DNA of 64,000 nt from Candidatus Methylomirabilis sp. (GTDB lineage Bacteria; Methylomirabilota; Methylomirabilia; Methylomirabilales; Methylomirabilaceae), in the NCBI RefSeq assembly GCF_028716865.1, contig NZ_JAQUOY010000002.1:1-64000 (forward strand). Direction: 5' to 3'. This document shows positions 1-64,000 of this stretch, piece by piece. The position numbers were made by a program, and so were the translations under genes. How positions within the stretch are numbered: the first letter of the stretch is position 1; every line of letters starts with the position of its first letter. Below the pieces are notes generated by a model. It was given only the letters and a program-made list of their open reading frames with translations, did not search any database and was not told the DNA's origin.

Positions 1-180
1 GCAGCGGTCAGCTCTCAGCAATTCGCGGTACGCCCAGAACCGAAGAGCAAGGTCGTCCCCCTGAAGGCCAAGGCGAAGAGTAAGACCGAGGTGCCCAAGG
101 TAGTGGCAGCGGCCACCGGGACTGATGCCGCGTACGGGACGCCGGCCCTGAACATGGTCGAAGGGTTCGAGGAGTTTTGA
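1..180 (+). CDS. Methyl-accepting chemotaxis protein, C-terminal end (partial)
   Basis: The window opens inside a reading frame that runs to a TGA at 178-180, giving 59 residues. It begins AAVSSQQFAVRPE, followed by a Lys/Pro/Ala-rich linker, and ends in GFEEF at the very C-terminus. That ending fits the aromatic-x-x-aromatic pentapeptide (NWETF in enteric Tsr/Tar) through which chemoreceptors tether CheR and CheB. cheR, cheD and cheB follow directly. The flexible linker plus terminal pentapeptide is the known layout of high-abundance receptors. The ligand domain and signalling hairpin lie outside the window, so the receptor identity rests on the tail and the neighbours. Confidence 0.6.
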   Translation, partial: AAVSSQQFAVRPEPKSKVVPLKAKAKSKTEVPKVVAAATGTDAAYGTPALNMVEGFEEF

Positions 181-300
181 TCGGTCGTCAGAAGAGGCGC
201 GCGCATGTTGGACGTCGAGAAGGTTCTGTGACGACTGCCAGGCGACAGGGGTAACGCTGGCGGCGGTTGAAGCGGCTGATATGAACTAATGAGGGAATCA

Positions 301-1224
301 ATGGAACATCACCGACCCGGAGTCGGGTCCCTGCCACAACCTGTATCGGAGTTCACGATCTCCGATCAGGAATTTCGGCTGTTTCAGGACCTGGTCAAAG
401 CCCATACCGGGATCGCCCTGACCGAGCACAAGCGGAACCTGGTCTGTTCTCGGCTGAGCAAGCGACTGCGAGGGCTTGGGCTTACGTCCTTCCAGAGATA
501 TTACGACTATCTGAACGCCGAGGCAGGGGAGGCGGAACTGGAAAACTTTGTGAACGCCATCACTACGAACAAGACGGATTTCTATCGTGAAAACTGGCAC
601 TTCAAATTCCTAGAACAGGAAATCGTACCCGCCTTGAAGGCGCGGGTCGCTCGGGGCGGGGAGCGGCGGATTCGGATCTGGAGCGCCGGGTGCAGTAGCG
701 GCGAGGAGCCCTACACCATTGCCATTACGCTGCGAGAGGCTATCGAAAGTCTTCTGGCCTGGGATATCCGCATCCTGGCCTCGGATATTGACACGGAGGT
801 CCTGGCTCGAGCGGCGCAGGCCATCTACCCGGAGGAACGCGTCGCCGAAATTCCAAGGCCCCTTTTGGAGCGCCATTTTCGACAAGGGACGGGAGCGCAG
901 GCCGGTCTGGTGCAGGTGACTCGGGAGGTGCGGAATCTTGTGACGTTCCGTCGGATAAATCTGTTGGAGGAGCCGTGGCCTATCAGGACGGTTTTTGACT
1001 GCATCTTCTGTAGGAACGTGATCATTTATTTCGACAAGCCGACACAACACCGCCTGATGCAACGTTTTGCCACCTATCTCAAGGATGACGGCCACCTTTT
1101 CCTGGGGCATTCTGAATCGCTCTATGGGATCAGCGACCAGTTTGCCTTTCTTCACCACACCATTTACCGAAAGCACGGAGGGCAGGAACTGCTGCCGCTA
1201 CGGACAGCGGAGGCGACTACGTGA
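301..1224 (+). CDS. cheR: Chemotaxis protein methyltransferase CheR
   Basis: CheR transfers methyl groups from S-adenosylmethionine to glutamates of chemoreceptors in the cytoplasm. The protein has about 307 residues. An N-terminal helical CheR domain (about 20-85) is followed by TNKTDFYRE near residue 90. The SAM-binding loop WSAGCSSGEEPYTIA lies around 126-141, and the FCRNVIIYFD segment near 235-245 is typical of the family. An ATG at 289 is also in frame, but the one at 301 has GAGGG six bases upstream and is preferred. The gene sits just after a receptor whose tail looks like a CheR-docking peptide, and its stop overlaps the cheD start by four bases, indicating translational coupling. 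Confidence 0.96.
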   Translation: MEHHRPGVGSLPQPVSEFTISDQEFRLFQDLVKAHTGIALTEHKRNLVCSRLSKRLRGLGLTSFQRYYDYLNAEAGEAELENFVNAITTNKTDFYRENWHFKFLEQEIVPALKARVARGGERRIRIWSAGCSSGEEPYTIAITLREAIESLLAWDIRILASDIDTEVLARAAQAIYPEERVAEIPRPLLERHFRQGTGAQAGLVQVTREVRNLVTFRRINLLEEPWPIRTVFDCIFCRNVIIYFDKPTQHRLMQRFATYLKDDGHLFLGHSESLYGISDQFAFLHHTIYRKHGGQELLPLRTAEATT

Positions 1225-1781
1225 GACACAAAGCCCAGGTCACCATTCACATCGGTGGCGTTTTTGCCACCGGGGAGCCGACCGTGATCAAGACCCTGTT
1301 GGGGTCCTGCATCGCGGCCTGTCTTCTGGATCCTGTGGCCGGCGTCGGTGGAATGAATCACTTCATGTTGCCCAGCACGCTGAATGGCGACGCCGACGGA
1401 AATCTCTCCCGGTTTGGTGTCCACGCCATGGAACTGCTCATCGGACAGATCCAGAAGCTGGGAGGGGAACGCGCCCGGGTGCAGGCCAAGGTCTTCGGCG
1501 GGGGCCATGTTTTGCAGATCGCCGAGTCGGTCAACGGGGTACCGCAGCAGAACATCCGGTTTATTCGAAACTTCTTGCGCACAGAGGGAATCCCGTTGTT
1601 GGCCCACGATCTGGGGGGCTGTGTTGCGCGGCACGTTCTCTTTGATACCGGATCTGGAAAGGTCAGAATGAAACGCCTCTCGAGGGCGACTAGACTGACG
1701 ACCGTGGCGGAGCGGGATCACGAGGCACAGGCGGAGCGAGAAACGAAACAGTATGGGGAAATTACGCTCTTTGATGATTGA
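1221..1781 (+). CDS. cheD: Chemoreceptor glutamine deamidase CheD
   Basis: CheD deamidates glutamines in chemoreceptors to glutamates, making them substrates for CheR and CheB, and in some bacteria it is regulated by CheC. The 186-residue protein carries the family signature LLGSCIA with the catalytic cysteine at Cys30, and GGMNHFMLP with His47, followed by the KVFGGG segment. Translation starts at a GTG overlapping the cheR stop (GTGA), so the two are almost certainly co-translated. No cheC is present in the window. The length is normal and no key residue is missing. Confidence 0.95.
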   Translation: MRHKAQVTIHIGGVFATGEPTVIKTLLGSCIAACLLDPVAGVGGMNHFMLPSTLNGDADGNLSRFGVHAMELLIGQIQKLGGERARVQAKVFGGGHVLQIAESVNGVPQQNIRFIRNFLRTEGIPLLAHDLGGCVARHVLFDTGSGKVRMKRLSRATRLTTVAERDHEAQAERETKQYGEITLFDD

Positions 1782-1782
1782 A

Positions 1783-1899
1783 GGTAACTACTCAGGTGGA
1801 TAGGCTGAAGACCGAAGGCTGTTAGGGGTAAGACCCGAGAAAGTTTTGAATGGCTTTTTGGAACCCTCAGTCTTCAGCCTAAATCCCTAGGTAGTTACC
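1783..1899. repeat. Dispersed intergenic palindrome, family 1, copy A
   Basis: Between cheD and cheB lies an imperfect inverted repeat whose arms begin GTAACTACTCAGGTG and end CTAGGTAGTTACC. Inside the arms are GGCTGAAG on the left and CTTCAGCC on the right, with a variable centre. The same ends recur at 5985, 9942 and 43592. The element codes for nothing, and its size and symmetry resemble a MITE or REP sequence. Confidence 0.75.
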
Positions 1900-1939
1900 A
1901 ACCACGAGCTGATGGCTGAAGCCTAGCCGGTAGATATGA

Positions 1940-3004
<1,065 letters not shown>

Positions 3005-3125
3005 ACGGTGGTATCGGAAAATTTTTCCGTTGCGTCCTGGCCTGTCCCCGTAAACTCCGCGGTAGACAGGACCTAGATAGTTGCGGTGATTGGTCTCAGG
3101 GCCCAGGGGGACGCGAAAGCCTACA

Positions 3126-3141
3126 TGGCACGGGATCTGCA
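3126..3141 (+). promoter_or_regulatory. Sigma-54 (-24/-12) promoter upstream of the STAS-like regulator and motAB
   Basis: The sequence TGGCACGGGATCTGCA matches the consensus TGGCACG-N4-TTGCW at all but one position. GG at 3127-3128 and GC at 3139-3140 have the required spacing. It lies 107 bases before the next start codon, in a 244-base noncoding stretch after cheB. Four other such sites occur in this window, each before a motility or glycan operon. Confidence 0.75.
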
Positions 3142-3248
3142 CTGTTTGAGATCGCTACGACGCGCTGAATGAGATCACCGGGCAGCAGCGATGGTAAAGG
3201 AGGGCTGGCCGTCGGTCAGATCCTGTGTGTTGCGAGGAGCGATAATCG

Positions 3249-4463
3249 ATGGGGAAGGACACGATCCTTGTTATTGACGATGATGAGCAGATCAGGGAGT
3301 CGCTTGGGCAATACCTGGAGTTGCTGGGCCACCGGGTCAAATCGGCTCCGGATGCGCAAGCGGCGCTCCAGCATGTGCGCCAGGGGGTAGATCTGGTGCT
3401 GACGGACCAGCGGCTTCCGGCGACGAGCGGTCTCGAATTGATCCGGGAGATCCGGAAGCTGAATCTTCAGGTGCCCTTTGTCCTGATGACCGGCTTTCCC
3501 GACATCGGGACTGTTCAGGAGGCCAGGGGGCTCGGCGTCTCCGCATTCCTGAAGAAGCCCCTAGATCTGAAGGACCTAGGCCATCGAGTTGACGACCTCC
3601 TGGGAAAGCCGGACACAGACCGCTTCTACGGTACGATCCTTGTGCTCTCCAAAGGGTTAGCCGACACCATGGAGGAGAAGCTTACGTGGGGCGAGACCTA
3701 TATCTATGAGGGAGAGGAAGAGGCCAACCAGGGGCTGGAGGCCATCCACCGTGAAAAGCCGGTGGCGATTCTCGGCGACGTGAAGAGCCCGTTTACCCTC
3801 TCGCTTCTCGACGAGTACCGGAGGCGAAAGCAGGATCAGGCCGCGTTCCTGATCGCGGGCGATGAAAGCGACCTCGACCTGATCACCGAGGCTCTGTTTA
3901 AGCGGAAGGCTGATGGGGCTGTGACGGTGGGCGATACTGCCGATAACATCAAAGCGCACATCGTCGACTGCGTGAAGCGGTTGGAGGGTGGGAAGGAGAA
4001 GCAACGCCGGACCAAGGACACGCTCATCGAGCGCTGCATGTATGCTCGTTCCTTCCAGCGGGGGCGGTACTGTACCTATCAGGGTCCGTGCGCCTCTCGG
4101 GAGGGCTGGGTCGTGATCAACGGAGTTGATCATCAGAAGTGTGGCAAAAAGCCGCTGCAGTTTGGAGACTGGAACCAGGTGGGGTTGTACATCTGGCCGC
4201 ATGGTGTGGTGACGCTCGAGAAGGTGCACGATGCGAGACGGGAGGTCATCGCCATGATCAAACTCGGCAAGAAAGCGATCGTTTTTGACCTGACAAGCGT
4301 CAAGGAGCTTCATGTGAATCTCCTGGAGACGCTCGCGGACCTTTACGAGGAACTGATGACGACCTACCATGATGGCGTGATGACTGTGATTAACCTCGAC
4401 CAGCAGCTTGACAGCGAGTTTCGGGAGTTCAGCCAGACCCAGGGGATCAGGCTCGTCCTCTGA
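3249..4463 (+). CDS. Response regulator with second receiver-like region, four-cysteine segment and STAS-like C-terminus
   Basis: The 404-residue protein starts with a standard receiver domain (residues 5-120; Asp10-Asp12, phosphoacceptor Asp53 in LTDQRLP, Lys in FLKKPLD). A second alpha/beta region (about 128-245) resembles a degenerate receiver. Next comes a segment with Cys263, Cys275, Cys281 and Cys298, spaced like a metal site. The last 80 residues (IVFDLTSVKELHVN onward) look like a STAS/anti-sigma-antagonist fold. It is the first gene after a sigma-54 promoter and is followed 10 bases later by motA, so a role in motility control is likely. The output mechanism is not known to me; binding a stator, sensing redox or metal, or partner switching are all inference. 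Confidence 0.6.
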   Translation: MGKDTILVIDDDEQIRESLGQYLELLGHRVKSAPDAQAALQHVRQGVDLVLTDQRLPATSGLELIREIRKLNLQVPFVLMTGFPDIGTVQEARGLGVSAFLKKPLDLKDLGHRVDDLLGKPDTDRFYGTILVLSKGLADTMEEKLTWGETYIYEGEEEANQGLEAIHREKPVAILGDVKSPFTLSLLDEYRRRKQDQAAFLIAGDESDLDLITEALFKRKADGAVTVGDTADNIKAHIVDCVKRLEGGKEKQRRTKDTLIERCMYARSFQRGRYCTYQGPCASREGWVVINGVDHQKCGKKPLQFGDWNQVGLYIWPHGVVTLEKVHDARREVIAMIKLGKKAIVFDLTSVKELHVNLLETLADLYEELMTTYHDGVMTVINLDQQLDSEFREFSQTQGIRLVL

Positions 4464-4473
4464 GGTGGGGGTG

Positions 4474-5235
4474 ATGGACGTCGGCATCCTGGGTGGCCTT
4501 GCTATTGGATTCCTGGCGATCGCAGGCTCCGTCCTGCTGGACGGAGGAGAGCTGCGCGCATTCCTAAACCTCTCGGCTTTTCTGATCATTTTTGGCGGGA
4601 CCATGGGTGCGACTATGGTGACCACCTCGCTTCAAGACATGTTCAGGCTGCCGCGACTCGTGAAGCGGGCCCTGTTCCCTGGGGTATCACTGAAACCGGA
4701 TGAGGTGATCGCGACCCTTGTGGACTTTGCCCAGACGGCCAGAAAAGAGGGGGTATTAGCGCTTCAGGATAGGATGCCTGCGGGAGGCGTGGATCCCTTT
4801 CTGATCAAGGGGCTCGAACTGGTCATCGACGGCGCGGACGAGACAATCGTGCGAGAGATTATGCAGGCCGAGATCCACTCGATGAAGTCCCGCCATACAA
4901 AAGGGATCGAGATCTTCGGGATCATGGGCGGCTACGCCCCGACCATGGGGATCATCGGTACGGTCATGGGATTGGTCCATGTTCTGAGCAGGCTCGGGGA
5001 GGGAACGGATAGTCTCGGTCGGGGGATCGCCGTCGCCTTCCTCGCCACATTCTACGGAATCTTCAGTGCGAATGTCCTGTTCCTTCCGATGTCGGGGAAT
5101 CTCAAAGTCAAGAGCGAAGAGGAGACCCATATGCGCGAAGTCATGATGGAGGGAATCCTGGGGATCCAGTCAGGGCTCAATCCCCACATGCTGGAGCAGA
5201 AGCTCCGATCGTTTTTCGCGTCTAAGGCGTCATGA
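4474..5235 (+). CDS. motA: Flagellar stator protein MotA (set 1)
   Basis: MotA is the four-helix inner-membrane stator subunit that, with MotB, turns ion flow into torque on FliG. The protein has 253 residues. Helices lie near the N-terminus (VGILGGLAIGFLAIAGSVL and an adjacent helix ending LIIFGGT). The cytoplasmic loop is followed by the conserved YAPTMGIIGTVMGLVHVL segment and a final helix with FLATFYGIFSANVLFLP. The ATG at 4474 follows GAGGTGGGGGT and is chosen; GTG at 4471 is also possible. It follows the STAS-like regulator by 10 bases and precedes motB, which suggests one operon from the sigma-54 promoter at 3126. A second motAB set lies at 54623-56397. Confidence 0.95.
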   Translation: MDVGILGGLAIGFLAIAGSVLLDGGELRAFLNLSAFLIIFGGTMGATMVTTSLQDMFRLPRLVKRALFPGVSLKPDEVIATLVDFAQTARKEGVLALQDRMPAGGVDPFLIKGLELVIDGADETIVREIMQAEIHSMKSRHTKGIEIFGIMGGYAPTMGIIGTVMGLVHVLSRLGEGTDSLGRGIAVAFLATFYGIFSANVLFLPMSGNLKVKSEEETHMREVMMEGILGIQSGLNPHMLEQKLRSFFASKAS

Positions 5236-5237
5236 GA

Positions 5238-5280
5238 AGCGATCGGCGGTTAGCTATGAACTGGCTGATTGCCGATCACG
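5238..5280. repeat. Intergenic palindromic repeat, family 2 (copy near motA/motB)
   Basis: Between motA and motB the spacer reads GCGATCGGCGGTTAGCTATG, then GGCTGATTGCCGATCACGATGG. It is rich in GCGATC, AGCTAT and CTGAT words that recur in the spacers at 14399 and 60928. Copies are diverged, so only the general pattern is supported. Confidence 0.4.
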
Positions 5281-5297
5281 ATGGCTGAGGGTTAGAT

Positions 5298-5981
5298 ATG
5301 GTAGGAAACGGACATGACGGAGGCGGAGGGCTGCGGTGGCTGCTGACCTATGCTGACATGATCACTCTGCTCCTGGCCTTCTTTATTATCCTATACGCGT
5401 CGTCCAGGGTGGACGCCAAGAAATATACCGACATGGTCTCATCGATCCGAACAGCCTTTGGCGTCCCGCTGCCGCCGCGATCGGTTGTACGGGCGGGGGA
5501 TGGCGGAGAGAAGCTGCTGCCGTTTCCAGATACGGTAGGCATGCTGGTGCAGCAGTTGAGCGTGCAGTTGGAGGAAGAGATCAAGACAGGGAGCGTGGAG
5601 ATTGAGCGAAACGAAAAGGGAGTCATCCTCCGCCTTCAGGAGACCGTCCTCTTTGATCTGAGCAGTGCGACCCTTTCTGCTGAGGCGAAAAGGATCCTGG
5701 ACAAGATCGCCCCTTCCCTGCTCAATGTTCCTAATGTCATTGAGGTCGAGGGGCATACCGACAATCTCCCCATCCGGTCGCCCATCTTCCCCAGTAACTG
5801 GGAGTTGTCGGTTGGACGCGCCACTGCGGTGATCCGGCATCTTGTGGAGATCCATCGATTCCCCCCGGGCCGCTTGGCGGCTCGGGGGATGGCAGACAAT
5901 CAGCCTCTGGCGCCCAACGACCCTGTGCGGGGCAATATACGGAATCGCCGGGTGGAGTTGCACATTCAGACACCGACATAA
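5298..5981 (+). CDS. motB: Flagellar stator protein MotB (set 1)
   Basis: MotB anchors the stator to peptidoglycan and carries the ion-binding aspartate. The 227-residue protein has one membrane helix starting LLTYADMITLLLAFF with the ion-relay Asp20. The C-terminal OmpA/MotB domain carries EVEGHTDNLPI, NWELSVGRA and NRRVEL, the peptidoglycan-binding signature. The N-terminal cytoplasmic tail is short (about 12 residues), unlike the longer Lys/His-rich tail of set 2. The spacer from motA is 62 bases and holds repeat-like sequence. The coupling ion cannot be decided by eye. Confidence 0.94.
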   Translation: MVGNGHDGGGGLRWLLTYADMITLLLAFFIILYASSRVDAKKYTDMVSSIRTAFGVPLPPRSVVRAGDGGEKLLPFPDTVGMLVQQLSVQLEEEIKTGSVEIERNEKGVILRLQETVLFDLSSATLSAEAKRILDKIAPSLLNVPNVIEVEGHTDNLPIRSPIFPSNWELSVGRATAVIRHLVEIHRFPPGRLAARGMADNQPLAPNDPVRGNIRNRRVELHIQTPT

Positions 5982-5984
5982 AGC

Positions 5985-6077
5985 GTAACGCGCAGGTGGA
6001 TAGACTGAAGGCTGAAGGTGGGCGGTGAATGACTCTTCAGTTGCTTCAGTCTTCATCCTAAGCACCTAAGCGGTTAG
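5985..6077. repeat. Dispersed intergenic palindrome, family 1, copy B
   Basis: Directly after the motB stop lies GTAACGCGCAGGTGGATAG, then ACTGAAGGCTGAAGG. The right side carries CTTCAGTCTTCATCCTAAG and CACCTAAGCGGTTAG. The ends and internal CTGAAG/CTTCAG arms match copies A, C and D with several substitutions. It fills most of the motB to cheZ spacer. Confidence 0.7.
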
Positions 6078-6133
6078 CATAAATAGTCATCAGCGACTGA
6101 TGGGAACCTTGCGGATTGATGGGGGAGGACGCG

Positions 6134-6832
6134 ATGTCAGGTGATACATACAATGAGGAACAGCAAGGCGATCTCCATGAACTCGTTGAGGCGGCCCGAA
6201 GAATGGCCGACGGGAAGTTTCGGGAGATCGTCGCGGTCCAGGCTAAGGGTGAAATAGGCCGATTGGCCTATTATATCAATCAAACCATGCATAACCTGCA
6301 GCAACTCGATCCGGCAGTGGGGGGCAGTTCGCGGAGTCTGCCGCAAATGAGCGGGCAACTGTCGGAGGTGGTTAAGACCACAGAGCAGGCGTCCATGCGG
6401 GTGCTGAATGAGATTGACCAAATGGTAGAGGAACAGATGGCGGTGGAGAAGGGCCTTCGGCAGCTCGCGACGCTGCTGGAGGTAGAGCAAACGCACGATC
6501 CTCAACGGGGAGCAGCCTTGCAGACGCTGGCGGAGATACGGCAGCGCCATAGCCGTACCCAAGGCCGGGCGTTGGAGATCATGTCGGCCATGGAATTCCA
6601 GGACATCACAGCCCAACACATCCAGAAAAGCATCGCTCTGATCACCGAGGTGGAGAACCGACTGCTGCGCCTGGTAGTCCTGTTCAATCTCCCGCCGAAT
6701 GGACAAGACGAGAACGAGGTGGATGGTAAGTGGAAGGCATTGGGGGAATTCGCCGCAGCCTCGAAATCCGGGGAGATGGATCAGGAGATGGTGGACCGGC
6801 TCCTGGCCGAGTTCGGCCAGAAGACGCGATAA
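6134..6832 (+). CDS. cheZ: CheZ-like CheY-P phosphatase with N-terminal HAMP-like region
   Basis: The 232-residue, mostly helical protein contains MEFQDITAQHIQK, the CheZ catalytic signature. Asp157 and Gln161 correspond in spacing to E. coli CheZ Asp143 and Gln147, which dephosphorylate CheY-P. The N-terminus (ELVEAARRMADGKF through INQTMHNL) resembles a HAMP helix pair, which enteric CheZ lacks. The C-terminus (EMVDRLLAEFGQ) resembles the CheY-binding tail. TTG 6116 and ATG 6119 are in frame, but GGGGGAGGAC at 6121-6130 points to the ATG at 6134. It is followed seven bases later by a small gene and an HDOD gene. Confidence 0.85.
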   Translation: MSGDTYNEEQQGDLHELVEAARRMADGKFREIVAVQAKGEIGRLAYYINQTMHNLQQLDPAVGGSSRSLPQMSGQLSEVVKTTEQASMRVLNEIDQMVEEQMAVEKGLRQLATLLEVEQTHDPQRGAALQTLAEIRQRHSRTQGRALEIMSAMEFQDITAQHIQKSIALITEVENRLLRLVVLFNLPPNGQDENEVDGKWKALGEFAAASKSGEMDQEMVDRLLAEFGQKTR

Positions 6833-6838
6833 CGAACT

Positions 6839-7165
6839 ATGCGTCTGATTGCGATCGACCTGCTGGCGGAGGGGATGGCGGTAGCCAAGCCGGTGATGCA
6901 TGACTCCGGGCGGATCCTGCTGGCGCCAGGGGTTTCGCTGACCGATCGAATGATCGAACGATTGAAGGCTCAGAGTATCGGGCAGGTCTGGGTAGAGGCG
7001 GAAGGGCCCGACGAGGGGAGATTGTCGGCGGAGGCAGCGAAGAAAATGGAGCGAGCACTGGAGAGGCGATTCGCCGATGTGTGCCATGATCCGCTTATGC
7101 AACAGATCCAGAAAATCGTCCGAAAGCGGATTTGGGCCCGCGCCGGCAGTGAGACCTGCCAATGA
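6839..7165 (+). CDS. Small protein resembling the N-terminal region of HD-GYP phosphodiesterases
   Basis: This 108-residue soluble protein begins with IDLLAEGMAVAKPVMHDSGR, then ILLAPGVSLTDRMIERLKAQ and a short VWVE strand. That pattern is often found just ahead of HD-GYP or HDOD catalytic domains. Here it is free-standing, and its end overlaps the start of an HDOD gene by four bases, as if a two-domain protein were split. The C-terminal half is a charged helix. No catalytic residues are visible. I infer a regulatory or partner role for the HDOD protein. Confidence 0.5.
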   Translation: MRLIAIDLLAEGMAVAKPVMHDSGRILLAPGVSLTDRMIERLKAQSIGQVWVEAEGPDEGRLSAEAAKKMERALERRFADVCHDPLMQQIQKIVRKRIWARAGSETCQ

Positions 7166-8007
7166 CAATAAGCCCGGACATCCTGAGAGCGAAGATCGAG
7201 CGGATTACGACTCTCCCTACGCTGCCGCAAGTGGTAACCAAGATTGTCGCGATGGTTGAAAGCCCGACAACCTCTGTCGCAGACGTGGGGAAAGTTATTG
7301 CGAAAGATCAAGTCCTCTCGGCCAGGGTCCTCAAGTTGGTGAATTCCGCCTTTTACGGCTTCTCCAGGCCGGTTTCAACAATCACGCACGCCATGGTGCT
7401 GCTTGGGTTCAATGTTGTCAAAGGACTCGCCATGAGCGCGTCCGTCTTTGACCTCTTCCAGCAGGAAGGGGGGGATGGTGTGGACCGCAAGCCTCTCTGG
7501 GACCACTCGATCGGGACCGCGCGGATCGCGGGCATCCTGGCCCAGAAGGTCAAGCTCCACGAACCTGAGGAGGCGGTGGTGGCGGGTCTGCTGCACGACT
7601 TGGGGAAGATTGTTCTCTGCGCACACCTGCCAGAGGAGTTCGCGACGATCATCGATCTGGCGAAGAGGCGTAATCTCCTCATGCTTGATGCGGAGGTGCA
7701 GGTCCTGGGCACGACCCACGCCGCGATCGGCCGATGGCTGCTCGAGGGGTGGAAGCTGCCGGCAAAGCTGGTCGAGCCTATCGCGTTACACCACGCCCCC
7801 CACCTCGCCAGAGAGGCGCCACTGACCACCGCCATCGTCCATCTGGCGGATATCCTCTGCATCGCAGCAAGCATCGGCGATTCAGGAGATGCGAAGATTC
7901 TCCCGCTTTCTCACGCGGCATGGAATCTGCTTGGCATGACGATGGGACAGGTGGAGGAAACGCTGTGCGAGATTGACGAGCAGGAGATCGTCATGGCCTT
8001 TGCCTGA
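7162..8007 (+). CDS. HDOD domain signalling protein
   Basis: This is a 281-residue soluble protein of the HDOD family (metal-dependent-hydrolase-related output domain). IERITTLPTLPQVVTKI at the N-terminus, DQVLSARVLKLVNSAFYG near residues 48-65, HAMVLLGFNVVKGLAM and GLLHDLGKIVL are typical. HDOD proteins are common in chemotaxis and motility clusters and act as scaffolds or regulators; many lack a proven activity. It overlaps the preceding small gene by ATGA. A second HDOD gene lies at 38220. Confidence 0.88.
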   Translation: MTISPDILRAKIERITTLPTLPQVVTKIVAMVESPTTSVADVGKVIAKDQVLSARVLKLVNSAFYGFSRPVSTITHAMVLLGFNVVKGLAMSASVFDLFQQEGGDGVDRKPLWDHSIGTARIAGILAQKVKLHEPEEAVVAGLLHDLGKIVLCAHLPEEFATIIDLAKRRNLLMLDAEVQVLGTTHAAIGRWLLEGWKLPAKLVEPIALHHAPHLAREAPLTTAIVHLADILCIAASIGDSGDAKILPLSHAAWNLLGMTMGQVEETLCEIDEQEIVMAFA

Positions 8008-8062
8008 GCCCGGGTGACGTGGAGCCCAGGATCAACGAACACCGTTTATCCCTGACGGCAAT

Positions 8063-9070
8063 ATGACGCACCGCGACGCGAAGATTCTGTTCGTTCAGCC
8101 GGATTGCTCCCGCATCGAAGAGGTTACCGAGCAGTTGATGCGTGAGGGGTTCGAGGTGACGATGCTGGGTCACCCCGGCCAAGCTCTATGCCAGATGTAC
8201 GCCGATCCCCCGGACCTGGTGATCTTGGGCGAGAACCTGCCTGCTTTGGAGGGGGAAGCGATCCTCAGGATGATTCGCGCTGAGCCGGTATTCCGTCAGC
8301 TTCCGATTATTCTTTTGCTCCCGCCCGATGCCGACGAGCGGGTCGAGATGTGGGCAGAGCTTCAGCTTAGCGATTTCATTGCGCCCCCCGTCAGCCCGAG
8401 GGAGGTCTGTATCAGGAGCCGTCTGTGCCTCCTGCGGTCGCGCCTCGATCTTGATGCTAATCCGCTCACTCGCCTGCCTGGGAACAATACCATTCTTAAA
8501 GAGATCCAACGGCGACTCGATACCGATTCGTCGTTTGCGCTGGCCTACCTCGACATCGATTCGTTCAAGGCGTTCAATGATCGGTATGGCTTCGCCAGGG
8601 GCGATGACGCGCTCAGGATGACGGCTCGCATCGTTTTGAACGCCGTCGTCAACTTGGGACCGGGATCCGGATTTGTCGGCCATGTCGGAGGGGATGATTT
8701 TATCCTCCTCCTCCCGATCAAACAGATCGAGCTGGCCTGTGAGGAGATCATCGCAAACTTCGATCTGATCGCGCCATCCCTCTATGATGAGACTGATCGC
8801 CGTCAGGGCTTTCTTCTGCTGAAGGATCGTCAGGGTCGCCTCTGCCGCTTTCCGCTTATGGCGCTTTCTATCGCCGTGATCCCGAGCGAAGACCGGGGCT
8901 TTGACCATGTGGGTCAACTTATTGCGCGCGCCGCTGAACTGAAGGCCGCCGCCAAGGCCGAGCCGGGCAGCGTCTATCTGATCGATCGGCGCCTCCGACT
9001 CGACAATGCTCTTCCGGACGACCAGGACGCCTCGGCAAATTTTTCCGCTCCCTCAGCGATCCTATCCTGA
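8063..9070 (+). CDS. Receiver-GGDEF protein with degenerate receiver
   Basis: The 335-residue protein has an N-terminal receiver-like domain (about 6-120) and a GGDEF domain (about 135-310). The position normally occupied by the phosphoacceptor aspartate is Gly56 (DLVILGENLP), so the receiver is probably not phosphorylated. The diguanylate cyclase signature reads GGDDF at 209-213 instead of GG(D/E)EF, while DIDSFKAFNDRYGFARGD is well kept. Activity may be reduced or lost; binding of c-di-GMP or GTP remains possible. It closes the cheZ-HDOD group and is followed by a sigma-54 promoter. Confidence 0.8.
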   Translation: MTHRDAKILFVQPDCSRIEEVTEQLMREGFEVTMLGHPGQALCQMYADPPDLVILGENLPALEGEAILRMIRAEPVFRQLPIILLLPPDADERVEMWAELQLSDFIAPPVSPREVCIRSRLCLLRSRLDLDANPLTRLPGNNTILKEIQRRLDTDSSFALAYLDIDSFKAFNDRYGFARGDDALRMTARIVLNAVVNLGPGSGFVGHVGGDDFILLLPIKQIELACEEIIANFDLIAPSLYDETDRRQGFLLLKDRQGRLCRFPLMALSIAVIPSEDRGFDHVGQLIARAAELKAAAKAEPGSVYLIDRRLRLDNALPDDQDASANFSAPSAILS

Positions 9071-9119
9071 ATCGCCCCCTATCTATCGGTGATTGCGGCT
9101 CCATTCTCTGAAAAGTCGG

Positions 9120-9135
9120 TGGCACACGGCTTGCT
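9120..9135 (+). promoter_or_regulatory. Sigma-54 promoter for the flgF-flgL operon
   Basis: TGGCACACGGCTTGCT fits the -24/-12 consensus, with GG at 9121-9122 and GC at 9133-9134. It is 73 bases before flgF. This is a strong match and implies that rod, ring and hook-junction genes depend on RpoN plus an NtrC-type activator, two of which are encoded at 53133 and 58648. Confidence 0.88.
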
Positions 9136-9207
9136 TCATCCTAAGGCAGGTACGTAAACAGGGAGTAGAAGTCGTCGGATCTGCAATCTCGCGATGGAGA
9201 CGATACG

Positions 9208-9945
9208 ATGGTGAGTGGGCTGTACACGGCAGCGTCCGGCATGGTGGCTCAGATGGCAAAGATGGAGGTGTTGTCGCAGAACCTCGCGAATGCGGGAACC
9301 CCCGGGTTCAAAGGCAATCTCCAGATCATCGAAGAAGGGGCCAGGGGACCTCTCCAACCCGCCTTCCTGACAGAGGGGCTTCAGACTGGTCCTCGACCGG
9401 TCAGGATCGGTCGCCGCGTGACCGATTTTGGCCGCGGCCTGATCCGGCAGACTGAGAACCCGATGGACCTGGCCAACAGCGGTTCCGGCTACTTTGTTGT
9501 GGAGACGCCGCGAGGGACGCGCTACACCCGGGCCGGCAATTTCGCTATCGACGCGAACAGGTATCTTCAGACCCTGGATGGGGACCGCGTTCAGGGTAAG
9601 AAAGGGGCGATTCAGCTTCCGGACGGACGATTTTCAGTGGACAGCAGTGGGCGGATCCTGGTGGCAGGACGGGAGGTTGATCGCCTGCGAATCGTCGATC
9701 CCGACCCCGCTACCCTTATCCGGGAAGGCGGCAGCCTCTTTACCCTCAAGCCGAGCGCCCCGGAGCCCCCCACTGGGGAAAAGGCCGAGATCCGTCAAGG
9801 ATTCCTGGAAGGATCGAACGTTGATGCAGCCAGTGCGCTGATGCAGGTCATGGTATCGCTTCGCGCATCGGAGGCCTATCAGAAGGCAATTCAGGCGCTT
9901 GACCAAAGCCTGAGCCTGGCGGCTGGGGAGTTAGGCAGGATATAG
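9208..9945 (+). CDS. flgF: Flagellar proximal rod protein FlgF
   Basis: FlgF is a proximal rod subunit exported by the flagellar type III system. The 245-residue protein begins with the rod/hook signature LYTAASGMVAQMAKMEVLSQ followed by NLANAGTPGFK. The middle holds GYFVVETPRGTRYTRAGNF, and the C-terminal DASALMQVMVSLRASEAYQ motif is typical of FlgE/F/G. It lies directly upstream of the longer flgG, which supports the assignment over flgG itself. GGAGACG sits 12 bases before the ATG. Its stop codon lies inside a dispersed palindrome. Confidence 0.93.
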   Translation: MVSGLYTAASGMVAQMAKMEVLSQNLANAGTPGFKGNLQIIEEGARGPLQPAFLTEGLQTGPRPVRIGRRVTDFGRGLIRQTENPMDLANSGSGYFVVETPRGTRYTRAGNFAIDANRYLQTLDGDRVQGKKGAIQLPDGRFSVDSSGRILVAGREVDRLRIVDPDPATLIREGGSLFTLKPSAPEPPTGEKAEIRQGFLEGSNVDAASALMQVMVSLRASEAYQKAIQALDQSLSLAAGELGRI

Positions 9946-10025
9946 GCTGAAGGCTGAAGGAGGATAGGCTGAAGGGGAACCACCTAAGAGTCTTCAGCCT
10001 TCAGCCTAAACACCTGAGTAGTTAC
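9942..10025. repeat. Dispersed intergenic palindrome, family 1, copy C
   Basis: The right arm CACCTGAGTAGTTAC (10011-10025) is the exact reverse complement of the left arm of copy A (GTAACTACTCAGGTG). Internal arms are repeats of GGCTGAAG facing CTTCAGCC. The outer left arm is missing because the element abuts flgF, whose TAG stop (9943-9945) falls within it. The element fills the flgF-flgG spacer. Confidence 0.75.
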
Positions 10026-10050
10026 GAACGCTAAACACGGAGGAAATCCA

Positions 10051-10839
10051 ATGATTCGAGCATTGTTCAGTGCCGCAGCCGGGATGCAGGCCCAGCAACT
10101 TAACCTGGACAACATTGCGAACAACCTGGCCAACGTGAATACGGCCGGGTTCAAGCGAAGCCGCATCGATTTTCAGGACCTGTTCTACCAGACGTATCGG
10201 CCCGCGGGGGCTTCTACAGCAAGCGGCGCGGAGATCCCGGTCGGTATCCAGGTCGGCCACGGGAGCAAGCCGGTAGCAACCCAACGGATCTACGTCCAGG
10301 GCGATCCGCAGCAGACCGAGAACCCACTCGACTTGATGATCGAGGGTGACGGGTTCTTTCAGGTCCTGCGGCCTGATGGGACGATTGCCTATACCCGCGC
10401 CGGTGGCTTCAAGCGTGATGCCAACGGGCGGGTCGTGACATCTGACGGCTTCGCACTGCAGCCCGAGGTATCGATCCCCGCGCAGGCGATGAGTGTCCAT
10501 GTCGGTTCTGACGGTATCGTGTCGGCGACCATCCCCGGGCAGACTGCCAGCCAACAGATCGGGACGATCGAACTCAGTCGTTTCATCAACCCGGCCGGTC
10601 TGCAGAGCGCGGGTCGAAACCTCTTCCTGGCAACGTCTGCCTCCGGCGACCCGACTAGCGGCGCCCCTGGGACCCAGGGTCTAGGAACAATCGGCCAAGG
10701 GTTTCTGGAGCTCTCCAACGTCAAGGTGGTGGAGGAGATGGTGAATCTCATCATGAGCCAGCGAGCCTATGAGGCCGGATCAAAGGCGGTCCAGGCGGCC
10801 GACGAGATGCTCCAGGTCTCCAACAACATCAGGAGATAA
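10051..10839 (+). CDS. flgG: Flagellar distal rod protein FlgG
   Basis: FlgG forms the distal rod that crosses the P and L rings. The 262-residue length is typical. The N-terminal motif LFSAAAGMQAQQLNLDNIAN is followed by NLANVNTAGFKRSR. A central stretch has GDGFFQV and YTRAGGF, and the C-terminus has FLELSNVKVVEEMVNLI and QRAYEAGSKAVQ. A strong GGAGG lies nine bases before the ATG. The gene ends at the flgA start (TAATG overlap). Confidence 0.97.
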   Translation: MIRALFSAAAGMQAQQLNLDNIANNLANVNTAGFKRSRIDFQDLFYQTYRPAGASTASGAEIPVGIQVGHGSKPVATQRIYVQGDPQQTENPLDLMIEGDGFFQVLRPDGTIAYTRAGGFKRDANGRVVTSDGFALQPEVSIPAQAMSVHVGSDGIVSATIPGQTASQQIGTIELSRFINPAGLQSAGRNLFLATSASGDPTSGAPGTQGLGTIGQGFLELSNVKVVEEMVNLIMSQRAYEAGSKAVQAADEMLQVSNNIRR

Positions 10840-11885
10840 TGGGTGTGATGTCCGGGGCACAAGGTTCGAGAGTCACTGAGAACTGGCCAGCAGGAATGGG
10901 TGCCGTACTGCTGGCGATCGTGATTGCCATCGCGCCGCCGGCTCAGGCGCGACAAGGCATCCCCGTTGAGAATACGGCGGTTACCCCTCGGGCGGTGATA
11001 AGGGTGAGAGAGTCAGCCACAGTGCAGGGCAAGGAGATCTTCCTCAAAGATATTGCCGAGATTGCTTCGTCGAACCGGTCGTTAGCAGACGCGCTTGAGG
11101 ACCTTCCGGTCGGACAGGCGCCGCCGCCGGGTCTCACCAGGACGTTTGATCCCGAACTGATCGTGATCAAGCTGCGCCAGTACAAGATCGACCCCACCGG
11201 TATCCGGATCGAGTCGCCTCACGCAGTAGTGATTGCGGGAGCGCATCGCATCATTGGGAGCGACGCGCTCTTCCAGGCCGCCAAGTCGGCGGTCCTCAGA
11301 GGGCGGGAGGGGGAACTGGAACAGATCACCGTTCGTCCTGATACCCTCCCGCCGGACCTCGTGGTGCCGCCCGGAGAGATTGAGCTTCTGGCCAGGCCTC
11401 GTCCGACGTCGGTCGGGTTCGGGCCGATCCAGGTCGCTGTGGAGGCTTGGGTCGATGGACGACTCTACCGGACGATGTCGCTCACCCTTCGGTTATCGCT
11501 CATGCGCGAGGTGGTGGTCGCGAGCTACCCTCTACCCCGTCATGCGGTGGTGAAGACGACGGATGTGCGTCTCGAGCGGCGGGACATCGGTCTGGTCCAG
11601 CATGAGCCGCTTCAGGACCTCGCGCTGGTCGTAGGCCGGAGAACGACCCGAATGTTGGCTATGGGGGACGTGGTGGCCTCCGATGCGGTGGAACTGCCGC
11701 CGCTCATTCAGAAAGGGGATGTCGTCAACGTGATGGTCGAGACTCCGGGTCTCCTCGTGACGGCCAAAGGCATTGCCCAGGAGGGGGGGAAGGTCGGACA
11801 GCTCGTTCGGGTAAAAAATACGGCTTCAGGCCGAGAGGTCCTCGGGAAAGTGGAGAGCGATAAGACGGTCCGGGTCGGGTTGTAG
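10839..11885 (+). CDS. flgA: Flagellar basal body P-ring formation chaperone FlgA
   Basis: FlgA is a periplasmic chaperone for P-ring assembly by FlgI. The 348-residue precursor has an N-terminal hydrophobic signal segment (AVLLAIVIAIAPPAQA, ending near residue 38). A long middle part is followed by a SAF-type C-terminal domain from about residue 220: ASYPLPRHAVVKTTDVRLER, GRRTTRMLAMGDVV and GDVVNVMVETPGLLV. It is longer than enteric FlgA (about 220), as in deltaproteobacterial homologues. The start overlaps the flgG stop; an ATG at 10848 is an alternative. Confidence 0.92.
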   Translation: MGVMSGAQGSRVTENWPAGMGAVLLAIVIAIAPPAQARQGIPVENTAVTPRAVIRVRESATVQGKEIFLKDIAEIASSNRSLADALEDLPVGQAPPPGLTRTFDPELIVIKLRQYKIDPTGIRIESPHAVVIAGAHRIIGSDALFQAAKSAVLRGREGELEQITVRPDTLPPDLVVPPGEIELLARPRPTSVGFGPIQVAVEAWVDGRLYRTMSLTLRLSLMREVVVASYPLPRHAVVKTTDVRLERRDIGLVQHEPLQDLALVVGRRTTRMLAMGDVVASDAVELPPLIQKGDVVNVMVETPGLLVTAKGIAQEGGKVGQLVRVKNTASGREVLGKVESDKTVRVGL

Positions 11886-11905
11886 GGAAGGGAGGCGCAA
11901 TCGGC

Positions 11906-12502
11906 ATGAACAAGTGGATCGCGGCCTCTGCGAGCGGGTTTCTGATCCTCATGCTGGCAGGGAAGTCTTCCGGGGAGTCGCTCTGGCGTGATATCGGGCC
12001 CGGTTTCCTCTTCATTGACAGCAAGGCTCGACATGCGGGTGACATCGTCACGGTCCTGGTGACGGAATCGAGCGCCCTCAATCGCCAGGCCGAGACCAAC
12101 ACCAAGAAGGAGTCTACCAATTCCGCTAATCTATCCAGCCTCTTCGGACTGCCATTGGGGGACAAGACGAAATATGCCTTCGAAGGCACAAACGAGCACA
12201 AAGGATCGGGGTCTGTCACCCGGAGCGACGAGGTGACGGCTAAGGTGGCGGCGCGGGTGGTCAAGGTGCTGCCGAGCGGCAATCTGATCATTGAAGGCCG
12301 CCGAGCGGTCCTGGCCAACGACGAGACCCAATATCTGGCCGTCAGTGGGATGGTCCGTCCGGAGGACATCACCCCTGCCAACACGATCCTATCAACACAG
12401 GTCGCCGACGCGGAGATCGTTCTTGAAGGAAAGGGCGCGCTGGCGGAGAAACAGCGTCCCGGCCTCCTGAACCGGTTCGCCGATTGGCTATTCCTGTACT
12501 GA
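11906..12502 (+). CDS. flgH: Flagellar L-ring protein FlgH without a lipobox
   Basis: FlgH forms the outer-membrane L ring. The 198-residue protein shows the family motifs SLWRD, HAGDIVTVLVTE, VVKVLPSGNLIIEG and VSGMVRPEDITPANTI. A hydrophobic signal (GFLILMLAG) is present, but there is no cysteine anywhere in the protein. The usual lipoprotein processing site is therefore absent and the ring protein is probably not lipidated. It is followed by flgI, whose ATG lies 11 bases after the flgH stop. Confidence 0.94.
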   Translation: MNKWIAASASGFLILMLAGKSSGESLWRDIGPGFLFIDSKARHAGDIVTVLVTESSALNRQAETNTKKESTNSANLSSLFGLPLGDKTKYAFEGTNEHKGSGSVTRSDEVTAKVAARVVKVLPSGNLIIEGRRAVLANDETQYLAVSGMVRPEDITPANTILSTQVADAEIVLEGKGALAEKQRPGLLNRFADWLFLY

Positions 12503-12513
12503 GGCTATGGGAT

Positions 12514-13644
12514 ATGCTCGCGCGATCGCTGGTCGACTTTAGGCGACTTGTTGCTTCAGTCCTGATGATGTTCGCGGTGGCGGCCCTGCCGGCTGCGGCC
12601 ATGGCCGAGGCGAGGATCAAGGATATCGCCAAAGTCCAAGGGGTCCGGGAGAACGAGCTGTTTGGATACGGCTTGGTGGTTGGGCTCGCCGGGACGGGGG
12701 ACAGGGCACAGGTCACCTTTACGATCCAGGCTGTGGTGAGCATGCTCAAGAAGCTTGGGATTACCATACCGGCAGAGCGCCTCACGCTGAAAAACGTGGC
12801 AGCGGTCATGGTGACGGCGAAGCTACCGCCATTCGCAAAGGGGGGAAGTACCCTGGACGTGACGGTCTCGTCAGTGGGGGACGCAACCAATCTGCAGGGT
12901 GGTACCCTGTTGCTCACCCCCCTTCAGGCCGCCGACGGTCAGGTCTATGCTGTCGCGCAGGGCCCGATTTCGATCGGGGGGTTTAACTTCGAGGCGGGAG
13001 GGGCAGGCGAGAAGATCCAGAAAAACCATCCGACCGTCGGCAGAGTCCCCAATGGCGCGATCGTGGAGCGGGAGTCGTCCACGGATTTTCTGAAGGCCAA
13101 ACAGCTCTTGCTTGTGCTCAACAACCCCGATTTCACGACGGCTCTCCGCATGGCCCAGGCAGTCGAGAAATCGCTTGGGGCTGAAACCAGGGCGAAGGAC
13201 GCCTCTACGGTTGAGATCCGGGTTCCCGACTCGTATCTGTCCAATCCGGTCGAACTGATCGCCGCCGTCGAGAAGGTGAGCCTGGTGCCTGACATGTCGG
13301 CGAAGGTTGTGGTCAACGAGCGAACGGGGACGATCATCATGGGCAGTCAGGTACGCATTTCCACAGTGGCTGTCGCCCACGGCGCCCTCAGCGTGCAGAT
13401 CCGGGCGGAGCAACAGGTGTCTCAGCCGGCCCCTCTCTCTCAAGGTAAAACGACCGTCGTCTCTCAGACCGAACTGGAAGTCCACGAGGGCAAGAACCGT
13501 TTTAACCTCGTCGATGAGGCCGTCAGCATCGGGGATCTGGTCAAGGCGCTCAACGCCCTGGGGGTCACGCCGCGGGATATCATTGCGGTCCTGCAGGCGA
13601 TCAAGGCGGCAGGCGCGTTGCAGGGCGAAATAGAAATTCTGTAA
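12514..13644 (+). CDS. flgI: Flagellar P-ring protein FlgI
   Basis: FlgI assembles into the periplasmic P ring around the rod. About 376 residues, with a signal peptide (VASVLMMFAVAALPAAAMA), then ARIKDIAKVQGVRENELFGY and GLVVGLAGTGD, the family hallmark. Later segments include NAAVVMV-like NVAAVMVTAKLPPFAKGG and RTGTIIMGSQVRIS. ATG 12514 with GAGG nine bases upstream is preferred over the upstream in-frame TTG at 12484, which would overlap flgH. Length and motifs are ordinary. Confidence 0.96.
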   Translation: MLARSLVDFRRLVASVLMMFAVAALPAAAMAEARIKDIAKVQGVRENELFGYGLVVGLAGTGDRAQVTFTIQAVVSMLKKLGITIPAERLTLKNVAAVMVTAKLPPFAKGGSTLDVTVSSVGDATNLQGGTLLLTPLQAADGQVYAVAQGPISIGGFNFEAGGAGEKIQKNHPTVGRVPNGAIVERESSTDFLKAKQLLLVLNNPDFTTALRMAQAVEKSLGAETRAKDASTVEIRVPDSYLSNPVELIAAVEKVSLVPDMSAKVVVNERTGTIIMGSQVRISTVAVAHGALSVQIRAEQQVSQPAPLSQGKTTVVSQTELEVHEGKNRFNLVDEAVSIGDLVKALNALGVTPRDIIAVLQAIKAAGALQGEIEIL

Positions 13645-13675
13645 CGTACTGAACACTCGAAACTGAAAACTCAAA

Positions 13676-14083
13676 ATGGAACTCACTGGGATATCACCGG
13701 GACCGCATGCCGCGCAACAACCTGCGCGGCCGACAGAGCAGAAGCTCAAGGAAGTAGCCCAGGAATTTGAGGCGATCTTGATCGCCTCACTCCTTAAGGA
13801 GGCGCGACCGAGTGGGCAGGCTACTCCTCTTGCCGGCGGGCTCTCGCACGATCTCTACCAGCAGTTGTTCACCGATGAGGTCGCCAAGGCGATCGCCCGC
13901 AGTGGGGGTATCGGTGTTGGGAAGATGCTGGAGCGGCAATTGCGTGGGATGCTTCAGGCCCAGGACCCTGTGGTGAGCCTGTTGAATTCACACGAAAATC
14001 AGCTCAAGGCGCCCTCGCAACCTGCCGATTCTACTAAAAGAGGGGGACATGGGGTCTCCCCGCTTGAAGGAGTACGACGGTGA
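13676..14083 (+). CDS. flgJ: Rod-binding protein FlgJ, N-terminal domain only
   Basis: The 135-residue protein matches the rod-binding (capping) domain of FlgJ: LKEVAQEFEAILIASLLKEA, LSHDLYQQLFTDEVAKAIA and GGIGVGKMLERQL. The muramidase domain of enterobacterial FlgJ is absent, as is usual in deltaproteobacteria and relatives, so peptidoglycan would be opened by another enzyme. It overlaps the start of flgM by four bases (GTGA). Confidence 0.9.
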   Translation: MELTGISPGPHAAQQPARPTEQKLKEVAQEFEAILIASLLKEARPSGQATPLAGGLSHDLYQQLFTDEVAKAIARSGGIGVGKMLERQLRGMLQAQDPVVSLLNSHENQLKAPSQPADSTKRGGHGVSPLEGVRR

Positions 14084-14388
14084 AAATCGAAAACCGTAGT
14101 GACAACACAAATATCAATCCCCACCTTAACCGCGTTCAGGATGCAGCGGAGCGGTCAGAGTCGAAGGAGCCTACCCCGGCTCGTGAGGCGTCCGCCGATC
14201 GCGTCGAACTTTCGGGGGCAGCGAGGGCACTGCAGCAGGCTCGGCAGCTTTTAGCCGCCTCGCCAGAGGTCCGCCTCGAAAAGGTGACTGAGCTTAAGAG
14301 CCTGATCCAGAAGGGGGCGTACAACGTGAGGGGTGAGGCGGTCGCCGCAAAGATGCTCGGGCAGGGGCTGTTTGATCAGCTTGTCTAG
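14080..14388 (+). CDS. flgM: Anti-sigma-28 factor FlgM
   Basis: FlgM holds sigma-28 (FliA) inactive until it is exported through the finished hook. The 102-residue protein has a disordered, charged N-terminus and the sequence DRVELSGAARALQQARQLL. The C-terminal helix region is VRLEKVTELKSLIQKGAYNV and then EAVAAKMLGQGL, the sigma-28-binding signature. The start is GTG at 14080, overlapping flgJ. It stands between flgJ and flgN-flgK-flgL, where the hook checkpoint is expected. No fliA is in this window. Confidence 0.92.
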   Translation: MKIENRSDNTNINPHLNRVQDAAERSESKEPTPAREASADRVELSGAARALQQARQLLAASPEVRLEKVTELKSLIQKGAYNVRGEAVAAKMLGQGLFDQLV

Positions 14389-14398
14389 CGCGATGGGG

Positions 14399-14458
14399 AG
14401 CTGATAGCGATCAGCAAGCAGCCTTCAGCTATGAGTTGATAGCCGAAAGCTGATAGCT
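14399..14458. repeat. Intergenic palindromic repeat, family 2 (copy between flgM and flgN)
   Basis: The spacer reads AGCTGATAGCGATCAGC, then CAGCCTTCAGCTATGAG and GATAGCCGAAAGCTGATAGC. These are several inverted copies of AGCTGAT/ATCAGCT able to fold on themselves. Similar words recur at 5238 and 60928. No coding potential. Confidence 0.5.
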
Positions 14459-14465
14459 TCAAAAA

Positions 14466-14978
14466 ATGTTATCACAGGTGATGATGCTGCTGGAAGATGT
14501 GGCTCAAGTACTCGGGCAAGAGACCGAGAAGTACGAGGCGCTGCTCCGACTCCTCCGTCAGGAGAGGGGCCTGATCGTCGATGGCAACCTTCAGGCGCTG
14601 TCCGAGTTAGTGAAGCGGAAAGAGACCCTGGTGCTTGAACTGAAGATCTTACAAGAAGCCCGCCTTGCCCTGATGACCAAGGTGAGCGCCATGTACGGCA
14701 TTCCCATGGTGGAATTGACCCTCTTCCGCCTCGCCGATCTCGTCCCCGCCTCGCATGCGACATCATACCGGGCGCTCCTGAATCGGCTGGCCTTTCTCGC
14801 GACAAGGCTGGTGGAGGACAATGACTGGAACACAGCGCTGCTGGATCGGTCGGTCGCGTATGTCAGGGGTTCGCTGTCGTTTCTCACGTCGGCGGTGACC
14901 CCCGTCCCGCTTTATCAAGGGGATGGTAGTGTCGCGGCCCAGTCGCCGCCATTTTCGACAGTGAACAGCCAGGTCTGA
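14466..14978 (+). CDS. flgN: Flagellar export chaperone FlgN
   Basis: FlgN is the cytoplasmic chaperone that delivers the hook-junction proteins FlgK and FlgL to the export gate. The 170-residue protein is almost wholly helical: VLGQETEKYEALLRLLRQER, DGNLQALSELVKRKETLVL and RLVEDNDWNTALLDRSVAYV. Length, heptad character and position immediately before flgK support the call. Sequence similarity in this family is low, so context carries much weight. Confidence 0.82.
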   Translation: MLSQVMMLLEDVAQVLGQETEKYEALLRLLRQERGLIVDGNLQALSELVKRKETLVLELKILQEARLALMTKVSAMYGIPMVELTLFRLADLVPASHATSYRALLNRLAFLATRLVEDNDWNTALLDRSVAYVRGSLSFLTSAVTPVPLYQGDGSVAAQSPPFSTVNSQV

Positions 14979-14990
14979 GGAGAATCACGC

Positions 14991-16712
14991 GTGATCAGCC
15001 TCTTGGCATCCCTTACGATGGCCAGAAAGGCGCTCCAGGCGCAGCAGGCGGCGATCCAGACTACCGGCCACAACATTGCCAATGCCAACACCCCAGGCTA
15101 CACCCGGCAGCGCGTAGACATGGCACCCACGATACCGTTTTCGTTGGGTCAGGCGGGTTTGCTGGGAACCGGCGTGGATATCAAGGAGGTTACCAGACTC
15201 CGAGACCTGCTGCTGGATAGCCAGTTCAGGGACGCGCACCAGGCCCTTGGTCAACAGGAGGCGGAGGAGGCGACCCTGACACAGATTCAGGGGCTGGTCG
15301 GCGAGCCGTCCGACAACGGCCTCGCCAACGCCATGTCGGCGCTCTTCGCATCGTTCCAGGACTTGGCCAACAACCCGACCGATCTCGCGGTTCGGACTGT
15401 GGTCCGCGACAAGGCCCGTGCGCTGGCGGACCAATTTCACCGCCTGGACGACGGGCTTGAGAGCCTCAAGGTCGATCTCAATAACGAGATTCAGGTGGAC
15501 GTCAAACAGGTTAATGGACTGGCTCAACAGATTGCCGACTTGAACCGACAGATCGCGATGTCTGAGGGTGAGGGCGGGATGGCCAACGACCTGCGGGATC
15601 AGCGGGATCAGGCGTTGGATGACCTCTCGAAGCTCGTGAGCGGGTCTGTGGTCGAGGAAACCGGCGGCCAGGTCCGGGTGACGGTCGGAGGTGGGCTGAC
15701 GCTTGTCGATGGGCAGACCAGTGTGCCGATTGTGGCGCAGGCCTTTAACGCTGCTGATCCGACCTACCCCGACAGTCTCCGCCTGTTCCTCGGCGGCAAC
15801 CTGATGACGCCTGGCGGTGGGAGGCTGGCTGGGTTGCTCAACTCCAGGAACTCCGCCACCGGTTTCGTCAAGGGGTTTCAGTCTGAGTTGGATGCCATGG
15901 CGAAGAACCTTATTCTGGAGATCAACCGGCTGCACGCGAGCGGGATTGGCCTCCAGGGATTGAGTACGCTTACGAGTGAGAACGCCGTGGCAAGTCCGAC
16001 GACGGCCCTGAATGCGGCAGGCCTCCCCTTCACGCCGACGGACGGCACCTTCAAGGTGTTCGTGTACAACTCCAGCGGAGTGGTGACAGCCTCTGGGACA
16101 ATCACCGTTACCGCGGGGACCACTACACTTACCACCCTGGCTACCGCGATTAGTGGAGTGGGAGGTCTTACGGCAACTGTGGGGGCTGGCAACAAGCTCA
16201 CCATCACGGCGCCCGCAGGTGGAACGTTCACACTGACCGCCGATACCAGCGATACCCTGGTGGCGCTGGGTCTGCACGGCTTGCTCAGCGGCAATGATGC
16301 GCAGACTATCGCGGTGAGCAACTCGATCCAGGCGGATGCCCGAATGATTGCGGCGGCCACGCCGAACTTGACGTCGGGCCTCTTCGACCCTGGAGACAAC
16401 AGCAATGCGCTGGCGCTCGCCCAGCTTCCGAACAACTCAATAGCTTCGCTGTCAAATAGCACTTTTAGCGGGTACCTGAGCAACCTCGTCAGCGACCTCG
16501 CCGAGCAGGAGGCAGGCGCGAAGCGGTCAGTCAACCTGGGTACGACGGTGGCAGACTCCTTGACCAGCCGCCGGGACCAGGCCTCTGGGGTCTCCTTGGA
16601 CGAGGAGATGACCAATCTGATTCGCTTCCAGAAGGCGTATGAGGCAGCGGCCCATTTTACCACCGTGGTGAACGACTTGTTGGGGACGCTGATAAATCAG
16701 CTCGGCCGTTAG
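14991..16712 (+). CDS. flgK: Flagellar hook-associated protein 1, FlgK
   Basis: FlgK is the first hook-filament junction protein. The 573-residue protein has the N-terminal motif SLTMARKALQAQQAAIQTTG followed by HNIANANTPGYTRQRV, and the C-terminal EEMTNLIRFQKAYEAAAHFT, which form the D0 coiled coil. The central domain (about 320-450) contains Thr/Ala/Gly-rich segments of the flagellin hook IN type. GTG at 14991 is the start; AGGAG lies nine bases upstream. The order flgN-flgK-flgL is conserved. Confidence 0.95.
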   Translation: MISLLASLTMARKALQAQQAAIQTTGHNIANANTPGYTRQRVDMAPTIPFSLGQAGLLGTGVDIKEVTRLRDLLLDSQFRDAHQALGQQEAEEATLTQIQGLVGEPSDNGLANAMSALFASFQDLANNPTDLAVRTVVRDKARALADQFHRLDDGLESLKVDLNNEIQVDVKQVNGLAQQIADLNRQIAMSEGEGGMANDLRDQRDQALDDLSKLVSGSVVEETGGQVRVTVGGGLTLVDGQTSVPIVAQAFNAADPTYPDSLRLFLGGNLMTPGGGRLAGLLNSRNSATGFVKGFQSELDAMAKNLILEINRLHASGIGLQGLSTLTSENAVASPTTALNAAGLPFTPTDGTFKVFVYNSSGVVTASGTITVTAGTTTLTTLATAISGVGGLTATVGAGNKLTITAPAGGTFTLTADTSDTLVALGLHGLLSGNDAQTIAVSNSIQADARMIAAATPNLTSGLFDPGDNSNALALAQLPNNSIASLSNSTFSGYLSNLVSDLAEQEAGAKRSVNLGTTVADSLTSRRDQASGVSLDEEMTNLIRFQKAYEAAAHFTTVVNDLLGTLINQLGR

Positions 16713-16761
16713 CGATGGCTGGCGTTTGACCGAGAGCCGAGATGGAGATAGAGAGACGTCG

Positions 16762-17688
16762 ATGCGCATCACAAGCAATACGATCTTCCACCAGTTGACG
16801 GCCGATATCAATAGATCTGCCAATCGCCTGTTCGAACTGCAGCGTCAGGTGGCCAGCTCAAAACGGATGGCGACCGCCTCAGACGATCCGATCGGCGCCG
16901 GCTTGGCCGTCTCTCTCCATGAATCGTTGGCGCAGCTCCTGCAAGCCCAGCGCAACGCTGATCAAGCCGAGGCCAGGCTGCAGGCGTCACAGGGGGTATT
17001 GACGGACATCCTCTCGGAGCTCGGCGATGTGAAGGACCTGGCCTTTCGGGGCGTCGATGGCGCCCTGACCGACTCAGACCGGCAGAACCTGGCCACTCAG
17101 GTGAACCAGAAGCTGGAGCAGTTGCTGGCCGACGCCAACGCGCGTTCGATAGACGGCTACCTCTTCGGCGGAACGCAGACCAGTGTGGCCCCTTTTACCG
17201 CCACTCGCAATGCCAACGGCGACATCACCGCCGTCTCGGCCAATTCCTTGGGAACGGGGATCGCCGGCCAAGTGGACGCCTCACTCCCCAGCGGGTTGAC
17301 CGTCGTGGTCAATGTCCCCGGCTCGACGGTTCTCACCTCGACCTCTCCCCAAACGGTGGATATCTTTCCGCTGTTGATCGCGGTCCGTGATCAATTGAGG
17401 GCGGGTAATGTCGCGGGCGTTGAGTTGAACCTGACCAATCTCGATACCGCCGTCGATCAGGTGCGTGTCGTCAGCGCTGATGTCGGCTCCAGGATCGGCC
17501 GCATACGCGACATCCAACAGCGGTCGCAAAGCGACCTGCTCACCCTCCGAGGTCGGCTCTCAAAGATCGAGGACACCGACATCGCTGAGGCCTCCATCGA
17601 GTTCCAGCAGGCGCAGAATGTTTATCAGGCGGCTCTGGCAGCGGCCTCTAAGGTTGTGCAGATCAACCTTATCGATTTCCTGCGATAG
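16762..17688 (+). CDS. flgL: Flagellar hook-associated protein 3, FlgL
   Basis: FlgL joins FlgK to the filament and resembles flagellin. The 308-residue protein has MRITSNTIFHQLTADINRSA, QVASSKRMATASDDPIGAG and C-terminal EASIEFQQAQNVYQAALAAA, which pair as the D0/D1 helices. ATG 16762, preceded by GAGATAGAGAGA, is chosen because the family consistently starts MRI(S/T); an upstream extension to 16726 has no support. fliW follows nine bases later. Confidence 0.95.
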   Translation: MRITSNTIFHQLTADINRSANRLFELQRQVASSKRMATASDDPIGAGLAVSLHESLAQLLQAQRNADQAEARLQASQGVLTDILSELGDVKDLAFRGVDGALTDSDRQNLATQVNQKLEQLLADANARSIDGYLFGGTQTSVAPFTATRNANGDITAVSANSLGTGIAGQVDASLPSGLTVVVNVPGSTVLTSTSPQTVDIFPLLIAVRDQLRAGNVAGVELNLTNLDTAVDQVRVVSADVGSRIGRIRDIQQRSQSDLLTLRGRLSKIEDTDIAEASIEFQQAQNVYQAALAAASKVVQINLIDFLR

Positions 17689-17697
17689 CATCGGGCG

Positions 17698-18162
17698 ATG
17701 ATGAACAACGAGATCACCGTTAATCACGATAAGGGGTCTGCGATGAGCGGCCTCCGTGCAACTGAACAGGCTGTCTTCCACTTTCCGCAGGGGCTGCCGG
17801 GCTTTGAGGATCTGAGCCGTTTTCTGCTTTGTGAGCGGGAGGGGCTGGAGCCGCTCACGCTCTTGATTGCCCTAGACGTGGCCGACGTCGCCCTTCCGTT
17901 GCTCCGGTCCGCCGAATTCCTGAGCGACTATTCGCCACCCATTCCATCATCGGATCTGGAGGCGCTTGAGGTGAGGTCTGTGGAGGAACTGGAGCTGTTC
18001 GTGGTTGTCACGTTCGATGGTGGCGGCGACAACGTGGCGGTCAACCTCATGGCCCCGATCTGTGTGAACCTCACGCGACGGCTTGGCCGACAGGTAGTGC
18101 TTCCGGACGGGACGTATCCCTTGCACTATCCGCTGGTTGGGTCGCTCCCAAAGACGAAATAA
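17698..18162 (+). CDS. fliW: Flagellar assembly factor FliW
   Basis: FliW binds flagellin and, when free, binds CsrA and relieves CsrA repression of flagellin translation. The 154-residue protein has FHFPQGLPGFEDLSRFLLCE, DYSPPIPSSDLEAL and a C-terminal NLMAPICVNLTRRLGRQVVL, all family features. An in-frame ATG at 17743, with AGGGG upstream, is an alternative start and would remove 15 unconserved residues. csrA lies 570 bases downstream, separated by a hemerythrin-like gene. The flagellin leader at 45693-45759 holds matching CsrA-like sites. Confidence 0.93.
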   Translation: MMNNEITVNHDKGSAMSGLRATEQAVFHFPQGLPGFEDLSRFLLCEREGLEPLTLLIALDVADVALPLLRSAEFLSDYSPPIPSSDLEALEVRSVEELELFVVVTFDGGGDNVAVNLMAPICVNLTRRLGRQVVLPDGTYPLHYPLVGSLPKTK

Positions 18163-18202
18163 CTGAACAGGTAGCAATCATCAACGCAGAAGGAGGTATG
18201 CC

Positions 18203-18604
18203 ATGTCCATGTTGGTAGAAAGACTGAAAAGGGAACACGTTATCATCGTGGATGCCCTCAACAAGACAAAAGAGGTGGGTGTCGGCTCAAAAGAAGGACA
18301 GGATAAACTACGTTCGGCACGAACCGCTCTGCTTGCGCATCTCAAGACAGAAGATGAACAATTATATCCAGTCCTGAAAAAGGAGGCTGAAAAAAATGAC
18401 TCGCTGAAGCGTACATTAGACCTGTTTGCTCGTGAAATGGAGACGATCTCAACAGAGGCATTGAGTTTTGTCGATAAATATTCGAACGGAGGCTCAGGGC
18501 TTGAGTTTGCGAGAGATTTTGGCCGTCTTTATATGAATCTCAGTCAGAGAGTAAGAAAAGAAGAAAATACTCTTTACTCAGAGTATGACAAGCTGCATCG
18601 ATAG
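18203..18604 (+). CDS. Hemerythrin-like domain protein
   Basis: The 133-residue helical protein resembles the hemerythrin HHE family: KREHVIIVDALNK with His11, then LLAHLKTEDEQLYPVLKKEA with His47 and nearby acidic residues, and a late RKEENTLYSEYDKL helix. Such proteins bind a di-iron site and sense or carry oxygen, nitric oxide or iron. It has a perfect AAGGAGGT before the ATG, unlike its neighbours, and is visibly richer in A+T. It is inserted between fliW and csrA, usually adjacent. I infer acquisition by transfer; a link to oxygen-dependent motility is possible but unproven. Confidence 0.72.
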   Translation: MSMLVERLKREHVIIVDALNKTKEVGVGSKEGQDKLRSARTALLAHLKTEDEQLYPVLKKEAEKNDSLKRTLDLFAREMETISTEALSFVDKYSNGGSGLEFARDFGRLYMNLSQRVRKEENTLYSEYDKLHR

Positions 18605-18731
18605 TATCGTGCGGAAATTGTCTTGGCCTAACAACCGACTCAACCTGACCGCGAGAAGCGCAGCGGCGCTACGGGCAAGGTGATGGGCGCGGCAGGTTAA
18701 ACGGAGTGTTCGGATACACGAATAAGCCGCG

Positions 18732-19001
18732 ATGTTGATCCTGACCAGGAAGGTGGGCGAAGAGATCACGATTGCCGAACAGATCGTGATCAGTGTCCTG
18801 GAGGTTCGGGGCTCGCAGGTCCGCCTCGGTATCGTGGCGCCGCCTTCGATCACGATCCATCGGGGCGAGATCTATGAGCGGATTCGAGAGGAGAACCTCC
18901 GAGCCGGCAGGGTCGGGCATTCAGAAGTTGGCGCGCTGAGTGAACGGCTCCGCGCTATCTTTCCAGGATCAGCCGTACCCAAGAAGCCCTCGACCGAGTA
19001 G
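18732..19001 (+). CDS. csrA: Carbon storage regulator CsrA
   Basis: CsrA is a dimeric RNA-binding protein that blocks translation at GGA motifs. The 89-residue protein starts MLILTRKVGEEITIAEQIVI, with VRGSQVRLGIVAPPSITIHR matching the core beta strands and RNA-binding residues. It is longer than the 61-residue enteric form; the C-terminal extension is typical of CsrA proteins regulated by FliW. Its likely local target is the fliC leader at 45693-45759. It closes the flgF-csrA block and is followed by nearly 800 noncoding bases. Confidence 0.95.
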   Translation: MLILTRKVGEEITIAEQIVISVLEVRGSQVRLGIVAPPSITIHRGEIYERIREENLRAGRVGHSEVGALSERLRAIFPGSAVPKKPSTE

Positions 19002-19794
19002 GATTCTTTTCTGAATCGCAAGGCCCTGGGCCAGCTTCACCTTAGCCTATCGAAGTAAGACTTTGATGGCATCCACAAGATCTCTTGCTGCCTGAATCGC
19101 TTGCTCCGCAAGACTTGACGACAGGCTCTACCTTCCAGTCAAATAGCGCGGTAAGTCGCGACTTCCTTTTGCAGTCAGTCCCCCAGGCGGTCCTTCTCAA
19201 CCTCCAATCTAAAGCGCGTCTATAGTTGTGACTCTATCGATCCCCTGAGAGCTTTTTGAGGTGATTGCCAGGCGGCAGTCGTCGATCCTCAAACGACTCC
19301 GTCGCATCCTGGATGAGCAGCTTCCGCAGAGCCACGCGCTAAGCCTGCTCACGCCTGAAGATTCGCTCGGACGCTCGACCCCGAAGGCTTCGGATTATCG
19401 TACATCAATAATAAACGTGTCGAGACTGTAGTATCAAGCGGTTACAGGAGTGCGCCCACAAGGAATTGCCCTCTTCAGCAGGTGCCTTTGGCCTAGCGGC
19501 AAAATTTGCCCCACCTGATGGTATGGAAATAGCCGCTGTCCGATCTGACCAGTACCAAAAACAGGTCAGTCTCAGCATTGTCAATGAGTTAACAGCCTCT
19601 ATTGCCATTATTTCTTGTGGCACATAGCTTGCCTTAGTTTTCAATGATGATATCGGCAGGGAAGGATGCGAGGGTGCTGAGTAGGGACCCATAACGGCGT
19701 GATGTTTCCAACGGTTTCTCTGCCATCCACTGCAATGCAAAGTGACTAACCGAACAATAAAGGACGTGGCCCGCCATTGCGGCGCGTGACGACG
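19002..19794. other. Long noncoding region between csrA and the glycan island
   Basis: This 793-base stretch has no convincing gene. A 56-codon frame opens with GTG at 19261 and ends at 19431 but has unusual composition and no recognisable family. Another frame is open from about 19412 to the TAG at 19625-19627, lacks a credible start and may be a decayed gene end (late residues YQKQVSLSIVNEL). The clear signal is the sigma-54 promoter at 19618-19633, 161 bases before the first glycan gene. Base composition is lower in G+C than the flagellar genes on its left. Confidence 0.6.
19618..19633 (+). promoter_or_regulatory. Sigma-54 promoter upstream of the glycan island
   Basis: TGGCACATAGCTTGCC matches TGGCACR-N4-TTGC, with GG at 19619-19620 and GC at 19631-19632. 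It is the only strong promoter-like signal between csrA and rfbF and points into the glycan genes. The quality equals those before flgF, cheY and flgB, suggesting shared control with flagellar genes. Confidence 0.78.
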
Positions 19795-20565
19795 ATGAAA
19801 GCAGTTATTCTGGCTGGAGGAGGGGGTACGCGGCTGAGTGAGGAGACGGTCGGTCGCCCCAAGCCGATGGTAGAGATCGGGGGTAAACCGATTCTCTGGC
19901 ATATCATGAAGCTGTATTCAGCTCATGGCGTGAATGACTTCGTGATTTGCGTGGGCTATAAAGGCTATATGATTAAAGAGTATTTCGCCAATTATTTTCT
20001 GCACCGCTCTGATGTCACGATCGATTTGGCCCATAATCGCGTAGAAGTGCATCACAACCATGTCGAACCCTGGCGCGTGACCCTGGTGGACACGGGCGAA
20101 CAGACGATGACCGGCGGACGCTTGAAGCGTGTCGCCGACTATGTGCAAGATGAAGCGGCGTTTTACTTTACATATGGTGATGGGGTTGCTGATATCGACC
20201 TGTCCGCCGAGATGGCGTTTCATCGGACACATGGCAGGCTTGCGACTGTTGCGGCGGTCCAGCCGCCTGGACGCTTTGGAGCGCTCGATCTGGATCAAGA
20301 ACGAGTGTGTGGCTTTACAGAAAAGCCCCGTGGCGACGGAGGACGGATCAATGGCGGGTTCTTCATCCTCTCGCCGGAGGTTACGAAGCTGATAGAGAAT
20401 GACGCTACGATATGGGAAGGAAACCCGCTGGCTCGGCTTTCGGCTATGGGGGAACTGATGGCCTTTGAGCATCGCGGTTTCTGGCAGGCAATGGATACTC
20501 TGCGGGACAAATACTGTCTCGAAGAATTATGGGCAAGCGGCAAGGCGCCATGGAAAGCGTGGTAG
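19795..20565 (+). CDS. rfbF: Glucose-1-phosphate cytidylyltransferase
   Basis: RfbF makes CDP-glucose from CTP and glucose-1-phosphate, the first step to CDP-3,6-dideoxyhexoses. The 256-residue protein opens MKAVILAGGGGTRLSEETVG followed by RPKPMVEIGGKPILWHIM, the nucleotidyltransferase signature. Later parts include FYFTYGDGVADID and the TEKPRGDGGRINGGFFIL stretch common to cytidylyltransferases of this family. The ATG at 19795 is chosen on homology. Its end overlaps rfbG, so the two are translationally coupled. Confidence 0.95.
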   Translation: MKAVILAGGGGTRLSEETVGRPKPMVEIGGKPILWHIMKLYSAHGVNDFVICVGYKGYMIKEYFANYFLHRSDVTIDLAHNRVEVHHNHVEPWRVTLVDTGEQTMTGGRLKRVADYVQDEAAFYFTYGDGVADIDLSAEMAFHRTHGRLATVAAVQPPGRFGALDLDQERVCGFTEKPRGDGGRINGGFFILSPEVTKLIENDATIWEGNPLARLSAMGELMAFEHRGFWQAMDTLRDKYCLEELWASGKAPWKAW

Positions 20566-21713
20566 CGGATCGCACATTCTGGCAGGGAAAGAAGGTCTTG
20601 ATTACCGGCCATACCGGTTTCAAGGGAAGTTGGCTCTGTCTATGGCTGCATCTGCTGGGAGCCGAGACGACGGGTTTTGCGATGCCGCCACCTACATGCC
20701 CCTCCCTATTCGAGTTGGCCCACATCGACAATCTCATGACGGCTTCCATTATAGGCGATGTGCGCGACCCGGAACAGATTACCGCTGCGGTGCGAGTAGC
20801 GAGGCCAGAGATTGTCGTCCACATGGCCGCTCAGGCGTTGGTGCGGTATTCCTATGCAAATCCTGTAGAGACCTACACAACCAATGTCTTGGGTACGGTC
20901 AACGTACTGGAGGCGGTCCGACAGGTCGGCAGCGTACGCGTTGTAATCAATGTTACCAGCGATAAGTGTTACGAAAACCGTGGATGGTTATGGGGTTATC
21001 GGGAAGATGAATCCGTGGGCGGCTACGATCCGTACAGCAGCAGTAAGGGCTGTTCGGAGCTCATCTCTGCCGCCTACCGAAACGCGTTTTTCAAATCAGC
21101 CGAGTATGGTCGCCATGGCGTGGCGTTGGCTACAGTACGGGCGGGTAATGTGATCGGCGGCGGTGACTGGGCAGAGGATCGGCTTATTCCGGATACCCTG
21201 CGATCTTTCCTGGAGAGACGTCCGGCGAGCATTCGCAATCCTGAGGCGGTTCGACCATGGCAGCACGTACTTGAACCGTTAGGTGGTTATCTGATGCTTG
21301 CAAAGTACCTCTGGGAGGATGGAGCGGCGTTTGCTGAAGCGTGGAACTTCGGACCAGATGACGACGATGTCAGGGCTGTCGAGTGGGTCGTAGACCGTCT
21401 AGCCGGCTTATGGGGCGCAGATGCATCCTGGCGACTCGACGGTGACCCGCATCAGCCGCATGAAGCGCAGTACCTTAAGTTGGACTGCGCCAAAGCCAAG
21501 GCAAGGCTGGGTTGGCACCCCCGTTGGGGGTTGGAGCAGGCGCTGCAAAAGATCGTGCAGTGGTACCGAGCCTACCATGATCACGCAGATATGCGCACGG
21601 TGACGTTGACCCAGGTTGCTGCATACCTCGCATCTTCCGGGGATATGGTTTCTACCACCAAGAACCGACATGAATACAATCGAACTGAGACAGAACATAC
21701 TCGATTTAGTTGA
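20550..21713 (+). CDS. rfbG: CDP-glucose 4,6-dehydratase
   Basis: RfbG converts CDP-glucose to CDP-4-keto-6-deoxyglucose using bound NAD. About 387 residues. The Rossmann motif is [11 protein letters not shown], the catalytic Tyr-x3-Lys is in [11 protein letters not shown], and TSDKCYENR and [17 protein letters not shown] are hallmarks of this subfamily. An in-frame ATG at 20529 would add seven residues; ATG 20550 places the Rossmann motif at the usual distance. The gene overlaps rfbF and rfbH at its two ends. Confidence 0.95.
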
Positions 21714-22986
21714 GGTATACGCGAATCAGGTCTTTGCGGATCGGGACTTTATGCCCGGTATTACGCCGATACCGCCATCCGGCAAAGTCATCGGGGCAAG
21801 GGAATTGCAGTGCCTGGTTGACGCCTCTCTGGACGGTTGGCTGACTAGCGGCCGTTTCAACGATGCGTTTGAAAGGCGGCTTGCCGCATTTCTCGGAGTT
21901 AGGCACGTGCTGACGACGAATTCCGGATCATCCGCCAATCTGCTCGCATTGTCCGCGCTCACGTCTCCGAGGCTTGAAGAGCGGGCCATCAGGTCGGGCG
22001 ACGAGGTGATCACTGTGGCAGCCGGCTTCCCCACGACGGTCAATCCTATCTTGTTGCACGGCGCGGTGCCTGTGTTTGTGGACGTGCACATCTCCACCTA
22101 CAATATCGACCCTGAACAGATTGAGGCGGCGGTTTCGGAGAAAACCAAGGCCATCATGCTTGCCCATACCCTAGGGAATCCTTTTGAGCTGGGCGAGGTA
22201 CTGCGTGTAGCCAGGAAATATAACCTTTGGCTGATCGAGGACTGCTGCGATGCCCTTGGCTCAACATATGATGGTAAGCCGGTGGGCACCTTTGGTGACA
22301 TTGGCACGCTCAGCTTTTATCCTGCGCACCATATTACGATGGGCGAGGGTGGCGCAGTAGTTACCAGCAACGGATACTTGAAACCTATCCTTGAATCAAT
22401 TCGCGACTGGGGCCGAGATTGCTTCTGCGACCCCGGTAAGGACAACACCTGCGGCAAGCGTTTCAGTTGGCAGTGGGGTGACTTACCTTTCGGGTATGAC
22501 CACAAGTACACCTACTCCCACCTTGGCTATAACCTCAAGATTACCGATATGCAGGCAGCGATTGGTTTGGCTCAGTTGGATCGACTACCTGAGTTCATCG
22601 AGGCTCGTAAGCGCAATTTCCGCTATCTCAAAGAGCGATTGACCGGCCTCGAAGAGTTCCTGATCCTGCCGAGGGCAACGCCCGGAGCCGATCCCTCCTG
22701 GTTTGGTTTTCCGATCAGCCTACGCGAAGAGACCGGTGTGGACCGACTCGATATGATGAGATATCTCGATCAGCATAGAATCGGCACCAGACCGCTGTTT
22801 GCGGGCAACCTGACCCGGCAACCGTATTTCCAGGGGCGTCCATATCGAGTTATCCGCGAATTGGTCAATACCGACAGGATCACCGACCGGACCTTCTGGG
22901 TCGGTATATATCCGGGACTGGATCAGGCCCATCTGGATTATCTTGCAGAGAAGCTGGGACGATTCTTCGGGGTAAACGTCGCATGA
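21670..22986 (+). CDS. rfbH: CDP-6-deoxy-4-keto-glucose 3-dehydrase (E1), radical PMP/iron-sulfur enzyme
   Basis: RfbH (DdhC/E1) removes the C-3 hydroxyl, giving the 3,6-dideoxy sugar. The 438-residue protein has an aminotransferase fold, but the PLP-lysine is replaced by histidine in [12 protein letters not shown] (His220/His221). Cysteines 193, 251, 253 and 261 match the C-X57-C-X1-C-X7-C pattern that binds the [2Fe-2S] cluster in Yersinia E1. With the start at 21670 the numbering even agrees. These features separate it from ordinary sugar aminotransferases. The partner reductase (E3, DdhD) is not encoded nearby. Confidence 0.97.
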
Positions 22987-23585
22987 TATCAGATCGGCTG
23001 AACACAAAGCAGCCAACCATGGATGGTGTGTTCAAAACTATCGATACGGTCATTCCGGGTTGCGTGGAAATACGGCCCCATATTTACGAAGATAATCGCG
23101 GTCGGTTTGTGAAGGTGTGGAACCGACAAGTCTTTGTCGATGCGGGTCTTTACTCAGAGTATGCCGAGGAATTCTATTCCGTTTCTCGTTGTGGAGTGGT
23201 TCGAGGACTGCATTTCCAGTTGCCGCCGATGGATCACGTAAAGCTGGTTTACTGCGTGAGCGGACGGGTTCAGGATGCGGTGTTGGATCTGCGTCGGAAC
23301 TCCTTCACGTATGGCCGTTTTGCCTTAGTCGAACTGTCCGCCCAAGTCGGAAATATGCTCTACATTCCGAAAGGCTTGGCTCATGGTTTCTGTACACTGA
23401 GTGAGACGGCTACCATGGTCTATAAGGCATCAAGCGCGTATTCACCGGAGCATGACTGCGGCGTGTTATGGAGTTCCGCTGGTATTCCCTGGTCAATTAC
23501 CGATCCGATCCTATCCGATCGAGATCGGGCGCACCCTTCCTTTGGAGCGTTTGTCAGTCCTTTCGATGGCGAGGCTGCCGGATGA
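22983..23585 (+). CDS. RmlC-like nucleotide-sugar epimerase
   Basis: The 200-residue protein belongs to the dTDP-4-dehydrorhamnose 3,5-epimerase family of cupins. [27 protein letters not shown] with His77 as the likely base, [13 protein letters not shown], and [13 protein letters not shown] are all typical. In this cluster the substrate is expected to be a CDP-4-keto-3,6-dideoxyhexose, as with AscE of the CDP-ascarylose pathway in Yersinia. That is inference from context; a dTDP substrate cannot be excluded by eye. It overlaps the genes on each side by four bases. Confidence 0.82.
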
Positions 23586-24481
23586 AGATTCTTGTAACCG
23601 GTTCGACCGGCTTTCTTGGTTCCCATCTGATGCCGCACCTGCGCGATCGTGGGCATTGTGTGGGTTGTCTCGTGCATGACAACTCGACCCTCCAGCCGGA
23701 GCCGTCCGATCTTCCGACCTGGAGAGTTGGAGTAAACGGCTCCGGATTTTGCGAGGCGTTGACCGAGTTTATGCCGGACGTCGTCGTACATCTGGCCGCC
23801 CTGTATGTGGCCGAGCATCGATATGAGGATGTGGGGCCCTTAGTACAGGCTAATGTAGAATTCGGCGCATATCTGTTGGATGCCATGGGGGCAGCCGGTT
23901 GTGATGCTCTGGTCTATGCGGGCACCTCCTGGCAGCACTACCATGATCGCAACTACTGTCCGGTCAATCTCTACGCTGCGACCAAGCAGGCCTTCTCGAC
24001 TCTCGCGGAGTACTACTTGGACGCTGCCGGTCTGCGTCTCCTGGAACTCCACCTGTACGACAGCTACGGCGAGGATGACCCAAGAAACAAGCTGCTCAGT
24101 CGGCTCCAAGCTGCGGCCGAATCGAGCGATGAATTCGCCATGTCGGAAGGCGCACAACGACTCCACCTCGTCCATGTGGCAGATCTGGTTCGAGGTGTGG
24201 CGATGGCATGCGAGCAAGTACAGACGTTTAAGGCGGGGGAACGCCGTATCTATCGACTGCCATCAGCCAAGGCGGTTTCCCTGCGTGAGTTGGTAGCGAT
24301 GCTCAACGTCTCCGATCAATCTCATCCGGTGAGGGTACGTTGGGGTACACAGCCTTACCGCCGGCGCGAGGTATTTCAGCCTTGGGAAGGCGCAGAAGTT
24401 CTGCCAGGATGGCTGCCGGAGATTTCACTCGAAGGGGGACTGCGGCGCCTGCGTGGGGCTGGCAGCCGGGTTGCGAAGTAG
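23582..24481 (+). CDS. NAD(P)-dependent sugar epimerase/reductase, probable last step to a CDP-3,6-dideoxyhexose
   Basis: The 299-residue extended short-chain dehydrogenase starts [20 protein letters not shown] and has the catalytic YAATK (Tyr131, Lys135). ALVYAGTSWQHY and LHLVHVADLVRGVAMA are typical of sugar reductases of the AscF/RfbJ type. Position after rfbFGH and the epimerase suggests it reduces the C-4 ketone to give a sugar such as CDP-ascarylose. Which isomer is made cannot be read from sequence. ATG 23582 overlaps the preceding stop (ATGA); longer in-frame starts run into that gene. Confidence 0.78.
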   Translation: MKILVTGSTGFLGSHLMPHLRDRGHCVGCLVHDNSTLQPEPSDLPTWRVGVNGSGFCEALTEFMPDVVVHLAALYVAEHRYEDVGPLVQANVEFGAYLLDAMGAAGCDALVYAGTSWQHYHDRNYCPVNLYAATKQAFSTLAEYYLDAAGLRLLELHLYDSYGEDDPRNKLLSRLQAAAESSDEFAMSEGAQRLHLVHVADLVRGVAMACEQVQTFKAGERRIYRLPSAKAVSLRELVAMLNVSDQSHPVRVRWGTQPYRRREVFQPWEGAEVLPGWLPEISLEGGLRRLRGAGSRVAK

Positions 24482-24577
24482 TGGGCAGCTCGTACAGACA
24501 CCTTCATTCAACAACACACTGTGGGAGGCCGCCCGTTATGCGCGTCCCGCTTGAACCGGCATAAAAGGAAGCGACCC

Positions 24578-25636
24578 ATGCAAGCGCAGGTGAAACCAAG
24601 GATCAACCTGGAAAATCGAACCCCGCTGCAGGAGGTCATTCCCCTTTCTACCCCGTTCGTGTTGTTCATCGATCCGGACAGTACCTGTAATTTCCGATGT
24701 AAATTCTGCCCCACCGGAGACCGGGACCTGATCAAATCTACGGGACGTTGGCAGGGTCGGCTGGATTTCGAACTGTACAAGAAGGTCATCGACGATCTGA
24801 GCGAATTCGACAGGCCGCTCAAGGTGCTCCGTTTGTATAAGGAAGGCGAGCCCCTATTGCATACACGTTTCGCTGATATGGTGCGCTACGCCAAGGCAAG
24901 CGGCCACGTACAGTACATCGACACCACCACCAATGGCTACCTGCTCACACCGGACAGGGTGGCTCCAATCCTGGATGCGGGAATTGATCGCATCAACATC
25001 TCAGTGGACGGTATGTCGAGCGAACAATACTGGGAGTTCACCAGGACCCGGGTCGATTTCGACCAATTCGTCGAGAATATCCGATGGCTTTACGCGCACA
25101 AGGGTCACTGCGAGATCTGTGTGAAAATTCCGGGTGACTTCCTGTCTGCAGAGGAGCGGCAGCGGTTCTTCGATACCTTTGGCGACATTGCGGACCGGAT
25201 GTTCATCGAAAATGTCGCCCCCTGCTGGCCGAACTTCGATGTGGAGGAACGCGCCGGGGTTCAGATTACCAGAGGCATCTACGGCAATACGGTGCAGGAA
25301 GTTGCGGTCTGTCCCTATATCTTTTATTCCATGGCGGTAAACACGGATGGCACCGTAAGCCTTTGTTTCCTGGACTGGGCACGCGAACTCAGCATCGGCG
25401 ATGTCCGTATGCGATCACTGAAAGACATCTGGAACGGCGAACTCATGCACCAGCACCGGGTTGCCCACCTGCAAGGTCGTCGCAAAGACGATCCTACGTG
25501 TGCCGCCTGCGGCCAGTTGAGTCATTGTCTCCCGGACAATATTGATGCACACGTGGACACCATTTTGAAGAGAGTCACTGCGCAGGATTCATCAGAGTGC
25601 GGTTCATGGAAAACGACGAGTTACTTACAGAGATAG
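24578..25636 (+). CDS. Radical SAM protein with SPASM-like C-terminus (1)
   Basis: The 352-residue protein has the radical SAM cluster motif CNFRCKFC (Cys37, Cys41, Cys44) and conserved TTTNGYLL and INISVDG strands. A C-terminal set of cysteines includes VSLCFLDW, TCAACGQL and SHCLPDN, as in SPASM or twitch domains that hold extra iron-sulfur clusters. AAGGAAG precedes the ATG. The gene follows the sugar operon after a 96-base spacer. Radical SAM enzymes in glycan clusters modify sugars or peptides, but I cannot name the substrate. Confidence 0.85.
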   Translation: MQAQVKPRINLENRTPLQEVIPLSTPFVLFIDPDSTCNFRCKFCPTGDRDLIKSTGRWQGRLDFELYKKVIDDLSEFDRPLKVLRLYKEGEPLLHTRFADMVRYAKASGHVQYIDTTTNGYLLTPDRVAPILDAGIDRINISVDGMSSEQYWEFTRTRVDFDQFVENIRWLYAHKGHCEICVKIPGDFLSAEERQRFFDTFGDIADRMFIENVAPCWPNFDVEERAGVQITRGIYGNTVQEVAVCPYIFYSMAVNTDGTVSLCFLDWARELSIGDVRMRSLKDIWNGELMHQHRVAHLQGRRKDDPTCAACGQLSHCLPDNIDAHVDTILKRVTAQDSSECGSWKTTSYLQR

Positions 25637-25640
25637 TCAT

Positions 25641-26996
25641 ATGGATGAACTTTATCAAGAATACGAAAGGTTAATGTGCGAAGGTCGCGCCAGCGAACAC
25701 ATGCTGGATGCAGTTCTTCACGAATTGGCTAATAAACCGATTTATATCTACGGAGCGCTCGGGAGAACCGCCACACTTCTGATGTTACGGCTGAATGAGC
25801 TCGCCATTTCTATCAAGGGAGGGTTCGATAGGAGGAGCAGTAGCACCGTGACTAACGGGCTTCATTTCGCAGTAAAGCCGTCCGAGCAGGTATCCGAACT
25901 GTCCGAAGAAGATGTATTGGTTCTTGCGGCCGGTTCAGCGGAGTTATTTCGGTCGATGCAATTCGAGGTCAATAAGTTCTCAGCGGGAATAGGGCCTAAG
26001 ATCATCGATGGAAGAAAATTGACGTATGTCCTGCAAAACTTGCACTGCGCGAATCTGGCACGGGAAGAGAAGCATGAAAATCTCATGACATGCATTGGGT
26101 ATCATACAAAACCATTTAAATGCGAGTACTTCATGCGATTAACGGAACGGCTCGCCTCCAAAGAGATTCCTCAAGACATCAAGACCGATGGCTCCACATT
26201 CAACAGTGTCGGATATCTTATCGGCGAGTGGTGCAATCTCAAATGTGCCCAATGTTGCGAAGCGGTGCCGTATTTGGACAGCAAAGAAATGGTCTCGATC
26301 GATGAGATTGTTGCAGACCTGAAAAAACTAACGGCCTCCATCACGTTCTTACATAGATTGGATATCGTTGGCGGAGAGCCGTTTGCGCATAGGAATATCG
26401 CTGCGATCATTAAGGAAATCAGGAAACTGCCGGGCATCGGATATATCGCGGTGTTTACCAACGGAACTATCATGCCGTCCGACGAGTTGTGCGCAGCGTT
26501 GGCGTCTGAGCGGGTCATTGTCACGAATTCTGACTATAGTCAGAGTTTAAATGATGCACAGAAGAAGAAGATTAAAGACACAATTGAAAAGCTGAAGCGG
26601 CACGGCGTCCAAGTAGTGCAAATCGCCGATCGATATTGGTTTGACCTGATTCAATTTCAGCGCAATACAGTGAATGACCAGGAACTCGAAAAGAATTACA
26701 GGGATTGTTTTCTGGAAAGCTGTCGAAGACTGTACCGGGGAACGTTGTTTCACTGCGCTGTGCAGGCGAATGGGGTGAAGCTAGGCCGAATTCCGAAGAC
26801 GAATGTGGTCGAGCTGCATACGGCGTGCGCGGAAGAGATCCGACGGCAACTGGATGTCTTTGAAAGCGAGAGGTTTATCGAATCGTGTCGCTATTGTGCC
26901 TTGCCCATTGGAGCGAAAGAGGTGCAGGCGGCGTTACAATTGAAGGACGGTAAAATACGGACACGTCAGAAGCAACTCGATGCAAGTACGGTGTGA
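25641..26996 (+). CDS. Radical SAM protein fused to a Rossmann-like N-terminal domain (2)
   Basis: The 451-residue protein has an N-terminal alpha/beta region (about 28-130) beginning PIYIYGALGRTATLLMLRL, a nucleotide-binding-like Gly-rich turn. The radical SAM domain follows, with CNLKCAQCC (Cys198, Cys202, Cys205, extra Cys206), VGGEPFAHRN and FTNGTI. Late cysteines (SCRYCAL) may bind another cluster. The same N-terminal fold appears in the next gene and in the FkbM protein at 30562. Base composition is clearly richer in A+T than the flagellar genes, suggesting transfer. Function unknown. Confidence 0.78.
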   Translation: MDELYQEYERLMCEGRASEHMLDAVLHELANKPIYIYGALGRTATLLMLRLNELAISIKGGFDRRSSSTVTNGLHFAVKPSEQVSELSEEDVLVLAAGSAELFRSMQFEVNKFSAGIGPKIIDGRKLTYVLQNLHCANLAREEKHENLMTCIGYHTKPFKCEYFMRLTERLASKEIPQDIKTDGSTFNSVGYLIGEWCNLKCAQCCEAVPYLDSKEMVSIDEIVADLKKLTASITFLHRLDIVGGEPFAHRNIAAIIKEIRKLPGIGYIAVFTNGTIMPSDELCAALASERVIVTNSDYSQSLNDAQKKKIKDTIEKLKRHGVQVVQIADRYWFDLIQFQRNTVNDQELEKNYRDCFLESCRRLYRGTLFHCAVQANGVKLGRIPKTNVVELHTACAEEIRRQLDVFESERFIESCRYCALPIGAKEVQAALQLKDGKIRTRQKQLDASTV

Positions 26997-29145
26997 CCTT
27001 CCAACCTCATATGCCCCCACGTTGCTGTCCGCAGTTGTAGGACTTCAACCACGTGCTATCGCCGTCTATGGGCTGGGCGTTGTTGCCAAGACAGTCCTCG
27101 CAATTCTTGATGGTTTCAACGTCGTAGGCCTTATAGACAAGGATCCGGCAAACGTCGGCCGGATATTGTACGGTAAGGTCGTCCTGTCAGACTCGAGCGT
27201 CCGACGGCAGGGCGTTGATCTGATTATCATTGCGGCTTCGGATATCTACTGGCGCACGATCAGTGCGCGCATCGCCCCATTCTGTCGCTTGCACGGCATT
27301 CGCGTACTCTATATGGACGGTACGTTGGCGGCGTTGAGTGAAGTGTTGCCCACGCCTCCGGATATACATCAAAGGGCTTTCTCTGAGCTTGAGGGCTTGA
27401 TCGCGGAACACGAGGTCATTTCTTTTGACCTGTTTGAGACGCTTGTCGTTCGGGCCGCGACGAGATCCGATGACATACTCGAGACGGCAGTCTGGCGGAC
27501 TAAAAAGGAACTGGGGTATCAGGGTGACTTACTGTCGATACGAAAGGAAGCAGAGGAGGTGTGTTGCAAACAGTATGGACGATATGCATTCAACTTGGAT
27601 GCCGTCTATGGCTATATGAAAGAATCAATGGGCATATCGCATGCCATAGCTGACGCTCTGCAGCAGGCCGAAATTGCGATGGAGATCGCGCTATCTTCCC
27701 CAAGGGCAGCAATGATCAGCTTGCTGTCCCGCTGTCTCCGCAACGGGAAAACCGTATGTATACTGACAGACACGCACTTATCCAGGTCGATGATCGATAT
27801 GATTCTGAATCGATGTGCAATACCGACGGTCTCACATCTGGCAATATCGAGTGAGGAGGGCGCGTCGAAACACTCGGGGAAGCTCTTTGCCCACCTCCGG
27901 TCGATCTACCGGGGCCGCCGAATTCTTCATATCGGCGATGGAGAACATTCGGACGTGACGCGCGCAATCGAGCAGGGCATGAGGGCATTTCGCGTGTTAT
28001 CACCGCCTGATTTGTTTATCCGTTCCCGACTGAATCCTTTGTTGCGTGAGGCATGCACGACGCACGACGGTGTGCTCCTGGGAATGCTGGCGAGACGTCT
28101 GTTCGCCGATCCGTTTAGTTCCATGATCCACGGTGGACGGGTCCGGATCCATGACCTGCATCAATTCGGATACGTGTTTTTCGGACCATTGCTCCTGACC
28201 TGGCTCGCTTGGCTGATCCGGAATCTGCGGCGCCGTCCAGCGGACAAGTTGTTATTCCTTGCCAGGGAGGGCTATCTTCTGGTTCGGTTGTACAACTGGT
28301 TGAGAGCGGAGAAACAGTTACGAGACCTTCCGGAAGGGCTTTATTTCGCTACTTCTCGCCGCATGGCCGGGGTAGCCTCCCTGCGAACTGCTGAAGACGC
28401 GCTGGCTTTGCTCGATGACGACTACTCCGGGAGTTCCGAGGGATTATTACGCTTACGTTACGGGCTGAATGGTTCAGACGCTGCTGTGGACGACCACCTG
28501 GTGCATTCCGACCCAGAGGCTGTAGCGCTGGTGGAGCGTTATCTTGATGACATCCTGGCCAATGCCCGGGATGAACGGGAAGCATACCTGCGGTATGTCG
28601 GCGGTCTGGGCATAACCCGGGACAGCCGGATCGCAGTTGCCGACCTCGGGATCAAGGGTTCGATCCAAGATGCGTTGCAACGTATGCTCGGGAAGACGAT
28701 GCAGGGGTATTACATCACCGGCTGGTTCGGTTCTGATAACCCGTACGGCATGACAGACAATACCTCCGCCCTATTTCCCGGATCGCGAGGTGGCGAGCCC
28801 AGCCAAGTCTATCGTCACCACCTGTTGTCCGAGTCGGTACTTGTTGCACCGGAAGGCATGTATCTCCGGATTCGTGCGGACGGCAGTTTCATCAATGCGC
28901 TAGGCCATAAGAATCAGGAACTGTTTCATCATAAGATCGACATTCATGAAGGCATCCGTTCCTTCATCGTCGACTGGCTCATGACGGGCATCGAGCCGGA
29001 AGAAACCGAGCTGTCACTGCCACTAATCGATTCCCTCTATGGCCAGGCTTTGGCCGATAGCGTCGACATCGATGAAACGGTGAAGTCGGTATGCTACGTG
29101 GACGAAAGCTACCGCGCCGATACGGAGAAACGAATATGGGATTAA
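26980..29145 (+). CDS. HAD-superfamily COG5610-like protein with Rossmann-like N-terminus
   Basis: The 721-residue protein has three parts. Residues 25-120 form a Gly-turn alpha/beta region (AIAVYGLGVVAKTVLAIL). Residues 143-345 form a HAD domain with nucleophile Asp150 in SFDLFETLV, a LTDTHLS motif II and Asp320/Asp325 in GDGEHSD. The remainder (about 380-700) has KLLFLAREGYLLVRLY and ADLGIKGSIQDALQ, typical of large COG5610 proteins found in polysaccharide clusters. The reaction of this family is not established. It overlaps the preceding gene by 17 bases. Confidence 0.72.
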   Translation: MQVRCDLPTSYAPTLLSAVVGLQPRAIAVYGLGVVAKTVLAILDGFNVVGLIDKDPANVGRILYGKVVLSDSSVRRQGVDLIIIAASDIYWRTISARIAPFCRLHGIRVLYMDGTLAALSEVLPTPPDIHQRAFSELEGLIAEHEVISFDLFETLVVRAATRSDDILETAVWRTKKELGYQGDLLSIRKEAEEVCCKQYGRYAFNLDAVYGYMKESMGISHAIADALQQAEIAMEIALSSPRAAMISLLSRCLRNGKTVCILTDTHLSRSMIDMILNRCAIPTVSHLAISSEEGASKHSGKLFAHLRSIYRGRRILHIGDGEHSDVTRAIEQGMRAFRVLSPPDLFIRSRLNPLLREACTTHDGVLLGMLARRLFADPFSSMIHGGRVRIHDLHQFGYVFFGPLLLTWLAWLIRNLRRRPADKLLFLAREGYLLVRLYNWLRAEKQLRDLPEGLYFATSRRMAGVASLRTAEDALALLDDDYSGSSEGLLRLRYGLNGSDAAVDDHLVHSDPEAVALVERYLDDILANARDEREAYLRYVGGLGITRDSRIAVADLGIKGSIQDALQRMLGKTMQGYYITGWFGSDNPYGMTDNTSALFPGSRGGEPSQVYRHHLLSESVLVAPEGMYLRIRADGSFINALGHKNQELFHHKIDIHEGIRSFIVDWLMTGIEPEETELSLPLIDSLYGQALADSVDIDETVKSVCYVDESYRADTEKRIWD

Positions 29146-29260
29146 GCGCGAATGCCTTATTCCCCCATCTGTCGGCAAGCGTCCTTGGCGTCGAATCGCT
29201 TGCGCACTCGAACAGAGATAGGGTCAGGACGAGAGGCTCTTCAGAAATCGCAGCGGGCAA

Positions 29261-30565
29261 GTGACGGAGTTGACGTTGGTGTCGCTCCTACATATTACCG
29301 CGCATCTTGGCGGCGGTGTCGGCAAGGTGCTGGCATCCCTGGTGGCCGAATCCCAGCGTCGGCAGAGCGGCATTCGGCACACAGTGGCCTGTCTGGAAGC
29401 TCCGGAAAAATTTCAGTTTGCCGAACAGGTACAGGCACACGGAGGACACCTGCTGCTCTGCCCGACCAACCAGGAACTGGCAGGACAGATCCGCCAGGCC
29501 GATATCGTACAACTGGAATGGTGGCACCACCCGGTAGTTGCGGGTTGGATGTGCGCTGATGAGCTACCCCCGATGCGACTGGTCGTATGGAGTCATGTTT
29601 CTGGACTACATCCCCCCGAAATACCTCCCGCCTTTGTGGCGGCTCCGCATCGGTTTCTTTTTACCTCTCCCTGTTCCTGGGAACATCCACGCCTGGCAGC
29701 TCTTGAGCCAAAAGTGAGGCAACGGGTGGGTGTGGTGTATAGCTCCGGTGGTTTCCACGACTTACCAATACCATCTGCCCGCCATCATAACGGCTCGTTA
29801 CGGGTGGGCTATGTCGGTACTCTCAACTTCGCCAAGTTGCATCCACGCTTGATGGATTTCTTAGCGGCCGTCCGTTTGCCGAGCTTTCGCCTGGCCCTAG
29901 TGGGTGACCCTACCACTGGGACAGAGCTATTGACGAACGCGGCATCCACCGGGATCAAAGATCTAGAACTCCGTGGCTATCGGGCTGATGTCGCGAAAGA
30001 ACTAGCGGGTTTTGATGTGCTGGCGTATCTGCTCAATCCCCTGCACTACGGGACCACCGAGAATGCACTGCTGGAGGCCATGGCTATGGGTGTGGTGCCC
30101 ATTGTCTTGAATAACCCGGCGGAGCGTCATTTGGTCACCCACCTGGAAACCGGTATCGTGGTGGATGGGCCTGCAGCCTTTGCCGATGCACTGGACTGGC
30201 TGGCCGCTAATCCGGATGAACGCGCCAGGCTCTCAGCAAACGCCGCTCGCACGGCACGTGCACGCTTTGCCGTGGAGCGTACGGCCGACGGTTTGATGAC
30301 CCATTACCAGGCCGTTCTCAAGGAAGAAAAGCGATCGTACGATCTCCGGCCGGTCTTCGGCTGCGAGCCGGCCGACTGGTTTCGCGCGTGTCAGGGCGCT
30401 GAGGCCTGGCGCTTCTCCGACAGTGGCGCATCGAAGCGGCCGACCGGCTTCGTTCCCTCTTTTCTTTATGAACGAACCAAAAGTTCGGTATTCCATTACC
30501 GCGCGACCTATCCATCGGATGTCCGCCTGGCATACTGGGCGCAACGACTGACATCGGCACAATGA
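29261..30565 (+). CDS. Glycosyltransferase, family 4 type (GT-B fold)
   Basis: The 434-residue protein opens SLLHITAHLGGGVGKVLASL, the donor-side Gly-rich loop of GT-B enzymes. The C-terminal domain has LRVGYVGTLNFAKLHP, and the nucleotide-sugar-binding segment TTENALLEAMAMGVVPIVLN with its conserved glutamates. A 60-residue tail (about 375-434) is unlike the core. The start is GTG 29261; TTG 29270 is also possible. It overlaps the following FkbM gene by four bases. Donor and acceptor are unknown; the CDP-dideoxyhexose is a candidate. Confidence 0.83.
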   Translation: MTELTLVSLLHITAHLGGGVGKVLASLVAESQRRQSGIRHTVACLEAPEKFQFAEQVQAHGGHLLLCPTNQELAGQIRQADIVQLEWWHHPVVAGWMCADELPPMRLVVWSHVSGLHPPEIPPAFVAAPHRFLFTSPCSWEHPRLAALEPKVRQRVGVVYSSGGFHDLPIPSARHHNGSLRVGYVGTLNFAKLHPRLMDFLAAVRLPSFRLALVGDPTTGTELLTNAASTGIKDLELRGYRADVAKELAGFDVLAYLLNPLHYGTTENALLEAMAMGVVPIVLNNPAERHLVTHLETGIVVDGPAAFADALDWLAANPDERARLSANAARTARARFAVERTADGLMTHYQAVLKEEKRSYDLRPVFGCEPADWFRACQGAEAWRFSDSGASKRPTGFVPSFLYERTKSSVFHYRATYPSDVRLAYWAQRLTSAQ

Positions 30566-31728
30566 ATATCCGTGCGTTGCCGAATACGGCCGAGGCAATC
30601 CGACTTCTGTCGGAGTTGGCAACGCGCCGTAGCGAGATCAGCCCTCGCCCAGTGGATCGGCCTCTGGTACTGTACGGTGCCGGTAAGCTTGGACACTTGG
30701 CGGCCGATCTGTTTCGTCGACTCGGTATCCCCGTGGCCTATGCTCTGGACCGGTCTCCGACGGCCGGTGGTCGACTCCCAGGCGATATCCCGATCAGGAG
30801 ACTCGATGCAGTCAGACAGGCCGACCGAGACAGCCACATGGTAGCCGTATGTATTGTCAATGCTCCCTATAAGCCGATCCGAGCCGATCTTTCGGCCATG
30901 GGGTGGCGGCATATTTTTCCTGTATACGATCTCCTGGAGACCTATACCGATTACCTGCCAATGGGCAACGGTTGGTTCGCTGGTCGGCTTAACGGGGAAG
31001 ATATGAGCCGAACAAGCGCCGTGCTATCGGGTTGGAGCGACGACTGGTCCCGAGCGGCCCACCTCCAGTTTATGGCGTGGCGCTTGCATCGGGAGGAATG
31101 GTCTTTCCAGAACGCTCCCGTGCGTATTGACGACCGATATTTCATAGAGCCGGTCCGACCGGTCATGAATGAGAACGAATACTTTCTCGATGCAGGCGCC
31201 TATCACGGCGACATCGCAGATCGTTGGCTCAATATCATGGGGGGCCGGTTTCGCGCGATCCTTGCGGTAGAAGCTGACCGGGAGAATATTGTGCACTTGA
31301 GAGCTTGGGTAGCTTCACTTCCTGTCGAAATGAGCAGACGTATTCAGGTGCAGGATTGCGCATTGGCGGCTGAAAGCGGCATCCGATCATTCAGTCACGG
31401 GATGGACCTGGCTTCACGAATTGTGAATCAGGCTGATGGCAACGTACGAACCTGTCGATTGGATGATCTCAACTTCCCCGTCACGTACGGAAAAATCCAT
31501 CTGGAAGGAGGGGAGTTGGATGCGCTACGAGGCGGCCTGAATATCCTGCAACGCCAGCGCCCCATGCTGGCCGTTACCGTATATCACAATCAGGATGGGC
31601 TGTGGCGTACACCGACCTTCCTGATGGACACGCTACAGGATTATCGCTTTCTCATGCGCTTACATGCGTGGTGTGGGACTGGGGCCGTTCTCTATGCGAT
31701 TCCAAAGGAAAGGTGTTGCGCAGCATGA
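30562..31728 (+). CDS. FkbM-family methyltransferase fused to Rossmann-like N-terminus
   Basis: The 388-residue protein starts with a nucleotide-binding-like region (about 32-125; RPLVLYGAGKLGHLAADLF, YALDRSP). The C-terminal FkbM methyltransferase domain (about 205-380) has FLDAGAYHGD as the SAM loop, VEADREN, and KIHLEGGELDALRGG then AVTVYHNQDGLW. FkbM enzymes O-methylate sugars or polyketides, so methylation of the glycan is likely. It overlaps both flanking genes by ATGA, showing tight coupling. The N-terminal region resembles those at 25641 and 26980. Confidence 0.8.
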   Translation: MNIRALPNTAEAIRLLSELATRRSEISPRPVDRPLVLYGAGKLGHLAADLFRRLGIPVAYALDRSPTAGGRLPGDIPIRRLDAVRQADRDSHMVAVCIVNAPYKPIRADLSAMGWRHIFPVYDLLETYTDYLPMGNGWFAGRLNGEDMSRTSAVLSGWSDDWSRAAHLQFMAWRLHREEWSFQNAPVRIDDRYFIEPVRPVMNENEYFLDAGAYHGDIADRWLNIMGGRFRAILAVEADRENIVHLRAWVASLPVEMSRRIQVQDCALAAESGIRSFSHGMDLASRIVNQADGNVRTCRLDDLNFPVTYGKIHLEGGELDALRGGLNILQRQRPMLAVTVYHNQDGLWRTPTFLMDTLQDYRFLMRLHAWCGTGAVLYAIPKERCCAA

Positions 31729-32756
31729 TTCCCACGGTGAATGTTATTTTACCGACTATTCGATTTCTTCCCGTGACACGAGATATCATTCGCCACGTGG
31801 TGGGTACAGCCGAGGAGGCGACGGATATCCATGTGACCATCGCGGACGGACAGGAAGACGACCAGAAGAAAGAATGGATTATCCGCCAGACTAGAAATCT
31901 GGCGGAGGACGGCAAGTTTACCTATATCGGCCTCAAGGATGTGATGCAACGAACCTTACGCGCTGTCCAAGTGGAGGCGGAATGGATACTGCCGATCTCC
32001 GACGATGATCCCTATAGCGTCAATTTTATCCGAAGCATGTGCAGCGAATCTCGAACAGCCCCATCAGACACGATGGCCATTGTCCCCTCGACATACTTGA
32101 GTTATTCGCCCACTCAATTCAATCTATTTCGGTTGCAGAATATCGAAGAACAGGAACAAGGGGCGAGGCTGCTGGCCTTGTACAAACAGGCGCATCTCAA
32201 CGGTATCCTGACGTGGTCTGTGATACGTCGCAAGCCTTTTCTTGAATGGTTTGAGTTCCTGCGGACAAAGGCAATCTGGCCTACTTATGCCGATCAGTTA
32301 TTGGTCAGCTATCTTGCCATGAAGGGGAAAATTGTCACGGGTAAAGAGGAATCGTTTTACGCGAAAGATGAACGGGATTGGCACGACCCGAGACGGGCGA
32401 TCATCAAGGATTCAGGAAGTTACCCGGATAAATCTCTGGCATTATTTCATGAGATATTCTGGATCTCAGACCTCTTCACTTTTCTCCGATCCTACGGATT
32501 GGAAGATGCGGCCGTTCCATCTTTGACCTTCAGGGCAGCCGCGCTACTGACAGCAGGTGCTTCTGTTTTTGAGCATCGTCTTCGTGTGCTGGAAATCGAA
32601 CGGTCTCGAGAGAGTGAGGATGCGTATTCCCTTATTGTGAATTTGGCCTCGTATGTAAATGCGCTGGGCAAGGCGCCTATTGACGAACATATACGCTTCT
32701 TCATACAAGTCCAGCCAATGAGCCAGACATTGAGTATGCCGCTGATAGAAGCATAA
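31725..32756 (+). CDS. Probable family 2-like glycosyltransferase
   Basis: The 343-residue protein begins MIPTVNVILPTIRFL and has EAEWILPISDDDPYS, an acidic motif where GT-A enzymes bind the metal and nucleotide sugar. The middle (NGILTWSVIRRKPFLEWF, WPTYADQLLVSYLAMKG) and C-terminus are not recognised. The start overlaps the FkbM stop (ATGA). Composition is A+T-rich like its neighbour on the right. Family membership is tentative because the N-terminal strand pattern is diverged. Confidence 0.58.
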   Translation: MIPTVNVILPTIRFLPVTRDIIRHVVGTAEEATDIHVTIADGQEDDQKKEWIIRQTRNLAEDGKFTYIGLKDVMQRTLRAVQVEAEWILPISDDDPYSVNFIRSMCSESRTAPSDTMAIVPSTYLSYSPTQFNLFRLQNIEEQEQGARLLALYKQAHLNGILTWSVIRRKPFLEWFEFLRTKAIWPTYADQLLVSYLAMKGKIVTGKEESFYAKDERDWHDPRRAIIKDSGSYPDKSLALFHEIFWISDLFTFLRSYGLEDAAVPSLTFRAAALLTAGASVFEHRLRVLEIERSRESEDAYSLIVNLASYVNALGKAPIDEHIRFFIQVQPMSQTLSMPLIEA

Positions 32757-32802
32757 CGCCGTACCATACGATCTTGAAGAGAACTAAGAATTGGTTGTGA
32801 CA

Positions 32803-35800
32803 ATGTCGACAAGACCGACCGTATCGGTAATTGTTCCGTGCTACAAGCAAGCACATTTCCTACATGAATCTGTGGAGAGTGTCGTGGCGCAGTCCTTTCG
32901 TGACTGGGAATGCATCGTCGTGAACGACGGGAGCCCCGACGACGCGTCGAAAATCGTCCATGACTTAATTCGTACGTATTCAAATTGCAATATCCGGTTA
33001 GTGGAAAAGGAGAATGGGGGATTGTCCGATGCCCGCAATGCGGGTGTGCTGGCCTCACGGGGCAATTTTATTCTACCGCTTGACAGCGACGATAAGCTGA
33101 TGCCGGAATGCATCGAGCAGATGATATCTTTGTTAATGAAAGAATCTGATATTTCCATTGTCTATAGTGATCGTCAAGACTTCGGGATTGTTGAACGGTA
33201 TGTTGCAGCGGCAGAGTTTGATTTTTGTCGGTTAACTCAACAAAACCTGCCTAATTATTGTTCGTTGTACCGTCGTCGGGTCTGGGATGATGTTGGAGGA
33301 TACGATACCAGAATGGATTCATACGAAGATTGGAACTTCTGGATCGCAGCATGTAAAAGGGGTCATAGGGCCAAACGGATTCCGCGCGCCCTCTTTCATT
33401 ATCGCGTTAAAGCGCAAAGTATGTACACAGATGCACTGAAAAAGGATAAGCAACTGAAGGCCCAAATTGTCTTAAATCATCCCGAACTCTACTCCATTCA
33501 GACCGTCCATGCCGCGCAACAAAGCGTAGTAGGTAAAACCGTCGCGCGCCAAGCGTCTGCCGCTCAGAGCGATTCACGTCAGATCTCTCTTCAGAGGCGC
33601 GAGGAGTCCGAGGACACATCGCAGTCATCACGGCCAGGCGAACGCATGCGTCTGTTGCTGGTGGTCCATGGCTTTCCTCCCCAAAGGTTGGCCGGGACTG
33701 AGCTGTACACCTATGCCCTGGCGCAAGAACTGCGCAGTCGGGGCCATGACGTGTGCGTGCTGTATCCTGACTACAGCGGGGGCTCAGAGGAGGGGACCAT
33801 CGTTGAGGAGAGGTATGAGGGGTTAGAGGTGGCGCGCATTCACGTCAGGCCTGCAGACCTCATCAGTCAGTTCAATAATGAGCGGTTGCTGCCCCCGCTG
33901 AGGCAATACGTGTCACGTCTCAGACCGGATCTGGTCCACATCCAACATCTGATCGGCGTCTCGGCGGCTGCCGTTCAGGTGTTCAGGGAGCAAGGCCTTC
34001 CAAGCGTGATGACCATGCACGACGGATGGTTGATCTGCGAACAGTGCCACTTCTTGCAGCCTCATGGCGTCTACTGTAAGGATGGACCGGAAACTGTGGA
34101 CAAGTGTGTGCAGTGCCTTGTTGGACGGTACGGTTTAACGCTTCAATCGGAACAGACACCCAAGATCTTCTATACACTGGCTTTACGCCGACAGTGTCTG
34201 GAACAGACTGTCAGGTCTATCGATACGATTATTGTCCCATCTAAGTTCATGCGGCAGATGCTTAGCCGTCACAGGTTTGAACACCCTCGTGTTACCCTGT
34301 CGCCGCTGGGACTGCCCACCTTCGATGTGCTTCCGTGGATACCTCGTACTGATCGGCTACGATTCACCTTTTTGGGGAATATCTGCTTTACTAAAGGTGT
34401 GGATCTGGCAATCCACGCGTTCAATCGCATTGACCCGAAAACGGCACGGCTGGACCTCTACGGCCAGGTTCAAGATCCGGCGTATTTTAGGCGGGTCATG
34501 ACCGAGATCGAACCCCGGCATCAGGTGACATACCATGGGGCGTACAGTCCAGCCGACCTGGCGCGCATCCTGGCTGACACTGATGTTGCAGTCATCCCGT
34601 CGAGGAGCGAGCACTACCCGTGTATCGTTCGGGAATGCCTGCATGCAGGTGTGCCCGTTATTACCTCCAACGTTGGCGGTATTCCTGAGATTATTCAGGA
34701 CGGTGAGAACGGTCTACTCTTCGAGGCGGGCGACTCCGATGACTTGGCCAAAAAGCTCCGCGTGTTTGTCAGCGATCCCAACCGAGTAACGACCTTTCGC
34801 CGGAGCGTCCGTTCCGTGAGCACTATTCGAGAGAATGCGGATCAACTGGAAATAATTTACAGAGATGCCCTGACCAGGAGATCTTGCGCCGAAACAGGCA
34901 AGGTTACCGGCGCACAGACCTCACGGGTCGATATTAGCGCATGGCTCCGCCGGGCCGATGAATGTGCCGCTAGAGAAGACTGGGCTTCTGCGCATGATGC
35001 CCTCAGGGAGGCACATGACCAAGCCCAGGACGATCCGCAGATCATCGTTGCTCTCGGCAACGTTGCATTGCGATTAGGCAACGTCGAGGCAGCACGGCGT
35101 GAGTTCGTTAAGGCTACGGTGTTGGCGCCAGATTACGCGCCCGCGCATGGTAACCTGGCTGCCGTACTACTGCGCCTAGGCTGCGCCGAAGAGGCCGAAG
35201 CATCGGCGCGCCGGGCGCTGGCACTCAACCCCCACGATACCGATGTTCTGAAGGTCCTGGCCCGCGTCTGCCTCGACAGCGAGCGTTATACTGAGGCAGT
35301 TCAAGCTTACAGCACCATTCTACAGGAGAACCCGAATGATGTAGAAACCCTCCTCGTTGTGGGGAATTGTTACGCCGAGGCTGGACGCCCGGAGGATGCC
35401 AAACGTTTCTACCAGCGGGTGCTGCAACTCAATTCGGGCAATACGGTCGCCGCCGAGAATCTGGCCGCCATAAGCGGGAACAGAGACGCTTCAGATAGTG
35501 TCACCCTGAGAGCCGACAGACTGTCGAAAGATCCCGAGACGTTGAGTGGGGCGAGATCTATCTCTCATGAACCACTCGTGTCCATCGTGATCGTCACTTA
35601 CAATTCAGTCCGCACCATCCGGGCCTGTCTGGAGAGCGTCTTCAGCTCTACCCGATCCCCCCTCGAGCTAATTGTGGTAGATAATGCCTCCACCGATGCG
35701 ACGCGCGCCGTCCTGGCGGAATACCAGGGCCGCATTACCGTGCTGGTGAACGCTGAAAACGCCGGGTTCTCGCGGGGTTGCAACCAGGGGATCCGTGCCT

Positions 35801-38007
35801 CCGCTGGCCAGCATGTGGTGTTGCTCAATCCTGATACGGTTGTCACCTCGGGCTGGTTAGAGCGGCTGCTCTCTCACGCGTCCGCTGGTGTCGGCGCGGT
35901 GGGGCCGGTTTCCGACTATGTGGCAGGGCTCCAGAAGTTTCACCTCTATCTGCCGGCCCATAGACCGGCCACGATGACGCTCGCTGAATTGGCTGACCTA
36001 TTAGGCGGGGTTAATCAGGGCAAGGCCGTCGAAACGAAGCTGCTGATCGGATTTTGCATGCTGGTACCTCGAAAGGTACTCGATGAGGTTGGGCTGCTGG
36101 ATGAGGATCTGTTCCTGGGAAACGACGACCTCGACCTGTCATGGCGATTGCGCCTGAGGGGCTATAGACTCCTTGTGGCCACCGATGCTTTTGTCCACCA
36201 TGAGGGCCAGGTCAGCTTCAAGTCGGAGGCAGAGACGAAGACGTCGCGGCTTGTTCAGGAAAGCACCGACCGGCTCTACGCCAATCTCGTGACCCATTAT
36301 GGGCCTGGCAATGTTCCAAGCCCCATGGAGCTTTGGGGGATCGACTGGTTCAAGCCGACTGCGGCAAGCTTTCGGGTTCGGGCGAAGGTCATGGAGGGGC
36401 AGCTTACGAGCATCATCATCCTGACCCACAATGGCCTTGAGCACACCCGGAAGTGTTTGGCGAGTATCGAGGCCCACACGCCAGAGTTGCATGAGCTTGT
36501 CATCGTCGATAACGGCTCAGACGATGGGACAATTGAGTACCTGCGTAGCTACATGGCTGCGCATGACAACGTGCGCGTCATCGCAAATCGGAGCAATCGA
36601 GGCTTCGCCGCCGGGAACAATCAGGGGTTGGCATTAGCTCGAGGCGACTATCTGTTGCTACTCAACAACGACACCATCGTCACTATAGGCTGGCTTCAGC
36701 GGATGCTGCAGGTGTTCCTAGCGCATCCTGACGTTGGTATCGTCGGGCCGATGTCCAATTATGTTTCGGGCCCCCAACTGGTCCGGGAGGTCTCCTACAA
36801 GGGCCCAGAGGGGCTTGAAGCTTTCGCTGTGAAGTGGGCTCAAGGCCACGACGGGCAAAGCGCCGAGGCGACCCGGGTGGTTGGCTTCTGCCTGCTGACG
36901 CGGAAGGAGGTCATTGCGCGCATCGGTGGGTTGGACGAGCAGTTCGGCAGCGGCAATTTTGAGGATGACGACTTCTGCATTCGGGCGTTTCAGGTCGGCT
37001 TTCGAGCGCGGATCGCGCTGGATGCCTTCATTCATCATACCGGAAGCCAGACGTTCAAATCCGCCAAGATCGATTACCGTCAAAGCCTCATGCGTAACTG
37101 GGAGCTGTTCAAGGCGAAGTGGGACATCCCTGCGGACGCCCCCTACGAAAAGGGATATCGCTTTCCGGCTCAGACAGCCAGGGAATCAAACCCGTCTATC
37201 CCGCTTCCGGATGTCGGCGCCGACCATTGGTGTGAGGACCAAAGCCACTGGTGGCAGGAGACCTGTGGTGAGCCTGTCGAACGCATTGATAAGGTTGTGA
37301 GCCAGGCTCAGCCAGCCGTGACAGGGGAGGCGCCGCTCAGTGTCGTCATCGTTTCCAACGGCCATGGGCTTGCCCCCCTGTGGCCGTCGCTTGTCCAGCA
37401 TGCGAAGCACCCGCTGGCAATTACCATTCTTCCATCACACGGAAACGGCAATGGCGCTGAGCCGGCGCATGAAGCGGTGTGCCCCGGCGGGTGGCGGATC
37501 GGCACAAGCAATCTCCCCACCGTCCGGCTGCTCAATCAGCTCCTGGAATCTGTTCACGACGATCCGGTGATTCTGCTCTCCAGTGACCTGATCCTTACGC
37601 CGGGGTGGCTTAAGCGCCTACTGGCGGCGTTCGACCGTGACCGGCGCATCGCCGTCGTTGGTCCAACGTTGAATCAAGGTCCAGCCACCCAGCGGGTCAA
37701 GGCTGACTACAAAGGGACCGGCAAAGCGCTTCGGCAGTTCGCTCTGCGCCGGGCGCACCGATACGGGGAGAAACTGGCGGAGGTGGACAACCTCGCCCCT
37801 TTCTGTACCATCTTCAAAGGCAGTACATGCCGCGCCGTCGAGCCGCTTCGCGAAGATCTGGACCTTTCGACCTCGCTACACGACTACTTTGCCAGACTCC
37901 GGCAGGCCGGCTGTACAGTGGCCGTAGCGCTGGATGCCTATGTGCATTACGAGCCGCCTGCCGATCTGCCCTCGAGGGGGCCTCGCCGAGCTGACGCCGA
38001 CCCTTGA
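32803..38007 (+). CDS. Giant multi-domain glycosyltransferase (GT2-GT4-TPR-GT2-GT2-GT2-like)
   Basis: The 1734-residue soluble protein chains several modules. A GT2 domain (about 5-215) has SVIVPCYKQAHFLHESVESV and LPLDSDDKL. A GT4 domain (about 282-690) has VHGFPPQRLAGTELYTYALA and EHYPCIVRECLHAG. TPR repeats (about 713-893) follow. Two more GT2 domains start near 926 and 1202, with NPDTVV and NNDTIV acidic motifs. A final GT2-like part from about 1512 lacks a clear DxD (SSDLIL). It could add several sugars in sequence. The first domain is A+T-rich and the rest G+C-rich, suggesting fusion of pieces of different origin. ATG 32803 is preferred over TTG 32791. Confidence 0.88.
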   Translation: MSTRPTVSVIVPCYKQAHFLHESVESVVAQSFRDWECIVVNDGSPDDASKIVHDLIRTYSNCNIRLVEKENGGLSDARNAGVLASRGNFILPLDSDDKLMPECIEQMISLLMKESDISIVYSDRQDFGIVERYVAAAEFDFCRLTQQNLPNYCSLYRRRVWDDVGGYDTRMDSYEDWNFWIAACKRGHRAKRIPRALFHYRVKAQSMYTDALKKDKQLKAQIVLNHPELYSIQTVHAAQQSVVGKTVARQASAAQSDSRQISLQRREESEDTSQSSRPGERMRLLLVVHGFPPQRLAGTELYTYALAQELRSRGHDVCVLYPDYSGGSEEGTIVEERYEGLEVARIHVRPADLISQFNNERLLPPLRQYVSRLRPDLVHIQHLIGVSAAAVQVFREQGLPSVMTMHDGWLICEQCHFLQPHGVYCKDGPETVDKCVQCLVGRYGLTLQSEQTPKIFYTLALRRQCLEQTVRSIDTIIVPSKFMRQMLSRHRFEHPRVTLSPLGLPTFDVLPWIPRTDRLRFTFLGNICFTKGVDLAIHAFNRIDPKTARLDLYGQVQDPAYFRRVMTEIEPRHQVTYHGAYSPADLARILADTDVAVIPSRSEHYPCIVRECLHAGVPVITSNVGGIPEIIQDGENGLLFEAGDSDDLAKKLRVFVSDPNRVTTFRRSVRSVSTIRENADQLEIIYRDALTRRSCAETGKVTGAQTSRVDISAWLRRADECAAREDWASAHDALREAHDQAQDDPQIIVALGNVALRLGNVEAARREFVKATVLAPDYAPAHGNLAAVLLRLGCAEEAEASARRALALNPHDTDVLKVLARVCLDSERYTEAVQAYSTILQENPNDVETLLVVGNCYAEAGRPEDAKRFYQRVLQLNSGNTVAAENLAAISGNRDASDSVTLRADRLSKDPETLSGARSISHEPLVSIVIVTYNSVRTIRACLESVFSSTRSPLELIVVDNASTDATRAVLAEYQGRITVLVNAENAGFSRGCNQGIRASAGQHVVLLNPDTVVTSGWLERLLSHASAGVGAVGPVSDYVAGLQKFHLYLPAHRPATMTLAELADLLGGVNQGKAVETKLLIGFCMLVPRKVLDEVGLLDEDLFLGNDDLDLSWRLRLRGYRLLVATDAFVHHEGQVSFKSEAETKTSRLVQESTDRLYANLVTHYGPGNVPSPMELWGIDWFKPTAASFRVRAKVMEGQLTSIIILTHNGLEHTRKCLASIEAHTPELHELVIVDNGSDDGTIEYLRSYMAAHDNVRVIANRSNRGFAAGNNQGLALARGDYLLLLNNDTIVTIGWLQRMLQVFLAHPDVGIVGPMSNYVSGPQLVREVSYKGPEGLEAFAVKWAQGHDGQSAEATRVVGFCLLTRKEVIARIGGLDEQFGSGNFEDDDFCIRAFQVGFRARIALDAFIHHTGSQTFKSAKIDYRQSLMRNWELFKAKWDIPADAPYEKGYRFPAQTARESNPSIPLPDVGADHWCEDQSHWWQETCGEPVERIDKVVSQAQPAVTGEAPLSVVIVSNGHGLAPLWPSLVQHAKHPLAITILPSHGNGNGAEPAHEAVCPGGWRIGTSNLPTVRLLNQLLESVHDDPVILLSSDLILTPGWLKRLLAAFDRDRRIAVVGPTLNQGPATQRVKADYKGTGKALRQFALRRAHRYGEKLAEVDNLAPFCTIFKGSTCRAVEPLREDLDLSTSLHDYFARLRQAGCTVAVALDAYVHYEPPADLPSRGPRRADADP

Positions 38008-38219
38008 CGCGCTTGCCACGATGGCTACCAGGTACTCCGCTAGAAGTCAAGGTCTGCACGTAAGCGATACCGCTTAATGATTTGTCGAGACCGACCGATA
38101 ATATCCTGTGTGCGCGAGAGGGAGGGTAATCCGGGACCGCGAGATGGGCTCCTGGCGACTCGAAACGTGCTGAGAATATGGGTGATCTGTAGATTACCAA
38201 ACCGGTTCAAGGAGAGATC

Positions 38220-39104
38220 ATGAGCCGCTCAACCATCGTGTTCGATACGGCTGAAGGAGAGTTGAACGAGATCGCGGGTCGTATTCGAGAGGTCTCCGCG
38301 ATGATGCCTCAGCTTGTGATGGAGATCATTCGGATTGTCAACGATCCGCGATCGTCGGCGATCGAGTTGCAGGTCGCGGTCGAACGCGACCCCTCGTTGG
38401 CTGCGCGCCTGCTACGAACGGCGAACTCAGCCGCCTATGGCCTGCGCCGGCAAGTCGGCACCGTACGTGATGCGATCATCTACCTGGGGTACAATGAAGT
38501 CAAGAATCTCGCCGCTACCGCGTCCCTCGCTGACATCTTCAAGGCGGACGCCACGGTTGGCTGTTATAGTCGGAAGGGCCTCTGGCGACATCTGGTTTCT
38601 GTGGCGGTTGCGTCCCGTTTTGTGGCATCGCGTTGTGGCGTCCGGCGGTATGAGGAGGCCTACATGGCCGGTCTATTGCACGATTTTGGCCTCATTCTAA
38701 TGGATCAGTTTGTACATAAGGCCTTCAACGACATCGTGAGGGTGGTCTCGACCGGCAGACCGCTTTGCGAATGTGAGCGGCAGAGGCTGGGATTTGACCA
38801 CACGCAACTTGGCGAACGGGTGGCCTGTCATTGGAACCTTCCCGCTTCAACGATGGCAGCCATCCGATATCATCACCGCGCCGATGTCTGTGAAGGCGAC
38901 AGTCGGCCGATCGCGCAAGCTGTTGAGATCGCGGACTTCCTGTGTTCTGCGAAACAGCGGAGCGCTATCGGCATCGGCAGGGTCGATTCCCCCAGCGGTT
39001 CCATCTTTGCCGCCCTGTCGATCGATCGCCAGGGGTATACGGTCCTTTGGGACGATCTCGATCGGGAGTTGGCAAAGGCCGATGTGCTGATGGGACTGGA
39101 ATAA
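38220..39104 (+). CDS. HDOD domain signalling protein (2)
   Basis: The 294-residue protein matches the HDOD family: MMPQLVMEIIRIVNDPRSSA, DPSLAARLLRTANSAAYGL, IYLGYNEVKNLAATA and AGLLHDFGLILMDQF. GGAGAG lies before the ATG. A 212-base spacer without recognised signals separates it from the giant glycosyltransferase. It starts a signalling group with an Hpt protein and a hybrid kinase. Compared with the HDOD protein at 7162 it is clearly a different member of the family. Confidence 0.86.
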   Translation: MSRSTIVFDTAEGELNEIAGRIREVSAMMPQLVMEIIRIVNDPRSSAIELQVAVERDPSLAARLLRTANSAAYGLRRQVGTVRDAIIYLGYNEVKNLAATASLADIFKADATVGCYSRKGLWRHLVSVAVASRFVASRCGVRRYEEAYMAGLLHDFGLILMDQFVHKAFNDIVRVVSTGRPLCECERQRLGFDHTQLGERVACHWNLPASTMAAIRYHHRADVCEGDSRPIAQAVEIADFLCSAKQRSAIGIGRVDSPSGSIFAALSIDRQGYTVLWDDLDRELAKADVLMGLE

Positions 39105-39119
39105 GCTCGGCGACACCTC

Positions 39120-40061
39120 ATGACGGACCAACTCCTCCTATCCGAACAGTTAGACCGTTTCTTCGGTCCAGAGAAGGAGAGATCAGAGGCTCGACCAGGA
39201 TGGGATCTGGTATGCGTATTGGAGGCGAGAATTATACAACTGGAGCGACAGCAGCAGGTCTTTGAGGAGGAACACCGACGAATTGTCGCCCAGCATTTGG
39301 AGACCTCTGATGCGCTCCTCACGGAACAGCAAAGCGCTCTTGCGCGTCTGGAGCAGGAGGTAGCCGCTCGGACCCGAGCGTGGAAGGAGCGCGCCGTCAT
39401 CCTTGAGCAGGCAAAGGCAGTATCAGAGGCCCAGAGTCTGGCGATACGGCAACGTCTCCTGGCCTTCGCTTATGCAGCCGACGCGCAGATGAAGGTAATC
39501 CTGGAGGCGGTGGGTGCGATGGGTAGGGGGATCCACGCTCAGGAGGGGCGTGAAGCGTTGGAATCCATCCGATTCTCGGCTGCCGCTCTGCTGAGCCTTA
39601 TTGATACTTGCTGCGGTCGAGGTATGCAGAGAATGGCCGGTGAGGATGCCTGCAGAACGGGTGAGCACGGTGACGACACGGCTACTCTATGTCAGGTTGA
39701 CGGATCTCAGACGGATTCAGGCGGCCCCTTCGATCGTGCCGTGGCCTTGACCCGTGCGGGTGGTGACGCAGTCCTCCTCCAGGAATTAGCAACACTGTTC
39801 TTGACCGATGGTCCGAAGCACCTGCTAGAGGTAAAGGTCGCTCTCACCAGGGGGGATGGGCCTGCCCTCAGCCGGGCGGCCCACACACTCAAGGGCGCGG
39901 CCGAATTATTCGGCGCAGTGGCGGTGATACGGGCAGCCTCTGAGCTGGAAGGACTGAGACGGGCCGGTGATCTCGCACGAGCGGAGAGGGTGTGCGCTGA
40001 TCTGGAGGCAGCCTTCACCCGACTGCTGACTGCCCTGACAGCGTTCGTGCGGGAGGGGTGA
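39120..40061 (+). CDS. Histidine phosphotransfer (Hpt) protein with coiled-coil N-terminus
   Basis: The 313-residue protein has a long helical stretch (about 33-110; LEARIIQLERQQQVFEEEHR). The C-terminal Hpt domain (about 205-310) carries the phosphorylatable His255 in AAHTLKGAAELFGA. It lies 15 bases after the HDOD gene and 13 bases before a hybrid kinase whose three receivers are natural partners. The protein probably relays phosphate from that kinase to another regulator, such as the one at 42889. Confidence 0.82.
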   Translation: MTDQLLLSEQLDRFFGPEKERSEARPGWDLVCVLEARIIQLERQQQVFEEEHRRIVAQHLETSDALLTEQQSALARLEQEVAARTRAWKERAVILEQAKAVSEAQSLAIRQRLLAFAYAADAQMKVILEAVGAMGRGIHAQEGREALESIRFSAAALLSLIDTCCGRGMQRMAGEDACRTGEHGDDTATLCQVDGSQTDSGGPFDRAVALTRAGGDAVLLQELATLFLTDGPKHLLEVKVALTRGDGPALSRAAHTLKGAAELFGAVAVIRAASELEGLRRAGDLARAERVCADLEAAFTRLLTALTAFVREG

Positions 40062-40074
40062 GAGGGGGCGTGCC

Positions 40075-42792
40075 ATGATTCGTTTTCAATGCCCAACCGC
40101 ACTCGTTGTCAATGATGGCCCTACTCAATTGCGGCTGGTGGCCGCCCTCCTGGAACAGGAGGGCATAAGGGTCCGTTCTTTTGTCAGTGCCGAGGAGGCG
40201 CTTCGTTCCCTGGTCGATCACGGTCCGGTCGATCTGATCGTCACCGACCTATATATGCCCGGCATCGATGGGTGGCGGTTCTGTCGGCTGCTTCGGTCCC
40301 CCGAGTATGCGGCCTTCAACGCGATCCCGATTCTCGTCATTTCCTGGACCTACGCCGGAGTAGATGCCCGACTCATTAGCGTCGACCTGGGCGCCAATGC
40401 TTTCCTCTCCGCCCCCTTCGATCCGTCGAGCTTCCGGTCTGCCGTACGGGATCTGTTGAATGGTCGAACGCCGGTCATCCCCTTGACGGTCCTGATCGTC
40501 GAAGATAATCCGCTCCAGTCCGAGGTACTGAAGCAGGCCTTTGAGGCCCAGCGGTACATCGTCCATGTCGCGAAGACCGGTGAGCAGGGGCGGTTCCTCT
40601 TCAGGACATCTACGCCACAGGTCGTGATCCTCGACGACCGCCTGCCCGACACGATGGGCATCGAACTCCTGTGCGAATTCAAACAGCAGGAGGCGCCGAC
40701 CGTCATCATCATGATGACCAGCAATCCCACGCCGGCCCTGGCCCTTGAATTCATCCAGAAGGGGGCCGATGCGTATGCACACAAGCCGTTTGAACCGGGC
40801 TATCTTGTCGAACTCTGTGAGAAGGCGCGACGCGAGCGGTCCTTGCTCTGGGTCAGGGACCTGTTGGAGATTCGCACCAAGGCCCTGCGTGAATCCGAAG
40901 CCCGATACGCGGTCGCCGTCGATGGGGTGAACGATGGACTGTGGGATTGGAATCTGGAAACCGACGAGGTCTACTGCTCCGCCCGTACCATGGCGATGGT
41001 CGGCCTACCAGCGCAGGAGGCGCATCTTCCGATGGCAACATGGTGGGCAAGAGTCCATCCGGAGGATCGCGACGAGGCCACAGCAGAGCTTCAGTCACAC
41101 CTTGGCGGGTTTACCGTCCATTATCAGGCTGAGTATCGGGTGCGGCATGAGGATGGCTCGTATATATGGATCTTTGATCGGGGCATGGCGCCGCACGATG
41201 GGCTTCTGAAGCCCAGACGGATGGCCGGTTCCCACACCGACATCACCAAGCGGAAGCGGGTGGAGGTTGCTCACCGGATGCTCACGACGGCGATCGAACA
41301 GGCAGCCGAGGCGATCATGATTACCGATACGGCGGGAGCAATCGAGTATGTCAATCCGGCCTTTGAGCAAGTGACCGGCTATTCGAGGCCGGAGGCGCTG
41401 GGGCAGAACCCACGACTGCTGAAGAGCGGTAAACAGCAGGAGGATCACTACAGTGAGATGTGGGAGACGCTCACGCGCGGCGAGGTCTGGAACGGCCGTC
41501 TTACGAATCGACGCAAGGATGGGACGCTCATTGAGGTGAAGGAAACGATCGCTCCGGTCCGGGATGCTGCTGGTCGCATCATCAACTATGTGGCCGTTCT
41601 GCAGGACGTCACGCAAGAGGCAAAGATCGAAGCTCAAATGCGCCAGGCGCAGAAGATGGAGGCGATTGGCGAACTGGCCGCCGGGGTTGGCCACGATTTC
41701 AACAACCTGCTGGCCGCCATCCTGGGCTCTGCTACTCTTCTCAAGATGGGAGCGGAACCGGGGGATTCGGTGTTTCGCGCTGCCGATGTTATTCAGCAGG
41801 CCGCCGATCGGGCTGCGCGATTGACGAGCCAGCTCTTAGGCTTTGCGAAGCGAGGGAAGCACCAGCATATCACGGTAGATCTGCATCAAGCCATTCGGGA
41901 GGTCGTCTCGTTCTTGAGTCAAACCATCGACAAGCGAATCACTATTACTCATCAGTTCAAGGCTGAGCAGGCGACGGTGATGGGTGATCCGGATCAGATC
42001 CAGCAGGTCCTGCTCAACATCGCCATCAACGCCCGCGATGCCATGACAGATGGGGGGGAGCTTTACTTCGAGAGCGACGTTGTCGAACTCGATGCGGAAT
42101 ACTGCCGATGGCATACGGGTGCGGTACCCGGTCTTTATGTCATGGTCGCCATCACCGATACCGGTCACGGCATCCCCCGAGAGACCCAGGACCGGATCTT
42201 CGAGCCGTTCTTTACCACGAAGGAACAAGGGAAGGGGATCGGGATGGGGTTGGCGATGGTCTATGGGATTGTCAAGAACCACGGCGGTTCGATCCGGCTG
42301 TACAGTGAGGTCGGACAGGGGACCACCTTTAAGGTGTATCTCCCACTGGTTGCTGCCGCGATGCCACACCCTGCCGATACGAGACCGCTCGAACCCATTG
42401 TCGGTCAGGGTCGCATCCTCCTCGTTGATGACGATCAGCTCGTACGGGAATCCTCTACCGACTTGCTGCAGCACCTTGGCTATGAGGTTGTGATTGCCGA
42501 GGATGGTCAGCAGGCCGTGACCTACTATCGTGAGCATGGCTGCGAGATCGATCTTGTCCTCCTTGACCTCGTGATGCCGAGGCTCGGAGGACGCGAGACC
42601 TTTCATGCCCTCAAAGCGATCAATCCGTCGATCAAGGTCATCATCTCAACCGGCTATGGGCATAATGAGGCGGTACAAGCGCTGCTTGATGAGGGGGTGG
42701 TCGGTTTTGTGCCGAAGCCGTATTACCTTCGTACCCTCTCGGAGATGCTGGCCAGGGTGTTAGGGGAAAGGCAAAGCGATTATGGGTTTTAG
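40075..42792 (+). CDS. Hybrid sensor histidine kinase (REC-REC-PAS-PAS-HisKA-HATPase-REC)
   Basis: The 905-residue cytoplasmic kinase has no membrane segment. Receivers sit at about 8-125 (Asp58 in [11 protein letters not shown]) and 140-258 (Asp187 in VILDDRLPD). Two PAS domains (about 280-400 and 405-520) precede the dimerization helix with His540 in [13 protein letters not shown]. The ATPase core has [16 protein letters not shown] and [11 protein letters not shown]-terminal receiver has Asp831 in [11 protein letters not shown]. It is likely to autophosphorylate in response to a PAS-sensed signal and pass phosphate through its receivers to the adjacent Hpt protein. The target pathway is unknown. 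Confidence 0.93.
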
Positions 42793-42888
42793 GCCGCTGA
42801 TCAAACCATCCGGCAGATCGCGATCCTTGCCGATATCACTGAATATAAATAGGGTGATGTGGCCATTCGGCAGGCCAGGGATACTGCC

Positions 42889-43524
42889 ATGCGGATCCTG
42901 ATTGCCGAAGACAGCCTCGTATCGCGTCGCCTGTTAGAAGCTACGCTCAAGCGATGGGGGCACGAGGTGATCACAACCTCTGATGGCTCCGAGGCCTGGC
43001 AGGTATTAGAGGCAAGTGAGGCGCCCCCACTCGCGATTCTCGATTGGGTGATGCCGAAAATGGATGGTCCTGAGCTTTGCCGGAGGATCCGTCAGACGCA
43101 AGAGATCTCCTCCATGTATGTCATCCTGCTCACGGCCAAAGGAATACGTGAGGATATCGTGGCGGGACTCGATGCAGGGGCCGATGACTATCTGATCAAG
43201 CCGTTCGATCCCGAGGAATTGCGGGCCAGGGTTGATGTGGGGCGTCGCATTGTCGAGTTGCAGCGGAGCTTGGCGGATCGCGTCAATGAACTGGAAGAGG
43301 CCCTGTCACAAGTGAGAAGTCTCCGTGGTCTCCTGCCGATCTGTGCCTATTGCAAGAAGATCCGGGATGACAAGAGTTACTGGCAGGAGGTTGAAGGATA
43401 CATCAGCAGGCACTCCGAGGCGCAATTCAGCCACCATATCTGCCCGAGTTGCTATGAGAAGTGTGTGAAGCCTGAGCTTGAACGGATAGAAAGCTGGCAA
43501 GAAACTGGAACTGCCCTTCGCTAA
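42889..43524 (+). CDS. Response regulator with C-terminal cysteine-rich domain
   Basis: The 211-residue protein has a receiver domain (1-120; AEDSLVSRRLLE, ILDWVMPKMDG, LIKPFDPEEL) and a short coiled linker. The C-terminal module has LLPICAYCKKIRDD, YWQEVEGYI and HHICPSCYEKC. This cysteine/histidine module is found at the end of many sensory proteins and looks like a small metal-binding fold of unknown role. ATG 42889 places the receiver at its usual start; GTG 42859 would add ten residues. It probably receives phosphate from the hybrid kinase or Hpt protein just upstream. Confidence 0.85.
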   Translation: MRILIAEDSLVSRRLLEATLKRWGHEVITTSDGSEAWQVLEASEAPPLAILDWVMPKMDGPELCRRIRQTQEISSMYVILLTAKGIREDIVAGLDAGADDYLIKPFDPEELRARVDVGRRIVELQRSLADRVNELEEALSQVRSLRGLLPICAYCKKIRDDKSYWQEVEGYISRHSEAQFSHHICPSCYEKCVKPELERIESWQETGTALR

Positions 43525-43591
43525 GGTCGTTACCTCGCACGTCGGATCCTCACCCCCCCTCGCCCCGCACGTCGCACGTCGATGGAAGATC

Positions 43592-43678
43592 GTAATTGCT
43601 TAGGTGTTTAGGCTGAAGACCGAAGGCTGAAGTATCCTAAAAGCCTTTAGCCTTCAATCTATCTACCTGAGTCGTTTC
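43592..43678. repeat. Dispersed intergenic palindrome, family 1, copy D
   Basis: CGTAATTGCTTAGGTG on the left and TACCTGAGTCGTTTC on the right bound internal GGCTGAAGACCGAAGGCTG and GCCTTTAGCCTTCAAT. The layout equals copies A-C. It lies in the 249-base spacer before the glycosyltransferase-TPR gene, next to a duplicated CGCACGTCG word at about 43535-43580. Confidence 0.7.
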
Positions 43679-43773
43679 AAAAAACCGCTCATGCCTCAAT
43701 CCTCTGGCGCCGATAGAAGTACAAGAAGTTAAACGCGGCGCATGATCAGGAGAATGGGACGAGGGAGCGGTCG

Positions 43774-45654
43774 ATGAGACGCAATAAGCAAAAGGGGGCT
43801 CACCTACAGGTTGCGAGGCGATCGACCCTTTCCCTCTGCATGATCGTTAAGAATGAGGAGGCGAATCTCGGCCGCTGCCTGGAGAGCGTCACGGGGGTCG
43901 CCGACGAGATCATCGTTGTCGATACCGGCTCGACCGATCGAACCGTCGAGATCGCGCGGCAGCATGGGGCCAAGATCTTCTCGCATCAGTGGAGCGACGA
44001 CTTCGCCGCCGCGCGAAACGTTTCACTGCGATCTGCTACCTCCGACTGGATCCTGGTGCTGGATGCGGATGAGGCCTTGGCCAAGGAGGACCGAGGTTGC
44101 CTCCGTGCCCTTTTGCGCCAGGACGGTCCGACCGCCTATCTGCTGAATATCGTAAGCCCCGTGAACGACCGGCGATCGAGTCACGCCGTCATCAACGCCT
44201 TTCCGCGCCTGTTCAGGAACCGTCCGGAGATCCGATTTGAGGGGCGATGCCACGAGCAGGTCACACCGTCGATCGCCCGGGTCGGTGGGACCGTGAGCCC
44301 CTCTGAAATCCAGGTGCATCACCGAGGGTACCACGGCCTCTGGGTTGACCTCTCCGCCAAGCGACAGCGTAACGTCCGCCTTTTACGCCAGCAACTCGCT
44401 GATCACCCCGAGGATCCCTTAGCCCACTTCCATCTGGGCGAGGTCTATGGCCTGGAGGGGAGGATTGATGAGGCGATTGTCTGCTATCGGGCCGCCCTAT
44501 CGCTCCCAGGCCTACCACCCACCAACCGGTCTGTAGCCCGGCGAAGCCTGGCCGCCTGCCTGCTCAACCGGCAGCAGTTCGAGGAAGCATGGCAGGAGTG
44601 CTGCCTCGCGCTCAAGGAGGACTCAGGCTACGCGATGCCGCATCTGACCGGAGCGATCGCCCTCGGGAAACTTGGGCGGTACGAGGCCGCCATCCAGCAG
44701 ATCGACCTATATCTGGCGAAAGCCGACCGACCAGGGCGAGGCATTCATGGCGTCCTGGGCTATGAGCCGAACCAGGCCTATGCCTGGTCGTTCAAGGGCA
44801 ACTGTCTCTTTGCGCTGAAGGAGGTCAATCGGGCGCTGGACTGTTATAGGACCGCCCTCTCCTTCGACCAGGATTCGCCGGATGGTCACCTTGGGGTGGG
44901 AAAGATTCACCGACTCCAGGGGCGAGCCCAGGAGGCAGCAGTGGCGCTTGAGAAGGCCGCCGCGCTGTTCGAGCAGATGCCGCAAGGGCACCTCACCCTC
45001 GCCGAGACCTACGCCGAGCTCGGGAGATGGGCGGAGGCGATCACGGCATGCGAGCGATTCCTTCAAGCCTGTCCAGAGGATAACGGGGGATTAGAGTTAC
45101 AGGCGCAGGCTCTGCTGAAACTGGACCGCCCGGCTGAGGCCGAGGTGATCTACCGCCGCCTCGTAAATCGAGCGCCATCCGGTATGGCCTACTTCGCCCT
45201 CGCGTGCCTCGCCGATGCCCGTAGCGACCGCCAGGAGGCGACCGCCCTATGTCGCAAGGCATGGGAGCTGGAGCGGACCGACGCCCGCATCCCGTTCCTG
45301 TTGAGTTGTTGCCTGATCGAGGCCGGCGAGTACAGGAAGGCGCTGGCCGCCCTGCTGGAGGCCGAGCGTCTTGCGCCAGGGACGCCGGAAATTGCAGCGC
45401 GCCTGAAGCTGCTAGGACGGCTGCTGGAAGTAGGGGCGTCACTTGCTGCGCCGAGTGCGGATGACGAAGCACAAAATCCCCCCATCCCCCCTTTACAAAA
45501 GGGGGGACATACGCCTCTGACCCCCCCCTTTACAAAAGGGGGAGGCGGAGGGATTTGTCGTGTGGGACGCGATGTGCGAGCATCTAGCCCCAGACACCCG
45601 ACACCCTATATCCTACATCATATGGCTGAGGATGGTCGCGCTCCGCCCCCCTGA
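43774..45654 (+). CDS. Glycosyltransferase family 2 with TPR repeats, upstream of flagellin
   Basis: The 626-residue protein has a GT2 domain (about 16-210; LSLCMIVKNEEANLGRCLES, VVDTGSTDRTVEIA, LVLDADEA) and a long TPR array (about 215-550). This GT2-TPR layout resembles O-linked glycosyltransferases acting on proteins. Its position 112 bases before fliC suggests flagellin as acceptor, which is inference. Residues from about 568 to the end are encoded by an intergenic-type repeat (CCCCCCTTTACAAAAGGGGG twice), so the natural C-terminus has probably been replaced by read-through sequence. Confidence 0.85.
   Translation: MRRNKQKGAHLQVARRSTLSLCMIVKNEEANLGRCLESVTGVADEIIVVDTGSTDRTVEIARQHGAKIFSHQWSDDFAAARNVSLRSATSDWILVLDADEALAKEDRGCLRALLRQDGPTAYLLNIVSPVNDRRSSHAVINAFPRLFRNRPEIRFEGRCHEQVTPSIARVGGTVSPSEIQVHHRGYHGLWVDLSAKRQRNVRLLRQQLADHPEDPLAHFHLGEVYGLEGRIDEAIVCYRAALSLPGLPPTNRSVARRSLAACLLNRQQFEEAWQECCLALKEDSGYAMPHLTGAIALGKLGRYEAAIQQIDLYLAKADRPGRGIHGVLGYEPNQAYAWSFKGNCLFALKEVNRALDCYRTALSFDQDSPDGHLGVGKIHRLQGRAQEAAVALEKAAALFEQMPQGHLTLAETYAELGRWAEAITACERFLQACPEDNGGLELQAQALLKLDRPAEAEVIYRRLVNRAPSGMAYFALACLADARSDRQEATALCRKAWELERTDARIPFLLSCCLIEAGEYRKALAALLEAERLAPGTPEIAARLKLLGRLLEVGASLAAPSADDEAQNPPIPPLQKGGHTPLTPPFTKGGGGGICRVGRDVRASSPRHPTPYILHHMAEDGRAPPP
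45476..45560. repeat. CCCCCCTTTACAAAAGGGGG double repeat inside a coding frame
   Basis: Two copies of a near-palindrome (45486-45506 and 45521-45542) are flanked by AAATCCCC on the left and GGGATTTG on the right, so the whole unit is an imperfect inverted repeat. Similar CCCTTTA-type elements occur between genes in many bacteria. Here it lies within the last tenth of the glycosyltransferase-TPR reading frame. Confidence 0.75.
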
Positions 45655-45692
45655 ACTGTGAACCCCGAACGGTGAACCGTAAACGCTTTTTC

Positions 45693-45759
45693 GGACCGGG
45701 CATGGATGTCCGGTTCACACACCAGGCAACGCAAGATTGTGTTGCCGCTACACGGAGGT
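45693..45759 (+). promoter_or_regulatory. fliC leader with two CsrA-like GGA sites and hairpins
   Basis: The first site is a hairpin: GGACCGG (45693-45699) pairs with CCGGTTC (45710-45716) around the loop GCATGGATGT. That loop matches the core of the CsrA consensus RUACARGGAUGU. A second hairpin follows (GGCAAC 45725-45730 with GTTGCC 45741-45746). The second GGA is in TACACGGAGGT (45749-45759), overlapping the Shine-Dalgarno eight bases before the ATG at 45767. CsrA bound to both would block translation, as in the Bacillus hag leader. csrA and fliW are both in the window. Confidence 0.65.
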
Positions 45760-45766
45760 AGCTAAC

Positions 45767-46615
45767 ATGGCTATTGGTGATCTGACCCGTATCAATACCA
45801 ACATCGCAGCCTTCAATGCATTGAACAGCTTGAAGAACATCGGCAATCAACTGGGCGTCACCCAGCTTCGGCTCCAGACCGGCAAGCGGATCAACGAAGC
45901 GGCCGACGATCCGGCCGGCTTCTCGGTTGTCGGCAAACTGAATGCGCGGGCACGAGGCCTTGCGACCGCCCTCGACTCTGTCGGGACATCGACCAACATG
46001 CTCTCCATCGCTGAGGGCGCGATGCAGTCGATCCATGACAACCTTCTAAATATGCGAGACCTGATCCTTCAGGCCACCTCGAATAACCTCGGGAGCGATG
46101 AGCGCACCGCCATCGAGCAGCAGCTCGACGATCTGACATCTGAGATCGGCCGTCTGCGCGACGCGACCACCTTCAACGGACAGAAGCTGCTCGATGGGAC
46201 CTTCACCGGGAAGCGGGTCCTGACGGGAAGCGAGACAACCGACACCATCCTTGTGAGCATCAGCCAAGACTTCGATCCCACGAGCACCACAGGCCTGGGA
46301 CTTGCGGACGCCAGCATGGATGTCAGTACCGCCGCCCTTGCCTCCACCTCGCTGAGCTACGTGGACACGGCGCTCGGGTCGGTTAGGTCGCAGATCCAGA
46401 ACGTCGGATCGGTGAGCAGCCGGTTGCGAAGCATTTCGGATAACCTTTCCGTCGCGGTCACCAATACGAAAGCGGCGGCATCAAGGGTTCAGGATGCCGA
46501 CGTAGCCGCCGAACAGGTCAACGCCGTGAGGCTCCAGATCTTGCAGCAGTTGGCGACCGCCCAGCTCACCCAGGCGAATAGCGGGCCACAGCAGGTCCTG
46601 GCGCTCTTCAGGTAA
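45767..46615 (+). CDS. fliC: Flagellin FliC
   Basis: The filament subunit has 282 residues. The N-terminal D0/D1 region reads MAIGDLTRINTNIAAFNALN, followed by LQTGKRINEAADDPAGFSVV. The C-terminal region has SRVQDADVAAEQVNAVRLQI and ends QQVLALFR. The central part (about 150-200) is short, so the surface-exposed D2/D3 domains are absent. Several Ser/Thr-rich stretches (DPTSTTGL, VSTAALASTSLS) could be glycosylation sites. It is the only flagellin in the window. Its leader carries CsrA-like sites and a large G/C hairpin follows the gene. No clear sigma-28 promoter was seen. Confidence 0.97.
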   Translation: MAIGDLTRINTNIAAFNALNSLKNIGNQLGVTQLRLQTGKRINEAADDPAGFSVVGKLNARARGLATALDSVGTSTNMLSIAEGAMQSIHDNLLNMRDLILQATSNNLGSDERTAIEQQLDDLTSEIGRLRDATTFNGQKLLDGTFTGKRVLTGSETTDTILVSISQDFDPTSTTGLGLADASMDVSTAALASTSLSYVDTALGSVRSQIQNVGSVSSRLRSISDNLSVAVTNTKAAASRVQDADVAAEQVNAVRLQILQQLATAQLTQANSGPQQVLALFR

Positions 46616-46651
46616 GTAGGCTAGTGTTCTACGACATCGCACCCCTCCTCA

Positions 46652-46690
46652 CCCCTCCCCCCCGTACCCTTTGGGTAGGGGGGGGAGGGG
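46652..46690 (+). terminator. Strong G/C hairpin after fliC
   Basis: CCCCTCCCCCCC and TACCC on the left pair with GGGTA and GGGGGGGAGGGG on the right around TTT, with one G-G mismatch, giving about 17 base pairs. There is no following T-run, so it may act as an mRNA 3' stabiliser or a repeat rather than a classical terminator. It would separate abundant fliC transcripts from fliS. Confidence 0.55.
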
Positions 46691-46727
46691 ACGGGTGGGG
46701 GGGCTTTCGAATGAAGAGGAGGCGTAG

Positions 46728-47141
46728 ATGACACCATCTGTCAGTCCGCGTTCTGTCTCAGTGGAACCTGATCGGTTGCCGGCGGTCTATTTTGCGGTGA
46801 ATCCGATGGCCTCCTATCAGAGCGCCCAGGTTCTTGGGGCTTCCCCCATGCAACTCATCCTGATCGTGTACGACCTAGCGCTCACCGCCTGCGGCCGCCG
46901 CGATACGGAACGCGCGCGCCGGGCTATCACTGAACTGATTGCAGCCCTGAACTTTGACTACCAGGAGATTGCAGTCCCTCTGTTTCGCCTGTATGAATAC
47001 TGCCTGAGTACGGTAAGCGCAGGGTCGTTTCATGAGGCATCAAATATCTTGAGACAATTGAAGGAGGCGTGGGAGACCGCCCTGAAGGAGAGCGGTCAAC
47101 CCTCAGCATTCGGCTATCAGCGGTTGAGTGCTGATCGCTGA
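46728..47141 (+). CDS. fliS: Flagellin export chaperone FliS
   Basis: FliS binds the C-terminus of flagellin and prevents early polymerisation. The 137-residue helical protein has NPMASYQSAQVLGASPMQLI, then VYDLALTACGRRD and LIAALNFDYQEIAVPLFRLY, matching the family. The N-terminal 25 residues are longer than usual. It lies upstream of fliD here, whereas many genomes have fliD-fliS. Confidence rests on the (A)Y....V..(A/S)S(P)..LI.(L/V)(Y/L)(D/E) pattern and the neighbours. Confidence 0.9.
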   Translation: MTPSVSPRSVSVEPDRLPAVYFAVNPMASYQSAQVLGASPMQLILIVYDLALTACGRRDTERARRAITELIAALNFDYQEIAVPLFRLYEYCLSTVSAGSFHEASNILRQLKEAWETALKESGQPSAFGYQRLSADR

Positions 47142-47162
47142 CCACTGATGAAGGTGTGAGCC

Positions 47163-48626
47163 ATGTCTCTTACTGAGATTCTACCGGCATCGGTTTTTCA
47201 GCTCAATGTTGAGGGCCTGGTTGCAAGTGTCATGGCCGTGGAGCAACAACCGCTTACCGGGCTGCAGACCGACCAGAACACCCTCTCCCGCCGATCCGCG
47301 ACACTCAGCGACCTGAAGAGTGCGCTGAGCGCGCTCCGATCCAAGGCTCAAGCCCTAACCCAGGCGGGGACGCTGTCGCCCTTTCAGGTCAAGGCGGTGA
47401 GTTCAAGCAGTGCCACCGTTGCGATGGCGACTGCCTCTCCATCGGCCTTGGCGGCGGTCCACACGCTCTCTGTGTCTCAACTCGCCAAGTTGAGCACCGT
47501 CGTTTCACAACAGCTCACCGGGAGCGCGACCGATGTGGTGACGACGGAGGGGATTGGTACGAAGAGCGTGAAGATTACCTACGATGGCACTGATCCCGCG
47601 ACGAGCGGCACGGCCGTTACGGTGAATGTCACGCTGAATGCCGGGGATACCAACGACACCATCCTCACTAACCTCGCTACGACGATCAACAGCGACTCGA
47701 CGCTCGGTGCGAAGATCAGCGCATCTGTCGTCAATGACACCGCCACTACTGCCCGGCTCGTGTTGACCAGCAAGCAGACCGGCCAGGCTAACAAGGTCCG
47801 GGTCGCCGACGCGACGGGCTCCCTGCTGAGCACGATTGGACTCAACAGCGGGATCGCCTCGACAGGGACAGCCGGCGGGTTTCTGTACGCGGACACCGCC
47901 CTTGACGCCAAGTTTACGCTGGATGGCCTGGCGATGACGCGGAGCAGCAACAGCATAAGCGATGTCCTCACGGGGGTAACGATCAATCTGCTCGGGCTTT
48001 CGGCGTCGGATATGACGCTCACAGTCAGCGCCGATAAGACCTCGATGAAGGCGAGCGTCCAGGCGTTCCTGGATGCGTACAATAAGGCGTTGACGTTCTT
48101 GCGGGAGCGGACCCTTGTGCAGGTCAGCGCGACGACCTCCGGCGCCAGATCCACAACGGTGAATTCGGTGATCAGGGGCCCGTTGGCAGGCGAAATGACG
48201 TATAGGTCGTTGGTGTCGAACCTCAGATCCGACGTCGGCAGTTCGGTGAGTTCCGTGCAGACAGGGAATCCGGCCCTTTTAGCCGATATCGGGATAACGG
48301 CGGCCTCGAATGGAACCCTTTCTATCAGTGATACCACCAAGTTTGATAGTGCGATTGAGACGAAACTCAGTGGGCTGACCGATCTCTTTGCCTCGACGGG
48401 CGGTGTTGCCACTCGACTTATGACCCGCCTGGATGGGTTCGTCAACAGTGGGGGGCTGATTGATGGCAGCCTCTCCACTGCCACGTCGAAGGCGCAGAAT
48501 ATTAACCAGCAGATCACCAGGCTGCAGGATCGACTGGTGATCAGGGAAGCGGCCTTGCGGAAGCAATTGTTGGATCTGCAAAAGGCGCTGAGCGCGCTCA
48601 GCGCGCAGCGGTTCATCTTACAGTAG
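47163..48626 (+). CDS. fliD: Filament cap protein FliD
   Basis: FliD caps the growing filament and assists flagellin folding. The 487-residue protein has LNVEGLVASVMAVEQQPLTG at the N-terminus, DLKSALSALRSKAQALT, and C-terminal INQQITRLQDRLVIREAALR with a final coiled coil. The middle contains flagellin-IN-like Ala/Thr-rich segments. It lies 21 bases after fliS and 29 bases before flaG. Confidence 0.94.
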   Translation: MSLTEILPASVFQLNVEGLVASVMAVEQQPLTGLQTDQNTLSRRSATLSDLKSALSALRSKAQALTQAGTLSPFQVKAVSSSSATVAMATASPSALAAVHTLSVSQLAKLSTVVSQQLTGSATDVVTTEGIGTKSVKITYDGTDPATSGTAVTVNVTLNAGDTNDTILTNLATTINSDSTLGAKISASVVNDTATTARLVLTSKQTGQANKVRVADATGSLLSTIGLNSGIASTGTAGGFLYADTALDAKFTLDGLAMTRSSNSISDVLTGVTINLLGLSASDMTLTVSADKTSMKASVQAFLDAYNKALTFLRERTLVQVSATTSGARSTTVNSVIRGPLAGEMTYRSLVSNLRSDVGSSVSSVQTGNPALLADIGITAASNGTLSISDTTKFDSAIETKLSGLTDLFASTGGVATRLMTRLDGFVNSGGLIDGSLSTATSKAQNINQQITRLQDRLVIREAALRKQLLDLQKALSALSAQRFILQ

Positions 48627-48655
48627 TAGGCCCTTCAACAGAAGGGGGGAAGGTC

Positions 48656-49021
48656 ATGACAGACATAGGTCACGAGAGCAAGCCAATCGAGCCGATAGTT
48701 GGGGTTAGGTCACCCGGAGGCGAGATCGGCGTCCCTTCACCGCCTGGAGGGGCAAGCCAAAAGGCGGTCGGATCGAGACCGTCTTCTCTCGCAACGCTGG
48801 AGGTCGCCCTCCCCGATCTGAGAAAAGTCTTAGAGGGCCTCGGCTCACACCAGAATGTCGGACTTACCTACGTCATCGACCGGGAGACCCACAGCGTCAT
48901 CATTAAGGTGATCGATCGTGATACGAACGAGGTCCTGAGGCAGGTTCCTTCGGAGGAAATGACGAAGCTCAGAACCGTTATGCGGGACCTCTTCGGATTG
49001 CTGTTCAAGGCGAAGGTGTAA
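48656..49021 (+). CDS. flaG: Flagellar protein FlaG
   Basis: FlaG is a small protein that influences filament length in polar flagellates. The 121-residue protein has a Pro/Gly-rich N-terminus and the family core VGLTYVIDRETHSVIIKVID followed by NEVLRQVPSEEMTKL. Position next to fliD and the FliT-like gene is typical. Confidence 0.88.
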   Translation: MTDIGHESKPIEPIVGVRSPGGEIGVPSPPGGASQKAVGSRPSSLATLEVALPDLRKVLEGLGSHQNVGLTYVIDRETHSVIIKVIDRDTNEVLRQVPSEEMTKLRTVMRDLFGLLFKAKV

Positions 49022-49022
49022 G

Positions 49023-49385
49023 ATGGCTCTCTCCGACGACACCCGACATCGGCTTGACCGAAGAAGCGAGCAGTATGACGAGATCCTACGACTGACCCTG
49101 CAGCAGCGCGAGGCCATCAGGGGCGGCGATCTGGAACGGCTGCTGACGCTGCTCGCTCGCAGGGGGCCGCTCATCGAGTCCCTTCCAGTGGATCAGGACG
49201 GAGACCGGGAGCAGACGCGGCGGCAAGCGATTGCGGAGTTGGATAGGGCCAATGAGGCGTTGCTGCTCGCTTGGCGCGAGGGGGTGGTTGCCGAGCTTGG
49301 CCTGCTCCAGCGCGGAAAGAGCGGACTGGGAGGCTACCGGGTGGGCGAGTCGGCCGATGCGGCCTTCATCGACTTGGCTTCCTGA
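49023..49385 (+). CDS. FliT-like flagellar chaperone
   Basis: The 120-residue helical protein has RRSEQYDEILRLTLQQREAI, DLERLLTLLARRGPLIESL and ends RGKSGLGGYRV, ESADAAFIDL. The pattern of a four-helix bundle followed by a GY(x)nFID tail occurs in FliT-type chaperones found between flaG and regulatory genes. FliT binds FliD. Similarity in this family is low and FlgN-like function is an alternative. Confidence 0.6.
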   Translation: MALSDDTRHRLDRRSEQYDEILRLTLQQREAIRGGDLERLLTLLARRGPLIESLPVDQDGDREQTRRQAIAELDRANEALLLAWREGVVAELGLLQRGKSGLGGYRVGESADAAFIDLAS

Positions 49386-49396
49386 AGGAGACCGCC

Positions 49397-49744
49397 ATGC
49401 GAATCGATCAGGTTCGGATATCTGAGATGCTGAAGGCGTACGAGAAGAGCCGAGTAGGGAGCAGCCGGAAGCAGGGGGGGGATCGCGACCGCTTACCCGC
49501 CGTCCGAGACGAGGTCATCATCTCTACTGAGGCGAAGCGGCTCATGATCCGCGACCGGGTTGTGAGTCAAGTGGTCGAGCGACTCAGGAACCTTCCGCCA
49601 TCGCACAACCCCCTTTCAGAGGTCGATGTCGTCCTCGAAGAGGCGGCGCGGGATAGTGGGCCCGCGCCAATGGACCCGGAGGAGAAGGCGCAGATCAGAG
49701 AGACGAGCGTCGGTGATCTTCGTAGAAAAAGAGCGTTGCCGTGA
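49397..49744 (+). CDS. DVU0524-like FlgM-associated protein
   Basis: The 115-residue protein begins MRIDQVRISEMLKAYEKSRV and has RDEVIISTEAKRLMIRDRVV and SQVVERLRNL. It resembles small flagellar proteins of the DVU0524 type that share a short DxVxIS(x)EAK motif with FlgM. It could be a second sigma-28 antagonist or a partner of FlgM at 14080; neither is shown. AAGGAG lies before the ATG. Its stop overlaps the GTG start of the following receiver gene. Confidence 0.58.
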   Translation: MRIDQVRISEMLKAYEKSRVGSSRKQGGDRDRLPAVRDEVIISTEAKRLMIRDRVVSQVVERLRNLPPSHNPLSEVDVVLEEAARDSGPAPMDPEEKAQIRETSVGDLRRKRALP

Positions 49745-50424
49745 CACAGAGGCCTGCTTTGAGCGCTATCGAAAGGGTCAGCAATCCGGCTGAGTCGTAT
49801 TCGCTGCTCATCGTCGATGACGATGATCTGATCATGTCGCTTCTGCGCGATCTCCTGGCGCGAGAGGAGCGGTATCGGATCTCGACTACCCCAGATCCGA
49901 TGGAGGCGCTCACGCTGCTACGGGCCGGCCCGTTTGACTTACTCATTACCGATTACCGAATGCCGGAGATGACGGGGCTCGACCTCATTCGCGAAGCGAG
50001 ACGCTTGCATCGTGACCTGATCGGGATCCTGATTACAGGATTCGCGTGGCCGGACGCGGCGGCTGAGGCAACGGAGGCCGGCGCGTACGACCTGATGCTC
50101 AAGCCGCTGAATATCGGGGAGGTCCGAGTCACGGTCCGGAACGCTTGTGAACGGATCCGCTTGGTTCGGGAAAACCGTCGCTATCAGAGTGAGCTGGAAC
50201 AGGCGAGGGCGGAAAGCGCGCGAGGTGCAGAGGCGGAAGGGCCTTCAGCGCCGATCGCTGAGATCGGCCTCTTCCCTCCCACCCCTTCCCCTGCCGGCAA
50301 GGGGCCGAAGAAGGAGGAGCAGGTGCTTGACCAGTTAGAGCGTCTAGGGAAGCTCTATCAGATGGGTCTCCTGACGAAGGAGGAGTTCATCCTGAGAAAG
50401 GCCAGACTGCTTGGCCGGACCTAA
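49741..50424 (+). CDS. Response regulator with C-terminal SHOCT motif
   Basis: The 227-residue protein has a receiver (about 20-140; IVDDDDL, phosphoacceptor Asp71 in ITDYRMPEMTG, MLKPLNIGE). A Pro/Gly-rich linker (encoded by G/C-rich sequence near 50275-50310) and a C-terminal SHOCT-like helix pair (LERLGKLYQMGLLTKEEF) follow. SHOCT motifs are short oligomerization or recruitment elements. It is translated from a GTG overlapping the preceding stop and is followed by a receiver-HD-GYP gene, so it probably belongs to a c-di-GMP or motility control operon. Confidence 0.78.
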   Translation: MTQRPALSAIERVSNPAESYSLLIVDDDDLIMSLLRDLLAREERYRISTTPDPMEALTLLRAGPFDLLITDYRMPEMTGLDLIREARRLHRDLIGILITGFAWPDAAAEATEAGAYDLMLKPLNIGEVRVTVRNACERIRLVRENRRYQSELEQARAESARGAEAEGPSAPIAEIGLFPPTPSPAGKGPKKEEQVLDQLERLGKLYQMGLLTKEEFILRKARLLGRT

Positions 50425-50444
50425 TTTCAGAGGGGGGATTTGCT

Positions 50445-51920
50445 ATGACCGATGGGTTGCGCGTGCTGGTCGCCGAGGATAATCCGGAAATGTTGGAGCT
50501 TCTCGGGACACTCCTTGAAGCGGAGCGGTGCCAGGTTGCGCTCTGCCCGGATGGCGCGTCAGCCCTGTTGCGGATCGCCCAGGAGCCGTTTCATCTTATC
50601 TTGAGCGATATCGCGATGCCTGGTGCCTCTGGCCTCGAGATCCTCGACAGGTCGAGCGCCATGACGGCCGGGATCCCGGTCGTCTTGATTTCAGGACAGG
50701 TTGATCTCGATACCGCGCTGTTCGCCCTCCGACGTGGCGCTTTCGACTATCTGCTCAAGCCATTCCGTCTGGACGATATCCGAAATCTCGTCCGGCGTGT
50801 TCAGCGACTGCACGGCTTTGCAGAAAACGAGGCTGGGGAGCGGGTGCCCAAACAGGCGGGAATGAACGGCCATCGACCTCAGGAGATCCTGATCAGGAAA
50901 AGTCGAGCCCTCCAACTGATTGCTGGGTCCGCTAAGGTGCTCGGCGAAACCCATGACCTCGGACGCCTCATGGGGACTATCCTGGAACTGGCCATGTGGG
51001 GCGTCGGCGCGGAGCAGGGGGTGCTCCTGATCGCCTCGGAAGCTGAGGGCAGGATGAGGGTCGCCGCGAGCAGGGGCTTCCGTGAGACCGTGAGGTCCGG
51101 CGACGAAGTGGGGAGTGTGGATGAGCTCTGGCGCCTCGCCGATCTCCCCTCCGAGATTGCGTCATCCGTCGTCCCGTTGATCGTGAAGGGGCGGCAGGTC
51201 GGCGAGATGGCGCTAGCCAATCGGCGCGACCCCGAATCGTTCTCGATGGCGGACCGCGAGATGCTCGATATCCTCGCTCAGCAGGCCTCTGTGGCGCTGG
51301 AGAATCTCTCGCTCTACGCGACAGTCGAATCGAGTGTCTTTGAGGGAATGCGTGCCCTGGTTGTGGCGCTCGAGGCGAAGGACCCGTACACCGAGGGCCA
51401 CTCGTTGCGGGTGGCCGGGACCGCCGTGCAGATCTGTCGGCAGATGGGACTGGGGAGCAACGTCGAAGATCTGGTCCGGTATGCCGGGGCCCTCCATGAT
51501 ATCGGCAAGGTGGGGATCCCTGATGCTATTTTGCAGAAGCCGGGTAAGCTGACTGCGGAAGAGTACGCGCGGATGAAAGAACACCCCGTCGTCGGCTGGA
51601 AGATCCTCACGCTGTTCAGCTTCCTGCGGGAGGAGGCCGTTATCGTCCGGCACCACCACGAGTGGATGAACGGCGGTGGCTATCCTGACGGTCTAAAGGG
51701 TGAGGAGACTCCGCTGCCGGCGAGGATCTTGGCGATGGTCGACGCCTATGACGCCATGACGACTACTCGCCCCTATCGAGCGTCACGAGGGCATGAGCAG
51801 GCGGTCGAAGAACTCTGTCGTTGTGCAGGTCCTCAATTTGATCCGGAGGTGGTCGAGGCATTCGCTTCACTTTCCCCGCAAGACCTCTGCGTCCCAGCTA
51901 CCGCATCCTCCCACACTTGA
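50445..51920 (+). CDS. c-di-GMP phosphodiesterase, receiver-GAF-HD-GYP
   Basis: HD-GYP enzymes hydrolyse c-di-GMP, generally favouring motility. The 491-residue protein has a receiver (5-120; Asp55 in LSDIAMPG), a GAF-like middle (about 160-300) and an HD-GYP domain from about 310. The metal-binding HDIGK (His351, Asp352) is intact, and HHEWMNGGGYPDGLKG holds the GYP signature. AGAGGGG precedes the ATG. It follows the SHOCT receiver by 20 bases. Both sensing domains and the catalytic motif look active. Confidence 0.92.
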   Translation: MTDGLRVLVAEDNPEMLELLGTLLEAERCQVALCPDGASALLRIAQEPFHLILSDIAMPGASGLEILDRSSAMTAGIPVVLISGQVDLDTALFALRRGAFDYLLKPFRLDDIRNLVRRVQRLHGFAENEAGERVPKQAGMNGHRPQEILIRKSRALQLIAGSAKVLGETHDLGRLMGTILELAMWGVGAEQGVLLIASEAEGRMRVAASRGFRETVRSGDEVGSVDELWRLADLPSEIASSVVPLIVKGRQVGEMALANRRDPESFSMADREMLDILAQQASVALENLSLYATVESSVFEGMRALVVALEAKDPYTEGHSLRVAGTAVQICRQMGLGSNVEDLVRYAGALHDIGKVGIPDAILQKPGKLTAEEYARMKEHPVVGWKILTLFSFLREEAVIVRHHHEWMNGGGYPDGLKGEETPLPARILAMVDAYDAMTTTRPYRASRGHEQAVEELCRCAGPQFDPEVVEAFASLSPQDLCVPATASSHT

Positions 51921-52053
51921 CAAGCCTCAGCTAACAGCATATTATCCCACCCTGTTCTTCCTGGCGATTGTGTGACCTCAGCGTTCAATAGCGGCCATTC
52001 ATCTCCTCTCCTTCGAGGCGGGAGGAGGTAGGTGGGAGCACAGGACTCAACCG

Positions 52054-53121
52054 ATGGATCGGGTCGCGGTACTGGGTGAGGCGAGATCTACGTTAGATCT
52101 GGTGGTAAGCGCCTTTGAGTGCCAAGGGGTCGAAACCGCCGTAGTTGAGGACTGCGCCGAAGCGGCGGCGACCCTCTCGGACAAGCCCCACCTCCTCATG
52201 ATTCTCTGTCTGGCGAAGGTTGAGGAAGAGGATCTGGGGGTAATCCCACACTTCCTGACCGCCTTACCTGACACGCCAATCGTCCTGGCCCTGCCTCCGC
52301 CCAGCCTCGAAATGGCGCTTCGGGCGATCCGTTTCGGAGCGTCTGATCTGTTACTCCTCCCCCCCTCTATGGAGACCGTCAAGGATCTCCTGGTCCGGGC
52401 GCGCTTCCTCCGGCAGGATAGGGCGCTGCGGAAGCTGACGGCCCTTTTACAGATCTCCAGTTGGTTCGCTCACGAGGTCAGGAATCCACTATCCGGGATC
52501 CTGAACAGCGCCCAGTTATTGATCGAAGGGTCCGCTGGTTCGACCGGGCTCACCACAGGCTCATCCGATCCCACCCAACGCTACTTAAAGATCATCATGG
52601 AAGAGTGCAACCGCCTGGAGCAATTCCTCAAGCGCCTGACCGAGGTTGGGCGATCCTCTCGGGGGCCGGTTGTTCCGACTGACCTGAATAGCGTGGCGGA
52701 GCAAGTATTAGCCCGCGCGGTGCCGCGGTTGCGAGCGCAGGGCATTCAGTTGCTGCGAAGGCTCGACTCGCAGTTACCGGATGTCCGGATCGACGTGGCG
52801 CGTGTGGAGCTGGCCATCTCACGCATCATTGAGAATGCCAAGGAGGCGATGCCGACGGGCGGTGTGATGACGGTCGCGACTCGCCATCGACCAGAGGAGA
52901 AGATGATCGAGTTGGAGGTGATCGACACTGCTCTCGTGGTCGGTCTGGAGCGTGAACGACAACTCTTTGATCCGTGTATGTCTGCGAGGTTGCAGGGAGC
53001 TGGGGCAGGGCTGGCCTTTGCGCTGCAGATCTTCGCCGAGCATGGGGGCGAATTGTGGTTGCGGGCTCATGCGGATCAGGGGTGCAGCATCCTGGCGCGA
53101 CTACCCCTTAACGGGCGGTGA
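52054..53121 (+). CDS. Sensor histidine kinase with receiver-like N-terminus (pair 1)
   Basis: The 355-residue cytoplasmic kinase has a pseudo-receiver (about 3-118) in which the phosphoacceptor region reads MILCLAKVEEED with no clear aspartate. Then come His140 in WFAHEVRNPLSGIL, the N box IENAKEAMPTGG and GAGAGLAFALQIF. The ATPase G1 box normally DxGxG reads DTALVVG (about 291-297), a weak form. It resembles FlgS/FleS-type kinases and directly precedes an NtrC-type regulator, so it probably phosphorylates it to open sigma-54 flagellar promoters. The weak G1 box makes kinase activity uncertain. Confidence 0.8.
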   Translation: MDRVAVLGEARSTLDLVVSAFECQGVETAVVEDCAEAAATLSDKPHLLMILCLAKVEEEDLGVIPHFLTALPDTPIVLALPPPSLEMALRAIRFGASDLLLLPPSMETVKDLLVRARFLRQDRALRKLTALLQISSWFAHEVRNPLSGILNSAQLLIEGSAGSTGLTTGSSDPTQRYLKIIMEECNRLEQFLKRLTEVGRSSRGPVVPTDLNSVAEQVLARAVPRLRAQGIQLLRRLDSQLPDVRIDVARVELAISRIIENAKEAMPTGGVMTVATRHRPEEKMIELEVIDTALVVGLERERQLFDPCMSARLQGAGAGLAFALQIFAEHGGELWLRAHADQGCSILARLPLNGR

Positions 53122-53132
53122 GGGCGACGCAG

Positions 53133-54611
53133 ATGGCGCTTATTCTCATTGTTGATGACGAGAAGAACCTGAGACTGACGCTGTCTGAGGCCTTGCAGCG
53201 GGAAGGTCACACCGTGCTCACGGCCGCCGATGGCGCCGAGACGATTGACATCTGTGCGCGGCTCTCCCCTGATCTTATTCTGCTCGATCTGATCCTACCA
53301 GACCTGAACGGTATCCAGCTTTTGAAGCGGATCCAGCGGGCTTCAGGTCCGCCCATCATCATCATGACCGCCTACGGTGAGGTTCGAAGCGCCGTGGAGG
53401 CAATGAAGCACCAGGCCTACGATTATATCTGTAAGCCGTTTGACTTGGAGGAGCTCCGGTTGACCCTCCATCGCGTACTGGAGGAGGTGCGAACTCGTCA
53501 AGAGGTCGAGCGGCTGCACGGGGTTGGTGAGGGAGAGTACCGGTGCGGGGTATTTATTCGGAAATCGGAAGCGGCTAAGGGCCTCTGGCAGGTGGTGAAG
53601 CGAGCCGCCGCCAGCTCGACCCGCATCGTCTTACTCCAAGGCGAGACGGGGACCGGTAAGGAGCTGGTAGCGAAGGCCCTCCATTACGAGTCTGCACGCC
53701 GCGCGCATCCGTTTGTCGATCTCAACTGCGCCGCCATCAACGAGACCCTCTTCGAGAGTGAGCTCTTTGGACACGAACGTGGCGCCTTTACAGACGCAAA
53801 GGGCGCCAAGCGAGGGCTCTGCGAGCTGGCCCATCAGGGGACGCTATTTCTGGATGAGATCGGCGAGATGGCTATGGGTCTTCAGGCAAAGTTTCTTCGC
53901 TTTCTCGAGGAGTGGAAGTTCCGACGGGTTGGGGGGGTGCATGACATTCAGGTTGATGTACGGGTGGTGGCGGCGAGCAATCGGGACCTCAAAGAGCTGG
54001 TTGCCCAGGGGAAATTCCGGGAGGATCTTTTCTACCGATTGAATGCGATTCGGATCGCCCTCCCTCCCCTGCGCGAGCGTAGGGCCGACATCGTGCCGCT
54101 GGCTACCTTTTTCCTCCATTCGAGCAACGCCGTCTTTGGGAAGAGGATTCTGGGATTGACGCCGGATGTCGAGCGGCGATTCGAACGGTACGCCTGGCCA
54201 GGGAATGTGCGACACCTCAGGAATGTCGTCGATTATCTGGTGATGATGGAAACGGAAGAGTTCATTCAGCCGATCCACCTGCCGCCAGAGATTGCCGGTC
54301 TGGAGGGGGCTCAGGAAGCCGGTGCCACGGACGCGCCTATCGTATCTGCCGCGCCCGCGACGCAGACAGGTCCTGCTTCCCTGAGGTTCGAAACCAGCGG
54401 GAGCGCCGAGGGTGGACCGCGCCAGAGCCTGGCCGAGGTAGAACGGGCCCATATCGACCGAGTCCTCAAGGAGGTCGGCGGCAACAAGACAGAGGCGGCA
54501 AAGGTTCTGGGCATCTCAAGGCAGACGCTGCGAACCAAACTTGCGTTCGACTGCCGGCATAGTTCGGATAGTCCGCAGGGGGATGGTCGAACCTCGATCG
54601 CTGAGGGCTAA
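53133..54611 (+). CDS. Sigma-54-dependent response regulator, FlgR/FlrC-like (pair 1)
   Basis: The 492-residue NtrC-type activator has a receiver (Asp52 in LLDLILPDLNG), an AAA+ domain with Walker A GETGTGKE (170-177) and LFLDEIGEMAM, and a C-terminal Fis-type helix-turn-helix (GGNKTEAAKVLGISRQTLRT). The sigma-54-contact loop reads GAFTDA (217-222) rather than GAFTGA, a variant also seen in working activators. GAGGG precedes ATG 53133; GTG 53118, overlapping the kinase stop, is an alternative. It is a candidate activator for the five sigma-54 promoters here. Confidence 0.93.
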   Translation: MALILIVDDEKNLRLTLSEALQREGHTVLTAADGAETIDICARLSPDLILLDLILPDLNGIQLLKRIQRASGPPIIIMTAYGEVRSAVEAMKHQAYDYICKPFDLEELRLTLHRVLEEVRTRQEVERLHGVGEGEYRCGVFIRKSEAAKGLWQVVKRAAASSTRIVLLQGETGTGKELVAKALHYESARRAHPFVDLNCAAINETLFESELFGHERGAFTDAKGAKRGLCELAHQGTLFLDEIGEMAMGLQAKFLRFLEEWKFRRVGGVHDIQVDVRVVAASNRDLKELVAQGKFREDLFYRLNAIRIALPPLRERRADIVPLATFFLHSSNAVFGKRILGLTPDVERRFERYAWPGNVRHLRNVVDYLVMMETEEFIQPIHLPPEIAGLEGAQEAGATDAPIVSAAPATQTGPASLRFETSGSAEGGPRQSLAEVERAHIDRVLKEVGGNKTEAAKVLGISRQTLRTKLAFDCRHSSDSPQGDGRTSIAEG

Positions 54612-54622
54612 GCACACACTTC

Positions 54623-55534
54623 TTACCCCTTACTGTTCTGGCTCTCCACAAGAGGCTTGATCGGTAAGCCTATCCTGAGTCCTGTCGTGGGGGGGGTGGT
54701 CCCAGTCGATGTCGTCAGGTATCGTACCAGGATGCTGATCCGGCGATTGGCGGTATCGAGCGGGTCCTTTGGGTTCAGGAGGTGCTGGTCCGCGTACCCG
54801 ATCACCCTGGCTACCTGGTTCGGTCGTAGCCCCGCCTCTTCTATCGCGCGTCTGGCACTGTTGGCCCTGTCTGTCGAAAGTTCCCAATTCGAGTAGTCCG
54901 GCTTACTGTTATAACTGTAAGGACGGGCGTCGGTGTGTCCTTCGAGGACCACCTGATTCGGAAGCTTGGATACCTCCTTTGCGATTGCCGCGAGCAACTC
55001 CCGGGTGACCGGCTTCAGACGGGACGAACCGAGATCAAAAAAACTGTCACGGTTGCCTTCGATAAGCTGTACACGAAGCCCCTCATTGGTGATCTCGATT
55101 CGGATCTGGTCTCGAAGGGCCTGCAGCGTCGGAATGCGCTGGATGGCCTGCTTGAATTGCTCCGCCGCCCCATCGAGGTGTTCACGGTCCAATGTGTCGT
55201 TCTCTGGCGGCTTTTTCGTATCCTCCGGCTCCTGACGTGAAGCCGGGACTGGATCGCCTCCTTGAGAGATGATCCCCTTACCCCCCTTCGACTGGATGCC
55301 TCCTGGTGAGCCGCCTTTCGAGAAGTTCGATGGGTCCTTGAAATAACCCGCTACCGCTTCCTTGACCGACTTGCTCTGTCCGACGATCCAGAGCACGATG
55401 AAAAGGGCCATCATCGCGGTCACGAAGTCGGCATAGGCCACCTTCCAGGCTCCGCCGTGATGACCGCCATGGCCGCCCTTCTTTTTGACGATCTTGCGTA
55501 CGTCGCCGTTCTCCTTCTCCGATGCGTCGCTCAT
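54623..55534 (-). CDS. motB: Flagellar stator protein MotB (set 2)
   Basis: The 303-residue protein has a charged, Lys/His/Gly-rich tail and then one membrane helix starting AWKVAYADFVTAMMALFIVL with the ion-binding Asp36. A plug-like GYFKDP segment follows. The C-terminal OmpA domain has VVLEGHTDARPY, NWELSTDRANSARRAIEEAG and NRRISILV. The WK(V/I)AYADF(V/M)TAMMA sequence is the form common in proton-driven E. coli-type MotB, unlike the set 1 protein. Its start overlaps the motA stop by ATGA. Confidence 0.95.
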   Translation of the reverse strand: MSDASEKENGDVRKIVKKKGGHGGHHGGAWKVAYADFVTAMMALFIVLWIVGQSKSVKEAVAGYFKDPSNFSKGGSPGGIQSKGGKGIISQGGDPVPASRQEPEDTKKPPENDTLDREHLDGAAEQFKQAIQRIPTLQALRDQIRIEITNEGLRVQLIEGNRDSFFDLGSSRLKPVTRELLAAIAKEVSKLPNQVVLEGHTDARPYSYNSKPDYSNWELSTDRANSARRAIEEAGLRPNQVARVIGYADQHLLNPKDPLDTANRRISILVRYLTTSTGTTPPTTGLRIGLPIKPLVESQNSKG

Positions 55535-56397
55535 GCCGTCTCCTTGATGGGTGTCCCCTTGCAGGCTGATTCCATCTCCTGGTTCGATGGCCGATCGTAG
55601 CTGAAGATGACCCGCCGACCAAACTCAACAGCGACGATGGGTGGCGCGCCGCGCGCAAACGCGACCAAGCACGCCTTGATGCAGGCCAGGTACTTCCCCT
55701 CGCATTGCGCTTGATGCTCGAGGTTCTGGGCCATCGGCTGAATAATGCCGTAGGACAGCAGGATTCCAATGAACGTGCCGACTAGGGCGGTGGCGACCTT
55801 GTGTCCGATCTCCGCCGGCGGGCCGTCGATCACCTGCATGGTGATGACGATACCGAGGACAGCGGCAACGATGCCAAGACCCGGAAGGCTGTCGCCGACC
55901 TTGTTCAGGATCGACGAGGTTTGGCTGCCCTCTTCATGGTGTGTCTCCAGTCCGGTCTCCATAATAGTGTCGAGTTCATCGGGATTCGCGGCCCCGTCCA
56001 CCACGAGGCGCAGTGAGTCGCAGAGAAAGGCCATCGCATGGTGGTTCTTGGTGAATCCCTTATACTTGGAGAAGATCGGGCTCTTCTCGGGGGCGACGAG
56101 GTCCGAGTCGATGGCGGTGAACCCTTCCCGTTTGGCCTTTGTGAAGAGGTCGTGCATGACCTGCAAGACTTCCAGATAGGCCTGTTTGCTCAAGCCTGAC
56201 CCGAGAATACCGATGACTTGGCTCATGAGGATCTTGAGGACTTTCAGTGGAACGGCGATGAGCAGGCCGCCAATCACGGCGCCGCCGATAATGAGCAGCT
56301 CCACCGGCTGGATGAGGACCAGAGGAGGTCCTCCCTCCATGGTGAAGCCGCCGACAACCGCTCCGAGGACTACAACGACTCCGATGATTGCCAGCAT
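55531..56397 (-). CDS. motA: Flagellar stator protein MotA (set 2)
   Basis: The 288-residue protein begins MLAIIGVVVVLGAVVGGFTM and has GVGDSLPGLGIVAAVLG-like DSLPGLGIVAAVLGIVITM near residues 170-190, then TALVGTFIGILLSYGIIQPM and a cytoplasmic C-terminus. This is the longer MotA subtype of enteric or proteobacterial stators, distinct from set 1 (253 residues). A strong AAGGAGG precedes the ATG at 56397. It runs against the direction of all other genes here and lies between two kinase/regulator pairs. Confidence 0.95.
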   Translation of the reverse strand: MLAIIGVVVVLGAVVGGFTMEGGPPLVLIQPVELLIIGGAVIGGLLIAVPLKVLKILMSQVIGILGSGLSKQAYLEVLQVMHDLFTKAKREGFTAIDSDLVAPEKSPIFSKYKGFTKNHHAMAFLCDSLRLVVDGAANPDELDTIMETGLETHHEEGSQTSSILNKVGDSLPGLGIVAAVLGIVITMQVIDGPPAEIGHKVATALVGTFIGILLSYGIIQPMAQNLEHQAQCEGKYLACIKACLVAFARGAPPIVAVEFGRRVIFSYDRPSNQEMESACKGTPIKETA

Positions 56398-56887
56398 CGC
56401 GCCTCCTTGTCGTCTCGTGAGTGTGGGGCTGTGCAACTCTGGTAGATCATCGGCACGCCGTCTACAGAACTTGATAGGATTGTTTCGACAGTTCCCGCCG
56501 CGTTCCCCCTCCGAGCCTCCACCATCTGCCATCGCGCTTGAACCCCTGAGCGGTAAGCTTCTTTCCGCCCCGGCTAAAATTTATTCCTTCTCTCTACCCA
56601 GCTTACTTTCGATAAGTTCCAGCCATACCGCTCTGCCTACGGCCAGATCCTGACCGCCGGCCTCACTGTGCGGCTCTCAACCCTTCCATAATCCCTTTTG
56701 AATCGTGCCCGTTTGATACACATTGCGACCTGCATGTGGCAATTTTGGCCGTCTCACGTTTGGCACTCTGCTTGCTTCACTATGTTTCGGGTCTTAGAAC
56801 GTGAGACATGAATATCGACGTACGAAGAGTAGGGGATCAGGCGCCTATCAACCCATCGTTCAGCCAGAACCGGGAGGATGCCAGAAA
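56398..56887. other. Divergent intergenic region between motA (set 2) and cheY
   Basis: About 490 bases separate these genes. The rightward sigma-54 promoter at 56761-56776 is the only strong signal. No -24/-12 site was found on the minus strand for motA, so set 2 probably uses another sigma factor. No gene or repeat was recognised in the rest. Confidence 0.6.
56761..56776 (+). promoter_or_regulatory. Sigma-54 promoter for cheY and kinase/regulator pair 2
   Basis: TGGCACTCTGCTTGCT fits the consensus, with GG at 56762-56763 and GC at 56774-56775. It lies 112 bases before the cheY ATG. If used, the downstream NtrC-type regulator would be under the control of the sigma factor it activates. Confidence 0.85.
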
Positions 56888-57256
56888 ATGCGAGTGTTGA
56901 TCGTGGACGACTCTGCGACGATGCGCCGGATCGTCCGGAATAATCTCAAGTTCGCCGGCTATGACGATGCCGTAGAGGCAGGTAATGGGGTAGAGGGCCT
57001 GGCCTGTCTAGCGGACAACCCAATCGATCTGGTCATCACCGACTGGAACATGCCGGAGATGAACGGCATCGAGTTCGCGAAGGCCATCCGCTCGAAGGAT
57101 CAGCACAAGGACCTGCCGATCTTGATGATTACGACGGTAGCGGAGCGAGAGAATATTATGATCGCGCTCTCGGCTGGGGTCAGCAATTACATCGTCAAGC
57201 CGTTCGACGCCGAGACTCTTAAGAAGAAGCTCGATCAGATCCTGGCCGCTGCCTGA
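56888..57256 (+). CDS. cheY: Chemotaxis response regulator CheY
   Basis: CheY-P binds the FliM/FliN switch and changes rotation. The 122-residue single receiver has IVDDSATMRRIVRNNL, ITDWNMPEMNGIEFAKAIRS with the phosphoacceptor aspartate, ITTVAERENIM and IVKPFDAETLKKKL. GGGAGG precedes the ATG at 56888. The dephosphorylating partner is the CheZ-like protein at 6134. CheA and CheW are not in the window. Confidence 0.95.
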   Translation: MRVLIVDDSATMRRIVRNNLKFAGYDDAVEAGNGVEGLACLADNPIDLVITDWNMPEMNGIEFAKAIRSKDQHKDLPILMITTVAERENIMIALSAGVSNYIVKPFDAETLKKKLDQILAAA

Positions 57257-57296
57257 GGGCCGCAGTACCCCAGCGCTGCCGAGGCAGGAGACACGC

Positions 57297-58646
57297 ATGA
57301 CCCACAGCTCTATCAGCTCAGACCTCTCGATCGATGCCGTCTCCGTCCAGATCCGCGATGCCTTTCAAGGCTTTACGGGGGTGGCTGAGCGACTCGAACA
57401 GGCCTACGCTACTCTTCGAGAGCAGGTGGCGGTCCTCAACCTCGAATTGAATGACACCAACCTCCGTCTAACCCAGAGCCTGCATGAGAACACTAGGATT
57501 CGCCGCTACCTCTCGAACCTCCTCACGAGTATTGAGAAAGGGATCGTTGCCGTCGATGCTGCCGGTCAGATTACGCTCTGGAGCGGAGGAGCGGAACGGC
57601 TGACCGGTTTCACGGCTGCCGAGGCATTGGGCGGACAGGCCGATCGCCTCCTGGGTGAGGATGCGGCGGTCCTCCTCCACGGACTTACCGGGGAGGGACA
57701 TGACGGCCACAGAGAGGGGCGGATCATAAGAAAAGATGGGTACATTCTGGAGGCTGAGATCACCGCATCGCCGATCCGCGACGAAGGAGGGAAGGTGCTG
57801 GACACCCTGTTGATCTTCGATGACATCTCGAAGCGGAAATGGATGGAGGAGCGGCGACGGCGATCGACCGCCCAGGCCGGGTTGGAGGAAATGGCGGTCA
57901 CGCTTGCCCACGGGATCAGGAATCCACTGGCCTCGATCGAGTTGCTGGCTACGCTTCTTGCCGAGGAGACCCAGGCCGATGCCCGGACAAGCCATCTGGC
58001 CCAGGGTATCCAGGCAGGCGTCGCGTCCGTCAACACCATCTTGACCAACCTGTTGGCCTTCACCAGACCTGTCAAGCCCTGCTTGAAGCCGCTCGATCTG
58101 CATAGGGTCATCGAGGAGGCGCTCAGCACGGCATTGTACGCTCTCAAGGAGCGGCAAATCGATCTGATCAGACTCCATCACTCAGGCCCCCTTGAGATCG
58201 ATGGAGACCGGGAGCTGTTGAAACAGGTTCTCCTGAACCTCATCCTCAATGCCGTTCAGGCGATGCCGTCGGGTGGCACACTCAGGATCAGCACCAGGGG
58301 CCCAGAGGGCGAGTCCCCTGTATCGGTTGGAGGCCACACCACAGCAGACGGTCAACCGACCAGATGTCGCCCTAAACACGGCGGCATGAATGGAGGTGAG
58401 TTCGTGGAGGTCAAGGTGTCCGATAGTGGGTGCGGCATTAGCGAAGCGAATCTGGAGAAGATATTCCTGCCGTTCTTCACCACAAAGCCGAAAGGTGCAG
58501 GGCTTGGCTTGGCCATTGTCGAACGGATCCTGGAACGACACGGGGCCAGGGTAAGCCTGGAAAGCCGAGTGGGGAAAGGGACCACCTTCCGCATCCTGTT
58601 TAGGAGTCGGTGCCAGGCTATGGCGTCCGCCCAAGGAGGAATCTGA
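57297..58646 (+). CDS. PAS-domain sensor histidine kinase, FleS-like (pair 2)
   Basis: The 449-residue cytoplasmic kinase has a coiled N-terminus (about 25-70), one PAS domain (about 72-180; GIVAVDAAGQITLWSGGAER) and the dimerization helix with His205 in TLAHGIRNPLASIELLA. The ATPase core has LILNAVQAMPSGG, SDSGCGIS and KGAGLGLAIVERIL. All nucleotide-binding boxes look intact, unlike the kinase at 52054. It sits one base before an NtrC-type regulator and probably activates it. FleSR/FlrBC pairs control middle flagellar genes in polar flagellates. Confidence 0.92.
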   Translation: MTHSSISSDLSIDAVSVQIRDAFQGFTGVAERLEQAYATLREQVAVLNLELNDTNLRLTQSLHENTRIRRYLSNLLTSIEKGIVAVDAAGQITLWSGGAERLTGFTAAEALGGQADRLLGEDAAVLLHGLTGEGHDGHREGRIIRKDGYILEAEITASPIRDEGGKVLDTLLIFDDISKRKWMEERRRRSTAQAGLEEMAVTLAHGIRNPLASIELLATLLAEETQADARTSHLAQGIQAGVASVNTILTNLLAFTRPVKPCLKPLDLHRVIEEALSTALYALKERQIDLIRLHHSGPLEIDGDRELLKQVLLNLILNAVQAMPSGGTLRISTRGPEGESPVSVGGHTTADGQPTRCRPKHGGMNGGEFVEVKVSDSGCGISEANLEKIFLPFFTTKPKGAGLGLAIVERILERHGARVSLESRVGKGTTFRILFRSRCQAMASAQGGI

Positions 58647-58647
58647 T

Positions 58648-60033
58648 ATGAAGCCTCGTGTCCTGGTGGTGGACGATGAGCCCCTGGTGCGGACCGCCCT
58701 CTCTGAGACGATCCGGCGGAAGGGGTTTGAAAGCGTGATGGCCTGCGATGGGGAGGATGCCCTGCTGCAGTTTAAGCGCACCCCCGCCCCGCTGATCTTT
58801 GCGGATATCCGGATGCCCAGGATGGACGGGCTGGAACTGCTCAAGCAGATCACGGCGATCGAGTCCCCCCCACGCGTCGTCTTGATCACGGCGTACGGAT
58901 CGGTGGAGACGGCCGTCCAGGCGATGAAGGAGGGGGCCTTTGACTTCCTCATGAAGCCGTTTTCCGCACAGCGGGTCGAAGAGATCCTGGAGCGGGCGCT
59001 CGGCGCTGAGACGCCTCATCCAGCCGACGGACCTGCGTCGACCATCGTCAGCCGTGATCCCAAGATCCTGAGTCTACTCACCACCCTCAAACGGGTGGCG
59101 GATGACTCGGCGTCGATCCTTCTCCGGGGCGAGAGCGGCACAGGCAAGGAACTGTTCGCTCGTCAGGCGCATCTGTGGAGCAAGAGGTCCCAAGGCCCCT
59201 TTGTGGCGGTCAACTGTGCGGCGATTCCGGAGTCGTTGCTGGAGAGTGAGCTGTTTGGCTACGAGCGTGGCGCCTTTACAGGCGCGATCACCCGTCGCGT
59301 GGGGAAGTTTGAGGCGGCTGATCGCGGCACCCTCCTGCTGGACGAGATCAGTGAGATGTCGGCGACGCTGCAGGCGAAGCTGCTCCGGGCGCTGCAAGAG
59401 CGGACCATCGATCGGATCGGCGGATCGCGGCCGGTCGAGATCGACATTCGCGTGGTTGCGACCACCAATCGGGATCTCAAGGAGGAAATTCGCCAGGGGC
59501 GGTTTCGCCAGGATCTCTACTACCGTCTGGCGGTTGTCCCGGTTGTCCTTCCGCCGCTGCGCGAGCGGAAAGGCGATATCCCGCTTCTGGCGCGACATTT
59601 TCTGATGCACTACAGGAACCTATCAGGAAGCCCGGTGCGAGAGATCTCATCTGCGGCGATCAAGCGACTGGAGGAATGGTCGTGGCCGGGCAACGTGCGC
59701 GAGTTGGAGAGTTGCATCCATCGGTCGATCCTCCTGTGTAATCGAACTCGCCTCGAGCCCTCCGATCTGCTGCTGGAGCATGTGATCGACTTGCCGACCA
59801 CCGATCAGATCCCGAATGTGGCCGACGGCTCATTTCGCGCCATGGAGAAACAACTGATCCTGGAGACGCTGGCCAAGGTCGGCGGGAATCGGATGAGGAC
59901 GGCGGAAATTCTCGGCGTGAGCGTTCGAACGATTCGGAACAAGCTGCGGGACTATCGAGAAGAGGGGAAAATTTTGCCCATCGCGGGCCGAGATCTTGCC
60001 GCCTCTACGGCCTCTGTCCGGGAAAGCTCATAA
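58648..60033 (+). CDS. Sigma-54-dependent response regulator, FleR/FlrC-like (pair 2)
   Basis: The 461-residue activator has a receiver (Asp53 in IFADIRMPRMDG), an AAA+ domain with RGESGTGKE, the canonical GAFTGA loop (208-213) and LLLDEISEMSATLQ, and a Fis-type DNA-binding end (GGNRMRTAEILGVSVRTIRN). It is followed 19 bases later by a sigma-54 promoter for flgBC-fliEFG. With two activators in the window, division of labour among the promoters is likely but cannot be assigned without binding sites. Confidence 0.94.
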   Translation: MKPRVLVVDDEPLVRTALSETIRRKGFESVMACDGEDALLQFKRTPAPLIFADIRMPRMDGLELLKQITAIESPPRVVLITAYGSVETAVQAMKEGAFDFLMKPFSAQRVEEILERALGAETPHPADGPASTIVSRDPKILSLLTTLKRVADDSASILLRGESGTGKELFARQAHLWSKRSQGPFVAVNCAAIPESLLESELFGYERGAFTGAITRRVGKFEAADRGTLLLDEISEMSATLQAKLLRALQERTIDRIGGSRPVEIDIRVVATTNRDLKEEIRQGRFRQDLYYRLAVVPVVLPPLRERKGDIPLLARHFLMHYRNLSGSPVREISSAAIKRLEEWSWPGNVRELESCIHRSILLCNRTRLEPSDLLLEHVIDLPTTDQIPNVADGSFRAMEKQLILETLAKVGGNRMRTAEILGVSVRTIRNKLRDYREEGKILPIAGRDLAASTASVRESS

Positions 60034-60051
60034 GAACGCTGACTTCCGTCA

Positions 60052-60067
60052 TGGCACGCCCTTTGCT
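60052..60067 (+). promoter_or_regulatory. Sigma-54 promoter for flgB-flgC-fliE-fliF-fliG
   Basis: TGGCACGCCCTTTGCT is a perfect consensus match, with GG at 60053-60054 and GC at 60065-60066. It lies 53 bases before the flgB start. The downstream basal-body genes are the expected target in sigma-54-controlled flagellar systems. Confidence 0.9.
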
Positions 60068-60119
60068 GCTCCCTCTGTTATCGTGAGGGGCGCTGACCCT
60101 TCGGACGAAAGGATGACAG

Positions 60120-60482
60120 ATGCAACTACTGTTCGATGAGACTTCAAGGCTGTTGGGCGAGATGATCCGGGCGGCGTCCTTACGGCACCAGGTCCTCTCC
60201 CGGAATATCGCGAATATCGATACGCCGGGCTATCGCCCGATGGAGGTGAACTTCGGCGAAGAGCTCAGGCTGGCGTCGGAGGCTGGCGACTCTCCTGCCT
60301 CCATCGTCAGGGCCACCGTGGTGGCTGATTCAGCCGCCGGCGCAGGGCGGTACGACGGCAACGGGGTCGATCTCGATCGCCAGATGGAGAAGATGGCGGA
60401 GAATGCGCTGTGGCACAATGCCATGATCCAGATCTTGAACTCACGAATGAATTTCCTACGGACCGCTGTACGGGGCGGGTAA
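60120..60482 (+). CDS. flgB: Flagellar proximal rod protein FlgB
   Basis: FlgB is the first rod subunit on the MS ring. The 120-residue length is typical. MIRAASLRHQVLSRNIANID, then TPGYRPMEVNFGEEL, are the rod signature. DGNGVDLDRQMEKMAENALW followed by ILNSRMNFLRTAV matches the C-terminal helix region. It is the first gene after the sigma-54 promoter and has flgC 12 bases later. Confidence 0.96.
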   Translation: MQLLFDETSRLLGEMIRAASLRHQVLSRNIANIDTPGYRPMEVNFGEELRLASEAGDSPASIVRATVVADSAAGAGRYDGNGVDLDRQMEKMAENALWHNAMIQILNSRMNFLRTAVRGG

Positions 60483-60494
60483 GGAGGAAGCGAT

Positions 60495-60926
60495 ATGGGA
60501 TCGATCTTCGCATCGATGGAAATCAGCGCGACGGCCTTGGCGGCCGAGCGACTCCGGATGAACCTCATCGCCGAGAACCTGGCCAATGCCGAAGTGACAC
60601 ACACCCCATCCGGTGGGCCATACCGCCGGAAGGGAGTTGTGCTTGGTGCGCGCGAGGCCTCCGCCTTCGAGGGGCTCTTGAATGCCGGCGCCACGCCTGG
60701 CGGCGTCGAGGTGCTGAAGATCGTCGAGAGTCAGACGCTTCCCAATCAGGTCTACAATCCGTCACACCCTGATGCCGATGCCAAGGGGTATGTCGCGATG
60801 CCCAATATCAACCCGGTGATGGAGATGGTGGATCTGGTCTCGGCGTCCCGCGCCTACGAAGCGAATGTTTCGGCGATCCAGATCGCGAAGAATATGGTGA
60901 CGAAGACGCTGGAGATCGGGCGGTGA
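60495..60926 (+). CDS. flgC: Flagellar proximal rod protein FlgC
   Basis: The 143-residue rod protein has MEISATALAAERLRMNLIAE and NLANAEVTHTPSGGPYRRK, and C-terminal YVAMPNINPVMEMVDLVSAS and RAYEANVSAIQIAKNM. These are family hallmarks. AAGGAGG-like GGAGGAAGCG precedes the ATG. The spacer to fliE contains a family 2 palindrome. Confidence 0.97.
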   Translation: MGSIFASMEISATALAAERLRMNLIAENLANAEVTHTPSGGPYRRKGVVLGAREASAFEGLLNAGATPGGVEVLKIVESQTLPNQVYNPSHPDADAKGYVAMPNINPVMEMVDLVSASRAYEANVSAIQIAKNMVTKTLEIGR

Positions 60927-60927
60927 G

Positions 60928-60979
60928 AAGCAGCGATCAGCTATGAGCCCATCAGCTACCGCTGAAGGCTGATCACTGG
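60928..60979. repeat. Intergenic palindromic repeat, family 2 (copy between flgC and fliE)
   Basis: AGCAGCGATCAGCTATGAG, then CATCAGCTACCGCTGAAGG and CTGATCACTGGTGG, share CGATCAGC, AGCTATGAG and GCTGAAGG words with the spacers at 14399 and 5238. Copies are short and diverged, and the boundaries are approximate. Confidence 0.45.
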
Positions 60980-60998
60980 TGGTTAAAGGAGTCAAAGG

Positions 60999-61301
60999 AT
61001 GGCAAGCAATCCGATCCTGCCGGTAGGGCCGAGCCAGGGGTCGTTCGTCCCGCCTGGACCCAAAGCCGGCGTCGGTAGCGAAGGCTCGTTCGCCGGTCTC
61101 TTGCAGGAGGCTGTGGCTCAGACCAGCCAGTTGCAGCATGAGGCCGATGCCCTCGTAGAGCAGGTGGCCAAGGGACATTCCAGTGATCTCGCGACTACAT
61201 TGATTACGATCGAGAAGGCCCATATCTCCTTTCAACTCATGCTCCAGGTCCGGAACAAGGTGGTTGAGGCGTACCAAGAGATCATGCGGATGCAGGTGTA
61301 G
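60999..61301 (+). CDS. fliE: Flagellar hook-basal body protein FliE
   Basis: FliE joins the MS ring to the rod. The 100-residue protein has a Gly/Pro-rich start, then GSFAGLLQEAVAQTSQLQHE, and the conserved end SFQLMLQVRNKVVEAYQEIM. Length and position between flgC and fliF are typical. Confidence 0.94.
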   Translation: MASNPILPVGPSQGSFVPPGPKAGVGSEGSFAGLLQEAVAQTSQLQHEADALVEQVAKGHSSDLATTLITIEKAHISFQLMLQVRNKVVEAYQEIMRMQV

Positions 61302-61346
61302 ATGAGGAGGCGGGGGCGCGCGCACTGCCGTGCTACCTGACATCGG

Positions 61347-62963
61347 ATGCCTGACGCTATCACAAAGATTGTCGAGTCGCTCAAGCAGGTATGGGCAGGG
61401 CTAGGCCTGCCCGGGCGGGCGCTGGTGGCGCTGGTGGGCGTCGGCGTTCTTGCCGCGCTTCTCTGGACCACCTTCTCTACCCACCGACCTGATATGGCCA
61501 CCCTGTTCTCACAGTTGAATCCCTCCGACGCGGGCGCGATCGTCGAAGAGTTGAAAAGCGGCAAGGTGCCCTACCGGGTCGTTGATGGAGGGACCAGGAT
61601 CCTGGTCCCGTCCGGCGTCGTTCACGAGACTCGGCTCCACTTGGCGACCCGCGGTTTGCCGCAAGGCGGAGGGGTGGGTTTTGAGATCTTTGATCGCACG
61701 ACACTGGGGACGACCGATTTCGTCCAACGGCTGAACTATCAGCGCGCACTCCAAGGCGAGCTTGCTCGGACGATCGGACAGCTCAAGGAGGTGACGGCTG
61801 CCCGCGTCCATCTGGCCCTCCCCCAGCCTTCCGTCTTCACCGAGCAGGAAAAGCCCGCGACCGCCTCAATCGTCCTGAATCTTCGCCCCGGTGCGCGCCT
61901 GACGCCGGAGCAGGTCAGGGGGATCGTGCATCTGGTCTCGAGCTCGGTGGAGGGGCTTAATCCCGATCGAGTGACGGTAATCGATACGTCGGGGAAGTTG
62001 ATTGCGAGACCGGCTGAGAACGGGCTCAGCCTGACCGGCAGCGGGCAGCTCGAGACGCAGGCGGGCGTCGAAGCCGAGTTGGAGCGCCGCGTCCGAACCA
62101 TGCTTGACGAGATCCTCGGTCCGAATAAGGCTACGGTGCGAGTCGCCGCTCAGATGGACTTTACCAGTGTGGAGCGGACAGAGGAACGATTCGACCCACA
62201 CGGCGTGATCAAGAGCGAACAGCGGACGACGGAGACCCAAAACAGCTCTTCGACGACGCCGGCAGCGGTGACAGGGGCCGCCTCGAACGTCCCCGGTGAG
62301 ATCGCTGCGCAGCCCACGTCGGGTCAAAACACCGCCAAGTCGACCAAGGAAGCTGAGACCGTCCAGTATGATGTCAGCAAGGTCTTTGAGCGGAAGGTCT
62401 TCTCGCCGGGACAGTTGAAGCGGGTCTCAGTGGCGGTCATGGTGGACGGGCGAACCAAGGCTGTTGCGGACGGGAAGGGTGGCGAGCGGAAGGATTACGT
62501 TTCCAGGAAGCCTGAAGAGCTTGAAAAGATCAAGGTGGCCGTGAAAAACGCTGTCGGATTCAACGCGTCTCGGGGGGACGAGGTTGAGGTGGTGGAATTT
62601 CCCTTCGACACGTCGGCTATGGAAAAGGAACAGGCTCTTATGGAAGAGGCGGAGCGTAAAGCCTTCTGGTACTCATTGGCAACGCAGGCCCTGACGGCCA
62701 TCGGTGTCCTCCTCGCCCTGCTCTTCGTCCTGCGTCCGCTGATCCGGGCGCTCAAGGGACGCCGTTCGCCCGCCATCGAGGCGCCGCAGGTGTTCTCGAT
62801 GTCGCAGCCGAGTGCCACCGCCATCGGAGAATCACCTCAAGCTCCTGCCCTCGGTGCCGCCTCAGATGATCCGCTCAGGCAGGGGCTGATGGAACTGGCC
62901 CGTACCAGACCGAATGATGTGGCTCAACTCGTCCGGGCCTGGGTGGTGAAGAAGCCGCTATGA
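61347..62963 (+). CDS. fliF: Flagellar MS-ring protein FliF
   Basis: FliF forms the MS ring in the inner membrane and the base on which the rotor and export gate are built. The 538-residue protein has an N-terminal membrane helix (ALVALVGVGVLAALLWTTF). RBM/secretin-like domains follow, including THRPDMATLFSQLNPSDAGA, LATRGLPQGGGVGFEIFD, TTDFVQRLNYQRALQGELAR and VHLALPQPSVF. A second membrane helix lies near 450. The C-terminal end (ELARTRPNDVAQLVRAWVV) is the FliG-binding segment. The stop overlaps the fliG start. Confidence 0.97.
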   Translation: MPDAITKIVESLKQVWAGLGLPGRALVALVGVGVLAALLWTTFSTHRPDMATLFSQLNPSDAGAIVEELKSGKVPYRVVDGGTRILVPSGVVHETRLHLATRGLPQGGGVGFEIFDRTTLGTTDFVQRLNYQRALQGELARTIGQLKEVTAARVHLALPQPSVFTEQEKPATASIVLNLRPGARLTPEQVRGIVHLVSSSVEGLNPDRVTVIDTSGKLIARPAENGLSLTGSGQLETQAGVEAELERRVRTMLDEILGPNKATVRVAAQMDFTSVERTEERFDPHGVIKSEQRTTETQNSSSTTPAAVTGAASNVPGEIAAQPTSGQNTAKSTKEAETVQYDVSKVFERKVFSPGQLKRVSVAVMVDGRTKAVADGKGGERKDYVSRKPEELEKIKVAVKNAVGFNASRGDEVEVVEFPFDTSAMEKEQALMEEAERKAFWYSLATQALTAIGVLLALLFVLRPLIRALKGRRSPAIEAPQVFSMSQPSATAIGESPQAPALGAASDDPLRQGLMELARTRPNDVAQLVRAWVVKKPL

Positions 62964-63982
62964 CCACCTCCTTTGAGACACTGAGTGGCCCCCAGAAGGC
63001 CGCCGTGCTGCTGCTGACGCTCGGGGTCGAGTCCGCCGCCCAGATCTTTAAACAGCTCGAAGACGAGGAGATCGAGGCGATTACCAGCGAGATCACCCGA
63101 ATGAAGAGTGTCTCCGCGAAGGCCTCGGCCGCGGTGATCGAGGAGTTCCAGCAGATGGCTCGCGCGCAGGAGTACATGTCCACCGGCGGGATCCGCTATG
63201 CGCAGGATGTCCTTGAAAAGGCCCTCGGCAAGAATAAGGCCTCGGTGATCATCGAGCGCCTCCAGGGCCTGAAGGGGGCCACCTTTTTCACCACCCTCAA
63301 GAAGGTAGACCCCCGGTTCCTGCTGGACTCGGTCCGGCAGGAGCACCCGCAAACCATCGCTGTTGTTCTCTCCCACCTGGATCCGAAGGCGTCGGCCAGC
63401 GTGCTGGGAGGCCTGCCGCAGGAGGTCAGAACGGATGTAGTCATGCGGATTGCCAACATGGACAAGACGAACCCCGAGGTGATTGGCGAGATCGAGCAGA
63501 TTCTGGATCACCGTCTCTCCTCCGTGCTCAATCAGGAGGTCTCCATCAGCGGCGGGATCAAACAGGTGGCGGAGATCCTGAACTCCATGGACCGAAACAG
63601 CGAACGCGGTGTGTTTCAGGTCCTACAGGAGAGCGATCCCTCCATGGCGGACGAGATCCGTAAGCTGATGTTTACCTTCGATGATGTGGTGCTGGTGGAT
63701 GACCGTGGCATCCAGCGCGTCCTCAAGGAGGTGGAGCAGAAGGAGTTGGCCCTTGCGATGAAGGCCGCCGGCCAGGAGGTAGCGGAGAAGATCTTCAAGA
63801 ACATGTCGGAGCGGGCGGGCGCTCTGCTCAAGGAGGAGGTCGAGTATCTGGGGGCGGTCAAGCTCCGGGATGTGGAGTCGGCCCAGCAGAAGATTGTTGG
63901 GATCGTGCGCCGCCTCGAGGAGGCGGGCGAGATCATTGTCCAGGGGCGCGGTGGGGGTGCGGAGGAGGAGATCATTGTCTAA
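62960..63982 (+). CDS. fliG: Flagellar motor switch protein FliG
   Basis: FliG binds FliF and interacts with the MotA stator to convert ion flow to rotation. The 340-residue protein has LSGPQKAAVLLLTLGVESAA, a middle domain with VRQEHPQTIAVVLSHLDP and a C-terminal domain with MFTFDDVVLVDDRGIQRVLK, KNMSERAGALLKEEVEY and VESAQQKIVGIVRRL. The charged ridge residues are present in the C-terminal helix. Two different stators (sets 1 and 2) would both work against this rotor. Confidence 0.98.
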   Translation: MTTSFETLSGPQKAAVLLLTLGVESAAQIFKQLEDEEIEAITSEITRMKSVSAKASAAVIEEFQQMARAQEYMSTGGIRYAQDVLEKALGKNKASVIIERLQGLKGATFFTTLKKVDPRFLLDSVRQEHPQTIAVVLSHLDPKASASVLGGLPQEVRTDVVMRIANMDKTNPEVIGEIEQILDHRLSSVLNQEVSISGGIKQVAEILNSMDRNSERGVFQVLQESDPSMADEIRKLMFTFDDVVLVDDRGIQRVLKEVEQKELALAMKAAGQEVAEKIFKNMSERAGALLKEEVEYLGAVKLRDVESAQQKIVGIVRRLEEAGEIIVQGRGGGAEEEIIV

Positions 63983-64000
63983 GATCGTCATGGCCGGAGA
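63975..64000 (+). CDS. fliH: Start of fliH (partial)
   Basis: Overlapping the fliG stop, a TTG at 63975 opens a frame reading (M)SKIVMAG, which continues beyond the window. FliH commonly starts MSK(I/V) and follows fliG. An ATG at 63990 in the same frame is the alternative start. The call rests on the first residues and gene order only. Confidence 0.5.

Follow-up and report, generated by a model that had tools for sequence, protein, structure and literature searches.

Three enzymes with unrelated catalytic parts, encoded close together in a glycan island of a Candidatus Methylomirabilis sp., start with copies of one domain. Profile comparisons confirm that a radical SAM protein, a HAD protein and an FkbM-type methyltransferase share a single homologous Rossmann domain, which makes up their first ~90-95 residues. 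The initial annotation had proposed a common N-terminal domain from a motif seen by eye and had noted that the catalytic parts (radical SAM, HAD/CriT, FkbM) are unrelated; both points hold. The ORFs of all three proteins, as first annotated, are present in the window (the whole stretch of DNA analysed, 64,000 nucleotides), with these features:

25641..26996, + strand: radical SAM protein (451 aa); Rossmann domain, radical SAM core and C-terminal auxiliary cysteines C356, C372, C416 and C419
25719..25994, + strand: Rossmann domain of the radical SAM protein (residues 27-118); window-free profile E=3.3e-7, 19-member profile 1e-16; glycine loop and D63 kept
26980..29145, + strand: HAD / COG5610 protein (721 aa); Rossmann domain, CrpP-like HAD phosphatase and CriT-like PRPP-dependent ribofuranosyl-5-phosphate transferase
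27037..27309, + strand: Rossmann domain of the HAD protein (residues 20-110); window-free profile E=8.7e-12
27409..28029, + strand: CrpP-like HAD phosphatase part (about residues 144-350), aligned to the CrpP region of Bcs3; D150 is the equivalent of Asp386 (PMC10299916)
28132..29142, + strand: CriT-like PRPP-dependent transferase part (about residues 385-721), aligned to the CriT catalytic region of Bcs3
30562..31728, + strand: FkbM-type methyltransferase (388 aa); Rossmann domain and FkbM methyltransferase
30643..30927, + strand: Rossmann domain of the FkbM protein (residues 28-122); window-free profile E=4.8e-6, 19-member profile 7e-19; G39, G41, G44 and D63 kept

No HTH precedes the domain in any of the three proteins; in each, the domain starts within the first 20-30 residues. 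A short HTH-plus-domain protein is found in a congeneric genome (L179). The YG motif pattern first described is present, but the glycine loop of the radical SAM copy has one additional residue (YGALGRTA).

Homology of the three N-terminal domains

Direct BLASTP among the three N-termini gave no significant match (the best, radical SAM against FkbM, had E=0.013), so the motif spotted by eye proves nothing by itself. Homologues of each protein were taken from plasmids and genome samples, and their N-domains were excised and aligned per enzyme. Compared by hhalign, these alignments, which are small and in some cases draw on the same loci, scored 96.8% (E=2e-10) for HAD-N against rSAM-N, 94.2% (E=1.1e-7) for HAD-N against FkbM-N, and 98.5% (E=2.9e-15) for rSAM-N against FkbM-N.

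Three independent NAD-like domains, alike through their fold, would be an alternative reading. The BLASTP result fits it, and so does the behaviour of a larger, 93-copy profile, which at weaker E-values (about 1e-7 to 1e-4) also takes in Rex, acetyltransferases and dehydrogenases. Such generic similarity is already disfavoured, and we consider it very improbable. The reciprocal matches among the three groups span 74-85 columns at 94-99%, against 0.2%, 30% and 67% for an extended-SDR (sugar-epimerase) Rossmann control that was confined to the first 30-38 columns. Control profiles of the FkbM catalytic Rossmann, the HAD core and the radical SAM core all scored <3%, and the catalytic Rossmann of FkbM itself <1%. 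HMMs built with one family left out find the left-out window member (HAD 1.8e-6, radical SAM 1.8e-4, FkbM 5.9e-8; Z=2500). The window-free profile, made without any window sequence, retrieves all three at the E-values listed above, and none of the other window ORFs is among the matches listed. A 19-member profile searched against the organism's whole genome returned exactly these three at E<=1, all three being in its training set. One protein also gives a direct link: a domain preceding a radical SAM protein of Nonomuraea was first found with the FkbM N-domain as the query. Thus, by profile-profile scores, controls, leave-out searches and the Nonomuraea link, the match is to a specific group within the Rossmann folds and goes beyond fold alone.

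Three enzymes between flagellar genes

The radical SAM protein matches Radical_SAM (PF04055) above the Pfam cut-off (2.3e-11). Its CX3CX2C motif (C198/C202/C205) and the four C-terminal cysteines are invariant in 13 relatives, and a GGEP motif at residues 244-247 is also invariant. The FkbM protein matches Methyltransf_21 (2.2e-6; PF05050, 28.4 bits against a gathering threshold of 22.7) and, in the PDB, the catalytic part of the FkbM protein 2PY6 (2.5e-10). The N-terminal region of 2PY6 (residues 53-139) is matched weakly by the 19-copy profile (0.028). The two-domain architecture of the window FkbM protein has probably been solved already as 2PY6, to judge from these matches; no paper on the role of the N-terminal region of 2PY6 was found.

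The second protein, first labelled HAD/COG5610, joins two enzymes, a phosphatase and a CriT-like transferase. A profile of its catalytic part matches residues 382-863 of Bcs3, the Haemophilus type b capsule polymerase, at E=6.2e-41. The HAD nucleophile D150, invariant among the homologues, aligns with Bcs3 D386, and the CriT catalytic domain then follows. The acidic pair of the PRPP site is represented, with conservative exchanges, by AREG (E430) opposite Bcs3 SRD680G and by D555 opposite E818; SRR is also in the window protein. Other residues stand at the positions of Bcs3 R712 and T825, and position 818 is occupied by N in the Brachyspira homologues. From this alignment the protein is better described as a predicted CrpP-CriT-type PRPP-dependent ribofuranosyltransferase plus phosphatase, the transferase activity being putative because not every CriT residue is kept. 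CriT of Bcs3 moves ribofuranose-5-phosphate from PRPP and CrpP is a phosphatase (PMC10299916); the same PRPP ribofuranose chemistry was shown for Cj1432 of Campylobacter (PMC12096443). Both enzymes have, like the window protein, a HAD phosphatase followed by a PRPP-dependent ribofuranosyl-5-phosphate transferase. They differ in the front part, which is the CroT polymerase in Bcs3, a GT4 in Cj1432 and the Rossmann module in the window protein.

The radical SAM and HAD genes overlap by 17 bases and the GT4 and FkbM genes by 4, which suggests one operon for these four genes. They belong to a glycan island that sits in the window between two flagellar blocks, FlgI, FlgK, a flagellin-like protein and FliW upstream (up to 18159) and flagellin, FliS and FliD downstream (from 45737). 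The island opens with a CDP-sugar set, followed by a radical SAM/SPASM gene, the three domain proteins with a GT4 gene, and more glycosyltransferases:

19777..24481, + strand: CDP-sugar pathway genes for RfbF, RfbG, RfbH, an RmlC-like epimerase and an SDR (NCBIfam / Pfam)
24521..25636, + strand: second radical SAM/SPASM protein, without the Rossmann domain; 52% identical to a protein of Brachyspira plasmid pBHWA1
29261..30565, + strand: GT4 glycosyltransferase, without the Rossmann domain, between the HAD and FkbM genes

The glucose-1-phosphate cytidylyltransferase, the CDP-glucose 4,6-dehydratase, RfbH and RmlC pass NCBIfam equivalog cut-offs; the SDR was assigned by Pfam. The product of RfbFGH is CDP-4-keto-3,6-dideoxyhexose, from which a 3,6-dideoxy sugar is made. 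For the flagellin glycan of this organism we predict a 3,6-dideoxyhexose from the CDP pathway and ribofuranose from PRPP.

A similar cluster is carried by the Brachyspira hyodysenteriae plasmids pBHWA1 and pBHZ375. It shares with the window rfbF (55% identical), rfbC, an epimerase, a glycosyltransferase and rSAM/SPASM proteins (up to 52% identical); pBHZ375 carries rfbG as well. On the plasmids, a domain-bearing radical SAM gene adjoins a gene for a 711-residue domain-bearing HAD (CrpP-CriT) protein. The cluster differs from the window in being plasmid-borne and in having several additional rSAM/SPASM paralogues, and no FkbM relative was found in it. Less pathogenic Brachyspira strains lack part of the plasmid block; the HAD-annotated genes and some radical SAM genes are present in most of these strains (PMC4267127).

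Fold family and conserved ligand residues

By profile similarity the domain is placed in the PglD_N / CoA_binding_3 / Rex neighbourhood. The best PDB match of the 93-copy profile is 3NKL, UDP-quinovosamine 4-dehydrogenase (2.5e-13), and the second is Rex (2.1e-11). Further matches are 2g6t (1.4e-6; listed as a HI1244 homologue, and which we take to be CAC2185), VioB (5.2e-6), WbaP (8e-5, residues 145-231), PglB/PglD (5e-4 to 1e-3) and mycarose C-methyltransferase (0.003). The 19-copy profile also finds 3NKL (2.8e-8) and Rex (2.6e-5). When each group was used alone, both rSAM-N and FkbM-N had 3NKL as the best match with Rex among the next, and the sole match of HAD-N was a weak one to Rex; the three domains did not fall into separate known families. 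A Gfo/Idh/MocA protein (L046:16078-17097, E=9e-5) was rejected as an ordinary dehydrogenase, and its E-value was used to mark where false positives begin for the 19-copy profile.

Pfam matches at E<=0.01 among the 93 copies were to PglD_N (29), Methyltransf_14 (21), CoA_binding (15) and C2185-like_N (13). The domains of the three window proteins have no Pfam match above cut-off and none reaches the gathering threshold of PglD_N (PF17836). PF13727 is absent from the Pfam matches of the window proteins and their domain relatives. One relative (L075:4216-5577) exceeds the PglD_N threshold as a whole protein (24.4 versus 23.4 bits). The AlphaFold model of the radical SAM protein has pLDDT <50 over residues 30-131, and the domain fold is not usable from it; the single-sequence model of the HAD protein has a pLDDT of 34.

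Each known relative resembles the window domains in part. PglD_N, of the NeuD/PglD/VioB sugar acetyltransferases, has in common with them the fold class, the glycine loop, the strand-2 Asp and the spacing. A left-handed beta-helix (hexapeptide) acetyltransferase is attached to PglD_N, whereas the C-terminal parts in the window are radical SAM, HAD/CriT and FkbM. CoA_binding_3 (PF13727; WbaP-type phosphoglycosyl transferases, WbpM-type dehydratases, 3NKL) shares the Rossmann-core profile similarity and the glycan-biosynthesis setting, but WbaP has a transmembrane bundle that the window proteins lack. Methyltransf_14 (PF08484; sugar C-methyltransferases such as D-mycarose 3-C-methyltransferase) is likewise a Rossmann domain appended to a methyltransferase. 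There it follows a class I C-methyltransferase at the C-terminal end, whereas in the window the copies are placed at the N-terminus of other enzymes and score below the cut-off. Rex is a known NAD(H)/redox sensor, and the Rex-type repressor has an N-terminal DNA-binding domain that is not on the window proteins.

The first Gly of the loop is conserved in 95% of 111 copies, the second in 86%, the third in 56% and the strand-2 Asp in 95%. The Asp is D63 in the radical SAM protein, D53 in the HAD protein and D63 in the FkbM protein; Y30, G31, G33 and D53 of the HAD-protein domain are invariant in six homologues. Because the loop and the Asp are kept across all the larger partner groups, ligand binding appears to have been retained, and the domain likely binds a nucleotide. 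The initial annotation had suggested common binding of a nucleotide or glycan carrier, or assembly into one complex; of these, nucleotide binding fits the conserved glycine loop, the strand-2 Asp and the nearest solved relatives (PMC8040287, PMC10942596). In Pcryo_0637, a PglD-family acetyltransferase, the domain is a UDP platform and Asp40 touches the ribose hydroxyls (PMC8040287). The isolated WbaP DUF is stabilised by UMP, UDP and UTP (PMC10942596). The particular ligand cannot be read from homology since the nearest relatives bind a UDP-sugar, uridine nucleotides or NAD(H). In this locus it is probably a cytidine nucleotide or a CDP-linked sugar, because the activated-sugar genes of the cluster are the CDP-glucose 3,6-dideoxyhexose set.

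The explanation we prefer, taken as a whole, is held with a little more belief than doubt. On this view a single accessory Rossmann module, of the PglD_N / CoA_binding_3 / Rex kind, has been attached again and again to enzymes for making and decorating bacterial surface glycans, and the three N-termini are copies of it. The nucleotide phosphates would sit in the glycine loop and the ribose at the strand-2 aspartate, with a cytidine nucleotide or CDP-linked sugar as the ligand here. Through the module, catalytic domains that cannot themselves bind the nucleotide would be supplied with a substrate carrying it, or would be regulated by it. In this locus a radical SAM enzyme, a PRPP-dependent ribofuranosyltransferase/phosphatase and a SAM-dependent methyltransferase may thereby tailor a flagellin glycan. 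Several points run against this explanation: the HAD group has T/A in place of the third glycine, the position of the second Asp of PglD, which anchors uracil there, is K/R in the window copies, and many partners are glycosyltransferases with a donor site of their own, for which a common nucleotide need is not obvious.

Recurrence in other bacteria and possible roles

As judged by profile matches in a sample of one phylum, to which some chance finds were added, the domain recurs in surface-sugar clusters of other bacteria and is not confined to this locus. A match at the strict level (E<=1e-8) is present in at least 31 of 399 Bacillota genomes, and the number is a minimum since only 12 candidates were scored per genome. 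The collected loci yielded 117 domain-bearing proteins, of which 111 had enough partner sequence to be sorted, into about 38 partner groups. Among the 108 scanned with Pfam, the partners are GT2 (22), radical SAM (13), FkbM (12), GT4 (9) and other methyltransferases (about 8). CDP-glycerol-type transferases and cytidylyltransferases are rarer, with 3 each, and some partners, WbsX and GT9 among them, were seen once. HAD and radical SAM relatives occur together in 3 of the 399 genomes (6 and 7 carriers, respectively; p=6.5e-5), in two of them 12-17 kb apart. HAD homologues from Paenibacillus (L046) and Brachyspira (L045, L047) have the same three-part architecture. The Rossmann-HAD fusion is not general in the genus of the window, since the same-genus relatives (L004-L012) have the HAD-CriT part without the Rossmann domain, most of them fused, by eye, to rhamnan-synthesis-F-like parts.

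The copies are strongly clustered: of 90 strict matches, 74 have another one no more than 15 kb away, where about 3 would be expected at random. In one genome (G457), at least 12 proteins encoded in a single region bear the domain, some at the N-terminus and some at the C-terminus; among them are a HAD-CriT protein, a radical SAM protein and two FkbM proteins. These two observations would suit a docking or scaffolding role, in which copies on different enzymes of a cluster bind one another, or a common hub, and so keep a glycan-assembly complex intact. In WbaP, the related DUF provides the main contact of the dimer (PMC10942596), which points the same way. However, the ligand-loop residues are conserved, and the profile match to WbaP stops at residue 231, short of the apex (Ser259) of the dimer-swapping hairpin. 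Of the 111 copies, moreover, 48 have as their nearest relative a copy on the same type of partner (shuffled mean 7.7) and 11 have one from the same genome (shuffled mean 4.5). The domain mostly travels with its enzyme, and this signal counts mildly against a locus-specific docking code. Docking is in our estimate unlikely, at somewhat over one chance in five.

The module could instead sense nucleotides or NAD(H) allosterically and so adjust each enzyme to the nucleotide or redox state of the cell. Rex ranks second among the PDB relatives, and the short HTH-plus-domain protein of the congeneric genome would fit such a role. The response of the WbaP DUF to uridine nucleotides also agrees with it; UMP inhibits WbaP, and allosteric nucleotide sensing has been proposed for its DUF (PMC10942596). 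It would be redundant, though, for as many as a dozen enzymes in the same pathway each to have a sensor, and we give this role about one chance in five. A further idea, of similarly low likelihood, is that a promiscuous nucleotide-binding module serves as a pathway-wide recognition tag on most enzymes of certain glycan-assembly lines, both transferases and tailoring enzymes, through a nucleotide-linked glycan carrier or one nucleotide-gated complex.

The fold and several relatives of the accessory module were already known, one enzyme at a time. In the open literature we found no paper that describes its recurrence on many enzymes within a glycan cluster, as seen here with about a dozen bearers in one locus, and none on its function in such clusters. 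If a common ligand is bound, it would reveal what these enzymes share. It would also help in finding and engineering surface-glycan pathways, and in deciding which substrates orphan radical SAM and FkbM enzymes act on.

The sole match of a contig scan with the HAD protein (L002) was rejected, because it reflects chance similarity of a FliD-like gene in the peptide IDKDPANV. Searches of viral contigs found no HAD or FkbM copies with the domain, and yielded two domain-bearing radical SAM proteins (L082, L083).

Predicted sugar supply and transfer in the flagellar locus

The flagellar locus contains an RfbF-RfbG-RfbH set (19777-24481), and a CDP-derived 3,6-dideoxyhexose is therefore predicted on flagellin. 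Of the cluster genes that were examined, none was recognised as encoding an RfbI-like reductase. Judged by its sequence, the protein annotated as HAD/COG5610 (26980-29145) is a predicted two-step ribofuranosyltransferase of the CrpP-CriT type. Its same-genus relatives that lack the Rossmann domain carry a rhamnan-synthesis-F-like fusion instead in most cases, as judged by eye.

Genes downstream of the FkbM methyltransferase

The next gene is glycosyltransferase-like (31602-32756), and its listed GTG start creates a 127-base overlap with the FkbM gene. Translation more probably begins at the ATG at 31725, whose ATGA overlaps the FkbM stop codon. After the cluster lies one large gene:

32791-38007: encodes a protein of 1738 residues that contains several glycosyltransferase regions as well as a TPR region

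The cluster and its domain in other genomes

A glycan cluster whose gene set matches that of the window's cluster is found on Brachyspira plasmids (L045, L047). Part of this plasmid cluster is absent from less pathogenic strains (PMC4267127). The match suggests that the cluster type moves between phyla. In one genome (G457; loci L063, L075 and L076), at least 12 different proteins of a single region bear the Rossmann domain; one of them is predicted to be a methyltransferase-cytidylyltransferase fusion and has the domain in mid-protein.

Closer to home, a short protein of a congeneric genome (L179:1474-2055) has this domain fused to a winged-helix-like DNA-binding region, and is possibly a regulator of a glycan cluster. 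In the window's own genome, a class I methyltransferase on contig C4 (L199:1403-2611), apart from the flagellar cluster, carries a copy of the wider domain family at its C-terminus.
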